Source: Citrus sinensis | Lineage: Eukaryota > Streptophyta > Magnoliopsida > Sapindales > Rutaceae | NCBI RefSeq assembly: GCF_022201045.2 | Contig: NC_068561.1 | Span: 20,586,501-20,650,500, forward strand | DNA length: 64,000 nucleotides | Direction: 5' to 3' | Shown: positions 1 through 64,000 of the stretch, one piece after another | Position numbering within the stretch: the stretch's first letter is position 1 | How the letters are laid out: the number at the start of each line of letters is the position of its first letter | The notes under the pieces: model-generated | What the model was told of the DNA's origin: nothing | Seen by the model: only the letters and a program-made list of their open reading frames with translations | The model's database searches: none | Program-made: the position numbers and the translations under genes

Positions 1-3000
1 TAATATTATAATTAACTTGTAAATTTTGATTACCCTTAAAAACTTGTCAAATGTAGTAATTAATTCAGTTGGAACTGCTAGTGATTATAACTTTTTATAC
101 GCTTAATTTCTATTTAATTTCATCAACTACACAAACCTCTTTTGCTAAGTAAATAGGTGAGTTAAGACATAAGATAAGTATGACGTGTATCTTGAAAGTA
201 CGTACTAATATTTTTTTAGATAAAAATTCTCGAAGGTATAAAAATGTTTTGTGTTTGATATGACCGTGAGTGAATTGTAATAGGTATTTATGTCTAATAT
301 GACGAAAAATGAGTTTTAAATAGGATTAAACATTTTAGATTGTGGTATGATAGAGTTAATCTAATACAAGTCCTAGCATATATCCGACTAACCATTACTA
401 ATTTAAATTGACTTAATCTATTAATTTAAATTACTAATTTAATAGAGAGTTTTTGAGAAAATCAAATCTATATGCTAAGAAAACAATACAATTTGGAGGG
501 AAAAGAATAGAATTCAAAACCCAAATCCAAAATCAAACAAGAACAATTAATCAACACACGAGGATGAAACCATCAGTAAGTATTTACGACTGAGAGATCA
601 CGTGCCTCCCCAAGCAATCCAGTTAAGAGATTGAGACTTTTATTTATTTGTTCCCTATTTGATGGGTTAATAAGACTGGATTTTTGTCCACAGTGTTTAC
701 GGAAGAAGAGAACCTAGTCCACTGGATTCAGTTTGTGCTCTTCTTATTTAATGGCTTGTTTGGTATGTACTAAAATTCCAAATCCCCAATCACATTCCTA
801 ATTCAAAATCATCTCTTCGTTGTTCGCCAACTGGGCATGTGGCTGGGCAATTTTTGAGAGCATGATTTTGAGATTCAATTTAATATCATCTAGTTGTGCA
901 TTATAAAAGGGGACCATATTTATTGAAGCTTTTAGATGGTCCATGCTGTGGTACTTGTACATATCCATAACAATTTTGAAGTTTCCAAATATTTTAATTC
1001 ATTTATTTAAAGATTGTGAGCCCACATACACAGTAATAACCTAATATGTACAGGGGTACACAATCGTTGTAGCTCATGGCTCTGGGGGAAATATTTCATC
1101 GAGTAATTTGGAGCACAGCAAAAGCTAGCCTCTATTTTTATCAATTGTTCCAATAGCGTCGCATTTGCTAAAAGGGGATGAGAAAAAATTAATAATTTAA
1201 TTTGTGTGAATGACATGACCTACTTCTTGCCAGTTATATAGTAGGAAACTTGTAATTTGCAGGGGGGTCCTTTTGACAAAAATTTGATTGAAGGAACTTG
1301 TACTTCCGAAACACAGTTGAAGTTGATTATTGAAAAGCGAGCTTTTTGTCATGGGACGAGAGGTTTCGAACCCGTGTGGCACTTCCCCATCTCATATTAT
1401 GAGAGTAAGCTTAATGAAAGTGGCACAATATCGACTAGTTTCACCCTGCCCTAAGCTCACCAGAGAACGGCTCCAGTTTCCAACCAGTGTGTGTAGGGCT
1501 TCGCCTAGACCTCTCTTCAATGTTAAGTTCTCGACTAGTAACAAGCTCCATAAACTCAACCTAATTGGCCTACCTGAACACACACCCTTGAAGCATGTCT
1601 CCAACATCAGCACAACTATTATCGATACTAGCGTACAAGGGCATATCTTGAGTGTCACGATTGCGATCCGTGACATTTTACTTTTAAAAGTGTATGTGAA
1701 TGCTATGGACATAAAAATATTAAAATAGTTATATGACGATGGAATTGAAGAGAAGGGCCACCTCATCATGCTCTTTTCTTAGCTCGATATGGAATCCCAC
1801 ATCTTAATCTAGAACACTTGGTAACCACGTGCAACTGTTAAGTTAACGGCCCATAAAGAGGAGTCACTTGAAACTCTTCACTCATGGTTGGATTTTTTGA
1901 ATTAGAATATTAGATACCTAAATATTTTTAGTGATAAATTCTAACACTTGAAATGTGGTGGAATAATTTATGTGGGTTGGACGAAAGGATCAAAGTCTAA
2001 TGGTAATTTCATTCGGGAGAAAAATTAATAAGTTGTATTCTACATTGATTAAAAAGAAAAATCACTCAGGTTTCCAAATAAAGTGAAAACTTCTTACTAA
2101 ATAATTTTTTTTTAATGTTATATACATGTGTATCATAGGCCCAACGGCCCAACCCCACTGTAACATGATTTAAAAATTAAATTATTTAATGAAAATCTTA
2201 AATTAGTGTTACCATTTGGTAAAAACCTTTAAAAGTCAAATTTAATAAACATTATCAACTTACTATACGTGTCAATACCAAGAGAGCCCATCTTCCTTCA
2301 TTCTTTCCCCGGAAGCACCTGCCAGAACCAGATCACAATGAAGTTGTTGCAAGTCTTTGATACTAATTGGTTCAATAAAGGTAAAATGTCTTGGGAATAA
2401 AAGAGATTTAACCTTCAAATGTTGGTTACAAAGGATCGGGCTTGTTACCAATGCCGGTAGCATATTCATTCGTACCACATATGCAAGTGCGCACGTGGTC
2501 TATTGACCTTGTTAATTTGGAATTTATAATTAATTAGCAGAGAAATCCATGATTGAAGAAGCAACCAAATCCATCGTTTGGTCAAATAAGAATGTCCGCT
2601 TAATTAGTAATTTCTTTGCAGTTTCCTTCTCCCAGTGCAAAAGTCCATAAACTCAATTAAACAAAATTGGTCTTTTGTTGAGGGTACAACATCAACAAAA
2701 TTCACATAGAAGAAACAAAAAACAGTTCTTAAGTTGCCATCAGACGAGAGATTAGCTATTGAAAACACATTCTTGGAGTTGGAGGCCCACCTCCAAACAG
2801 AGGCCATCTGTGAAATGGACCACTCTTATCAGTCTGGGGTACCAACTTGTGAGCCCGTTGCATCACGAAACTCACATTGAAAGAGACCATCACATGCTCA
2901 GCTGTGGCTCTGCTTATTTAAACAATTAAATGAAAAAGATCAACGCATCCAAGTCTATTATAACATTACTTCGTACCAATTAAGGCCGTAAGAACGGTAT

Positions 3001-4136
3001 TATATTTGTTTCCCAGGTGTAAACCATGAACTTCAAAATTAGACTTGAAATCATATACCAGGATTTGGATGCACAGTGCAGCCTTTCGATATTCACAAGT
3101 TCTAATAATTGCAATTAGTTGCCCTCAAAATATCTTTCCTTCAAATATGAGAGCAAGTAAAAAGATGAGCCAAAGCAGTAAAGACCTTGTGCCATCCAAC
3201 TACGCTTATGTGCAAGGGTGCTCTGGCAGGGACCCATACAATGGCTGCTGAAATCATAATCCTGCAAGCAGTTGGTCATGTAGCTATCACAATGAATTTC
3301 ATAAAGCTTTCAGTCACCCCATCAATCCAACCAGTAAACACAACTTGAGGAACATTTCAGCTCAAGTGGCTCGCATCCACTATAATTTTGGAATTGACAA
3401 ATCATCAATAGTGATAATTCATCAACTACAAGAAGATTATCAGATTTTGTCCTTAAGCGGCTAAATTTCATAGATGCTACATGCATGCTAGCAACAGTGC
3501 CTCGGCCACTGCTATATTTTGATCCATCGAATGCATAATTTCTGTAGGAACTCTTCAGCATTATCATTCCAATTAAAGCCACCATGAAGATTTGATTTCA
3601 CCCAATAAGGCAATAACACACAAGACTAGACAAAACTTTATCAAACTTTTGGAAACAAACTCAGGAAAATCTAAAGGGTTAAAACAGAAATGGTTATACA
3701 CAATTTCAGCTGTGCTCTTGAAAATAAAATAAAATGAGAAGGTTCCAAAAACATTAGATCAGCACAAAAGATAGGAAACAAGTTCCATCTATGTAAATTG
3801 ACAGGGTAAATGGTCCAATCATATCAACCCCGCACACCTGTATGGTACTCAAAACGGTGAACCAAACTTGGGACTCAGTACCATGTGTAAGCAAGGCCCA
3901 CCTGCTCTTTTCTATTCTCAATGAGATCTTATCTCTCATCCATTTCATAAGGAAAATGACATGTGGTATTGGAGAAAATGAAAAAGAGATGGGAAGTGTA
4001 AATCTCACTCATAAGAAATACAAGACTTACAACGTTGAGATACAAAATTTGTATTATAAATGAAGACGCACTTGATGTGTCATTCATTGACTGCTGCTCT
4101 AAATCTAAAATATTACATTAATGATGGAGTAAAAGA

Positions 4137-4266
4137 GTCAGCTATTTCCTAACAAGCAGCAGTCAATGGTTGATAACGCATATTTAGTTTGTGTTACAAA
4201 AGTCAGCTATTTCCTAACAAGCAGCTGTCAATGATTGCTAATGCATATTTAGTTTGTGTTACAACG
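4137..4266. repeat. 65-bp imperfect tandem duplication
   Basis: Two adjacent units start with GTCAGCTATTTCCTAACAAG at 4137 and 4202, a period of 65 bp. Both end in a shared GCATATTTAGTTTGTGTTAC stretch and differ at a few bases. A short inverted copy of an internal part lies just upstream: CATTGACTGCTGCT at about 4085 pairs with AGCAGCAGTCAATG at about 4157. The block could be a remnant of a small foldback element that was then duplicated. Confidence 0.8.
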
Positions 4267-4487
4267 TTATAAGCACTAGCATTTTAGTGATTCCATTCAA
4301 CAATTAAAGATAAAAATATCAAATTACATAAAATGTTCAAATTTCTTAATTTCCAATCACTGTCATCATAAATTGCCTTATTTACATTTCTAATCATAAG
4401 TAATTAAATGTTTCGCATAACATTCAAGCAATAATGTAATTTATTGACAAGAAAAAAATGCAAATCATTCACCATTGAAATGTATTC

Positions 4488-4512
4488 CACCCCCCCCCCC
4501 CCCCCCCCCCCC
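4488..4512. repeat. Poly-C homopolymer tract followed by poly-A
   Basis: About 25 C residues in a row (one A interrupts near the start) run into nine A residues. The true length is uncertain because long homopolymers are error-prone in sequencing and assembly. Confidence 0.85.
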
Positions 4513-7500
4513 AAAAAAAAATGTCTAGGATAAGCAGCTAGAACAGTGAAGCTGTTGACTGTTGAACTTTTTCTTCTGGTTGAGGACTACTAGCTTAAAA
4601 TCACGACATTCGACTAATATGGTATATAGGATAAATCTAGGAAAAACACTTAGTATTCACATAAAGCTTAACATCCTATAACTAAAATATTTAGGGAAAC
4701 AACTAGAACATTTAAGTTTTCCAATTTTCCTTCATTGCTTTAGTTCTTCTGTTCATTAAAGAATGCCAAAGAAAATAAGTGAGTCATATAATAAACCAAG
4801 CTAAGGTAGAAAATAATTGAGTAATATAACAAACCAAGGTGAGATAGGCCCTACATGCTAATAGAAAGCTCAGAGGATCCTCAAACTAGATAAAACCTCC
4901 AGTCCTAGAAGCATTCAGAAGCCCTTGCACTTGCATGAGAAGATCATACTTTCCATTAGTAATTCTCTTCGAAATGACAGTGCGACTAATAAACAATTGT
5001 AGGTAAAGAACAGGAAAGATCTTACAGTGGTGTCAGACAAATACATTTCAGGTATAAAGATTACCTTCAAATCTCCAAACAAGGCATCCCACAAAACAGT
5101 AAAATTCTTGGTAATGCTCAAAATATCTATGTTAACCTCAAACAGGAATTTATATGCTTACACTCAGCCAAATTTAAGCTTGAAGATGGTTTTCAGATAT
5201 CTGGGTTTGGAGGCGAGCACAAGTTGGGTTAGTACTCAACCTAACCCCACCATGGGGCAAGTTGAGAATTTTCTACCCGTACCATCCCACCAAACCAAAG
5301 TATCGGGTTGTGAAAAATTAAAACTAACCTATCCAAATTATTTTGCTCAACTCAAACCCACCTTGAACTGATCCAAGTGGGTTGATGGGGGTTGACTAGG
5401 TTGCCAAGTTTTTGTCTGCTATCTGGGTTAATATTTCCAACAGAGATGTACCTCAACAAGATATATATGGCCAAGATCAAGTACAACTAGCAAGTTTGGT
5501 CATGGAAGCTAATTAGTATGAATGTACATAATCTGAGTTAGCATTTAAACACTAATAATGATTAAATAACTCAAGTAACAGGTACTATAGAGAATTGACA
5601 AGTAATTAGGAGTATACAGGTAAAATGCTCTTTGGAACTTAATCAACAAAATGTTCCACACAAACTTCATAAAAACAACAGACCTATCCTTCTTTTAAAG
5701 CAAGTATCTTTAAGGCATATAAAGATAACAGAATCCAGCAAAGAGGTAGAATTGACAATCAAAGAAGAGGCTTCCTCCACAAAACGTGACACACACATAA
5801 GTCCATTTTTGACAACTAAAAAGCCAGTGGTCCTTACCAGAACCATTAAAGCACACGAAACAGCAGTGAAGCCTGGAGCATAGATCCCACAAGTCAATAA
5901 CTAGAGAAAGCCATATTTAACTGCCATAGGCATGACGAATATGTAATCACCAAATCATTTGATTAATTCAAGAAAATCTTTATAACACCTGAGAACAATA
6001 AAATTAAACACGACAACTCTATCTTCTGCTCCTCTTATTATTAATTCTTGTATTGCTAGGAGCACAGTTCAGAAGCAGATAAATAATATGAAAGTTATGT
6101 ATTTAAACAATTACAAGTGAGACAGCCAGGATAAAAATGATGAGCAATCAAGAATTAAAGATACCATACAGAGCCTATTACAGAAAATGGAAATAAATTG
6201 AATACAACTTGATGAAATCAGCTTATATTAAATTAAAAAATATATAACCTCCAATAATAGGATTGTTTGAGGGAAATAAGATCATTATTGCCAAATTTGA
6301 GCCCTCTAAAACCATGCTCAATGTTAATCAAACAAACTTACAAATATAATTTAAACCATCAAAAGAGGCTGAGTCAAGGTACTTTGCTCTTTATTCTTGA
6401 CAAACACATACTCTAGATGCTATGATAATGAACAATAAAAAATAAAATTAAAAAATACACTCAGTGTGTGTTATGCACGTTTGATGAAATGATCAACTAG
6501 ATTTAGCATAAAATGCATCTTTTATGGAACATAAATCCAAGAACAAATGTGCCTTTAAAGTATTCATTTAAGTGACACAAACTTTATTCTGTTATGCACA
6601 CAACCAGCAGCACCATCATTTAGAATGCCATCATATCATCAATAACCTTCTTTTAATGATTACCAATTTCTGCAACCTTAATTTAACGAAGGCAATTTCA
6701 AGGAAAATAACACTTTCCACATGCTTTACTGATATTGAAAACCAGAAAAAAAATTACTAGAAAAATTGTTGTAATGACCAATGATAAATGTTATCAAACA
6801 ATGATAGACAGCAACTGGGCCAGAGACATGGTCAATAATAGTTCATGATTAGTTACAGTCATGGATCACTGTCGATATTGATTGTGCCCAAAAATGTTGT
6901 TGATGATTGTAAGGACAAAATGTGGAATCAATAATGTCACAGATCAATAATAATCACTATTGATGGTGGATATTAATAAAATTCACTAACATTGACCAAA
7001 ATGATGATGATTGAATGGGAACAACAATGACCACCAGCGGTTATTTGGCAACTATAAGAGTTTCTAATACAATTTCAAAAATAGGTTGTATATTGGCAGA
7101 AATCTGACTGGAATTTAAGCATTGATATTTCGTTGACTCTGAAATATTTATTTCCCACGTAGCACCAGAAAAAAACAAAATATAAGAAATGTTCTCTCAT
7201 GCAAATCAGTTAGAGTGAAATAAACAGAACATTAATTCTATTTATTTTACCATTTCCCTTACCACCACTGCTGCCGCCACAGCCAACATCACCAAAGCGC
7301 AAAACCATTAGACTTCACTAATCCTACATCCCAGTTATAATCACTAACATTTTATGCCACTCAACCCATTGGAACTCAAAAAAACTCATCTACAAAGAAA
7401 ATCGAGAAACAACACAATTCCCATCCATGATGCTTTAATCCTATAGTGGCGTTTCTCATACAAATGGTAGTTTTCTAACTAATAATTTTATGATTACAAG

Positions 7501-9033
7501 GCGATTGAAATCTAAATATTTCACAAGCTTCAACATATATATTTAGGAAAGTCTTGAAAAGGAGAAAATTTCAGTCCCTAATGCTAGGTTCTCCACTCAT
7601 ATCACACAATATCAAGTTCTAAAACTTTAAACGGTAAGTGGCAGATATGTACAAAAAATAAGCAATTCAGCTGAAAAGCTACCAGTCATTTTCTGAGAAG
7701 ATGCTCTCACACAGCTTAGGGAATTGAAACCACAAACAAGTTTTCGACCTTAGGGATTTATCAATAGTTTGCAACTAACCCCAAAAAGACATTTGTTGAT
7801 GAGTGTTTTTATAAAACTTAGCTTAAGATCTATTTCTGTTATACTAGGAAATCCTCTTGGTCTCACTAGCTGGTCAGTGAGTTTGGACCTCTCACCTCCT
7901 GGTTGGAAATCAAGAGTATTACCCATTGAGCCAACCTAAGATTAATATGAAGATCTGCTACTGGCATGTTCTTCATTTTTCCGTGTAACCAACTATGTTC
8001 TGGAACTATAACACTTGAGGGGCTTTAGGCTATTCAAAACCCATTTAGTAGCAGGTTTCCATTAAGCATCTATGAAGCCATATTGTTTCTTTATAGACGA
8101 ACCCATTCAAAAAGAGTTGCTAGAGTTGGATTTTGGAATGCACATTGATGTAGAAAATCTTCTCATCAGTCAGTTTCCTGTTTTGAAGATATCGTGACAG
8201 AAGCCCACCATCACAATTACCGAAATATCAACTCTCATCCTGATTCTTTTGAAAAAGAACTCTAAGAAATTTCTTTTAGTTGCTCATTCTAGAAGGCACT
8301 TCAAAGCATTGGTTCCGAGCATCACACATACAATCATACTCAATTCGATGGAAGGTAATTTCTAACTATAATTCCGTAGCTCCTAATTGTAAAACCCATG
8401 TCGATGAAGGATACCCTATTCCCACATATCTCACACACAGGTAATGGGTTTCATGCTCTCCAAACTGTCCAGAAACATTTCCTGATTGGTGTCTGCAAAA
8501 ATAATGAATCACAAACCAGATAAACTTTGGAGTACCTCCCCTCATTCTCAACCATAACCGCAACCATTTCCTAAATAATTCATGGTGAAATATGAATGCC
8601 AACCCAGGAAATACAATCAAGCAAGAAAGTACATTCCAAGTCCACCTTCTATCGTTCACCTACACTCAAGAGACCAATTAAGTGTCATTTGTCTTGTGGA
8701 TCCACATACCGTGCGCTTCTTGCTAACAAATAAGGAGCTGTGATCCTAGGTCCCCAACTCAGGGCAGATAGAACTTCTAAAAACCTGAACTTTTTTATTT
8801 CACTAGTCCACAGATTTCATGTATACATTCCCTAGATCCAAAAATGAACTAATCATTAGTTTTCAATTCAGGCACATAACAAAATATTGAATGGAAGAAA
8901 ACATTAAAGGAATGAACTTTGTAGGGCACATGATATAGGTTATAAAAAGAATTAAACTGAACTAAATTTTAATATTGATAATCACCTGAAATGTATACAG
9001 AACAGGAACATTATCAACATATGAAAGAAACTA

Positions 9034-9915
9034 TCAACATTCAAGCAGTTCTAAACCATGCAAGACATTAGCGTACTTTTGGAGCTCATACTCGTTTCCA
9101 AAATGCTTATCTTTAATCTTCAAGAACGCATGCAATGTCAGCAGGCTATCCGATCCGGCTTGGTGGCTCTTCCCAACGACCCGCTCCACACCCAATGCCT
9201 TGCAAACCCGATCCAATCCCCCATATAAGCACGTACAAAACCTAATCAAATGCTTCACATCATATACTTTCTCCCCAAAAAACACGCCCACTCGAGTCAC
9301 AAACTCACTCAATTTCTCAGGCAAGACCCGCTGTGTCAAGCATTTAACCAAATACCCGAAATCATAGGCGCTGTGGAAGGTCACCCATGTAACGTCCTTG
9401 TTTAATACAAGCCCTGACGACATCAACAATTCAGCAAATCTTACCGAGTCGATTCCAAATTCACGATTCTTTTCAAAATCAATACCTTGTCGTTTCAACA
9501 GCTCAACCGAATCGAGAGCGTGGGCGTGACGCGCGATATCGAAGTCCTTAAAATTGAACTCCCAAATATAATACGTAGAACCCGACCCGAGGTCCGGAAG
9601 ATTCCCTTCCTCGTCCGATAAGGTTAAACCTATTTGGATCAGATTTAACAGATCCACATTTGCCTTGAGTCCATTGTAATTCGCAGCCGGGTCACGGTGA
9701 CGGATGTTCGAATCGGGTCGGACCACGACGCCAGGGAACTCCGTGTCCATTGAGATTATCGGATATCTGTCAATTAAAGCTCTGATCCTTTCGAACTCGG
9801 AGATCAAGTTAAACTCAAATACCTCTCGGATCAAGATCCGAGGCTTCGGAGGCTGCGGCGGCGGTACGTCTGACATGGCAAGAAATCTTGTCGGATCCTG
9901 ATCCAATTGATTCAA
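9034..9915 (-). CDS. CAF1: CCR4-associated factor 1 (CAF1/POP2) deadenylase
   Basis: Single-exon gene of 293 residues. It belongs to the DEDDh family of 3'-5' exoribonucleases, which shorten poly(A) tails as the CAF1 subunit of the cytoplasmic CCR4-NOT complex and so control mRNA decay. The catalytic set is visible: Asp57 and Glu59 in SMDTEFPG, Asp185 in HSAYDFGYL, and His251 and Asp256 in SHQAGSDSLL. The catalytic domain covers nearly the whole protein, and length fits plant CAF1 proteins of about 270-300 residues. The reading frame opens at 9915, but a second Met (residue 14, MSDVPPP) is an equally plausible start because the first 13 residues are not conserved-looking. Plant CAF1 genes are commonly intronless and stress-inducible; that is family knowledge. 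A TATA-like sequence lies about 110 bp upstream. Confidence 0.95.
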   Translation of the reverse strand: MNQLDQDPTRFLAMSDVPPPQPPKPRILIREVFEFNLISEFERIRALIDRYPIISMDTEFPGVVVRPDSNIRHRDPAANYNGLKANVDLLNLIQIGLTLSDEEGNLPDLGSGSTYYIWEFNFKDFDIARHAHALDSVELLKRQGIDFEKNREFGIDSVRFAELLMSSGLVLNKDVTWVTFHSAYDFGYLVKCLTQRVLPEKLSEFVTRVGVFFGEKVYDVKHLIRFCTCLYGGLDRVCKALGVERVVGKSHQAGSDSLLTLHAFLKIKDKHFGNEYELQKYANVLHGLELLEC

Positions 9916-10025
9916 TTCTTGAAAAGGCTTTAATTTTATTTTTTTTTTAGATTTTTTTTTTTAATAATTTCTAGGGTTTGGTCTCGAGTTAGAGGAAATT
10001 CGCAGGAAGCGAAGAGACTACTTTT

Positions 10026-10033
10026 TTTATAAA
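10026..10033 (-). promoter_or_regulatory. Probable TATA box of the CAF1 gene
   Basis: On the minus strand this reads TTTATAAA inside CTCTCTTTATAAAAAAAG, about 110 bp upstream of the CAF1 start codon. A CT-rich stretch flanks it, as is common in plant core promoters. Confidence 0.5.
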
Positions 10034-10039
10034 GAGAGA

Positions 10040-12845
10040 TGGCGACGTTGGGGGTGGTGGGCCGGTTTAATTTTCAAAAGAGGTAATTTGGGGTAAATAG
10101 TAACTTATGTTTTGTGGTGAGGGAGGGTATAAATGTAGTATTGCGATAAGTACAAGTAAATGAAGCGTTGATGTGCGGTGTTTTTGCCACTAATCCACTG
10201 GGTGCCTGTTTTTAATATTGTTATTCTTGCGCGAATTCGGGAGGAGGAGGTGGAGTGGAGCCCACAATTCTCGATGTCGAATTACGCTAATGCCGGTGGC
10301 TATCTGAGTGGGTTGTTCGGCTCTTTTTGGGTTTTTCAGCTTCGAGTAATTATGCTGATTGGTTGCAACTAGAATCCAAAAGAAGTTAAATAGCAGACTG
10401 CAGGCTAGGTGTTTGTTAAATTGATTGACTGAGGATTTATGCAATTGGGTTAATAATGTTTGAAATGAGATAAAGATATATAACAAAATGTTTGATATAT
10501 AGTTCTTACATTGGACAAAAGCTATGCTACCCTCTTTATATTTGTATTTGCATGAAATGAAACATCTCCTTGTTTTTTTACCTTTAAATTAATCAAAATT
10601 TGGTCTAGTCGTGATAGAGTTGGACATGTGATAAAACCTTCAATGACGTAAAATAACAACCAGTACTAATATGTTATTTAAGTGCATCACCTAAATTTGT
10701 GTTATTATCTTTCAATAGTGTTAAGAAGTGTACGACGGTTCACATAATATAAGATATTTTACCATCTTCTATTTAATTGTCTCTCTCTTTTGTGGGGTTT
10801 TTTTTTTTCTTTTTCAGAATTATGAACAAGATGATTCAATTTTGGTTGGAATTTTTTAATAATAAAGAAAATAGAATTTTCTACAATTTAAAAATTATTC
10901 TGAATTCCATTAACGAAGAGTGTGGTAGACCCAAAAACGAAAAAAAAAAAAAAAGAATAAAAAAAAAAATTTTTTTTGCCATTTAAAATGTATGAAAAGC
11001 GGCAGAATGGCCACTTGCGGATGCTTTTAGATGTTATATGTAATAAATTCATAATCCTGTTCAAACATGCAATGAATGCATGCAAGAGCCAAATTTTAGA
11101 ATATTGACCAATCCGCTCCTTCAGTGATAAAGGAGTTTTTGGGATAGTGGAGTAAAATTTATACTAATAAATTAAAAATTATATGCCAGTTAATAAAAAA
11201 AAATTAACACTCATTAAACATTGAAAAAGAAAAATTACAAGTATGATGTTTAAATATTATAAAAGGTACATATGACAATTAATAATAGGGTCAGTCTACC
11301 TTGCAGATTATATAACTTATCAGATTATACTCACGGTCATGCCGTTGGATCCAAAAACCAAATACCTCTATAAACACTAACTAAAACAGTGAGCTAAAAT
11401 GTTGTGGGCAAAGCCGCTGAAGAAAGTGCTTGAGAAGCGATAACTTTCGTTTGTTTTTGTTCTCTTTAACTAAAAAAAAAATACTTCTGTTGTTTCGTAA
11501 CGTGAAAACGCATGCGGTTGTAAGCTCGTTTTGTTGTGTTTTAAGATAGGGATGAACAAAAACAGTGAGGTGTCAGCGAGTCACTTGATAGGAAAGAACG
11601 AAATTCGATGACGAAATTGAGAGCGGATAAGGTCGAAGCAAAAGTAAAAGTCCGGCGATGCCGCGGCGGAACCTGTTATTATTTGTGGCGACTTGTTTTG
11701 AGTTTACACATACAATATGCATATGCAAAGCGTATTTTTAGAACTGCCTTGGCATCATCTGGTCATATTCAAGCTTATTTTCAAACTTTTCATCTTAAGT
11801 CATTGTCGGTCGATTGTCACAAAGCCTTCAATCCGGTGACTTTGACACGATAGACCCAAATAAGTAAATGACTAATGAATTATGAATTCCAACTTATGAT
11901 TGAAACTGAGTCATATAATTTTCAAACCGTACACGTTTTGAGAGAGCCAAATTACTGCCCTCTGTTTACTTTTTATCATCATGGAGCCAACTCAAATAAT
12001 AGTGATCAGCTGCATCATATCCCATTGGGGGATCAGTGTTACGGATTCCACAGTCCCCCAAAATGAGAGCTCCCCACACACACCCACTGGACCAGCCTCT
12101 CAACTCAAATAAGCATACACATCAATGTAATAGGGTCCTGTAAGTTACAGTGTCAGTAACTTGCAATGACCCCACGCATGCACAAGTCAAATAAACTCAC
12201 TAAAATTTGACAAAAGATTCTCTGAGTCGCCTTCATGAAAAATAAATTTTGGGCAACAATGAATAGAATGGCAATTCGCTTTCAATCAAATTGAGGCATG
12301 TAATAAGCTGGCAATTGGTCAATTAAAGTACCCTCATCCATATCAACTGGGACAAAAATCTTACTACATTCAGAACATAAACACGGTACTAGTAGTATGC
12401 CACTTAGGCATGATGTTCCATGGCACATTACAGGAATAGGAAGGCTCATGCTTGCCAGTAGCATTCTGTAGCAATGTCTAAAGCAACAATTTTAATAATG
12501 CAAGCATCCAGTGGAGGGGGCGGAAGGAAAAAAGGAAAAAAAAAAAAGAAGAAAAGACTTCTATACAGAAGCGCAATTAGACCTTAAATACTACTAATGA
12601 TGGATTTTTCTTTTTTTAAATATTTGACACACAGAAAATCCCATTAATCAAACAGCATCCTTCCATTACAGTTTGAAAAAAGAAAAAGAAAGAGACAAAA
12701 CGATGATGAAGCCATGGAGATGTAATTGGAAAAGGCCCTTTCAGGCATTTCCTTCTATGTTCTTAACATCAACACAGGAATACAATCTATATATTGCATA
12801 TTGTAATATGCAATAAGCCCCATGATACCTATATGATCTTAGAAG
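10040..12845. other. Intergenic region between CAF1 and the UEV gene
   Basis: AT-rich sequence with A/T homopolymers around 10798 and 10940-10970. The first part is CAF1 upstream sequence. The part from about 12.2 to 12.85 kb lies downstream of the leftward UEV gene and probably includes its 3'UTR. A 60-codon open frame at 12282-12464 (-) is Cys-rich but matches no family I know. No RNA gene seen. Confidence 0.5.
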
Positions 12846-15800
12846 CTAGAAGTAGGTACCCTCAGGAGGTTGAACCAGCTTCCGATTGTGTGGGGCTGCC
12901 ATCTCCTTTTTCAGTTGTGTGAGTATATCCTCCATGGTGTACTCTCGCTGCCAATTCGCAAGAAGTCCAAACTTTTTAGGTTCCACCTGCAGCAATTGCA
13001 TTTCATCAAATTCTCACCTTACAACCAAATTATCCAGAAGCTAAAAAAACCAAATGAACAGAATTCAGATCAAATAAGAACAATACCACTCCAGTTTCAT
13101 GGTTAACACAAGTCATGTTGATTCGTGAATGAAAACGAACACTTGGTGGCTTCTCTGGATAATCTTTATCACAGAACAGCTTCAACTGATAAATTCTACC
13201 TTCATGTACAGTCTGGGGCCCAGAAAAGAAAAAAGGAAAGTAATTAACCATGCAAGCTATTGAAACATGTCAAATACTCCGGAAAAATAAATAAATAAAT
13301 AACAACGCTATCTCACTTTGGAACAGGTTTTAGATTACCAAAAATTTTCAACAACACAACTGTATAGACAAATGCAGAGTTTCCCACATATTTACTGAAT
13401 GGGTTGTGCTTTTCTCCAAGTTCAGTAATTTGCAGTACTTCAAAAGCACTGACCACACTTTATCTCATGAATAGACAACCAGAACAACAGACTTTTCAAT
13501 ATCTGCCACAGAGTAAGAAGTTTTTCTTTCATGTGCACTGTCAGTGTGGCATAACTCAAAACCTATATTACATGCCAACGCCGAGCCACCATTTACAAGG
13601 ATACTTGAAACTCTGAGGACCCAGGATAAAGGTGGCTAAATATAACAATTGGAGTTGCCACGAAAAGAGTAATATGGACCTCATCGATTGTGACCACTCA
13701 TCCTTTGTACTTCCAAGAACATCAAATATTGAGGCCTTAATGACCTACACATATACCAGTTAGAAGCTACATTCCTTGCCTGTTTGAGTGAAGCCCAGGA
13801 GCTCATGTACTGTACATCAATGTACAAGGCATACTGCCTTAAATAGTCTATGTATGTAAATTATGGTCATAGATGCAAAGTTTCGTCTGATGGAAAAACT
13901 TAGGACATACGTAACCAACCAACTAAACGAAACTATAATTACATTGTGAGGACCGATAACGGTGCCAGTCCAAGAGCGCATGTAAATGTCATCTCCATCA
14001 TCCATTCCATAGCTGACAGTGCCATCTCCAATACCTTTTTCTCCGCGTTCAAGTTCCTCCAACAATCTGAAGTTCCGAGGGACTGCACAAAAATCTTCAA
14101 TAGTTAGTAACACCAATAGTATGCAGTGATAATACACACGGAAATTTTGATGGAAGACCTAAATTGTCAAGTGATTTCAGTCATTAATAATAATAACAAA
14201 GTGCATATGGCTCAGAGTTCAAGAATTTTATACGACGTCATTAGAGAAATAAAATGTACATGGTTCGGTTTATAAGTGAAAACCACCAGAACTTAGAGAA
14301 ATTTGTATAGCAGTGAGGAATTGCCCATCCCATACAATGCAGCTGTTCAGGAAGTTATAACTAAAAAACACGTCACAGAAAATCCTATTAAATAAGCACC
14401 TGAAATGATTCTTCAAAGATTTACTTGATTATGAGAATGTAAATGCAAAGATAAGAAGAAGAACATATTAATAAGAATCTATTTGAGCTCAGCCATAGAT
14501 ACATGATAGCTTGGTCACTTTAACCAAAACACCATTATGTTACAGCCCATTGGAGTTCTTATCTAACTCTTTATCATTTTTGAAGTGCCAAAGTAATATA
14601 ATATGTAAGATCAAACATCAGCTTGAGACACAAGCTTTCTGTAACACAGACCCATCTATTTTAGCAAACTTCAATTATTTCAATCAACAAGTAACACACA
14701 TTTTGTTTATTTGGCTTCCTCAAAATACTAATCAAACATCATGACCACCTAATTATCAAAATTCACAAAATTATCCAATGAAGCTTTATAGCATTTAATC
14801 ATCCAACTGCAAATACTGGCATTTATAATACAAGAGGAAATCATTCACTAGTCAACCTACAATGGTTAACAACTGTAGAGGTCAAAAACGCAGTTACCTT
14901 TTACTTAGATAGAGACCTATAAAAAAAATACATACAGGAGAAAGCTTCAACTGCAAAGACCCAGAAAGTGAATAACTTCATAGGACATAGCACATGGATA
15001 CTGTTCTATATTACAATGAGAATAAATATCACTTCCAATTAAGTATCTTATCCTCAAGAATCAAATCAACAAACCACAAAGTAAGCACATGTACGAGTTA
15101 CATGATCTTTCCATATGGTGGCCACATATTTTATGGGCATGTCTAGGTATGCCACCTATATGAGTAAACTCTCCCAAACTCAAAAGGAACAAGTCACCAT
15201 CAAGCTTCATTATCAAACTACAAGATATCAAATAAGTAGAGGATGTATTGCTAACTTCAAACACATATAAATAAACATTAAGATCATCTACGTGTTCTAT
15301 GATCTTTCCACAAAATGACTAATAGGACCAATCTCATATGAGCATGTGTTGATCAGCAACCTACAGCAGTACGGGCAAAATCATCCAAAATCAAACAGGA
15401 ACAAGTCATCATAAAGACTCATCTCAAAGTTACAAGATCGCAAACTTCCAAAGAACCTGTTTTAAGAACAACTTGAAAATCTTAATACACAGCATATGTG
15501 CAGACTTCAAATAAAAAAAATAAAAATGAATGCCAACAGACATACACACACATAAGCAAAACAAAATTACAATGAAACCATAAGCTTTAACATTTTACGA
15601 AGCATCGCATACAAGATTTGATAAGGCCCTGTCAAAAGAATTTCTTCAACTGATTAAACATACTAATTTTCTTTTAGTGAGCGAAGCAACACTTTTCTAA
15701 GCAAAGCCATTACATCAAGTTAACATTGTAAACGCTTATCAAGTTATTAGTTAGGCGACAATAATCAAATAACATTAAACATATTAACTCAATTTCACGA

Positions 15801-16098
15801 TAAACGTATTAGGTCCATTTAACAATCAAACGTAGCAAACCCAGATGCATTTATGCTAAAAAAAAAAAAAAAAGTTCCTAAGACCACACAAAACCACCCA
15901 AAATAAAATTTAAAAAATAATAAAAGCATTAGTTACGACCCACATGTGAATCAGACAACAAGAACAAAAACCCAGTACAAGAAACACAACAAAACAAGGA
16001 GAATAAGTCAATCAAGTGCATAAATAGATTGAACAAAAGGGGCAAGATCAGAGAAGAAACTGACCCACGACACTGGATCCTCCTGAGCCTAGCGTCAT
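12846..16098 (-). CDS. UEV1: Ubiquitin-conjugating enzyme E2 variant (UEV1/MMZ type)
   Basis: Four coding exons, in transcript order 16098-16065, 14082-13943, 13212-13087 and 12986-12846. Every junction has GT-AG signals and the frame closes to 146 residues. The protein starts [11 protein letters not shown] and continues [20 protein letters not shown], the hallmark of plant UEV1 proteins. It ends with the conserved [13 protein letters not shown] proteins have an E2 fold but lack the catalytic Cys. They pair with UBC13 to build Lys63-linked ubiquitin chains in DNA-damage tolerance and signalling. The N-terminal sequence and the short tail without a CaaX prenylation box resemble the UEV1C/UEV1D (MMZ3/MMZ4) subgroup more than UEV1A. 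Intron 1 is the largest, nearly 2 kb. The last base of exon 3 is set by keeping Gly-Val-Val-Glu-Pro intact. Confidence 0.95.
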
Positions 16099-19000
16099 GG
16101 TTGCGATTTTGATGATGGGTAAGCTGAGATCTAAGAGAGAACGAAAGGGGGAGAGGGGTCGGAGGAAGAGAAGAGAATCTTTGAGGAAAAGAGGAAGGCA
16201 AGCAAAGACGAGAATAAAGAGGGGAAATTGAGGGCAATTCAACTGATGCTCAGTCGTAATATATTATTATTTAAGATATTTGGTTGGGTTGATGGGTCTT
16301 GGGTTGTATTTTGGATTGCACTGATAACGTCTTCATCCCTCAAATTTCCTTTTATCTCAAAACTAAGCCCATAACGCGTCCATTTCTATCACGTAGGTCC
16401 CTCTTTTTCCTATTAACACGTCAACTTGTCAAATCATTCCACTTTATAGATCAGGTGGAATATGGGAATAATTGAGCAAGAGTTGATTAAACGGTATACT
16501 TCAATTTACTCTCAGTTACAATGATAATTTTTAATTTATTTCTTAAGAGTGTGAGAATATAATTTATCTCCGTTTATTGTTAAGGAAATAAAGAAATTAA
16601 TCAACTCACCCCTGTTTATCATTATCTCTTGAATAAAAATAAATGAAAAATTGAACATTGCATATTTCAAAATAAATTAAAAATTACCATTCTATTTTGG
16701 TGATGAATTGAAGTTTTTCCTCAATTAAATTTTAATCTATCCTATAGAAAAGTAGGCTTTATGTAGGTAGCTCACGGTTGGACTACTGTTGATGGGCTTA
16801 ATTTTAGCTATGCTAGGCTTTACGTAAAATAATAATATTTCATGTGCCTTTGAGGATGATACATTGACACTAAAAATTTAATATCATCAATTCTTTATTA
16901 ATTTTTAACGTTTATAGATATTTATATTATTTTAGTTGTAATATATCCCACCCTTCCTATTTCAAATTTAATATATCTTTTAAATTTAACTAATTGAATT
17001 TACGACCTATAACTCTTTGAAGATCACATGTTTAGAGGTATATTTGGTTGATAAATTAGTTCATATATGCACATGTTTTTCCGCCTAATACTTAGTAGAA
17101 CACCTCTCTAGATATATTTATACATAACTTCTACCTCGAGCACATGCAATGGAGCTGTAGGTAGTCAAGCGAAATATAATCCACAAAATAATTTGATCTA
17201 TAGATAGTACCAAAGTCATGTACTTTCTATCTTGTGATTGTATGAATATACATAATTATTATTTTTACGAGGTGTTTATATTTCTTCTCTAATCTTTTGA
17301 CAGTTCACTTTTAGGTTATATATTTTGTTATACTTTTTACTATTATTTTTTCATCACTTATTTAAAGTTTTGTTTAAAGAAGAATGTTAAAAAAGGTTAT
17401 TATTCTATGAAAAGTCTAAATACGTGTGATGATAGTATAATATGAAAGCATAATGATGAATTTACTTTGTTTTACATGAAAAAATATGTATGTTAAAATG
17501 AGATTGACATTCTATTCCTTGAATATCGAAGAATGATTTATCCTTCTTCAAATAACGTCATATTATTTTTATCTCATTATTATTGAAGAGAGTGGAATAT
17601 TATAACTACAATATTAAAAAAATGGAGGGTAGTTACATTTGATAAGAGAAGAATTTGATTAAAATAAAATAAGTTTATTTATATTTAAAGAGTTTTTTTG
17701 GAATAGAACTTTTTTTTTAATCTTTTATAGATCACATAAATAAGTAAATAAACATATGAAGAATAAAATCAGATTGAGTCTTTTTGAAATATTCTAGTAT
17801 TTATTATGTTGAACCTAAAGATAAAAAAGATGAATGGAAGTAAGCATTTATCTTGCCAGATGGGTTCTCATATCTATTCGTTTTAAAATGATTGAAATTC
17901 CGTTTGTTAATTGCAGTGCGCTAAATGACGGTCAAAAGTCAATATTGGAGGATACTTACTTTGGTTGTAGCTTCTTGGCTCGGGACTTAATTTGTATAGA
18001 TGAATAAACTATGTCATTATTTAATAAAATATAGAAAAATAAGGACTTATTGCCTCAAATTAGAATCTTCATTTTTTTTAAAAAATTTTGTATTTTTCTT
18101 CATTAAATAGTCTTTTCCAATTATAGGCGGGTTAAAAATTAAACATGGTTCGGTGACGGTCTGCTGGTAGATAGTGCTAAATGACCTCCAAAAAATCGTT
18201 AAGCGGCCCCTGATGTAGTTGGTGCACCCTAAATAATTTAGTTGATAAATGGATACTTTCTCATCTCTAGTTGAACGCTTATGAGAATATATTTTCGAGT
18301 GAATATTTTATATGTAGATTTTTAATTAGGCTTCTGTAGACCTATCTGTAATGTACATATTATTATAACTTTTATAAAAAAATAAAAAAAGTCAAATTAT
18401 ATTGATAATGAAGGATTATTCTTTTGAAAAGAAAATATTAAGGCGCAAGGCCAATAATGAACAGGTGTGGGCATTCTTTGAAACTCGTATGTTTTTTTTT
18501 TTTTTTGTCTTTTCAAAAAATTTATAGAATATTAATAAATTTCTCACTAATATATAATAGTGAGAGTAAAGTTCGGAACTAGTCTCGAGAAATTTATGAT
18601 TTGTATTATAAGTACAGTTATTTGGAGTCTCATAGCTGATTTCAAATTTATAATAGGAGTAAATATTCAATCTAATCTCAGTAAAATTTTGGTTTCTGTA
18701 TTTGTATTTAGACTAATGTGAGATGCCGTTCATCAATAATATGTCCGTGGAGTAATTTCTCCTTAGTAAGAAATAATTTCATCAATGATCGTACGGCTAC
18801 AAAGAGTCCAGACGTGCCACGTGCACATACACACCATCGTCCGATAAGCTAAACAAACTTCTTCCCGAAGGAATGCGTCGAAGGTTAAGGAACCAAGTTC
18901 CGCCAGTTGACCATAAGCAAAGACCAAAAGAGTGAGCTAAAACGGTTAACACAAAGCCTGAAAATAGTTCATCTTCAAATCACACTGCTATTGGCCTATT

Positions 19001-19826
19001 GATATTTCCTGAAATCATTTTACTGGAATATAGGTATAGGGTTCCTGAAATCTGGGAGGGATCTTCAGGTTTGTAATTTCTGTTATCAAAATATCTGTTT
19101 TGTCATTTGGCTATATTCTTATGCAGATCATCTGTTTGATAAAATTCGTAAGAGAATCAAGTAAAAGAAAAACGAACACTTTCTGCAACATGTGTGTATA
19201 CAGAGATTAAAAACTTTATGGGTACTTTTTCCTTATGGAATTGTTAAAATATTCGACTCTTGTTGCTTTCTTTGATTAAAAAAAAAAAAATAGCTGCAAA
19301 TTTCCAAGCACGATTAGTTTCAATGTCAAATGTATTCCATAAGTGATTCATTGAACTGATATTTTTTGGGGCTTGCCCCTGTTGGTATGTGAATCTGCTT
19401 GACTAGATCGTTCCCAGCATGGATGCTAATAATAACATTTAGTTGGGTACACTTAGTTTTTCAATTGGAAAAATGAAGACTAAGTAATTAGCTGTAATTG
19501 TTGTTGGAATGAGCTGCATTTGCATTATAATTGCAGTGTTAGAGAGATGAATGGTGCATCTTCCAAGTTTGCTACTTCATTAAAAAAAAAAAAATGCATA
19601 TGTACATATTAGCTGCTAGAATATAGAGAATCATGCCCTATGATGAAAGAAGGCTATAATTATTTTTTTAGTGTGTTTGTTTTGTAGAAAATGAAGTGTA
19701 ATTATTTTTATACTGTGATTAAAATATTCAAGAATCACTTTAGTTTTCTCACACTATTTCTAGATTTTTGGGTCTGCTTGTGGGTAAAACAAATGATTTT
19801 TTTCTTCCAAAATGTTTTGGTTGCAG
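16099..19826. other. Intergenic region and upstream part of the SR-like gene
   Basis: The first few hundred bases are the upstream region of the leftward UEV gene, so UEV and the SR-like gene diverge from this interval. The middle is AT-rich with no supported gene. From about 18.8 kb the sequence looks like the promoter and 5'UTR of the SR-like gene. It has a CACGTG G-box near 18817 and a good donor at 19069 (CAG|GTTTGT). The matching acceptor TTGCAG ends at 19826, directly before the ATG, giving a likely 758-bp 5'UTR intron. Confidence 0.55.
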
Positions 19827-21884
19827 ATGTCTTTGTATATTGGTAATTTATCATCTCACACTCGTAGAGGTGAACTTGAAAGAGTCTTCCAAAGGTTTGG
19901 AGACTGTAATGTCCGGGTGAAAGATGGATATGGGTTTGTGGTATATGAATCTGCTCCAAATGCAGAGAAAGCTTTGATCACACTGCAGGGAAGGAATATC
20001 TGTGGGCAGCCATTAACTCTTATGTGGTCTAATAAACAGCCCAGGCCTTATAAAAGATTTTCAAAGGCTGCTAGGTCCTATGAGCCACTATATGGAAGGA
20101 GTTCTAATAGACGAGAAGATTATACTGATAGAAGATTGCATTCAAACAGCCGAAAATACTACAAATTTGGTAGAAGGGTTAATTCTGCTGATATGCTTGA
20201 TGGAGACACTAGCTACCATCAGGACAATATTAAAGATTACATCCAGGAAGAGCATTGTGAATACAGAGAAGATTTGCCTGATGAAGGTGTGAATGATAAA
20301 CCTAAACCGGTGGACAATGACAGATGGGCTGGACAATTACAGGACCAACCTAATGGCAACAGCATTGAAAATGGTATGGAACTAGACCGGTATGAATCTT
20401 ACCGTGGATCTGATAGGAGGGATGAGCACAAAATCCATCACATCGCCTATTCTGATGGTTCTCATGTTCCACAAAGCTCTCAGGATGTATTGACGAGGGG
20501 TCATCTTTCTGAGGCACCTTTAGACCCTTCTAATCATTCAAAACCCCAGCTAACTTGCTACAGTTGTGGAGGCTCAGGCCACAAAATGCGAAATTGTCCC
20601 AGGCAAATTACCTCACAAAGAAAGTTCAAGAGGCTTGGGCATAGGCATGATGATGACATTAAAAGAAGCTGTAGAGCTGAAAGCAATTTGGAAAGATATG
20701 AAGCAGGTTCTCAGAGAGAGCAGCGGCCTTATAGGGACTCTATATCAGTTAGTGGACTTGGGGATGAGGGGAAAGCTTCTGGTTCTGGAAGGCATCAAAG
20801 GCTGATAAAGAATAGGAGCTCCAGTGAGGCAAAGGAAGGTGTGAGGGCCAGAAAGGACCATGAAGTGAAGAAGCGAAGGAGGAATTTTGGATCTCCAAAC
20901 AAACACAGTGAAAAGAAAGCAAAAAGGTCAGTTTCATTGTCTCTTCAGTCTGACTACGCTGAATCCGGATCACACTCAACTTCTCGTTCTCCGAAACCTG
21001 TTCCAAAGTTTGGTTTGCGCTCTAGATCGAGATTGGCATCTTCTAGATCATATTCTTTTGCTTCTAATTCAAGGTCCAGTTCATCACCTCACTATTCTAG
21101 ATCCACCAGCTCTAAGTCTAGATCAAGATCAAACTCCCATAAATCCTTGCCTTTATCTGAGTCCCTTGGCGAGGCTTTACCATCCTCACCAAATAAGGAG
21201 CAGTCTAATCTGAAAGGAACTTCAGCTAAGACTGTTATTCCTGAATCTAAGGAAATTCTAGTTGAGCAAGCTCTACCTTGTGACGTTTCAGAGACTGCTG
21301 AACTGGAAAATAACACATTGGTGGCGAAAAGTGATAAGGTGGTTTCATCCTCCGAAGTGGAAAATGATATGGATAAAAACCAGCATATGCAGAGGGATTG
21401 GAATGACAACCTGATGATTTCAACGTCACTGCTTGACATAGCTAATCAAAGTACACATCCGTCTAAGAAAGACACACTTAATGCTAGAAGTCTGTCTTCA
21501 GAAACCTTGAAAGAGACAATGGAACATCAAAATTCTTATGTATCGGAGATCGTGCATAAGCCATCATCAATTAAGAACTCTAATTCAGAAGCTCCTGTCA
21601 GTTTGCACTCTGCCTGTTCAACAAGCATATCCTCTGATGAGATGTACATGGTTCTGAAGCATTATGGCCTGGAACTTGATGAAAATGAAAGGAATTTACC
21701 TCCACAGGCTTATTTTGGTTCTGCTCGCTTATGGCCTTGGGAGATAATCTACTATAGGAGGTTGAAGAAGGGCCCTATATCAATTGAGAATTATGCCAGA
21801 CGAATTGCTCAGAATCAGGAATTTGGAATTGTTGATAAGTATGTAAGAAGCAGTAGTGGATGGGGAGAACTTGGTCAGGACTAA
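19827..21884 (+). CDS. SR-like RNA-binding protein with RRM and CCHC zinc knuckle
   Basis: One coding exon of 685 residues. The start at 19827 is chosen over an ATG five codons upstream because TTGCAG ends exactly before it (a splice acceptor) and the RRM begins there. Residues 1-72 form an RRM, with RNP2-like LYIGNL and RNP1-like DGYGFVVYE. A zinc knuckle follows at about 244-257 (CYSCGGSGHKMRNC). Next come a basic stretch and an RS-rich region (about 360-440, many RS/SR pairs). The last about 80 residues, around LPPQAYFGSARLWPWEIIYY, look like a compact conserved domain that I cannot name. RRM plus RS content predicts a nuclear pre-mRNA splicing role by association with SR proteins. It is longer than classical SR factors, so 'SR-like' is safer than a specific name. 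Confidence 0.88.
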   Translation: MSLYIGNLSSHTRRGELERVFQRFGDCNVRVKDGYGFVVYESAPNAEKALITLQGRNICGQPLTLMWSNKQPRPYKRFSKAARSYEPLYGRSSNRREDYTDRRLHSNSRKYYKFGRRVNSADMLDGDTSYHQDNIKDYIQEEHCEYREDLPDEGVNDKPKPVDNDRWAGQLQDQPNGNSIENGMELDRYESYRGSDRRDEHKIHHIAYSDGSHVPQSSQDVLTRGHLSEAPLDPSNHSKPQLTCYSCGGSGHKMRNCPRQITSQRKFKRLGHRHDDDIKRSCRAESNLERYEAGSQREQRPYRDSISVSGLGDEGKASGSGRHQRLIKNRSSSEAKEGVRARKDHEVKKRRRNFGSPNKHSEKKAKRSVSLSLQSDYAESGSHSTSRSPKPVPKFGLRSRSRLASSRSYSFASNSRSSSSPHYSRSTSSKSRSRSNSHKSLPLSESLGEALPSSPNKEQSNLKGTSAKTVIPESKEILVEQALPCDVSETAELENNTLVAKSDKVVSSSEVENDMDKNQHMQRDWNDNLMISTSLLDIANQSTHPSKKDTLNARSLSSETLKETMEHQNSYVSEIVHKPSSIKNSNSEAPVSLHSACSTSISSDEMYMVLKHYGLELDENERNLPPQAYFGSARLWPWEIIYYRRLKKGPISIENYARRIAQNQEFGIVDKYVRSSSGWGELGQD

Positions 21885-24800
21885 TACTTGAAAGATTTTA
21901 TGTATGATAGCATCTTAGGGTTTTGCTCGACCAGACTCTGAGTATGTTTGGAACCATCTTGCATTTGGAATTGTATTTTTTGGACTTCACATGCTATATT
22001 TCTGGTGGATTTTCAAGGAAGCTTTTAACAGGTAACGTTGCAGATGCAGAGTATATTCTATATGGTTATAGTCCTTCGCAAACTGTTTGAATTATGTGAA
22101 AAAGCTCTAGTCCTATACTGAATCTTGAGCAGTGTACAAATTCTTAATTACATGAACTTGAGGGCGAAAAAAGAGAAATTTGTTTTACTGTTTTGAGACT
22201 ACTTTTAAGTTTATTATCTATCTTAATTGCTGCAATTGTTTATTAGCTGACAGGAATTTTTCATATTAATGAAAGCAACTTATCTGCTCAATGCTCAACA
22301 TATTTGCCTACATGGTTCTCAGTGTTTGTGACTGTGTCTTATTTTCAAACACATTTTGTGTAGAAATATCATTTGAAGAAAATGTGCCTTCAATAATTTG
22401 ATATCTTAACCACCATGAACATTGGACTTAAATCTGTCTGTTGCAAACTTCTTGCTGACTCTATTTATTAATTGATAAAAGTTGCTTTGGCTTAGCTTTT
22501 TATATGTTGTGTCATGTGCTTTTGATGTGGCATGTATCTAATGAGTGGAGTAGACCATCAAAATATTAACAAAAAAACCAAGGACAATAATTATTGATTT
22601 ATTAGGTTTCTCTTATTGATTTTACTATTAAAGAGGTTCGTAAAAAGTTGTGATTTTTAATATAGCATGAGGTATATATGCATATTGTATCCGATCTTAC
22701 AATTTTGTATAAATATTCTTCAATTTCATTGATCTAGCAATAATTCGGAGTCAGGCTGTGTGACGAAATTCATACACAATAATGAAGTTTTTCTTGTATG
22801 TGGGATACCACTTGATAATTTTAACAGTAAGGGAAGTACATTATTTAGTAAGAGAGGTTGAACATAAGAAGAAACATTGAAATGAAAAAGGAAAATAGCT
22901 TTCATCATGTTGCCAGTAGTAAAGCAAAAGAAGATTCAATACTTAGCACTTATAAGTTTTGACCCATGTGCCTGAGTGTCAACAAATTTTCATCTTCACT
23001 ATATATATATATATATATTTTTTTTTTTGTTCCTCAGAACTTTTTTAGTCCTGTTTCTCTGTTCCCCTCTCTCTGGGTTGTAAGGTTCTGTTTGGTAACT
23101 GGTTGCTCTTTGATTTCGGCGACATGCTAATTCCATGGTTGTGTAGGTGAAGCAAAAAAGCATTCAACTTATTGCTTCTGTGTGGGTATGGATTCATTTG
23201 AGAGTCTTTGCTCAACTTCTTCAAAAGCTGAGGGTTGATCAAATAGTCATTTGACTTACATCCTGTAATAACTATTTTAGCTGTCATATGAAAAATTTGG
23301 GGGTAGAGGTTATCAGCTGCCAGAGACTTTCACTAGATAAATGAATTTGATTTAAATAATTAGGTCAACTTAAGCTACATTGATTTAAATAATTGGGTCA
23401 ACTTAACCTATGTAATTCTTTTCATCTGTTCTATGGTTTTGAAAATTATGTTAGCCAGAGATGAGAAAGAACCCTGAATTGAAGCCCCAGGTATAAATTG
23501 ATAAAATTGCTTCATATTTTGTGGTTCATGCAATGGTCAAGGAAACTGCCATCTGATGTACAATAAAAGACAGTGTGGCTCAGTATTTTGCAGCTGCAAA
23601 TGACCTCCATAGAAATTGATTTTAGTTTCATTCTTGTGATGCCATGGTGACTTGTTTAGAGGATGAATGTACTACTTCATCACAGACAGGGGGTTTGAAA
23701 AGTTACTGTTCAATAATGCACATGGCATTTATCTTAAGATTTTCAAGAACTGGTAATGTGATGCAGCAGGAAACAGTAACATCTTTATTGGGTTTTGGGG
23801 TTGAAAGACATTTGCATAACCTGAAACCAGTACAGGAATGATTAATGTTGTTTAATTGATGTCCTTTATGGGGATTTTCCCACTTCATGCAATTGACTCT
23901 GAATTTATTTTCGAGCCTCTTAATTGATTGCTTCTGTGAGATATTCTAATGGAGCAACTGATGCTGGTTTTGTTTACTTGTTATATGTGCGTATTCTAGA
24001 TTAAGGGAGTTTGGCGTGATTACTTAGTAGCTGCACTCTGCTGCAGGTTGACAATTGGACAAAGGAAAAAGTAGCATAGCCTTCTATTGTTTCTTATCTG
24101 ACTTAGATAAATATATTATTACTGTATGTTCTATTTTTCAGTCTCGTGCCTTTCTGACTCAATTGATCATTTGCGGGCCTTCTGGTTGTGTGTCTATCAG
24201 GAAAGTTATGGTTTTGCTGGACAGTTAAATACATGACTCGCAGATCAATATATGGGCTCATACAAGGTAGAATCTTTTCTAAACCTTATGTTATCCTTTC
24301 TTTTTCTTCTCCCTAAATAAAAGAGTTTGATGTGAAGACTCGAATGTTAACGAGGCCATATCGTTTTAGTAACATTATGTCAATCGAATTGATCATGAAA
24401 CTTAATTAGTCTTATCTATTTTTAAGTAATGTACAGCCTTGATTGAAAAAGATGTAAGTGGAAGGCAGTCTTGGTAAAATATACACCTAGATACTCGCAA
24501 ATGGTAAAGAGGATTGCAGGTTGTATGCTATATCTTGTTGATAATGATTTGTTGCAGTGTGGAGTATGTCCATAATATATATATATTTATGTTCTTTTTT
24601 TGAAAGGAGTGTGTTCATAATTGAGCATGAATGAATATACTCAAACTGATTAAGTATAGAATGATTGTGACTGGCTTAATATTTTTATGCAAGTATCTTG
24701 CACTGAAAATCTTCTAGGATTGATTTATATGAACGGTGTCTCTTTTTCCTGAGAGCATTTTGTTTAGGCTTTTGGCGCTATTGGTAACTTAGCTTTCAAG

Positions 24801-26781
24801 AAGAGGGGGAGAAAAAGAGGGGGGGGGGGACATAATATGAATTTATATTATTCTAAATTTAGTTGACAAGATTGCCCCAACTTAGTTTCATAATATGCAC
24901 ACTTTTATCCCTCTAATTTCTTTTAAAGAATGCCCCCTTTCTTTTATTTCGCGCTCTTTATGTCTGCTAGTGTCTGTCTGCATGAACTTACAAAGGTTCT
25001 GACAAATCACTGGTTCTTTGAGTCCTCATGTGTGCATGTGAGAACATATGTTGTATGCTTTTCATTGTTTTATGAAGTTTATTTGAACTGTACATTACAG
25101 CATTTATATAAACAACATAGACAATTAAACATCTGTCTATTATTTATTGTCGTTTTCGTTTGTTCTGCTTAAGTATCAGTGTAATGTCATGAGGTCTTTT
25201 TTTTTTTTAAAAAAAAATCTTCCTTATGCTTTTAAGTATGAAATTGCAGAACTAATGATGTATATGTTTGTATGAAAGAGAGAGAAAAGGAGGCATGTGG
25301 TGTGAGTTAAGATAGGGGTTGGAAAGAACGCAAAAGACTAAAACAGAATTGAATGGGGAGAAAATGGACAAATGTGATAGAATAGAGAAGAGAAGAGAAG
25401 AGAAGCACTTACCAATATAGAGATGGCACCAGAAAGGTGGCTTTTAGTGAATGATGAGAAGAGACTGTGAAAAGGAAGGCAAAATAAAGATTCAAAAATA
25501 CAAGGGGGTTGAAGGGGGAATTTAATTTTGTATTTATCATCTGACGTAATGCTCTCATTATTCTCAACCGTCTCAATTACTCTTGCATTTATGTGTTATT
25601 AATTGTCTTTCAATCTAATATAGTCCCCCTTTTTCAATGCATGAACTACCCAACTCTCTTCCCCTTAGTTTACGTATTTACCCCTACGCTTTTCCTAAAT
25701 ATAACTTCTTTGACCTATGTGTAAAATATTTTCCATTTATATATTTTTATATCATTAGATGTTAATGCAAATTAGATTCTTTTTATATGTTCTTAGATAA
25801 TTTTAGTGATATCTATCTAGTTCTGCCAAGACCGTTACTGTTGTAGATACATTGTGCTTGTAGTTTGAAATTGGTTCTCTCTTGTGAAGGCATTTCCAAA
25901 CTCACCCTTGATATATATTTAGTTTACTTTGTTGACATTGGAATAGAAAATCTATGTGCTTAGGATTATACACATTTCAACTGAGTTGTCATTTCTAGTG
26001 AGCGGTTCCTGATGCAGAAAAAAATGAGTTTTAAGGTAACTTCACAGCCATTTGATTTTGACATTTCATAGTCTTTTGGTGGAATGTATGAGTCAAAATA
26101 GTTTGGTCCTTGTTACCCTTGTTCTATATGCCAAGCATGTGTGGACCAAAGCCATCCCAATGCCATCTTATATAACTGCCTTTTTTTAGTACTTCTGTGA
26201 CAGATTTTACCCATATTTTGGGATCAGGTAAATTCTCTGATTCTTCACTTTTCTTTTTTTGTACTTTCAGTTTCAGTTTGAAGTTTGAACCGAACTTTGT
26301 GGGACTGTTGCAGCAGCTGGTGTGGCTGGCTGGTCAAATGAAATGGATGTAAGGTAATTCTTACCCACAAAATGGAACTGGAACCAGAAATCAGCTAACT
26401 TGCTCATCAGAAAATTTGGGCAGCTGCAGTTAAACCAGTTTTCATTAACTTATGCTAAAGGGAAGGAAACTTAACCTAGAGATTAAAACATACTCCATTC
26501 ACCGTGCCCATATGGCCATATTCTACTCTATATGATTAGCAGAAAGGGATAAAAACAGAATAACAGTGCTATTTCGACTCCATCTATTTGCTCTTGTAAT
26601 ATTCTTATTTATAGATTTTTTTTTCCCAACTTCTTTTTTGTTTTTTTTTTCCCAGCAATTAGAGCAAGAAAAAATGGTGGGGAAATAGCACACTACCTAG
26701 ACCAAAGAAAGTAAGACAAAAGATTATAATAAGTCCTAGCAAGAACGATAAAATTAGCTGAAGACACTGAGACCTCCTACT
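21885..26781. other. 3' flank of the SR-like gene and intergenic region
   Basis: The first part is SR-like gene 3'UTR; its end is not clear and it may contain spliced non-coding exons as far as about 24.3 kb. Small repeats seen: a 33-bp tandem duplication at 23349-23414 (unit starts GATTTAAATAATT), a (TA)n run near 22999, a GAGAA repeat near 25387, and a poly-G run near 24820. The right end is the 3'UTR side of the leftward GIR1-like gene. No coding gene supported. Confidence 0.5.
23349..23414. repeat. 33-bp tandem duplication
   Basis: Two units begin GATTTAAATAATT at 23349 and 23382 and share GGTCAACTTAA; they differ at a few bases. Confidence 0.8.
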
Positions 26782-27129
26782 TCAGCTCCTCCTTGTCTCG
26801 CGGGTATTGTTGTTGCTGTTGTTGTTGTTATCATGGAGAAAGTCAAGCAAGACAGTGCTCTTGCATTTTGGGCATTTGGGATCATCCTCTGACAGCATCA
26901 CATACATAAGGCACCTGGGGCACCCTACCAGCACCATGGACGTGGCCTCAGGGCTGTTTGAGTATTGAGGCATGTCTTCTTGGTTCTCTGACGACACACA
27001 GGAGGTTGGCGGGGAGGTTGGCGACACTGTAGCCGATCGGCTTGGTGACTCCATGTGTGGGTTTCCCCTCGGAGGTGACAGGTTCAGCTTCAGGTCTAGT
27101 TTTGGCACGTTTCCATTTCTGCGACTCAT
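26782..27129 (-). CDS. GIR1: GIR1-like (GL2-INTERACTING REPRESSOR) EAR-motif protein
   Basis: Small protein of 115 residues starting MSRRNGN. It has an EAR repression motif LDLKLNL at 11-17. It has a C-terminal Cys pair module, CPRC (Cys70/73) and CPKC (Cys86/89) around YVMLSEDDPKCPKC, that looks like a zinc-binding ribbon, and an Asn-rich tail encoded by a GTT/ATT-type repeat. This arrangement matches GIR1/GIR2 proteins. In Arabidopsis these bind GLABRA2 and recruit TOPLESS corepressors to repress root-hair and wax-related genes in the nucleus (family knowledge). An upstream in-frame Met at 27174 exists, but the extra residues look like 5'UTR. A probable 5'UTR intron runs from donor AAG|GTAATA near 27276 to an acceptor CAG near 27170. 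Confidence 0.93.
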   Translation of the reverse strand: MSRRNGNVPKLDLKLNLSPPRGNPHMESPSRSATVSPTSPPTSCVSSENQEDMPQYSNSPEATSMVLVGCPRCLMYVMLSEDDPKCPKCKSTVLLDFLHDNNNNSNNNTRETRRS

Positions 27130-27453
27130 CTTTGCAGTATGCACACACCTGTATATCCCACCACCTGCCTGCAAGGAGAAAAAAAAAACAAAAAAAAAAG
27201 GTTATCAATGATCATTCGGAGACAAGTCAGTGTCAAAGCAGAGTAACTCAAAACCAAAAAGTGCTTTTCTTATTACCTTAAGGTAAAAACTGAAAAGTGC
27301 TTTTGCCAACCTGGGGTGGGGGAAAGGAAGAAAAGGGTTCTTAGTCTTCTAAGAAATATGAAGGGAAAACAAGAGTTGGCTAAAAGCTTAAACCAGCACC
27401 ATTCATAAACAAAATAGTTTTGTTGGTGTTGGTGGGATGAAGCTGAAAATGGG

Positions 27454-27463
27454 ATTATATATA
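27454..27463 (-). promoter_or_regulatory. Probable TATA box of the GIR1-like gene
   Basis: The minus strand reads CTATATATAA within CCCCACTATATATAATCCC, about 330 bp upstream of the start codon. This distance fits a 5'UTR that contains the proposed small intron. Confidence 0.6.
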
Positions 27464-29567
27464 GTGGGGAATTGAAAGGAGAGAGATGGGCTTTCTTTAA
27501 AGCTTAATTTAATTATAATGAAGAGGTGGCGGGTGAATGGAAGAGAGAGAAGGAAAAAAAATAGAGAAAAAAGATAATTGAATTGAGGTATTGGTAGAAG
27601 AAGAGTGAAAATTTGAGGCCAGGAAATGTATTAATGGTGGGCAAAAATCCCTAGGAGTATGCAGGAGGAGCAAGAGAAAATTGGGTAAGTGAAAAAAATA
27701 TTATTGCAATTACAAAGTGCAGCAAAAGCATTCATTCATTCATTGCTTTAGGAGTCGGTGTTTATTGTTTTGTTTCAAGTATGTGAGTGAACCCAACGGC
27801 TTTTATGGCTAATACCCAGATTTTAAAAATACCAACACCAGGTAAGAATTTAATATCAAACACCAACAATTTAATTGCAACCAATCAAAAGTTGTATAGC
27901 AATTAAACCCCTGCAATTTAAATGCCCAACTATAAGCCTTCTCAGCAAAATTGAAATTGAAATTGAAATGGCAACGCACTTAACAGAAGTTAAGTGTCAT
28001 AGAAAACACAACAATCACTGTAGAATCAAAACCATTGGAACACTTTTTTCTTCCTCTTAATGAGAGTCCTGTGTGACATTTAATATTTTTGAAGTTAATT
28101 AAAGGCTCAGTGATATTATTTGTTAATCACCATTGACTTTTAATTAGGTGACCATGCAATCAGCATCACTTATACTGCCCATGTGGGAATATTAATTGTA
28201 TTTAGAAGAGCGTTTCATTTGACATTTATGATTTGATACTGAATTGAATTAACAATTAGATGGTGCCAAAGTTTTTCAACTCTTCTGATTAATTTGATTG
28301 CTTTACAGCTACCAAGGGTTTTGAGGTTATTATTGATAAACTAAGAAAATTTTTTTGGGGGATTTCTCGACCTTACACGCTTCATATTTATTTTATAGTA
28401 ACTCAACATTGAATTTCTGTGGGTCAGAGTTGGGAACGTATTTTGTAACATGTTTTACATATTTTAAAATATAAAATATATCATCTTAATGAAGTCTCCA
28501 TCACCTTTAATCCTGTAAATAGAAATAAAATCGGCATGCATATCAAAATTTGGCAAGCAATCTCGTTGCCCAAAATCATGGTGTCGATTACTCTCTGGCT
28601 TTTTAAAGATTGCCCTTGTTCTTAAGAGGGATCAAATCATAAATTAAATCTCCCAACACGGAAGAAACAAATTTTCTTTCTCAATTCTCGTTCTGGCCTA
28701 AAAATGACTTGGCCTAGTCCTTACGTTTTTGTTTGGCAGAACCAGACAATGACAAGGATAAAAAAAAAAAAAATTAAAAATCATATATATATTTGTAAAA
28801 GTCTATGAGTCCACGTGGCAAAAAAGATAACAAATAATAATAATAATAAAACACAGAATATCAAGAAAAAAAAATTTGGAAATTCCCTGCTTTGTCATTT
28901 TCAATTAAAGTATCCACAGAGAGAGACTCAAAGTCTACGATCGGTTCTCAACTAGGTTTGATTGTAACAAAGGTATATTTCTGAATTCTGAAAAAAGGCA
29001 TGTACTCGGATACTCTTTGCTTTCATGCTGACACGTGTATATTTTTATATTTTTATTATTTTCTGTCTCAATGAGGGTCCCCAACAATTTTGCTAAAATA
29101 CCATTTTTTTATTTTTTATTATTTATTTTTTGGAGAGCTAGGTTTGATTCGTTTGAAAGAAGAATTTGTTAACCCACCCACCTCAGCAAATTTTATTGCC
29201 ATGCTGCCCATGCATGCATCATGGCGTGAAGGCAGTAATGACATAATGAATTTTTTATTTTTTATTTTTAAAAAAAACCTTTTTATTAATATGAAATTGT
29301 TAGTCAGGTGTCTATTGAAATCTTGTGGGAACTAGTATTAAGTTCGATCATGATGCTTTTTAATCAAAATAAAATTAAGTTTGATCATGAAGCTGTTAGC
29401 CTTCTAGAGAAGCACTTAAGTGGGCAGATTATGAGGGGCTAATTGGAGATTTTATCGGTCATTAAATAGGATTAAACCCATTTGTTTTGTTTCATAATGG
29501 ACCCAAATTCCCATCCGCCGTGCATTAAAATTATTTTCTAATTGTCAATTAATTAAAATATAATTAG

Positions 29568-29998
29568 TGTTAAGTGCATGTTCGGTATAACTTGTCTAAC
29601 AGTCAAAATTATTTATTTAATCTTATAAACTCTTTCTAAAATTTTTAATATTTGTTTAGTTATATTTTTCATAGATTTTTTGAGAATTAAACAAAGTATT
29701 TTGTCTCCACTAACAAAACTTTTAACTTAACGTTTTTGGAAGTAAGGGGTTGTATAGCTTATTTAAAAAGTTAAATTATTTGAAATATCCTCAATTTAGT
29801 TTACTATCTTGTTTTGTTCTTTTCATAACATAACTTTAAAAATCTTATCCATTAAAGTAATTTTATAATACTTAAATAAAAGTTCTCATTAATAATTAAA
29901 CAACTAAAATATTTTTAGTAAAAGCCCCCATTTATATAAGCAGCACTACTCAAATAAGCTCTATTTAAAAAAGTATACCAAATGAAACCTAGCTTAAT
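29568..29998. mobile_element. Possible hAT-like MITE remnant
   Basis: The left edge reads AAGTGCATGTTCGGTATAAC. The right edge, read on the minus strand, gives a related GGTTTCATTTGGTATACTT. The interior is AT-rich and non-coding. 'TTYGGTATA' edges are common in plant hAT-derived MITEs. No clean target-site duplication was found, so this is tentative. Confidence 0.3.
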
Positions 29999-30903
29999 GA
30001 TTCCTTATTAAACTATTTGTACTAGAGAATAAATAAAATATTAAATTATTATTACATATATGGCTTTTTGGATGGTTGAAATTCCATGTAAGCGCCATTT
30101 TTAGAGTGCATTCATGGTTCATGTGTCAGATTTAATATCAATTGTTGAAACTTGATAACTGATCGATGGCCTAAAATTTCTATCGCAATTTACGCAAACT
30201 AATTGCAAGTTAATAAATATCTCAACTATAATGTAATATTTATTTATGGCAAGTAGTACCACTAGTAATGTGATGAGGGACGTGACATTCTTAGAAGCAA
30301 TTATTATTACAATTTTTTTTTTTTTTGGGAAAAAGCAATTAAGTTGGTTTTGTGATTTGAACAACAGTTTTATCTTCTAGCTAGGCCAGAAAAGCATTTC
30401 TTGGAAATTCATTTTCTCCTGTCAAATAAGCAAATTAAGTTCCTTTTCTTAAAGAGGAAAAAAAAAAGTTGAAAAATTTTGAATTAATGAAGGGCTGCAG
30501 CTCTTTTTGGTTAATATATAATAAATAGTAAGCTGCTTTCAGTTAATAGCTTTTATGAGGCGCCACCATAAGGCCAAAATCTTCGTTAGAGCTCATCTAT
30601 CATCATTCTATTTTTAATTTCGAAGCCAGCTTTGGATGAGTATGTATTTATATCAGACAATAGGGCCATGCCAAAAATCATTGAAATTCGAAATACAAAT
30701 TAAAAATTTTGCAGGTTATGCTCATGATGCTTTTATGTTAATAAAGAAATTCTAACAAACAGTATAAATTTAGAAAATTTCCGTTGTAAGAGTTCAATTC
30801 ATTTGGTTTTCAGCCATAAATTTTTGTGATCTGGCTGACTATTTTTCTGATTTTATTTTTTAGTAGAATTGAATTTGAAGAAAAAGAGAGAGAGAGAGAT
30901 ATG

Positions 30904-31254
30904 GAGATAAGATTCATCTCCTCATCTAAGTAAGACCTTTTTCAATACAAATATTTATATAGTTATCTTAATTTTGACTAAAAAGATTACATTGGATATA
31001 CTTATTTATATCACTTTCAGTTATTGAATCGATTATGGATTAAAGTTGGTCAAACTCTTCAATGTGAGAAATCTTTTCGGTGTTTGTGCATTATTTTTTA
31101 TATTGAATTTTTGTCACATATATATTTATTTTTTCATGTAATAGATTAATAGGCGTATGTGACAAGAATGGATAAAGATCCTCTCCTGATATGAGTTCTC
31201 GTGAATTTTTAAAGATTTTGTATCATAAGATCAGATGAGGAGAAAATCCTGATC
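30904..31254. mobile_element. Possible MITE with imperfect terminal inverted repeats
   Basis: GATAAGATTCATCTCCTCATCT near 30906 pairs with the reverse complement of AGATGAGGAGAAAATCCTGATC at 31233-31254, matching at about 17 of 22 positions by eye. The roughly 350-bp interval is non-coding. Not verified as a family. Confidence 0.3.
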
Positions 31255-34200
31255 CGACAAAAATATTAAAGAGACTGGTTTATACCCCAAAGACACCCAA
31301 AAATTTTCTTCATTAATTAAGCTGTGAGAAAATAAATCATTTAAATTAAATAAATAAAAAGAAAAGAAATGTTCGAAATTATTTTGCTCATTAATTTTTC
31401 AAGGAAGAGTTGACCCTAATTTTCGGGATCTTCCATTAATTCATACATACATCGATATCGAGCTTTAGCAAAACCTTGTATGGCTATTTAATCAACGTTC
31501 ATCACATAATCAAATCCAATCACTGCAACCAAAATTTCCAACCATTTTTCAACATGCAACTCATTATTAACTAGTACATGGAAACTAAAATTTATCTTCC
31601 TTAAATTCTTAATGAGACTAAAAACTTTTTACACTAACCAAAAAAAAAAAAATCGATTATCGATGTAGCAATAATTATGTCCGTAAGTACAAGTATATAT
31701 CCAAATATTACATCTTTTTCTACTCTCTTTTTTTTTTTTTTTTTTTACATTTATTAAGATTTTTCAGTGTAAAAGGAGATCAGCATCAATTCGTGGCAGA
31801 TGCTGATAAATTTGAAAGGCAAAAGGACACCGTTCGAGAGTTGCATTTAATCTTAAATTCAGGCATTAATTCTTTTTACAATGGTGTGGTGAATTTATTC
31901 GGAAGACTGATGATTCTGATATGTAGTACTGTCGTGCGTTTAAATTTTGGGTGGCAACATTGAGTGAGTGAGACCGTTCCTTATAAAAGACTGAGAGAAT
32001 TATTAAATTTTTATCAGCTAATATAATTAATAATGTTGAGAGCCTACACTTTTCTTTCATCAACTACCGATCGAGTACTTAAGCAACTTGAAACATGCGC
32101 ACTTACTGAATTTAATTTCTTGTTTTGATCATATATATAAATTACTTATACGGAGCTTACAATTTCGGCTGACGAAATTGAAATGATATACAGTATTCTT
32201 AATTTTCAGAAAGTCAATGGTGGATTTACAAAATAAAATATTTTGAGATCAAATTATCACCCATTAAGGGAGCCACTTATAATTTAATCTCTTCCTGCAT
32301 TTTGCTCACATTAAGTGCCATTATTGTGGGGAGATATCATACCTCATGGCAAATTAAGTGGAAGATTGTGCTGGGTTCTTAATAGCAGAATCAAATTAAA
32401 AGCTTCCTCAAAGAAATCAAAACGGGGGAAATTATGTAATTATAATATATATTTTATTGGGTTTTGAATGCCCAAAATTAAAAAAAAAAGAAAAAAGAAC
32501 TACTTGTTCCAATATTTTATGTCACTCTTTTTAAGTTACATATAATTAATAAATACTCCCTTCAGGTTAATTTTGTGCGGTTTCTTTAATACTTCGCAGT
32601 AGCTAGCTAGTGAAAATAAACATAAATAATATTATGTTTCTCAAGAAGCATTCCACTTGTTCATTCCAAGTGAGATAGTTTCCATTCATTAATCGATACC
32701 AAGGATAGATAAATAATTCTATAAATTATACAATTGATTTGTTTAACAGATGACCCCAGTACTTAGACTGAAAATAATAGGAAACTATTATTGAAAAATA
32801 TGGTAATACTCAATAAACAGTACAACAGTTATGAAAAATGCAACTTGTTTAATTTATAGAGAGCCAACTCATGCAGATTCAATAGCTATAATGGAGAATA
32901 TGTGCATTGGTTTAATATCATTAATTGTGAACCCAACTGCATTATTCAAGTTCTCAACCCTTCCAACAGACACCAGGAGTTATTGTGTTTTATTTATTTC
33001 CCTTGTACACAGTTTGAAGGGTTTTGAACCAGTAACCTTGGACAGGTTAATTATGTGATTTTACATGGTGTACACCATGTTATCTGGCTATTATTTATTG
33101 CAGCCTAACACTCAACTAATTTTTAAATTAAATGATTTACTATTAACATGTTATCTTGATTTCACCAGATACTAGGAAATTGTATATTGGATGCAGATAT
33201 GATATGAAACCATATATTTTTCTTGACTTTAATATTAGTATATATTGGGTCCATGATCAAGTTGTGTTGCCTAACTTTACCAGAAGCTAGAGATTCAATT
33301 TTCTCTAGCGAAAAATGTCCAAACCTAAATTCCAATGTTAAATATATGGATCCGTATTCTCTCACGATCACTTATTCTCGCAATTCTATAATTAGTTACC
33401 TCACCTACTAGTATAAGTAGAGTAGCTATCTCTTAAATATTTTGTGATGATAAAAATTTGGGCTGTATTTCATAGACTTGATCTAGGATAGTGTCATTCT
33501 GATTATAAACATGAGTAGTATTCTATAACCCAACTTATATTTAGTGGAGTTAGATATCTATTTAATATGGTAAAACATGTATAAAGTGATGCTTTATATA
33601 AAAATAACCAAATTTGGGTTAATTATAAATAATCATAAACTCTACATTGTAATAAGTTATAATTTTTCTACATCGCTTTTTAATCTATAAAAAAAGTTAA
33701 TTAATCAATAATTATTTATTAGCAAATCAAGAAATAAATATCAATATGAAAAACTACTATTTTATAGTATTGCAACAATCTTGCTAACTATTATTTATAA
33801 ATAAAATAATATCGGCCAATTTAAAGCAATTTAATATTCTTGCAACGGTCTTACAAATTATTTTTTTGTGAAATATGAATTTTCCAAATTAATCATAAAA
33901 ATAAATAATTTTAATTAGTTTTTATTTTATTTTTTAGGCTAATTTGATAAAATTATTTTTTCATTAATAACTCCAAGAATATTACTGCATGGATATTATT
34001 GTAAAAGTAAAGAAAATGTAAGGGTGGGATTCTTATATAATTACTAGCAAGAGTACTTTGAGACATTTTTTAAAATATAAGGAATAAATAGTCGCTTAAC
34101 TAAAAAAATAGGGATTAAATGAGTATTTACTCAATACAAAATATATATGTTGTATTATACTAAAGATTTACGGTGTGATAAAATATTTTCTAAAGTTGTC

Positions 34201-37200
34201 ATGGACAATGATGTATTCTTTAAAATTATAACTCAAGTGTTGTACAGTAATTATAGAATTTATATTGAGAGAAAAACATTAAAGAGATTACAAATGTTTA
34301 AACTTGACCTTACATATTCCTAATGTTATAGAAAAATATGTGTACGAGTTTTTTAAAACTATATCTATCTCTTTTATCATGTCTATATATTGGATTTGAC
34401 ACGTTACACGGAATAATAATTAATTATTAATATAATTCATACATTACTTTTATAACACCTGCGTTAAGGTAATTAAGTTAAAACAATAATTTTTACAACT
34501 TTACCTCTATTAAGTTATAACCTTTTCAAAGTAATAAAATTAATTTGATTCCAGCATTACGAAAATAGAAAAATTTTACTCTATGTGTGTGTATATGGTG
34601 TGCCCCGACATGGTAAATTTTAGGGCATATTAAAAACTATATTTATGCTAAAATATGTCATGATTTTAAAATTTTGATGTCGACTAGACTTAATTTTTAC
34701 CTGTATATTATACGTATAACTAACATTAAAATTATTGTGCTTGAAGTTCGTGATAATTGTACTACCTGTCTCTGTATTTTTCCTTTTTTTTCTTACCAAC
34801 AAAGCTCCTCGTGTACTTCCAGTGCATGTGTACTTATGTGGTAAAAGATACAAACAGGATAAATGTTAATAATTTCTTCATGTTTATTTCTGATCGATCT
34901 TAAGCCCCAGAAGTATCGGTGAAAAGGATATTTCATTGTTATTTAAGATAACCGAAGTTTTTTTTTTCCTAGAAAAAAAAGTATCCATTTGCATTTGTAT
35001 GAAATAATTTTACTTTTTTTTTTTTTTGAAGATATGAAATTTTTATACTTTATAATTTATAGATGAAACCTTGAATTAAATTTGTCAGTCTCTTCCTTAT
35101 AAATACATGCATTGCATTTACTGACATCCCTACTCTTAATTTAGCCGTTCAATATGGAGAAACAGAAGCATTGAAGAAACGCCATTAACCGATCAACTTC
35201 ATGCGCCAACAAACCCAGCCAAAAAGGAAAAAAAAAATCATTAACATGCGAGAATTCAAATGCATAACTGCTATTAATATGAACATTCAAGTTTTCTGCA
35301 GTAGATTTTAATTGTTATTTATTTTACACTGTGTTTCACTTTAAATGAAATCAGAGAGTTTAATGATGGTTTCAAAGTTTTTAAAGCAACACACACATAT
35401 AAGTGGAAAACCCAGTTGCATTTTCCTGTGAGATCTTTTAATGTTTCCATTAAAAAGTTTTGAACACCTATATATATTATTTTACCATGCATTTTGAAAA
35501 TTAACCCATTTGATTTCTTGTACTTGTGATTGAATTATTCTACGTTTGAATGGGTAATATTTAAGCTTCTATATGTACTAAGAAGGGTCCCAATGCCTCA
35601 CAATTAAGTTGGTATAAAAAAAAGTACTGATTTTCATTTGTACAGCGATCGATTATGGATATGATATATTTAAGATATTGTACTGATGTTCGTAGAACAT
35701 GATAAAGATAAATTATTTTTAACAACGGCTTTGAGTACTTGACAATTAAATTGTCGGATTTTTTTTGTTCTTAATTTAACTCTTTGTGATCAAATGATGA
35801 TGTCACTTTTACAGATTTAAATTTGCGTATTCAAACCAAGGTAGAAAATTTAATAAAATAGTGGAAGTCAAAAACTATAAATTAAATAACTTAGAATGGA
35901 TCATACGATGGTGTAAAAGTATTTTATTTCAAGAACAAAAAAAAAATGAAATTGATATCATATTAAGGTGTGCACAATGTAATTTTATTGCAAAAAGATT
36001 GATATATAACTAAATGTTATGTCTTATACATCCTCTTGGATTATTAATATTACCAATATTAATGTAGTAAGTAACTCTAACCAAAGTCTCTGTATTAGTA
36101 GAACATTTTTACAAACTATTCTAATAAAATTATGACACAACTGTTAAATTTTCTTTAACATATTGACTTCAAATTGAATACATATGTAATGGGATTTTAT
36201 TAGATATTCTGTGCATGTTAGGAAAACACATCCCCATACAACTTTCTGAAGAATCCCACTTAGATTTCAACATATTTATGGCAGAAGCATACGTTTGACA
36301 TGGTTAAGAAGATAATCCATGTTTGATTGCTTGCTTGTAATGGGGATGTGTTTGATCAATTATCACAAAAAAAAAAAAAAATCATCCATTTAAAACTACA
36401 TCAAATGGATTTATGCACACGTGACGGCATTTGATAAAATATCATCTAACAAATCTTTAAATATATTTAGCGTAGAATCTTAAATTTTATTAAAGTCTGA
36501 AAAAACCTGTAAGTTTTAAATAGTATAATGTCATTAAACTATTAAACTATGTGATTTAATAACTTTTACGATCATTACATTATTAAACCATACAATTAAA
36601 TAAATTTTCCAAAATGCATGGTAAAAAAGATACACGTACACACACTAACAGTCAGTTTGGTGGCTTCGTAGAATATTAATTACATTTAATGTTGCGCAAG
36701 AAATGAATAGGTAGGTTAGGTAAGCTACAAGAATTCCAGTTTGGTAACATTTTAATTTTATTACTGGTTAATTGAGGGATGTTCTTAAATATCAGAATAA
36801 CCAAAAGAATACAACAACATTTACTAATTGAAATTAATAATTCCGAATAAAGGTTGTTGAAGATATAACTATATATTCACCTTCAAACTTTTAATTCGAA
36901 GAATCCTTGAACTTTAATTCCCTCTTCAATTGAGGATTTATGAAGTATTCGTAGTTAATTTATGTTGGGCATGCAAGAAATCTTTAATATTGACAGGCCA
37001 AATTCAATGAGCCAAATAAATACACGTGTGAGCCCTACAGAAACAGTATTCATCTAGATTAAGTTCATTCATGTAGAGTTGGTTTGCCACGTCACTTTTA
37101 GATAAACAAATTTCCAGAGATTGGAAAGCCAGCTTTGCTCCTGGCCTTCAATTGCTCAATGTTTCACAAGAATTTACTGCCGAATTTATGGGCTGTTAAC

Positions 37201-37405
37201 TTCGAAACACCATAAATACGGGTGGATTTAGAATTTTAATTTATTCAGAGTAAAACTACTAATAAAAATTAATAATTTATAAAATTAAATATGAAAAATA
37301 AATAAATATATATATATACTTTTTGATCGAGCAGGATCAATTGCCCACACTAGCTTCTATATATGCACATATTGAAGACAAGAAGTTGGATATTAAGACT
37401 AGATA

Positions 37406-37485
37406 TTCGTATTTGCCCTAGAACAAAGCAATTCAGGTAGGGGGACAGATATTACTGAATTGCTTTGTTCTAGTGCAAATACGAA
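37406..37485. repeat. Near-perfect 31-bp foldback (hairpin)
   Basis: Left arm 37406-37436 (starts TTCGTATTTGCCCTAG) and right arm 37455-37485 are reverse complements with one mismatch. They are separated by an 18-nt loop that includes GGGGGACAG. The geometry suits a small RNA precursor or a foldback element. A diverged single-arm copy lies at 37851-37885, and the same flank, GATATTAAGACTAGATA, precedes both (37389 and 37743), so a larger segment was once duplicated. Confidence 0.85.
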
Positions 37486-38215
37486 GTAACGTGGAAGTAA
37501 AATTGTTTATATTAAAAAATTAACTTTAAAGCAGTAACAAGCCCTATAAGAGGAAAGCCAACGCCCAAGATTTCAAGCCCAAATGATGAGCCCAATCTGG
37601 AACCTCCCAATGGGCCTCGTGTATGATTTTCAATTCCGCATATGACTTGAATCAACGAATTGTGAGAATGACATTTAAAGACACACGTGATAAACGGTAA
37701 GAAATTAGTATAGACAATGAAAGAATGGATTTTTTCGATTTAGATATTAAGACTAGATAATATCTAGAAATTTTAAAAAAAGAGCAAAATCAACCAAGTA
37801 TGTGGAAGCAGATTCAATCGGCTCGTTTTGTCTTTAAATTTATTAGTTGCTCTAGGACAAAAGCAATTCAGGTAAGGGGGACAGATTTTTTATTATAATA
37901 ACATTACATTGTAATAAAATATTATTAGGGAAAAAAAGGAGGAGAAGAAGAGCACATAAAACGGACTTAGCCTCTAATTATATTTAAATAAAGACGTCTT
38001 GTCGTCTATCAATTTTGAGATATACTACCTGTCCAAAAATATACGAATAGTCGGCTGGGGATTCTCCTAAGAGACGATTTGTTGTCTAAAAATATTTTAC
38101 GTAGATGATGTGCCTTTTTACTAATATTCAATTTCATCGAATTCTCGCTTTCAAGCGATTGCCGTAAATAATTGAATCATCCTCTCGAAATAGCGAAGAG
38201 CCAACAAGGAGCAGA

Positions 38216-41200
38216 ATGGGCAACTCTCAGCCACCTCCTGCAAATCCTCGCTTCGTTTCAGCCTCCAGGTTTCTCGCTTACTTCCTCTCTATCTAAAGAA
38301 TCTTTACATTTCTTCCCATAAATGTTGATCAATATTTTGTAGATCATTCGCTCAACATGAACTCGAAGACCTCAAGTCACTGTTCAAATCACTGGCCGCT
38401 CAGTCACTGAGCAATGGCCGATACATATCTCCGTCAATTTTTCAGGTTCTTTTTTATAACCCCACTTGCTTTTCTTTTTTTCCCTTCAATTTCACACCTA
38501 CGCGGCTACCCTTTTTCTATCTTTGAGTAATTAATAGTTTTAAGTTGATGTAATCTTGGTTTAGGCGTATTTTGGACTCAGTGGTGCTCTTGGGGAGAGA
38601 ATGTTCAATTTGGTTACGCAGAAACGAAATGATCACAAACTCACCTTCGAAGACCTCGTTGTTGCTAAAGTAAGTCCTTTTGATTATATTGACTTCATAG
38701 AATGAACTGTTGATAGGATTGTTACTTATGTTTCTTGTTGTATGTTGCAGGCTACTTATGAGAAAGGGACAAAAGATGAAATTGAAGAGTTTATATATCA
38801 ACTATTAGACGTTAACGATGATGGAGTCTTGGGGAGGTAAAAATATAACCAGTTGTCCTCTCTAGTGATTATAAAAGCCTTATGATTCTGTAAACTGTTA
38901 TGGGTGGTCTTTGCATATTATTAGTTTTTGAACATGCATCCAGATTGATGTAAAAGGAACTTTTTTTTCGTTAGTGTTAGCGTAGAGAAGAAAAGATATA
39001 ATTTTCCTGTGGCTAGAAAAAGTTTCCCAGATGGCACAAGTGGAAAAAAAGTTGGTAATGACACAAAATAGAGAAATGAATGATATGAGAAGAGTTTACA
39101 GGATGTTATGTTTGTGGTTCTTATTTTATGTTTATTTCTTAATTTTTTAAAGACTAGGGTAAAATGTAGAGGTTTATGGGATAATTTGGACTAAATTTCA
39201 CAAAAAAAGCAAATATAGTCTTCTTACTATTTTTAGATTTAAGCTAGCTTTTGAGAACCCCCAGTTATGCACATGTTCTTAAGATTCTGTATTCATGTTT
39301 TCAGAAACAAAGACTTCTTTGCAGATTAGATATCCATCACTTCCTCTATGATTTATTTTTTATTTTTAATTCTGTGTAAGGTATTTCTTTTTTGTTTGGG
39401 TTTCTCTCATTATTTTCTTTTATGATGGATGTGAAATTTTTGGAATCCGATGTCAGGTCAGATCTGGAATCTGTTGTAATTGCAATGTTGGAAATTATAT
39501 TTTCCATGGAAATTTCTGAACGTGGATCGAATTCCCATCAGGACATTGTAGATGTATTTCTAAATGCTGCAACATTTTCAAAGAATGGTGAACGAAGCAG
39601 TAACAAAAGTATGTCTTTTGAGGATTTTAGGAGTTGGTGTACTCTTATTCCTTCTGCAAGGAAATTCCTTGGAGGCTTATTGACACCACCAGATCCAGGT
39701 TCTTTGCTTCTTCTCAGTTATTAGTGCCCATGCTTATTACTTTATCTATTCATTGCTTCTATCATAGGGTGTACCTCAGTAAGCTATAGGCACACCAACT
39801 CCACTTGAACATAAATGATTATAGTACTATTAATAATGTGATGACAGCTTCTAATTTCATCCATTTGCTTCAATCAACGGCCTCCTGTATGCTTGGTGAT
39901 ATGTAATGCTTCTTTCCCACTGGGCACATTACTTATTTTTTCTTAGGTTTCTGTCTATTTCCTTTATAGTGAACACAGTGCTGCGCGTCTAACTTACAAT
40001 AGCGATTATGATTATTGTTTGAGTGTGCTATTGTATGGCTGAAAGATGTTGTATTAACCGGCATTCTAACTTTTATGTATTTGGGACATCTAATCTTAAG
40101 TGTGATTGGTTAGTCCTATTTAAATCATTACTTATTGTGTAGGGAGACCTGGATGTCAAGTTCCTCGGTTGCTGTGTTCAGAGAATGTTCATTCCAGTAT
40201 GTTATTATTGAGGAAGGAATATGCGTGGCATATAGGAGGAGCTCTTTCTCCACATGAGTTGGAAGAATGGAAGCTTTTGTATCATAGTGCTATGAATGGC
40301 TTAAGTTTCAACACATTCTTGGGCAGCATTTCGTGAGTGGCTTTCTTTGTTCATGCAATCATCTGATAGCAATACAGATGCCATTAGTTTCTGATTTTGA
40401 GTAGTCTGTTGTACTGAGCCTTTTGAAGGAATATGCTTTCATGGACCTATTTTCCTGAACATTTTTGTCAAGTACCTTCTGCCTTTTTACTGAATTATCT
40501 TGGAAAGTTCTCTATCAATTCTTGACCGCTCATAACCTGCATTTTTTATTGTCCTTGGGGATATGCTAACTTGCTAAGCGATTGGTAGGATGCTATAGTA
40601 AGAGGGTATTGGATGCAAAAGTTCTGTAGACAATATCAACGATGCATGTGTATGACTTTTTATGGGTCAAAATAATGATACTATTTTGAAACATTTTTAT
40701 TTTTATGTTTCTTTATATAATTTTCCCCTTTTCAGCCTAGAAAATAGAAATGCTAAATGTATGCATATGTATGCTAAAATACTTTCTAAATAGTATTTTG
40801 GAAATTTTTTAAATTGGAGTGGATGATAACTGTATGATTGAACTGCAGAAATGATGAAGGGTCAGCTGTGTTGATTATTAAGGACAAAGAAGGACACATA
40901 TATGGAGGTTATGCTTCGCAGCCGTGGGAGAGACATGGTGATTTCTATGGAGACATGAAGTCTTTTCTTTTTCAGCTCTATCCAAAGTTAGCTATTTACA
41001 GGCCTACTGGAGCAAACAGTAATCTACAATGGGTATATGTCTACTTGTTCTCATAGATGATGGAAAAGCTTAAATTTAAATTGTGTGTTTATAGGACTTG
41101 CAGTTTATAGTGGCTTTACTTTTGATGTTGTTCAATAGTATAGTCCATCCAGTAGTTGAAATGAAGCTTTGCTGGCATCGATTCACTAGATAAGATTCAT

Positions 41201-42323
41201 TGTCTTTTAGTAATGGTGCACTATTTGGATGAGACTTTTGGCAACATAGCGATCTCATTTACCTAGGAAGAAATTCTGCATGTTTGGAAAAATGTTATTA
41301 TTCAGCCGCTTTACATTGTCTAGCATTTGTTGTGAAAAAAATCAACTGGTTAAAGGGCTTTGCAGTCGGTAATGTAAATCTGCAGCAACTCATTCATTAG
41401 AAATATACATGACTGGGTCAAATATCTTTAGTTTCAGATACTTCGCTGAAACTTGTGTGTCACAGGAACACTTTATATTATTTTTTGCTAGGATTGTTAC
41501 TAGTTTTGTCAGAAATAAGAGTCTGCCTTTCCAACTAATGGGTTCTTAAGTATTGTAAAACGTCCTTCCCACTGAAAACAAACTCCACTTCAAGAAATTG
41601 AGGCTTCTATAAATTATACCACCAAACACAGGTAATATGAGGAGAACTTGTGAAGATAGGTCAGTTATCTCTAATATTATTGGAGAGCTAGATGGTTTTG
41701 CCACTTTCTTCTTTCCACATTTTGACGTCCATTACTGAATGTTCTTAAGCGAATTTTTGGTAGATCTAGTTTTCTAATAGTGAATTTTTCACATTACAAA
41801 AGCCCCATTTTAAAGAACTGGTCCAGGAACATTTCATTGTCAACTCTTAAATGAGTTATTAAATGCAAGGCCTTATTTTATTTTATTAGTGAAAACACAC
41901 TCGTTTAACATTTTGTTCTTTGGTTGTGTAATGAAATTGCTTAGTCAAGTTTGCACATATGCAGCTGACTTTGCTGTGTGTTCCCAATTATTTATGTTGC
42001 TATCAACCTTGTATGGTAAGTGTGCAGCAAATTTCAGTTCAGAGAGCATCCCAAATGGCATTGGTTTTGGTGGACGTGTTAATCACTTTGGTCTTTTCCT
42101 CTCGGCAAGCTTTGATAAAGGGCATACGTTCACCAATACCACATTTGGCAACCCTTGTCTTTCCAAGACCAGCCAAATATATCCAGAAGTGATCGAATGC
42201 TGGGGAGTTATTAAGAGAGCACAGCAGGAGAGGCAGGATGCTCTCAAGGGCACTGTACTAGAGAGATTTAAGGAGGACCGCCATATGCTCAACATGGTTG
42301 GGCTTGCAAATTCAAGTGAGTAA
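38216..42323 (+). CDS. EF-hand and TLDc domain protein
   Basis: Eight exons: 38216-38268, 38343-38445, 38565-38669, 38751-38836, 39457-39698, 40143-40332, 40849-41032 and 42021-42323. All junctions are GT-AG and the frame closes to 334 residues. The N-terminal half is calmodulin-like, with a clear EF-hand loop DVNDDGVLGRSD at 107-118 and a weaker one before it. The C-terminal half is a TLDc domain, from about LLRKEYAWHIGGALS to the diagnostic SIPNGIGFGG, FGLFLSASFDKGHT and VIECWGV. TLDc proteins are linked to oxidative-stress protection and, in several eukaryotes, to binding the V-ATPase. The plant EF-hand/TLDc group is little studied. Gly2 (MGNSQ) would allow N-myristoylation, but this is inference. 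The acceptor of exon 8 was chosen to keep Trp-Cys-Ala-Ala in frame. Confidence 0.92.
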
Positions 42324-43497
42324 TGCTAGAAGGTATTCAACATTGTATAATTGGGATACCCACTTTGAATTTGTTCCTCAATGATCAGAAGTCATCGTCT
42401 GGATGCCGTCTGGCCTTTTAAACCTTATAGATATCTGCATGTAACTTGTCTCTGGTTTTTTTCATTGGCTACAGTTTCAGATAGATTTCACTATATATTT
42501 GCTCTGGCGAAAAACTATGTTCTCTATTAGGAGGTCAATGATTGGTTACCTCTTTGCGCCCTTCTTTTGGGTGGCACGGGGCACATACACTGATGTACTG
42601 TACAGTTTACTTCTGTAATAAAAAGAAAACCAGGGGTGAATATATGATGTTTGATTTGACAATTATCTCCTTGTACACATAGCACACTGCAGCAGTTGAC
42701 ATACCATTTTCAAAGATAGTGTTACAACTTCTCACTACACTTCCATTGAGAGCAAGGTTTTTAATATTTTGCTATTGTTGGAAGAAAATGTAAAGAAAGA
42801 ATTACCATCTTTGCTTGTGACGTGGGTTTCCAATACTAATTTTTTAGCAAACAACTCTGAATACACAGAATCGAATTTTATGATTGATTTTCTAGCTTCC
42901 AACGTCATAAAAAGGCTACCGTTTCACTCGAATATCATGGCATTACAAGCAACATGGATCCAAAAACATCAACCGCTGAGTGCAAAAACTGCAAAAAGGC
43001 TGTTAAGAGTGATATTTCCCCAGAAGAAAGGCAGCATTATCTCACAAGAAGCTTTTCACCGCCATGCCCCCACAGCATCAAAGCATGTCATTCATAGGAC
43101 TGACCAGTAAATAATCCCAACGCTACAATAATATGGCCGAGATGAGATGAGACACCATTGTACTTTTGCAGCGATGCGATCAACTGAACTGAACCTAGTC
43201 TTGATGGGACTTTACAGCACAACCAAACCAATCAATTAAAATTCAATCCCAAGAATAACGAGAGGATATTAGAGGCTAATTCCAGTGTAAATATTCCTAA
43301 ATTGTGCAAACTAAAAATATCAATAAAAAACGCAAATAAGATCAAAAATAGCTGAGGCACAATGTACCCATTCAATATAACATCAAAATTGTTCCAACAA
43401 AAACAAAATTAACCATGAACATATTCGGCAAAATCAAAAACATCAAATTAAGTCTTTAAAAATGAAATCTAGCAAACACCAACCAAAACCCAACTAT
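42324..43497. other. Interval between convergent TLDc and eS17 genes
   Basis: It contains the TLDc 3'UTR (an AATAAA-like signal near 42617) and the eS17 3'UTR at its right end. Open frames at 42769-43110 and in another frame at about 42884-43090 exist, but they match nothing I recognise. Confidence 0.55.
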
Positions 43498-43923
43498 CTA
43501 AAACCTCCTCCTGGCTCCAGCAAAGCCGCCACGCCCGAACTCAACTCCTGGAGCAACCGGGTCGACCCGAACAAGACCCGGGATCTCATTCATACCAAGA
43601 GCCTCAAGCATGTCAAGAGTCTCCTTATCGACCTCAATTTGATCAGTCTTGATGGCACTCTCGTCCGGGACAAAGTCCATGCGGCGCTCGCGCTCCTCCT
43701 CTTGGAGCTTCAACGAGATGCCACGAACCGGACCCTTCTGGATCCGTTTCATCAAGTGGGTCGAGAACCCGGCGATCTTGTTACGTAGCCGTTTTGATGG
43801 GATGATCGCCACTTCCTCGAGGATCTTCTTGTTCGTGTGGAAGTCAAGGGTCATGCGTGAATAGTAACGCTCGATCACTTGGCGCGAAGATTTCTTCACT
43901 GTCTTTGTTCGGACTCGACCCAT
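43498..43923 (-). CDS. RPS17: 40S ribosomal protein S17 (eS17)
   Basis: Intronless gene of 141 residues, full length for plant eS17. It starts [20 protein letters not shown] and carries the conserved [27 protein letters not shown] and RRMDFVP segments, with the plant-type Gly/Arg-rich end [12 protein letters not shown]. It is a structural protein of the small cytosolic ribosomal subunit. No frame break is seen, and upstream promoter motifs typical of active ribosomal protein genes support an expressed gene rather than a processed pseudogene. It is convergent with the TLDc gene. Confidence 0.97.
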
Positions 43924-44011
43924 TTTGGTTGTGCTGCTGAGAGATTGACAATGGCGTATAAGAGAAAGAGAGCTCTGTGCCTGTGCGTGCTTTGTTAGCG
44001 TTGCCCAGGTC

Positions 44012-44115
44012 GGTTAGGGTTAGGGTTTTTGGTGGGTATTTATTACTTATAGGGCGTCTGTTTCGAATGGGCTGTGCTTAAGGTGATTAACAGCCCAAGA
44101 TGAGAATATTGGGCC
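44012..44115 (-). promoter_or_regulatory. Telo-box and site II motifs of the eS17 promoter
   Basis: A tandem telo-box (minus strand AAACCCTAACCCTAA) lies at about 44013-44028. TGGGCC/T site II motifs lie at 44068-44073, 44092-44097 (opposite strand) and 44110-44115. Telo-box plus site II is the usual signature of plant ribosomal protein and proliferation-linked promoters, where TCP and telo-box-binding factors act (family knowledge). Confidence 0.75.
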
Positions 44116-44699
44116 TCGGCCATAAGGTAATGGTGCCCAATCGAGGATGAATGATTTCAGTCCGTTTACATTTTCAAGGAGATTTTGACACGTAGCGAGC
44201 ATCATTTTGTATGAATATGATTAGGAATTTTACTTTATTTATTTATTTATTTTTTAACAAGTTTTGGTAGCGTGACATATATTATGATAGGTTAATTTGA
44301 AAATGAAAAAAAAAAAATGGAATGACATATATTAAACCTCTACTTATGCCAATATATATAGGATATCGATTTTCTGAGTAATTATAGGATATCGTTGCCA
44401 AGTCTTTGAAGGGGATAAAAAGATTTGACTTTGGAGTTAATGCTCTAAATACTGCTTGAAGTAAGCCCGTTGGATACGAAATGTTCGACACCTATCGATA
44501 GATTTCAAATTTTTGTATTTGGAGCTTATTATTCAAATATTAATGTGTAATGAAGTAACGTTTATTATTTGGTCCTCAAAAAAAAAAATTAATGGACGTT
44601 TGTTGCCTTATTCTTCATCGTTTGTTTATGGGAAAAAAAAGAATGGCGATTTTTATTATTTGTATCTATTTATATTTCTTTAAAATCTAACTATTTTTC

Positions 44700-45486
44700 G
44701 GGCCAACTTTGGTTCTTGGCTCAAACTAGGCTTGGGAAAATAAAAATTTAGATTTTTTCCATAAAAAGCATCCTAATGAATTTTAAATCAATTCAACAAG
44801 TTCTCCTAATTTTTTATTTTTAGAAAATTTTCAAAAGTTCATAAAGATTATTTTGATCCTCCAAATCGACTCCATTTTTTCTATGGTTTAGTTTTAGTAA
44901 TAGCTACATGTGTGCAAAAAAATTAATTTGTAGTTCAACTCCATTTCGCAATCATCATTTAAAAACCCAATATTATAGTGCCTTCAATTCTAGATCCGAG
45001 AAAAAAAGATTAGGTTTTTTCCACCAAAACTATACTTGGGCCATAAAAAGACCCTCCTAAAGTATTTTACATCAATTCATCAAGTTCTCTTAATTTTTTA
45101 AAAAAAATTTAAAATTTCATAAAAATTATTTCAGGCCTCCAAATTGACTCTCGTCTTTTCCTATGATTGATTTTCACTATCTACACGCATACAAAAAATA
45201 GCTTGAAATTCAACACCATTATGAGATCACTTTTTAAAGTCTCAAAAGTGTTGGCTGTAACCTTGGTTTTCAGCCCAAATTGGTCTCGAACAAAAAAATT
45301 AAGTTTTTCTTCCACTAAAAATCCTCTATGGATCATAAAAAAGTCTCTTAAAAGACTTTTACATGAATCTAACAACTTTTTCCTAATCTTTCATGATTAT
45401 TTTAATTTTTCAAATTTTTTTTTTGAAATTTTGTGGAAACTATTTCAAGCCTCCAAATCGACTTCCATTTTGTCTATGGTTTAGTT
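44700..45486. repeat. Three diverged tandem units of about 280-315 bp
   Basis: Landmarks recur in order three times. CCTCCAAATYGACT occurs at 44858, 45136 and 45450. Each is preceded by CATAAAAAG..., a CAAGTTCTCYTAAT-like stretch and an A/T-rich run, and followed by a TCTATGGTTTAG-like stretch. The spacings are 278 and 314 bp. The third unit is interrupted or bounded by the MITE at 45487. No coding potential. Confidence 0.75.
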
Positions 45487-45629
45487 CCATTGTTCTATTA
45501 AATGGCAGAACATCAATGAGTTATCTCACCATCTCATCATATTGATGTGGTGGACAATTTCAATCACTCACACACGTGCACGCACGGGAGATAACTCGTT
45601 GATGTTTTGCCATTTAATATAGGAATGGG
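45487..45629. mobile_element. MITE with about 40-bp terminal inverted repeats
   Basis: Left arm 45487-45527 (CCATTGTTCTATTAAATGGC and on to GAGTTATCTC) and right arm 45588-45628 are reverse complements with only about five mismatches. The roughly 60-bp interior contains GATGTGGTGG and a CA-rich stretch. There is no open frame. The target-site duplication is not clear, so the superfamily is not assigned. Confidence 0.75.
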
Positions 45630-46719
45630 TTCATTAGGTCACCGTCAAATTTATTTTTTTAAAAATTAGTATAACTAAGCCTTAGTGGGTTGTCTTACCA
45701 CCTTAACATGTTGAATTGGTATGATAATCCCACATAAGTTTTTCTCCCATTGGAGTTATCTTATGTGGCTTAAATGAGAAAGAAAAAATTTTAAAATATA
45801 TTAGTGGTAATATAACCAATTTGATGTATATATAACATGTGTATTTAAATTTTACATAACTAACAATTGCATATTAGTACTTCAAAACATATACATATAT
45901 GACATAACATGTTTGTTGTATGATTGACATGATACTTTAGAAGTATGTTAGAATTTCTAATTATTCCTAAAAAAAATCAGTTATCAGTAGTTTTCCCAAT
46001 AATTAGAGGATACTTAATTAACTGAAAAAGAGTTTGTAAAACAACTTGCTCATCTTTGATAATGCTTTTTTTCCCTCGATTAATTAATTAGATGTAGTTG
46101 TCTTTATTGGCTCAACTGACTTTTGATTAAATTTGGTTAAATATTGTACATTAGCTAAAGGTCCTAGCAAGTGCCGATTCTTAGAGACTTTGATAATGAT
46201 TTTGTGAGGTTGTAAGCTGGTTGAGTCTTTGGACTCAAGTGGAAGTTTTGAAGAATTGTGGGGAATTAAGTGCAGTATGACTTCTGTTCGGGGGTGCTGG
46301 TGATATTTGCGTGCTGAGGTGGCAAGAGTTGTTATTTTCGTTATTTCGATTCCCTGCTTCGGCGGTATAAAACCAGCTGATCAACAGCCTCTGATATAAT
46401 TCCTTTTTCTTTTTCAATTCTTTATGGAATGAGCCGAAATTTGTTTCGTTCATTTGCTTGTAATCACTTCTAGATCTTTCGTTGTATTTGATTCATTTTG
46501 ATTAATAAAGTGAAGCACATTTTTCTTTCTAATCTGGTTCCTTGGTGCTGTTCATTGGTTCTTGGTGTTTGTTCTGGGTTTCTGGTTCTTGGATTGTTCT
46601 CGGTTCCAATTGTTATAATTCTTCAAGATTCGTTGTAATTCACGTGTAAAGGCTTTGAAAAATCAATACATTCAACTGAAAAATAAGGAGCTCTTTTTCA
46701 GTGACTCCAATTGCCAGAA
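45630..46719. other. Intergenic, possible LTR-like remnant
   Basis: AT-rich. The part at about 46200-46620, with a TATAAAA-like site near 46367, an AATAAAGTG near 46505 and repeated TTGGTTCTTGG wording, resembles the R/U5 part of a copia-type LTR, but no partner copy is in the window. No gene supported. Confidence 0.35.
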
Positions 46720-47642
46720 GGTTTTAGCTGTAGTCTTGCCAAAGCCGCTTGTCCCTCTCCCTCCGGTGATTATCGCCACATGCATTCTAACCCGAAACAT
46801 TCACAAAATGAAATTTAATGAACTAATTAATTAAGGAGTATTTATCCAACACAGAGCTAAAGTCATCATAGCTGATGTTCAAGACGATCTTTGCCGAGCA
46901 CTTTGTAAGGAATTTGATTCAGATGAATTAATTTCTTATGTTTGTTGCAATGTCACGATTGATTCGGATGTTAAAAATGTTTTTGATTTTACCAAGTTTG
47001 GCAAGCTAGACATTATGTTCAACAATGCTGGCATCATAAGCAATATGGATCGAACAACTTTGGACACCGATAATGAAAAAGTAAAAAGGGTTATGATTAT
47101 GGTTGTTTTTTTGGGTTGCAAAGCAAACTGCTAGGGTTATGATTTCAGATAAAATTAAAAGGTGTGCTTCTCTTCACTGCTAATCTTGCTACCGAGACTA
47201 TTGGCGAGGCTCTGTATGATTATCTCATGTCTAAATATGCAGTGTTAGGGCTTATGAAGAACTTGTGTGTGGAGCTAGGGCAGTATGACATTAGGGTCAA
47301 TAGCATTGCTCATATTGTCAGTGCGACACCATTTTTTTGTAATGCAATGGGCATAGACAAGAAGACGTTTAAAGAACTGCTTTATGCATCGGCTAATCTA
47401 AAAGGAGTAGTGCTGAAGGCAGCGGATGTGTGGCAGAGATAGCATTATATTTGAGTAGGGATGAGTCTAAGTGTGTGAGTGGACTTAATAATGTGGTTGA
47501 TGGGGGTTATAGCATCACCAATGGGTCATTTACGATGCAATCAAAAATTTCTTTTCGTAAGTCAAAGTTTGTACCTAAAAGTAATTGTCCAATAATTGTG
47601 CCTTCAAGAGCTATCCAACATGGTAGCATGCGGATTCACTAG
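46720..47642 (+). pseudogene. Broken short-chain dehydrogenase/reductase (SDR) gene
   Basis: Plus-strand remains read AKVIIADVQDDL, FGKLDIMFNNAGI, GEALYDYLMSKYAVLGLMKN and ALYLSRDESKCVSGLNNVV. These match the classical SDR family of the secoisolariciresinol dehydrogenase/ABA2/momilactone synthase type. They lie in several frames. The frame breaks near 47120-47165, where FLGCK runs into stops. It breaks again near 47428, where two extra bases (TG) split Ala-Asp-Val from Ala-Glu-Ile. The N-terminal cofactor segment is inverted: 46720-46783 on the minus strand reads VAIITGG...TSGFGK, the start of the same protein. The YxxxK catalytic pair is still present. An apparently intact relative begins at 63476, so this is probably a decayed tandem copy. 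It cannot give a normal enzyme. Confidence 0.9.
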
Positions 47643-47674
47643 TGGACCGAATATATGAACTTTGTTTGTTCTTG

Positions 47675-47679
47675 ACTAT
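47675..47679. repeat. Target-site duplication, left copy (ACTAT)
   Basis: ACTAT directly precedes the TGTTTTC edge of the left LTR; the same five bases directly follow the right LTR at 60863-60867. Confidence 0.93.
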
Positions 47680-48101
47680 TGTTTTCAACTGATTTTGGGG
47701 TAGGAAAATCCAAAATCAATCTTCAACAATGAATTTATATTTTTGGGGGAGATGGGGTACCTCACTAGTTTATTGTGTGCGGTGCGGTGTATCTGAAATG
47801 CGGGGAGGTGAGAAAGGGAGAGAGAGTGGTAACAATGGTGGAAGATCAGAAACAAGAGAGGTATCCTTCAAAATGAGCTTCACGCCTGCAAAACAATGAA
47901 ATAGAGGTTAGAGGTGAAGCCAGGGGTACCCCGGCGTTCACACTCCGACGCTCAAGTTAGCAAACTCAAGCTTTTATTGCAAAGAGAGCTAGCTAGCCCT
48001 CTGTAAATTAGGGTTTAAGGTTGAAGAAAACCTTTTTTTTTTTGGAGTGTGAGTGTTTTTGGGCGAATGAGAGCATGATGGAGAATGAAACCTAGGCGCC
48101 T

Positions 48102-48134
48102 TTATATATGGAGTACCTTAGCTGCCACGTGGCA
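48102..48134 (-). promoter_or_regulatory. LTR core promoter: TATA box and palindromic G-box
   Basis: The minus strand reads CCATATATAAAGG, a strong TATA box at 48102-48109. A perfect 12-bp palindrome TGCCACGTGGCA (G-box/ABRE core) lies about 14 bp upstream of it at 48123-48134. Further ACGTGGC copies lie at 48222-48228 and about 48694-48700. ACGTGGC is the binding core of plant bZIP factors of the ABF/GBF type, so ABA, stress or light response is possible. The same set is in the right LTR (TATA 60231-60238, G-box 60252-60263), where it would drive the genomic RNA. Confidence 0.7.
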
Positions 48135-48463
48135 TACCCTTTTTGGCTAACGTCCTTTTACCGCTTTTATGATTCTTGGGGCCGTTATGTGCATGTTCGC
48201 GGCGTATCTCATCTTTTGGAAACGTGGCGTGCGCTGGAGAGTGGTCCAGGGTACCTCTGCAGTAGCTGTCGGGTAGGCGGCTAGGGACCACTGTCCTTGG
48301 GACAGTGTCCTTCACTTTTGGCAGAGGTAGCAGACGGCTGTCCCTCCTTTTAGCACGTCGCTTTTGATTCTTAATTCTGACAAAATCAAATGATATCTTT
48401 TAGGAGGCGGAGACGTTTCTCATGGCGGATATTTTCGGTGGATTCTCTTGCATCCGCTTTGCC

Positions 48464-48672
48464 GGGTACCTCGAATTACATGGGGTACCCCCTATTACGC
48501 AGGGTACCCCTATCTGTATGGGATACCTCTATTTGTATGGGGTACCTCTATTTGTATGGGGTACCTCTATTTGTGTGGGATACCTCTAATTGTGCAGGGT
48601 ACCTCTATTTATACGGGGTACCTCAAGTCATGTCGGGCACCTCGGATTATGTAGGGTACCTCCGATTGTGCT
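48464..48672. repeat. U3 minisatellite: 11 units of 19 bp (left LTR)
   Basis: Eleven units in exact 19-bp register follow the consensus GGGTACCTCTATTTGTATG. Eight contain GGTACC, two read GGATACC and one GGGCACC, while the 10-base spacer varies more. In transcription direction the array is upstream of the LTR TATA box, the position of an enhancer. The equal copy is at 60593-60801. Confidence 0.95.
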
Positions 48673-48736
48673 GATATCATTCCATTGGCTGACACGTGGC
48701 GCTCTATTACCTTTCTCATCTTTCCCTCAAACAACA

Positions 48737-48743
48737 TCCCCCT
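48737..48743 (-). other. Polypurine tract
   Basis: On the minus strand AGGGGGA, within AAACTAGGGGGATGT, lies directly before the 3' LTR. It is the expected primer for plus-strand DNA synthesis. The tract is short and its exact limits are inferred. Confidence 0.6.
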
Positions 48744-48904
48744 AGTTTCTTTTTGGCGAGAAGTATTGGAGGCAAAAGAAACTTATTGTATGAGTGACAC
48801 GTGGCGATGCGGCTGGACCGGAGGGTACCTTGCTTAGCTTCTTCCCTTGACTAAACTTTGTGTACTTCAAACTAAAAATCTTCTCTTTGTCTTTTCCTTT
48901 TCCC

Positions 48905-48938
<34 letters not shown>

Positions 48939-49564
48939 GATGAGAACGAACAGTTGTCTTCATATGTCTCTCTCCTTTTTCTTGGGAAGTGGCAGCCGTC
49001 TGACACGCAGTTTGAATTTTGAAAATACAAATCTCACTCAAACATCCCTGAACTCCTTTCTTGAGCAACGTGTTTTGTCAGGTTGAATTTAAAACTCCTG
49101 ACGTGTGTCAAAGTTTTGAAAATCCCCAAACGAACTCCCAAAAATTGATTATTTCCAGTAGCCTTTTTCTTCCATAATTTCGTCTCTTCTTCTAACTGGA
49201 TCAACATTATCACAGGTAAAAATAAAAATTTCTTTACTCTTTTTTTTTTTTTTTTTTTTTTTTCTTTCTCACGTTTCTCCTTCCTTTTTCTCTCTTTTCC
49301 TTCTTCCTTTTCTTTCTTTCTTCTTTCTCTTTCTCTCTCGACCGGCGTTGATCTGGTACGTTTTCCGGCGTGGATCTCGGCTGCTGCAGTGGCGGTTTTG
49401 GGCTCCAGATCTGGTCGGTTCAAGGCGATTTCCGGCGGCTCACAGCGAGATCTCAGTCCGGCGATACACACGGTAACCCCTCCTTCATCGTTTCTTTATT
49501 TTTCCCTTGGTGCTTTCTCTCTTCCTTCCCTTTTCTTCTCTTTTCCGTTTCGGCTTGGTGTTTT

Positions 49565-49960
49565 TCTCTGTGATTTCCGGCGTCGGTTTGGTGTGGTTGC
49601 GGCCGGCGTTGGTTCGGTGGCTGCAGCCGGCGTCGGTTTGGTGGTTTCCGGCGTTAGTTTAGCGGCTGTAGCTTCTCGATTTTTCTCTTTTTTTTGTTTC
49701 GACCGGTGCTTTTCTCTATGATTTCCGGCGTCGGTTTGGTGTGGTTGCAGCCGGCGTCGGTTCGGTGCTTGCAGCCACGACAGCCGGCGTCGGTTTGGTG
49801 GCTGCAGTCCCCTCTTCCGTGTTGTCTTCTCTGTTCTTCGTTTTCTTTTCTTTTTTTTTTTTTTTTTTTGGCTGGCGTCCTCCTTTGGCGGTTTCCGGCA
49901 TCCTTCTCGTGATCTCCGGCGTCGGTTCTCGGTGGTTGCAGCCATGACAGCCGACGTCGG
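49565..49960. repeat. GC-rich minisatellite, CCGGCGTCGGTTTGGTGG type
   Basis: About ten imperfect units centred on CCGGCGTYGGTTYGGTGG, joined by TTGCAG or TTTCCGG spacers. A larger unit of about 147 bp is also visible: GATTTCCGGCGTCGGTTTGG recurs at about 49573 and 49720. Tandem repeats in this position are a known habit of Tat-lineage elements and can seed satellites. Confidence 0.8.
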
Positions 49961-50329
49961 TTGCTGCAGCTTCTTCGTTCTTCATTTTATTTATTCATTT
50001 ATTTATAAATAACTATATATATTTAAGCTTATTTTTGTTTTTATACTTGCATATTTTTACCCACTATTTTTGGTTGCCTGCAGTTTCATTTCGCCGCGAT
50101 TATCAATCCCGTTCAGTTGAATTGGTGAATCACAGGTATCCCTCCTCGCTTCTCCTCCTTTGGCGCATTCACAGTGGCGCTATTTTGCATACTCTGAGAA
50201 AATTTTGTTTTTGGTTTTTGTTGTTTTTTTTTTTTTTTTTGTTGGTTGGTGTTTGCATTTGGTGGTTGATGTGTGGTGGATGGTGCTTGGTATGGATATA
50301 TTGTTGTTTGGAAAACATGTGGCTTGTTG

Positions 50330-50460
50330 GATGTGTTGTTGGGGGCTTGTGGATATGTTGTTGGGTGTATCGTTGGGTGTATTGTTGGGGAACTTGTGGA
50401 TGTGCTGTTGGGGGCTTGTGGATGTGCTGTTGGGGAACTTGTGGGTGTGTTGTTGGGTAA
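50330..50460. repeat. GT-rich minisatellite before the antisense gene
   Basis: Units of the kind GTTGGGGGCTTGTGGATGTG alternate with TTGGGGAACTTGTGGATGTG variants. It ends within about 10 bp of the antisense-gene ATG. Confidence 0.75.
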
Positions 50461-50466
50461 AAGTAG

Positions 50467-52775
50467 ATGGGCAAAAAGCACACGGGACCCCCGATGAAGC
50501 GACGTAAAGTTGGGGCTAGTAGGGTTGACAACCCTCCTGCGGGTTCCCCTTCCCACATCTCCATCAGCGAGGGGGATCGGTCCCCTCCTAATTCCTCTAG
50601 GAGTTGCAATTCTCGTTCTGAGCCCCCTCCTCCTAGGAGTACCCCTCGTGTCAGCCCACGCTTTCCTAGTAGACGGCCTACCCCTCATCCTCGAAAGAAG
50701 GTTAAGCCAACCAAGCCTAAGGTTCCAGCTCGTTCCTCGGACCAGCCGCCTAAATCTCCCCCTGCCACACCTTCAAAATCTAGCAACCCTTTTTCCCTAG
50801 GCATTAGGAGGGCTACTTTGGGGGAGTTGGAGCAAATTAGAGCCAAATACAATATTCCTCCGTCTGTCCAGCTTAGGGTACCCCATGTGAATGAGCGACC
50901 CGAGTGTCCAAAGTCTGATGGGATTGCTCTCCATATCGACCTCTTCGATCTAGGACTCCGCCTGCCCCTCCAACCATTCTTTATGAAAATGTTTAATTAC
51001 TTGGGGGTAGCTCCTGGGCAGCTGTCCCTTCCAGGGTGGAGGACACTGACGGGCTTACATGTGTTATGGTTGGAGGTCGTGAAGCGCGACATTTCTGTTC
51101 GGGAGTTGAGGGGCCTTTACCAATTCAAGAAGCCTAAGGGTCCCGGCATTGCTTACTTCTCTCCCTGGGGTGATCATGGCCACATCGTTGAGGGGAACCC
51201 CGCCTTGAAGAAGGGTTACCGAAAGGGATGGTTTGTCGCTGAGGGTAGGTGGGGGACAGAGACTCTAGGTGAGAAGGGCGACCCCGTGGAGGTTTCTCAT
51301 TCCTTCAATGTAGACTGTAAGTATCTCCCTTACTTATGGTTTTTAATCGGAATCTTTCGCCTGAATGTCTCACTAACCTTGAGTTCTTTATGCTTTCACA
51401 GGTGTGACATGGGCTAAAGGATCATGCCCAGTTCAGGAGGTGGGGAGAGAGGTGAAGAAATTTATGGACAGGCTTCGAGGTGCACAGAGGGGTAGTGATG
51501 TGCTGGAGGAGAGCCGATTATGGAGAGCGGGGCTGATTGACCGAAGTCCTACATCTGCTCCTGGGGGTGACTCATGTATGATTTGGGTGTCGGGGGGTAT
51601 CCTATTATTACTTATGGGACTGGGGTACCCCATTATTATTGCATTCTTCGTTTCGCTTCTCCGCTTTCCATTTCTTATTTTTACTTTTGCAGTACTTAGT
51701 ACTTGTCCAGCTAACATAACTTTTGTGCATTGGGTGCAGTCATGGAATCGACGGGTGATGCTTTCGACGCCTTCTTCCAAGCGGTAGTGGGCGGTGCTTC
51801 CGGATCTCAGGATTCGGCGGTACCCCCGAAAGGCTCCCGACCTCCTCGAGCTCCCGGTCCAAAGGGGAAATCTCAGGGTACCTCCCACAGCGGGTCAAAG
51901 GGTACCCCTCGCTCGAAGAAGAGAAAATTCGGGCTGGTTTTTACTTTCCCCGATGAGTTACGTGAGGGTGACTTAGACCCGGCTTCTAACAAGGAGGTTT
52001 CGCACTTGGCTCGCCACTTTTACTACTCTGCTGAAAATGTCACCTCCGAGGTTGCTGAAGAGGTTGACAAGATGAGCTTGAGCCAGCGTTATGGTCAAGC
52101 ACTTAGGGCTACCCAAGAGGTAGGCTTTCTTGGGGTACCCTGGGTGTACTCTTCATCATTTTTTTTTTTTTTACTTATTTGATCTTTTCGCCATACACAT
52201 ATATTTAACATGTCTTGCATGACCCGCAGGCATCCTTTCTCCTTAGCCACTGCCTTCCGGATCTCGACTCCCTTGTTGCCGCACAGTCAGAGGTCGACAA
52301 GTTAAGGAGTGAGCTTCAAAACCGTCAATCTCGTGAGGATCAGCTCGCTCGAGAAGTTAAAACTCTGCAAGAACGCATTGCTGGCCTATCGGGAGAGAAA
52401 GCTAGGGTGGAGAAGGATTGTGAGGAGTTGAGGGCCACCAACGGGGATCTGCTATCTCGGCAAAAGACGATGGCGGAGGATGCATTCTCACTCATCATGA
52501 CGGAGGTGTGGAGTGTGGATCCGGCGTTGGAGGTACCCCGCGTGCAGAAATTCGTCAACAAGGCTGCCATTCTGAAGACAATTGCGGAGCGGAAGAAGTC
52601 TTCCCAAGCACGGTCGGGTACCCCTTCTGGGTCGCCTGGGGTACCCCATCAGCCTCAGTCGTTGCCCGCCTCGGATGCCCCTATTTCGGCGGCTCATATT
52701 CCGGGTACCTCGGAGTCTTCTGCCGATCGCCCTTTAGAGACGGATGTTGGGGATCGCGTTCCCCCCTCGGTGTAG
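50467..52775 (+). CDS. Spliced gene antisense to the retrotransposon
   Basis: Four exons on the strand opposite gag-pol: 50467-51316, 51402-51566, 51740-52119 and 52230-52775. Introns of 85, 173 and 110 bp all have GT-AG ends, and the three joins keep one frame for 646 residues to a stop. Exon 2 could instead end at 51575, which also keeps frame. Residues 1-110 are basic and Pro/Ser-rich. About 115-285 form a globular part (LGELEQIRAKYNIPPSVQ, FNYLGVAPGQLSLPGW, YFSPWGDHG) resembling the plant 'putative gypsy type transposon' domain (Pfam Transposase_28), from memory. Exon 3 encodes a basic Gly/Lys/Pro-rich linker. Exon 4 encodes a long coiled coil (SEVDKLRSELQNRQSREDQL onward), then a Pro/Ser-rich tail. 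Function is unknown. Extra open frames, some antisense, are known in Tat elements. Confidence 0.85.
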
Positions 52776-53865
52776 CCTTCTCACTGTGCTCTTGTTTATC
52801 GGATCTATCCACATTTTGCTATTTGGACCTTGTTTATTTCTTTTTGGTTTCTCGGGATATTTTGTTTTATTGAGACTTCTCTTTTGTTATGATATCATAC
52901 CATCTAGTCCTCTTGTACTTTGCATTATTCTGCAAATGAATGCTTGGCTAAACTGTTATCTTACAAATTCCTAGGGTACCTCTCATTTCATCATTTTTTT
53001 TTTAAAATGGGGTACCCCTGGTACCTTAACAAGTATTCAACATCAGGCGCCTGCTGGTTTACACTGAGCGGCGAATTTGGTGCATGCCCTCCTCGGCAAC
53101 CATGGCGGATTTTCCACAAATAGGTAATCAAAACATCGTCGCGACATCTCGATCAAAAATTGAAAGTGCGCAATTGGTCCAACCAATCAATTTCTTATTC
53201 TTTCGAAGTGCTCTCCGAATTTTTGAATAGCTTATCCCATACTTTGCAAAAGTACGAGGACGGAGGTGTGGGTGTTCTCATACCTAAGCCGAACTTCGTG
53301 CCGCTAGGGTATGCCGGTTTTTCTTCACCCTCGGGTCCTCTTTGACCCTCCCTCGCTTTGTCTAGGTAGCTTTGTCATGCTTCCGCAGAAAGGCTACCCA
53401 TGGGCTGTTCACTCCATTGCCTATCTTGGCTTTACACAGATCGTCACGATCTAGGCATATCAAGTACCTTGGCTGGTCCTGTGATAGGTTAGTCATAACT
53501 GACAAGCGTATGGCGAGAATTGCATATAACCAGATGCGAGGGTATATTAATGGCGATAAATGAATGTAATCTGCATTCTAAGATCGAAGTGGCGAAAAAT
53601 AAAGAAAGAACTCACATCATATTTGTTGAGAAAGAAAATGCATTTATAGATAACGAAAGCGTTGATCAATACATGACTTAGCTTTGTTACCCTGAGGAGA
53701 ATGGGAGACCGCAAGACCTCCTATTCTTTTCATTTGAAAATTAAAGAAACTCTAAAGTTGTAACTGAACAACATAGGGCATTTGGGGTACCCTACTTGGC
53801 CTATCACACAAAAACATTAAAGAAAGCAAATAACAGCAAAAGACTAAAGGTTGAGACACCGTCCT
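52776..53865. other. Element spacer between convergent antisense gene and gag-pol
   Basis: It holds the 3'UTR of the antisense gene on the plus strand and the post-pol region on the minus strand. Four GGTACC motifs lie here, two of them 11 bp apart near 53010-53027. No supported coding frame. Confidence 0.6.
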
Positions 53866-56800
53866 TTAGTAATATTTCCGTAGCATTGCAGCGTTCCAGG
53901 GGTGCCTCACAATTGTGCCATCCATGTGGAGTAGCCTGTATGCACCTGTCCCAACGGGTTTGTCGATGCGGTAAGGTCCTTCCCAATTTGCCCCGAAAGC
54001 ACCTTCGTAGGGTACCCTAGTGTTCTGAGTTACCCTTCTCAAGACCAAGTCTCCTTTCTTGAAGGATCGAGGGCGTACCTTTTTTTCATATAGACCCGAA
54101 ATGCGATGCTGATATATGGCTGTCCTCAGTTCTGCTCTAGCCCTTTTTTCAGCCACCAAATCAAGGTTTGAAGCAACCAAGGAGGTGTTCTCGGCCTCAT
54201 CGAAGTATTCAACCCTGTGAGAGGGTACCCCGATTTCTGCAGGAATCACTGCGTCAACACCGAATGCGAGGGAAAACGGGGTCTCCCTGGTGGAGGTGTT
54301 TTGAGTAGTCCGGTATGCCCACAGTACGCCAGGTAGCTCGTCTACCCATGCTCCCTTTCTTTCCTCTAGCTTCTTCTTCAGGATACCTTTGATAATCTTG
54401 TTAACGGCTTCGACTTGCCCATTAGATTGGGGGTGGGCAGGTGTAGCAAATCGGTTGGCTATCCCCAACTCCGAACAAAAGCTTCGAAATTTTTCATTAT
54501 CGAATTGCTTGCCGTTATCACTGATAATTGCATAAGGGATTCCAAATCTGCAAATGAGGTTCTTCCAAATGAATTCGGTGGTTTTCCTTTCTGTGATGCT
54601 TGTTAGTGGCTCCGCTTCCGCCCATTTTGTAAAATAATCTACCGCCACGATTGCATGTTTTGCTTGCCCCTTCCCGGTAGGTAACGGGCCAATGAGGTCC
54701 ACTCCCCACATAGCGAAGGGCCAAGGGGAAGATATAACTGTTAGCTTCTCTGGGGGTAGGTGGGGTACCCTGGCGAACCTTTGGCATTTGTCACAGTTTC
54801 GTACCATATTCTTGGCATCTTCCCGCATGGTTGGCCAGTAGTACCCCTGACGGAGAGCTTTTTGCGCCAGTGATTGTGCTCCATAATGATTGCCACAAAT
54901 CCCCTCATGTATCTCCCTCATGACATACTCGGCCTCGTCGCTTCCCAAGCATTTAAGGTAAGGAAGAGTGAACCCTCTTCTGTATAGGGTATCCTGGATC
55001 AGGCAATACCGGGCAGCTTTATACTTTAGTCTTCTCGCTTCACTTTTATCTGAGGGGAGGTCTCCATCCTTGAGGTGCCTTATGATAGGCTCCATCCAAA
55101 GTACCTCGTTGGACAGTGATCCTACTTCCAACGGCTCTAGGAGATCAATGCTGGGGGCGGGTATGTGTTCTGTTGTGATGGGGCCAGCTGACTGAGCTAC
55201 ACCAAGGGACGCCATTTTTGCTAGGGTATCGGCTTCGCTGTTCTCCAGTCGGGGTACCCTTTCCACTTTAACCTCGCAAAATTGGGACATCAACTCTCTG
55301 GTTTTTTCGAGGTACCCCTTCATGTTTTCCTCTTTCGCTTGATACTGTGCGGTAATCTGGCTTACCACCAACTGTGAGTCGCTCTTGACGTGTACCCTTT
55401 TTGCTCCCAAAGCCTTCGACATCCTCAACCCCGCTATGATTGCCTCGTACTCGGCTTCGTTGTTTGAAGCCTTGAATCCGAATTGCAGGGCGTAGCATAT
55501 TTTCACCTTGTTCGGGTCGATTATAATAACTCCTGCGCCACTTCCGTGTGAGTTAGAGGAACCATCCACATATATTTCCCAGACCTGCTCCTCTTCATCG
55601 GTAGGTGGGGTATCTAACAGGTATCTCAGATCGCCTTCACCACTTGAGTCATTGGCGAATTCCGCAATGAAATCAGCAATGGCCTGAGCTTTAATCGCCG
55701 AACGAAGCTTGAAGATGATGTCGAACTCACTTAATTCGAGGGACCATCGGAGAAGCCTTCCGGACATGTCTAACTTCTGAAGGATTTGCCGGAGGGGAAG
55801 GTTGGTGACGACTGCAATGGTGTGAGCCTGAAAATATGGTCTGAGCTTCCGTGCGGAGACAACCAATGCCAAAATGATCTTCTCAGAGGTGGGGTACCTT
55901 TTTTCGGCATCAACCATAGCCTTACTAGTGTAGTAAATAGGTCGTTGTACCCCATTATCATCCTCTCGGAGTAACACAGAGCTGGTGGCATGCTCGGATA
56001 CGGCGAGATATAGCAGCAGCACCTCTCCCGGCTCAGGTTTGGCAAGTAGTGGAGCATTCACGAGGTACCCCTTCAGTTCTTGGAAAGCCTCTTCGCAATC
56101 GGGTGTCCATTGGAGCTTTTTACCGGTCTTCAAAGCTTTGAAAAAGGGCTTACACCGGTCGGTAGCCTTGGAGATAAAGCGGCTCAGAGCAGCTACCCGG
56201 CCTGCCAAGCTTTGAACCTCCTTGATGGTGCTTGGCGATTTCATGTCAAGAACTGCGCGAATTTTATCGGGGTTGGCTTCAATCCCCCGTTGTTGTACCA
56301 TGAAACCGAGAAACTTTCCCGAGGTTACCCCGAATGCACATTTTTCAGGGTTTAGCCGCATCTGATGTTTTCTCAAAACGGTAAAGGTATCTCTGAGGTG
56401 CCCCAGGTGTTCCCCCGCATGCACCGATTTGGTGATCATGTCGTCTATGTACACCTCCATGGTGCGCCCGATTTGTTCTTTAAAAATTTTGTTCACTAGC
56501 CGCTGGTAGGTAGCCCCGGCATTCTTCAAACCAAACGGCATAACCTTATAACAGTATAACCCCCGGTTGGTGATGAAGGCTGTTTTCTCTTGATCGGGTT
56601 CGTACATCGGGATTTGGTTGTACCCGGAGAAGGCGTCCATAAAACTAAGCATTTCATGCCCCGCTGTTGCATCAACCAGCTGGTCCACCCGAGGAAGCGG
56701 GAAGCTATCCTTGGGGCAGGACTTATTCAAGTCGGTGAAGTCCACGCACATGCGCCACTTTCCGTTTGATTTCTTGACAAGAACAACGTTGGACACCCAA

Positions 56801-59751
56801 TCGGGGTACACTGCTTCCCGAATAAACCGTGCTACTAATAGGCGGTCTACCTCTTGTTCAATTGCATCGTACCTCTCTTGATTGAAGGCGCGACGCTTCT
56901 GTTTGACCGGTTTATTATGCGGGCTGACATTGAGTTTGTGACATGAGAGAGAATGTGGGATACCCGGCATATCCGAGTGGGACCAAGCAAATACATCGAG
57001 GTGCTCACATAGGAAGGTGATGAGTTTCTCCCTTTGTTCCTTCGAGAGGTTGGAGCCTACTTTCACTGTCTTTGTTGGGTCGGTGGCGCAAATCGAGACT
57101 GAAATAAGATCTTCAACTGGGGTACCCCGCATTTCATCTTTCAATATTCGGGGATCCAAAGGTGCCTCAACTTCACATCTGGGCTCCTCCTGGTCCCCGT
57201 GAGGTACCCTCGAGCTATCCCCCGTAACTGCTTCCATCTCTCTTGGTGAAAACTCCAACTTTTCTCGTGGGTGGGCTACTTGAGGAGATTTTTTCAGTAC
57301 TGTTCTCCGCTGTCTAGCAAGTGCTCGCTTTGAGGGGGAAGGTGTGGGCTGGCTGCCACTAGGGTACCCCTTCATTGGCGGATCTGAAGCTATTTGGTAA
57401 GTGACTTTGGAGGCCACGGAATAACATCCACGAGCCGATTGCTGGTCCCCTTTAATGGTGATAACTTCTTGGGCGGCCGGGACTTTCATGGCGAGATAGT
57501 GCATGGATACCACCGCTTTAGTTGCTACTAAGAACGGCCTACCCAATATAATATTGTAGGCACCCGGGTGATCTACAATAAGAAAATCAATCATATGAAC
57601 AACACGGTGAGGTACCTTACCAAGTGTAACGGGCAGCGTAATGATGCCTTTTGGTATAACCATATCTCCGGCGAACCCAATAAGAGGCGTAGCACATGGG
57701 GTGATCTTTGGCGACTCAATCAATAGCTGATCCAAGGCGCTTTTGAAAATGATGTCAACGGAGCTACCGGTATCTACGAGAGTTCTTGCTACCTTACCAG
57801 TGGCAACCTTCAACGTAATTACGAAGGCATCATCGTGGGGGTACGAGATGCCCTCCGCATCTTTTTCTGTAAAAAGGATAGGCGGGGGATGGTGGGGTAC
57901 CTTCGGTGTACCCCATTCATTAAGGTTGACTTCTCTGCCCATATTGGTGGTTATCGACAACGATCTACCATAGCCTTTGATAGCCCTCCTAGATTGGCCC
58001 GCTAAAGTCGGTCCGCCCATGATCATTCGGACATACACGCCTTTCTTGTGTCCAAGGGGTACCTCTCGTTCGGGACTGCCATCAGCTACCCGCTTGCCTT
58101 TATCATGTTCCGCAGATTTCCGAGCTTCTCTCATACCAGCAACAAATTCTTTGAGGTACCCGCTGAGAATCAAAGATTCAATTTCTTCTCGCAAGGTGAA
58201 GCACTCGGCTGTGCTGTGACCAAAGTCCTCATGGAACTCGCAATACTTCAGGCTACGCTTCATGTTGGGGTACTTCTTCATTGGCTTAGGAGGGCGGAGG
58301 AGGCCACTATCCCGAATATGGTAGAAGATCTGCTCTGGGGATCGATTCAGTGGGTGGTAAGATTCATACCGAGGCCTCGGCGGTGGCTCTCGCTGATCCG
58401 GTGGTGGCGATCTTGGAGGTTGGGGTACCCTTGAGGCACCCTGAGGGTTATACCCTCGTCCCCGCAAGGCAGCCCGTGGAGGGCTCCGTGCTCGGGGCAC
58501 CCGCGGTATTGGGGCCTCCACCCTCTTGGGCTTCTCCTTGTTCTTTGTAACATCGGCCTTATCTTCTTGGCGCTTCAATTGGCATTTTTCGTCCATCTCC
58601 ACTTGTTGCAACGCCCGAGAACGGGCTTCCCCATATGAAAGTGGACGCTTCTTTTGAAAAGAACGCCATAACTTACCCAACCGTAAATTTTTCTCAAAAT
58701 GGGTCAATGTGTATTGGTTTCCAAATGCTCCGGTCCGCAGCACCTCTTGGTGGAAACGACTTACATACTCCGCCAAAGGCTCGGCTTCCCCTTGCTTGAT
58801 AAAGGCAAGTTTGGAGGCTACCCTATCTTGAGTGGAAGCATAGGAAAACTCTTTAGTAAATTCAGATAACAATTGGTGTAAGGAAGATATGCTACCCGCC
58901 TTCAAAGAGCGAAACCATGACTTCGCGGGGCCCGTGAGTGTGTGTGTAAACATCCTACACATGGCGCTCTCATCTACACCCTTAATAAGCATTTGGTCAC
59001 GGTATAGCTCAGCATGCTCCGAGGGATCAGTGGTACCCGAGTATTGGGGTATCTGAGGCATGGCAAACGCCTCGGGGAGAGCTGCTGTCCTAATCTCCAT
59101 AGTGAATGGCGATTGGTAGGTCATTGGCGTTGGTGCAGCTGTGATGTTTTGCTTCTCGGAGAGGAGCTTCACTTGGGCTTCCAGGTTCTCCATCTTTTCC
59201 ACAAGTTCGAGGGGTACCCTCGGTGTACCTGATGATGTCGCCGCCATTTGAGAAGCCCTTTTGGCGTTTAACTTCTCACGGAGATCCTCGTGGGTACGCT
59301 TTGCACGCCTCGTACCCTGGCTACTGCGGGAATTGCAAGAGGCGGTGGAACGCTCGTCGCGGGAGCCCATGGTTTGAAACTTAGAACGGGTACCCGATGG
59401 CCTAGGCTTTGGCTTGCTGGCCTCGGGTACCCCTCTTCTGACCATAGCTTGGTCGTCCGTTTGAGGTGGTGGAGCTTCTAGCGTCACTGGTGGAAGTGAA
59501 CTTTCGGGTGCCCGAGATCCAACCGCCCTAAGTATTGCGTGAGCAAGATCCTCAAAACGCTTGTGCGAAATAGGTTCTTCTTCTTGGCGAACACCCGTCG
59601 ACTGCTTGACACCCTTGCCCTTACTGATGCGGGCTACCCTTCTCGCGGGATCACTGCCTTCACTGCTGCTGTCCTCTCTCATCCTTGTAGGATCCCCCAT
59701 TAAACCTTCGGGAGGTACGTCGGGTGCCATGTATTGGAGTACACACAACAA
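53866..59751 (-). CDS. gag-pol: Gag-pol polyprotein, Ty3/gypsy Tat lineage
   Basis: One uninterrupted frame of 1961 codons. Order by residue: gag about 215-345 (KSWFRSL; FIKQGEAEPLAEYV); zinc knuckle-like CEFHEDFGHSTAEC about 502-515; aspartic protease LVDTGSSVDIIF about 655; reverse transcriptase with WRMCVDFTDLNKSCPK about 998 and YIDDM about 1100; a first RNase H about 1240-1330; a second, archaeal-type RNase H (YVDGSSNSHGSGAG, NNEAEYEAIIAGL) about 1390-1510; integrase with HHCC zinc finger about 1604-1655 and D,D,E core (WGVDLIGP, ISDNGKQF, SNGQVEAVNK) about 1680-1785. All catalytic residues are present. Gag and pol share one frame without frameshift or stop. The first ATG is only about 38 bases past the primer-binding site; MAPDVPPEGL, seven codons on, is an alternative start. 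Confidence 0.97.
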   Translation of the reverse strand: MLCVLQYMAPDVPPEGLMGDPTRMREDSSSEGSDPARRVARISKGKGVKQSTGVRQEEEPISHKRFEDLAHAILRAVGSRAPESSLPPVTLEAPPPQTDDQAMVRRGVPEASKPKPRPSGTRSKFQTMGSRDERSTASCNSRSSQGTRRAKRTHEDLREKLNAKRASQMAATSSGTPRVPLELVEKMENLEAQVKLLSEKQNITAAPTPMTYQSPFTMEIRTAALPEAFAMPQIPQYSGTTDPSEHAELYRDQMLIKGVDESAMCRMFTHTLTGPAKSWFRSLKAGSISSLHQLLSEFTKEFSYASTQDRVASKLAFIKQGEAEPLAEYVSRFHQEVLRTGAFGNQYTLTHFEKNLRLGKLWRSFQKKRPLSYGEARSRALQQVEMDEKCQLKRQEDKADVTKNKEKPKRVEAPIPRVPRARSPPRAALRGRGYNPQGASRVPQPPRSPPPDQREPPPRPRYESYHPLNRSPEQIFYHIRDSGLLRPPKPMKKYPNMKRSLKYCEFHEDFGHSTAECFTLREEIESLILSGYLKEFVAGMREARKSAEHDKGKRVADGSPEREVPLGHKKGVYVRMIMGGPTLAGQSRRAIKGYGRSLSITTNMGREVNLNEWGTPKVPHHPPPILFTEKDAEGISYPHDDAFVITLKVATGKVARTLVDTGSSVDIIFKSALDQLLIESPKITPCATPLIGFAGDMVIPKGIITLPVTLGKVPHRVVHMIDFLIVDHPGAYNIILGRPFLVATKAVVSMHYLAMKVPAAQEVITIKGDQQSARGCYSVASKVTYQIASDPPMKGYPSGSQPTPSPSKRALARQRRTVLKKSPQVAHPREKLEFSPREMEAVTGDSSRVPHGDQEEPRCEVEAPLDPRILKDEMRGTPVEDLISVSICATDPTKTVKVGSNLSKEQREKLITFLCEHLDVFAWSHSDMPGIPHSLSCHKLNVSPHNKPVKQKRRAFNQERYDAIEQEVDRLLVARFIREAVYPDWVSNVVLVKKSNGKWRMCVDFTDLNKSCPKDSFPLPRVDQLVDATAGHEMLSFMDAFSGYNQIPMYEPDQEKTAFITNRGLYCYKVMPFGLKNAGATYQRLVNKIFKEQIGRTMEVYIDDMITKSVHAGEHLGHLRDTFTVLRKHQMRLNPEKCAFGVTSGKFLGFMVQQRGIEANPDKIRAVLDMKSPSTIKEVQSLAGRVAALSRFISKATDRCKPFFKALKTGKKLQWTPDCEEAFQELKGYLVNAPLLAKPEPGEVLLLYLAVSEHATSSVLLREDDNGVQRPIYYTSKAMVDAEKRYPTSEKIILALVVSARKLRPYFQAHTIAVVTNLPLRQILQKLDMSGRLLRWSLELSEFDIIFKLRSAIKAQAIADFIAEFANDSSGEGDLRYLLDTPPTDEEEQVWEIYVDGSSNSHGSGAGVIIIDPNKVKICYALQFGFKASNNEAEYEAIIAGLRMSKALGAKRVHVKSDSQLVVSQITAQYQAKEENMKGYLEKTRELMSQFCEVKVERVPRLENSEADTLAKMASLGVAQSAGPITTEHIPAPSIDLLEPLEVGSLSNEVLWMEPIIRHLKDGDLPSDKSEARRLKYKAARYCLIQDTLYRRGFTLPYLKCLGSDEAEYVMREIHEGICGNHYGAQSLAQKALRQGYYWPTMREDAKNMVRNCDKCQRFARVPHLPPEKLTVISSPWPFAMWGVDLIGPLPTGKGQAKHAIVAVDYFTKWAEAEPLTSITERKTTEFIWKNLICRFGIPYAIISDNGKQFDNEKFRSFCSELGIANRFATPAHPQSNGQVEAVNKIIKGILKKKLEERKGAWVDELPGVLWAYRTTQNTSTRETPFSLAFGVDAVIPAEIGVPSHRVEYFDEAENTSLVASNLDLVAEKRARAELRTAIYQHRISGLYEKKVRPRSFKKGDLVLRRVTQNTRVPYEGAFGANWEGPYRIDKPVGTGAYRLLHMDGTIVRHPWNAAMLRKYY

Positions 59752-59788
59752 CTAGTTTGGTAACCGTGGAGGAGGCTTTTTGTGCGTC

Positions 59789-59806
59789 TCCCCACAGACG
59801 GCGCCA
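59789..59806 (-). other. Primer-binding site
   Basis: On the minus strand the sequence two bases past the 5' LTR reads TGGCGCCGTCTGTGGGGA. From memory of plant tRNA-Asp(GUC), its first nine bases pair with the 3' end including CCA, and the last five fit again after a four-base mismatch. tRNA-Asp-like primers are used by related plant gypsy elements. Confidence 0.8.
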
Positions 59807-59808
59807 AT

Positions 59809-60862
59809 TGTTTTCAACTGATTTTGGGGTAGGAAAATCCAAAATCAATCTTCAACAATGAATTTATATTTTTGGGGGAGATGGGGTACCTCACTAGTTT
59901 ATTGTGTGCGGTGCGGTGTATCTGAAATGCGGGGAGGTGAGAAAGGGAGAGAGAGTGGTAACAATGGTGGAAGATCAGAAACAAGAGAGGTATCCTTCAA
60001 AATGAGCTTCACGCCTGCAAAACAATGAAATAGAGGTTAGAGGTGAAGCCAGGGGTACCCCGGCGTTCACACTCCGACGCTCAAGTTAGCAAACTCAAGC
60101 TTTTATTGCAAAGAGAGCTAGCTAGCCCTCTGTAAATTAGGGTTTAAGGTTGAAGAAAACCTTTTTTTTTTTGGAGTGTGAGTGTTTTTGGGCGAATGAG
60201 AGCATGATGGAGAATGAAACCTAGGCGCCTTTATATATGGAGTACCTTAGCTGCCACGTGGCATACCCTTTTTGGCTAACGTCCTTTTACCGCTTTTATG
60301 ATTCTTGGGGCCGTTATGTGCATGTTCGCGGCGTATCTCATCTTTTGGAAACGTGGCGTGCGCTGGAGAGTGGTCCAGGGTACCTCTGCAGTAGCTGTCG
60401 GGTAGGCGGCTAGGGACCACTGTCCTTGGGACAGTGTCCTTCACTTTTGGCAGAGGTAGCAGACGGCTGTCCCTCCTTTTAGCACGTCGCTTTTGATTCT
60501 TAATTCTGACAAAATCAAATGATATCTTTTAGGAGGCGGAGACGTTTCTCATGGCGGATATTTTCGGTGGATTCTCTTGCATCCGCTTTGCCGGGTACCT
60601 CGAATTACATGGGGTACCCCCTATTACGCAGGGTACCCCTATCTGTATGGGATACCTCTATTTGTATGGGGTACCTCTATTTGTATGGGGTACCTCTATT
60701 TGTGTGGGATACCTCTAATTGTGCAGGGTACCTCTATTTATACGGGGTACCTCAAGTCATGTCGGGCACCTCGGATTATGTAGGGTACCTCCGATTGTGC
60801 TGATATCATTCCATTGGCTGACACGTGGCGCTCTATTACCTTTCCCATCTTTCCCTCAAACA
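59809..60862 (-). repeat. Right LTR (5' LTR, promoter of the element)
   Basis: It matches the left LTR over all 1054 bp except one base (C at 60845). In transcription direction it starts TGTTTGAGG and ends AGTTGAAAACA. Its minus-strand TATA box at 60231-60238 should start the genomic RNA leftward into gag-pol. U3 carries the 19-bp array and ACGTGGC motifs. Confidence 0.96.
60593..60801. repeat. U3 minisatellite: 11 units of 19 bp (right LTR)
   Basis: Identical by eye to the array at 48464-48672. In this LTR it lies upstream of the promoter that is actually used, so any enhancer role would act here. Confidence 0.95.
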
Positions 60863-60867
60863 ACTAT
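60863..60867. repeat. Target-site duplication, right copy (ACTAT)
   Basis: ACTAT directly follows the CCTCAAACA end of the right LTR and matches 47675-47679. The duplication fixes both LTR ends. Confidence 0.93.
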
Positions 60868-62616
60868 ATAAAATAATTTGGTATTATTATCTATTTTCTA
60901 GTTTTTTATACTTCTATTTTCTTTCTATCTTTTTTTTTTCTCCTTCTCTTTTGGATATGTATTTCCTTTCTATCTATTAGTTCATAATTTACTATATTAC
61001 TTTTCAAGTAGAGTAAGTGGATTCTCTTTAATTAGAGAAGATCTTGGGTACTCTTAAGAGTGTTGCTTCTCATCCTTTTGTATTATTAGCTATATGTGTA
61101 TGCATATTATTATGATTTGTTGTAGCGTATACTTGACTAGAAGCAAATCAAAAAGGAATAGTGCAAATAATTAAGTATTACATTAATTAAATTCTTTCTC
61201 AATGTTTGTGCAATTTTATCTTTTCATTTTTGTTTTTCTAAAGAAAGAATCATCATTTGTCTGTTACAAAAGATGACATGAGTAGCTTCTAGTTTGAATT
61301 TAAACGGAAAATCTAACAAAAGAAAAATGTTAAAGAAATTAAAGGCTAATAGAGTGTAGACAAGATAACAATATAGCAATTCAGAATTATTTCATTACTG
61401 TTCAATTAACACTATAATCCCAATTGAATTTACTAATTTTTTCATCGTTGTGTTAAAATTTTATTGTTTAACACTTTTAACTATCATTGCTGCTGTCACT
61501 GCTACTACTACTAATAATAATAATAAGCATCCACATGAAATTGCAAATTTCAAATGAAATGAACAGAAAATGAGAAAATCATAATACAAGAGCTAAGAGA
61601 TGAGACAAATTACAATAAGTGTTGATTTTTCCATCCGAAGGGTGCTTACTGTTAGGTAGGAACAATATTAATCCTTGCACTGGCCCAACAGTTTTGGACC
61701 ATCTTATTCTTAGGCATCAAGCCCAATGGGTCAGGCCGAAATTAGAAAAACAAAATTTTGTTTTCCTAATCTTAAAAATATTAAAAAAATTACTGAAATT
61801 AATAATAAATTTAAAGTAACTTTTTTAGAGATACCTTTCTACAACTAAACTAAGCTAGGAATTCGAGACAGAGATAGAGGAAATTTTGATATTTAAACTT
61901 AAAGCATGTTCGATATCTTGACTGAAATCTTACTTTAACTTAAATTCGTTAAATATTTTAAATTTTTATTTTTTTTAGTTTAATGAGATTATTTTAGTTT
62001 TGTGGCGTTTTTATTAAATATAAATAGACTGAATAAAATTTCTAAATTATATTTTTAAAAAAAAATATCTTTGTCTAATTAAACTAAGTAATGATACTCA
62101 CCATATGGCTAAAACCCACTTGAGTCCCACTGAAGTCAAAATAATTTGTTTTAAAGTATAAATAATTAGCATAAATGGGGTTCAAGTAAAGTTGAATTTG
62201 TTGGTAGAGGGAGTATCGTTTGTCAATTATTTTAGTCAGGTCCATTATTTTCCCCTAAGTTAAACACAAATTGATTTGATTATTGCAACAGATGTAAATG
62301 TCAAGGAATCGATTCCCTTCACACCAATCACCAATCTTGGAAAAGGCATTTCTTCTGTTTGCATGAATGGGTTTGGGTAGGGTTATGGTGTGTTAAAAAA
62401 AGTATATATGACGTCTTCCTCTCCTATTACTTTAATCAAATAATTTTTATTTGTATTAATTCTTTATTCTTAATAAAAATAAAAATGAGATATATTATTC
62501 TTTCTTATAATAGTGTTTACTGTTTATATGGTGGCTCTAACCATTAAAATTTAGATTTCGATAACATCCCTTAATTTTGAGTATATTTATTGAAATTATC
62601 ATTTTTTTCAGAAAAT
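60868..62616. other. Intergenic host sequence right of the element
   Basis: AT-rich with poly-T and ACT/AAT microsatellite (about 61498-61527). Open frames are short and unrecognised. Wording near 61903 (AAAGCATGTTCGATAT) resembles the edge of the MITE-like segment at 29568 but no partner edge was found. Confidence 0.5.
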
Positions 62617-62807
62617 TCTTTGGCACTGAATCAGGGTATTCTGGAAGAACAGGTTGTTCCGACTCGATACCGTCAAGAGTTTCTGATTATTGCGTGGGAA
62701 CAGGTTCATCTTCGAAGTATTTTTCCCCACCAATATTTTTCTATTGGGGTTTCTCTCATTCCTTTTATCGAGCATAATGATGCGAATCGAGCTTTAATGA
62801 GTTCTAA
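62617..62807 (+). pseudogene. rpoB: Nuclear insertion of plastid rpoB fragment (NUPT)
   Basis: About 190 bp read through as [20 protein letters not shown], then [17 protein letters not shown], then [14 protein letters not shown]. This is an internal part of the chloroplast RNA polymerase beta subunit. Homology begins and ends abruptly inside AT-rich nuclear sequence, with neither end of the gene present. At least two residues differ from the usual plastid sequence (His where Phe is usual before QYFSIG, and Val for Ala after it), so the fragment is old enough to have drifted but still open. It encodes no functional product. The identification is from memory of plastid rpoB. Confidence 0.88.
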
Positions 62808-63475
62808 AAGCTATATTGTCATTTGATCAAACCAGCTCACTTCTTCACTTACCTAATTTTCTTTTACCTGGTGTCATCAAATTTCCCCAAACAATTATAA
62901 AGCAACGCAGGTCAAAAAGAGCCACCCATACAAATAATCGGAAGAATTCAACGACCTAATTAATGGCTGGCCTCTCTGCACTATGGTGGAAGTCGCTTTC
63001 ATGTGCAGTGTTTAAACACGAGTCAAACAAAGCCAGCCATATGTTACGTCGCACGACATGCCCCATAAAGGTAATATTTCACAAATATACTCAACAACAG
63101 TTTTGGTATTTTAGTTCAAATCGCAAAAAATGACAATGAAGATTATTAAGAGGACTGATATCCGGATAAAAAAATCAGATAAGATGGCTGTAAATCATTA
63201 AGAGGACTGTCGATTTAGTTAGGTTTATTCATTTAAGTTATAATAAAATAATATTGATCATATTTTAAACTGTCGCCATCTTATCGCTCTTGCGTCCATT
63301 TATCATTTTTCAATTGCAAAGTTTCCCCTGAGATTTTAAAAAATTAATTAGAAAGTTCTTAGTTTTCTATAAATACCACATAAAGAATCGAGGAATTACC
63401 CCATAAGCCATACCTAGTTTCTTGTTTCTAACCCCTTCTCTGCTTTTAATTAGTTTCAGGTTTTTGAAGAAAAAA
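62808..63475. other. Upstream region of the SDR gene
   Basis: Non-coding. A good TATA box (TATAAATA) lies at about 63368-63375, roughly 100 bp before the SDR start codon. An A-rich stretch immediately precedes the ATG. Confidence 0.6.
63368..63375 (+). promoter_or_regulatory. Probable TATA box of the SDR gene
   Basis: TTTTCTATAAATACCACA matches the plant TATA consensus at a normal distance from the ATG at 63476. Confidence 0.7.
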
Positions 63476-64000
63476 ATGAACGGCCCTTCCTCTGCAGCTC
63501 CCTTCAAAAGGTAATTGGCTACCACTTCCAGGATTTTGTACCCTGCAAAAAAAATACTAAAACAGCATTTGCGTTCTTTTTTCTTTTTTTTTTTTTCTTT
63601 TTTGGTTCTTGCTATCAAAAAAATGGTTGTCACTCAATCTTTTACAACATTTTGCAATTGTAATATTCCAATTTTAGGTTAGAAGGCAAAGTGGCAATCA
63701 TCACCGGAGGAGCAAGCGGCATCGGAGCAACGGCGGTTGAACTCTTCCATGAAAATGGCGCCAAACTTGTTATTGCCGATGTCCAGGATAAGCTTGGCGA
63801 AGAACTTGCTGATAAGCTGGGCCAAGATGTTTGCTACATCCATTGTGATATCTCAAATGAAGATGAAGTCATCAATCTCGTTGATACCGCCGTTTCTAAA
63901 TTTGGAAAGCTCGATATCATGTACAACAATGCAGGAATTCTTGACCGCAGCTTTGGGAGCATTTTGGACACTCCAAAGTCTGATCTAGAACGCTTAATTA
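63476..64000 (+). CDS. Short-chain dehydrogenase/reductase, 5' part (cut by window end)
   Basis: Exon 1 is 63476-63510 (MNGPSSAAPFKR) and exon 2 starts at 63678 after a 167-bp GT-AG intron. The frame stays open to the window edge at about residue 119. It shows the classical SDR cofactor motif TGGASGIG (21-28), an Asp at 46 (VIADVQ) that favours NAD(H) over NADP(H), and NNAG at 95-98. The catalytic Ser-Tyr-Lys part lies beyond the window. The family includes secoisolariciresinol dehydrogenase, xanthoxin dehydrogenase (ABA2) and momilactone/zerumbone-type synthases, so the substrate cannot be set from this part. It is related to the broken copy at 46720-47642. Confidence 0.93.

Follow-up and report, generated by a model that had tools for sequence, protein, structure and literature searches.

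Introduction

VANC proteins, which are encoded by VANDAL elements (Mu-like DNA transposons of Arabidopsis), bind a sequence motif and clear methylation across whole elements, as described in the parts of the reports used here (PMC5735166, PMC10398659). Among retrotransposons, TRP28 is a predicted DNA binder of unknown function that is present in 97% of recently active Retand clusters, according to the consulted part of the Retand description (PMC11963269). In the open-licence literature, nothing was found that combines Citrus, retrotransposon, GGTACC and palindrome, searches for dispersed motifs with an element-encoded binder returned nothing but a yeast review, and an LTR-retrotransposon anti-silencing system was not noticed.

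Here we analyse a window of 64 kb (the whole stretch of Citrus sinensis DNA that was studied), in which one retrotransposon carries the palindrome GGTACC throughout its length. With a probability of roughly one half, GGTACC is a family-specific, element-wide binding site of the antisense (TRP28-type) protein that the element itself encodes, in an anti-silencing system resembling that of VANC and VANDAL.

The retrotransposon and its antisense gene

The element, a young Ty3-gypsy retrotransposon of Tat/Retand type, carries an antisense gene (Table 1). Its two LTRs are identical at 1053 of 1054 positions, ACTAT forms a perfect 5-bp target duplication flanking it on both sides, and gag-pol contains Pfam matches to gag, RT, RNase H and integrase, the last three in Ty3 order. 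The antisense gene lies between pol and the 3' LTR on the plus strand, opposite to gag-pol. The region from pol to the 3' LTR (48734-53865) is 5.1 kb long, inside the range of 2.9-6.6 kb given in the part of the Retand description at hand (PMC11963269). Upstream of the antisense gene (5' side, window positions 49557-49980), imperfect CCGGCGTCGGTT-rich repeats occur amid T-rich runs, as seen partly by eye. Elsewhere in the window, host ORFs are located at 19812-21884 (+) and 9034-9915 (-), and by eye they resemble an RRM/zinc-knuckle splicing factor and a CAF1-type deadenylase, respectively.

Table 1. Coordinates of the retrotransposon and of selected GGTACC sites (window positions).
Feature	Position	Strand	Remarks
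Complete Ty3-gypsy element, Tat/Retand-type	47680..60862	- (gag-pol strand)	LTR identity, ACTAT duplication, Pfam matches
Left LTR (3' LTR relative to gag-pol)	47680..48733		11 GGTACC
LTR array of 19-bp units	48465..48660		8 GGTACC and near misses
Antisense gene exon 1, TRP28 (PF04195)-like domain	50467..51320	+	One GGTACC, at 50877; exon end by eye from splice signals
Exon-1 GGTACC	50877..50882		Orthologous site in 4/4 sister copies aligned there (L061, L062, L063, L068)
Antisense gene, remaining exons and two introns	51403..52775	+	9 GGTACC, 2 of them intronic; exon ends by eye
Intronic GGTACC	51624..51629		Kept in 24/26 family copies
Intronic GGTACC	52134..52139		Kept in 24/26 family copies; absent from L062, L063 and L068
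Spacer GGTACC pair, 9-bp spacing	53011..53025		Both sites retained in sister copy L061
Intact gag-pol ORF, 1961 aa	53866..59751	-	19 GGTACC, all three frames used
Right LTR (5' LTR relative to gag-pol)	59809..60862		11 GGTACC

Enrichment of GGTACC

The window contains 58 GGTACC sites, of which 56 are in 47680-60862 and 2 in the other 50.8 kb. An earlier note, made by eye, had given the same totals and the same distribution, namely 11 sites per LTR, 19 in gag-pol, 10 in the antisense gene (2 intronic) and 5 in spacers, and all these counts are exact. Among the 34 internal sites, 27 are coding (19 in gag-pol and 8 in antisense exons). A dinucleotide model predicts 2.5 sites in the 13.2-kb element, in agreement with the chance level of about 3 that had been claimed. 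With a third-order Markov model trained on the element the prediction rises to 29.6, since GGTACC itself dominates the 4-base counts of the element; the dinucleotide model fails to predict the sites, and the third-order model, which absorbs the word, gets part of the way. Outside the element, a model of the third-order type predicts 3.7 sites in the window and 2 are seen.

When hexamers are ranked in the element, its antisense half or gag-pol, GGTACC and its shifted forms are on top, beside A/T runs; with the exception of these forms and runs, no hexamer is comparable to GGTACC element-wide. When sites less than 25 nt apart are counted as one, the best hexamer z is 18.2 in the element block, 3.8-4.3 in four 10-kb blocks of window 1-40000 and 5.6-5.7 in two downstream blocks, L065 and L067. 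All six blocks outside the element serve as controls; of these, L065 begins with a GGTACC array and L067 has 2 GGTACC sites.

An artefact arising from composition, codon use, biased mutation or slippage of repeats would be in line with the third-order model, which yields about half of the count, and tandem slippage does account for the LTR array itself; however, dispersed sites in differing contexts are incompatible with slippage, and the best hexamers of the control blocks (z 3.8-5.7 vs 18.2) fall far short. Together with the codon and retention data below, this leaves such an artefact hardly credible.

At 45 sites (one LTR counted), G is present at -1 in 36 and a pyrimidine at +1 in all 45, so that GGGTACCY is the usual form, as had been stated before. 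Near misses, also said to be common, are in excess when nine one-mismatch classes are pooled (81 seen vs 47 expected). The raised classes are mainly GATACC (15 vs 4.3) and GCTACC (15 vs 4.0), and some classes are not raised (GGAACC, 4 vs 9.0; GGGACC, 8 vs 8.4).

Selection at the DNA level

In gag-pol, GGTACC is read as Val-Pro at 11 sites, as x-Tyr-x at 5 and as Gly-Thr at 3, exactly the split reported in the earlier note. Under the third-order element model, the excess in gag-pol is weak (19 seen vs 12.75, z 1.7). A codon-preserving null is a fairer test of gag-pol than that model: synonymous codon shuffling gives 4.2 +- 1.8 GGTACC sites, with a maximum of 12 in 5000 shuffles, vs 19 seen. As the shuffles fall so far short, and as sites are also located in LTRs, introns and spacers, selection on GGTACC acts at the level of DNA and not of protein, which bears out the earlier proposal and argues against codon use as the source of an artefact.

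That proposal also included a test at orthologous codons. Where one of two aligned families has a gag-pol site that the other lacks, residue differences within the three codons concerned are found at 13 of 17 distinct positions, in a comparison that excludes 8 gapped cases and does not polarise the direction of change. Differences occur at 8/8 sister-only and 5/9 window-only sites, compared with 52% for other differing hexamers. At codon 1228, the predicted Glu/Gly case is present, likewise unpolarised. The notion of amino-acid changes forced by the gain of sites is therefore weakly supported: the residue differences and the case at codon 1228 are suggestive, and the background of 52% keeps them from being strong.

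Conservation within and between families

Within the family, comparisons were made with copies of up to 98.5% identity (22/30 LTR copies and 26/29 aligned antisense-gene copies, a thirtieth antisense-gene copy being left out because its alignment is too short). In the antisense-gene region, GGTACC is kept in 225/256 comparisons vs 0.653 for matched CG/CHG-free hexamers, and in the LTRs in 216/241 comparisons vs 0.835. As GGTACC contains neither CG nor CHG, slow decay would be a possible source of an artefact, but the matched hexamers are less often kept. Chance, codon use and slow CG-free decay are rejected by the background models, the codon shuffles and the retention of matched hexamers, respectively.

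Four sister copies share GGTACC, and their antisense proteins are 54-74% identical to that of the window. The fetched pieces contain 32 sites in 10 kb (L061), 21 in 10 kb (L062), 20 in 10 kb (L063), 21 in 8 kb (L066) and 11 in 5.5 kb (L068). Between these sister families and the window, 46/77 GGTACC sites are kept vs an overall mean of 17.4% for hexamers, although the comparisons are not independent, given that window sites enter repeatedly and that L062 and L066 belong to one copy with both its LTRs counted. In retention between families, GGTACC ranks 1 among 121 hexamers having at least 25 cases; its ranks in the individual pieces are 2/158, 2/80, 5/64, 1/53 and 1/23. Window sites are kept in 18/22 cases in L061, 9/17 in L062, 7/15 in L066, 8/15 in L063 and 4/8 in L068, and sister-only sites number 2, 3, 10, 5 and 0, respectively. 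By region, pooled retention is 8/13 in the LTR, 20/28 in antisense exons, 12/24 in gag-pol and 6/12 in introns and spacers, and in every class it is above that of the other hexamers of the region (0.12-0.23), although intron and spacer sites are kept in 0/3 cases in L062 and L063. The recurrence that the earlier note had asked for is thus found, GGTACC being dispersed both in other copies of the family and in sister families. Pieces L036 (20 GGTACC in 3.6 kb) and L026 (22 in 4.0 kb) have the top counts of their sets and are possibly local expansions.

A spread of sites over the whole element would also suit a role in integration or in the handling of chromosomes or cDNA, such as recognition by integrase or Gag, self-targeting or pairing of copies, instead of silencing. 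Integration signals are known at LTR ends, which speaks against this role, and on present evidence we regard it as improbable.

Spacing of the sites

In L062, L063 and L066, many GGTACC sites are paired at a distance of 9 bp. Spacings of 18 bp occur in L068, with GTAC but not the full word at 9 bp, and a single 9-bp pair is present both in L061 and in the window. Around 120 non-LTR sites, GTAC occurs at offset 9 in 38 cases and at offset 18 in 11, every full pair entering twice, and at any other offset up to 60 in at most 5. Genome-wide, GGTACC pairs number 220 at a spacing of 9 bp, as against 7 at 10 bp and 25 at 8 bp. For the reversed control word CCATGG, the numbers are 119, 21 and 12, so that the argument from spacing rests on the comparison with 8 and 10 bp. 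The 119 occurrences of CCATGG-N3-CCATGG perhaps belong to another repeat family. Among 50 listed of the 220 GGTACC pairs at 9 bp, 21 are within 12 kb of a match to the antisense gene of the window's clade (clade A; 0.3 expected) and 0 are near a match to that of a related clade (clade B); the remaining 29 are possibly fragments or solo LTRs.

The LTR array of the window's own family is built from 19-bp units. LTRs are the usual place of enhancers, and plant SBP/SPL sites have a GTAC core. A dense array at this place and this core would both fit binding by a host protein, such as an activator that recognises GTAC, with sites accumulated by the element for its transcription or for an open state, but a promoter factor would not need 19 sites in gag-pol or the intronic ones. 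Such a host factor seems unlikely also in view of the second word described below.

Since GGUACC is self-complementary, the word might instead act at the RNA level, its palindrome serving dimerisation or packaging, or it might be a signal for splicing or export. Strict 9-bp pairing fits a protein on duplex DNA better, GGTACC is present in genes of both strands and in introns, and the corresponding word of clade B, CGAGCAG, is non-palindromic and used in both orientations; a role in RNA is very improbable on these grounds.

A different word in a related clade

Clade B is sampled by two partial copies, L064 and L069, and both clades come from one genome. These copies contain 0 and 1 GGTACC sites, respectively, and CGAGCAG is the highest-z 7-base word in both (L064 with one array unit kept, L069 with the array included). 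The earlier proposal of a dispersed, orientation-free DNA label holds for copies of clade A, sister copies included, but GGTACC is not the label of all relatives, as L064 and L069 carry CGAGCAG instead. A family-specific repeated motif that differs in a related family is therefore seen, with GGTACC in clade A vs CGAGCAG in the two clade-B copies.

Outside the array, CGAGCAG occurs 12 times in L064, where 200 shuffles average 0.84 (maximum 5), and 4 times in L069, where they average 0.35 (maximum 3). In L069, 14 of 18 occurrences are inside one array, other words, mostly A/T-rich, are commoner than CGAGCAG outside it, and the looser form CGAG[CG]AG is within the shuffle range there (4 seen, mean 0.84, maximum 5). 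The array units, 123 bp in L064 and 69 bp in L069, are unrelated save for CGAGCAGA, which is their longest common word. In L064, the two orientations of CGAGCAG occur 11 and 9 times. Inverted pairs CTGCTCG...CGAGCAG are located at L064:7060-7085 and 7183-7208, with a start-to-start distance of 19 bp, equal to the unit length of the clade-A LTR array. The family of L064 looks like a large recent burst, in that among 150 scored of 448 candidates many antisense ORFs share their length (294) and PF04195 score.

The pol piece of L064 has 0 GGTACC and 5 CGAGCAG (mean under codon shuffling 0.97, with 5 reached in 5/3000), vs 6 GGTACC (mean 1.86, reached in 14/3000) and 0 CGAGCAG in the homologous pol piece of the window. 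In L064, only one CGAGCAG is located in the first antisense exon (mean 0.17), which counts against the clade-B word, and 3 are in the next ORF (mean 0.54). The use of different words in two clades of one host suits a reader that evolves with the element and is a further point against a host factor.

The antisense protein

Exon 1 of the window's antisense gene matches PF04195 with 17.8 bits, below the cut-off of 26.2. The clade-B homologues score higher (L064, 35.4 bits, above the cut-off; L069, 26.1 bits, just below it), and the profile gives no match in the L062 piece or P0010. The protein also has a basic stretch, recognised by eye, and a C-terminal coiled-coil-like region, indicated by weak matches. 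Two structure models of the TRP28 domain are of low confidence (pLDDT 42 and 56) and a fold search with the second gave no match, so that DNA binding has no independent support from structure; a sequence search for relatives of the domain in the PDB found none. Scans of viral contigs with the antisense protein, the RT piece and alignment A1 found no relative, and in protein searches Citrus is alone among the matches listed.

The copy represented by L062 is 91% identical to the window in RT and 61% in the antisense protein. For elements with a clade-B antisense gene, RT (matched by position) is ~72-74% identical and the antisense protein ~38%; L064 and L069 have 38% and 35%, within a clade range of 35-39%. 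Judged from these identities, the antisense protein evolves faster than RT. The apparent co-change of the antisense protein with the word is correlative and covers two clades. For the antisense protein, a role in retrotransposition is suggested in the part of PMC7264820 considered here, and it would favour a function of the sites in integration or handling; against such a function, the word differs between clades, two being compared, that retain ~73% identity in RT but ~38% in the antisense protein.

A model for element-wide anti-silencing

The palindrome, the strict 9-bp pairing and the clade-specific words point to a reader that occupies duplex DNA as a dimer and in arrays. For this reader, the antisense protein is the best candidate because it is encoded by the element, changes faster than RT and has a domain described as a probable DNA binder (PMC11963269), besides the basic stretch and the coiled-coil-like tail, and because its clades match the words.

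In the model that we prefer, GGTACC (in longer form RGGTACCY, in places repeated every 9, 18 or 19 bp) would be a site in duplex DNA that is selected over the whole element. The antisense-strand protein, with its TRP28-type domain and coiled-coil-like tail, would read this site, probably binding as a dimer, in keeping with the palindrome, and cooperatively, in keeping with the fixed 9-bp pairs. By coating every copy of the family, it might keep them from silent chromatin or re-activate them, as VANC does for VANDAL, and VANC-like clearing of methylation over the whole element would account for the need for sites throughout. With the origin of a new clade, the protein would change and the word with it, giving CGAGCAG in clade B. 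In sunflower, a local dip in CG methylation is described for Retand in the part of the report used here, but as it is shared by eight other lineages, and as CHG methylation remains high, it counts against a Retand-specific anti-silencing reading (PMC12844716).

A broader reading, which we hold tentatively, is that the Retand lineage of flowering plants writes a clade-specific address over the whole element, coding sequence included and perhaps at the cost of residues, that its own antisense TRP28 protein reads this address, and that TRP28 proteins are sequence-specific anti-silencing factors. If so, element-specific anti-silencing would extend beyond Mu-like DNA transposons and would have arisen independently in both transposon classes, and all the coding sequence of a retroelement could be under selection for a DNA label. 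With a candidate target word for each of two clades, the function of TRP28 is testable by one binding experiment.

Comparison with known systems

LTR subrepeats can act as enhancers. The citrus element resembles such subrepeats in its LTR array, which has one motif per unit, but differs from them in that its word also fills coding and intronic sequence.

With Retand elements, the citrus element shares an antisense gene (putatively TRP28-type) that is placed between pol and the 3' LTR, tandem arrays and a single gag-pol ORF, the last being found in 59% of Retand clusters; by contrast, a dispersed word was not seen in the consulted part of the Retand description, the main text of which does not contain the word Citrus (PMC11963269). 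Two sunflower clusters in that description lack TRP28.

VANC/VANDAL differs in several respects. VANDAL is a Mu-like DNA transposon whereas the citrus element is an LTR retrotransposon, and the citrus word is palindromic with 9-bp pairing. The VANC motif is located in non-coding regions, as described in the part of PMC5735166 used here, whereas GGTACC, besides the LTR array, is also present in gag-pol (19 sites) and antisense exons (8 sites) and is thus not concentrated in non-coding tandem repeats; the high coding share of the internal sites counts against a VANC-like reading. Binding and demethylation have been demonstrated for VANC and are predicted for the citrus antisense protein. The likeness of the two systems consists of a short word that occurs many times per family and partly in tandem arrays, of related families with other words, and of an extra element-encoded protein with variable parts.
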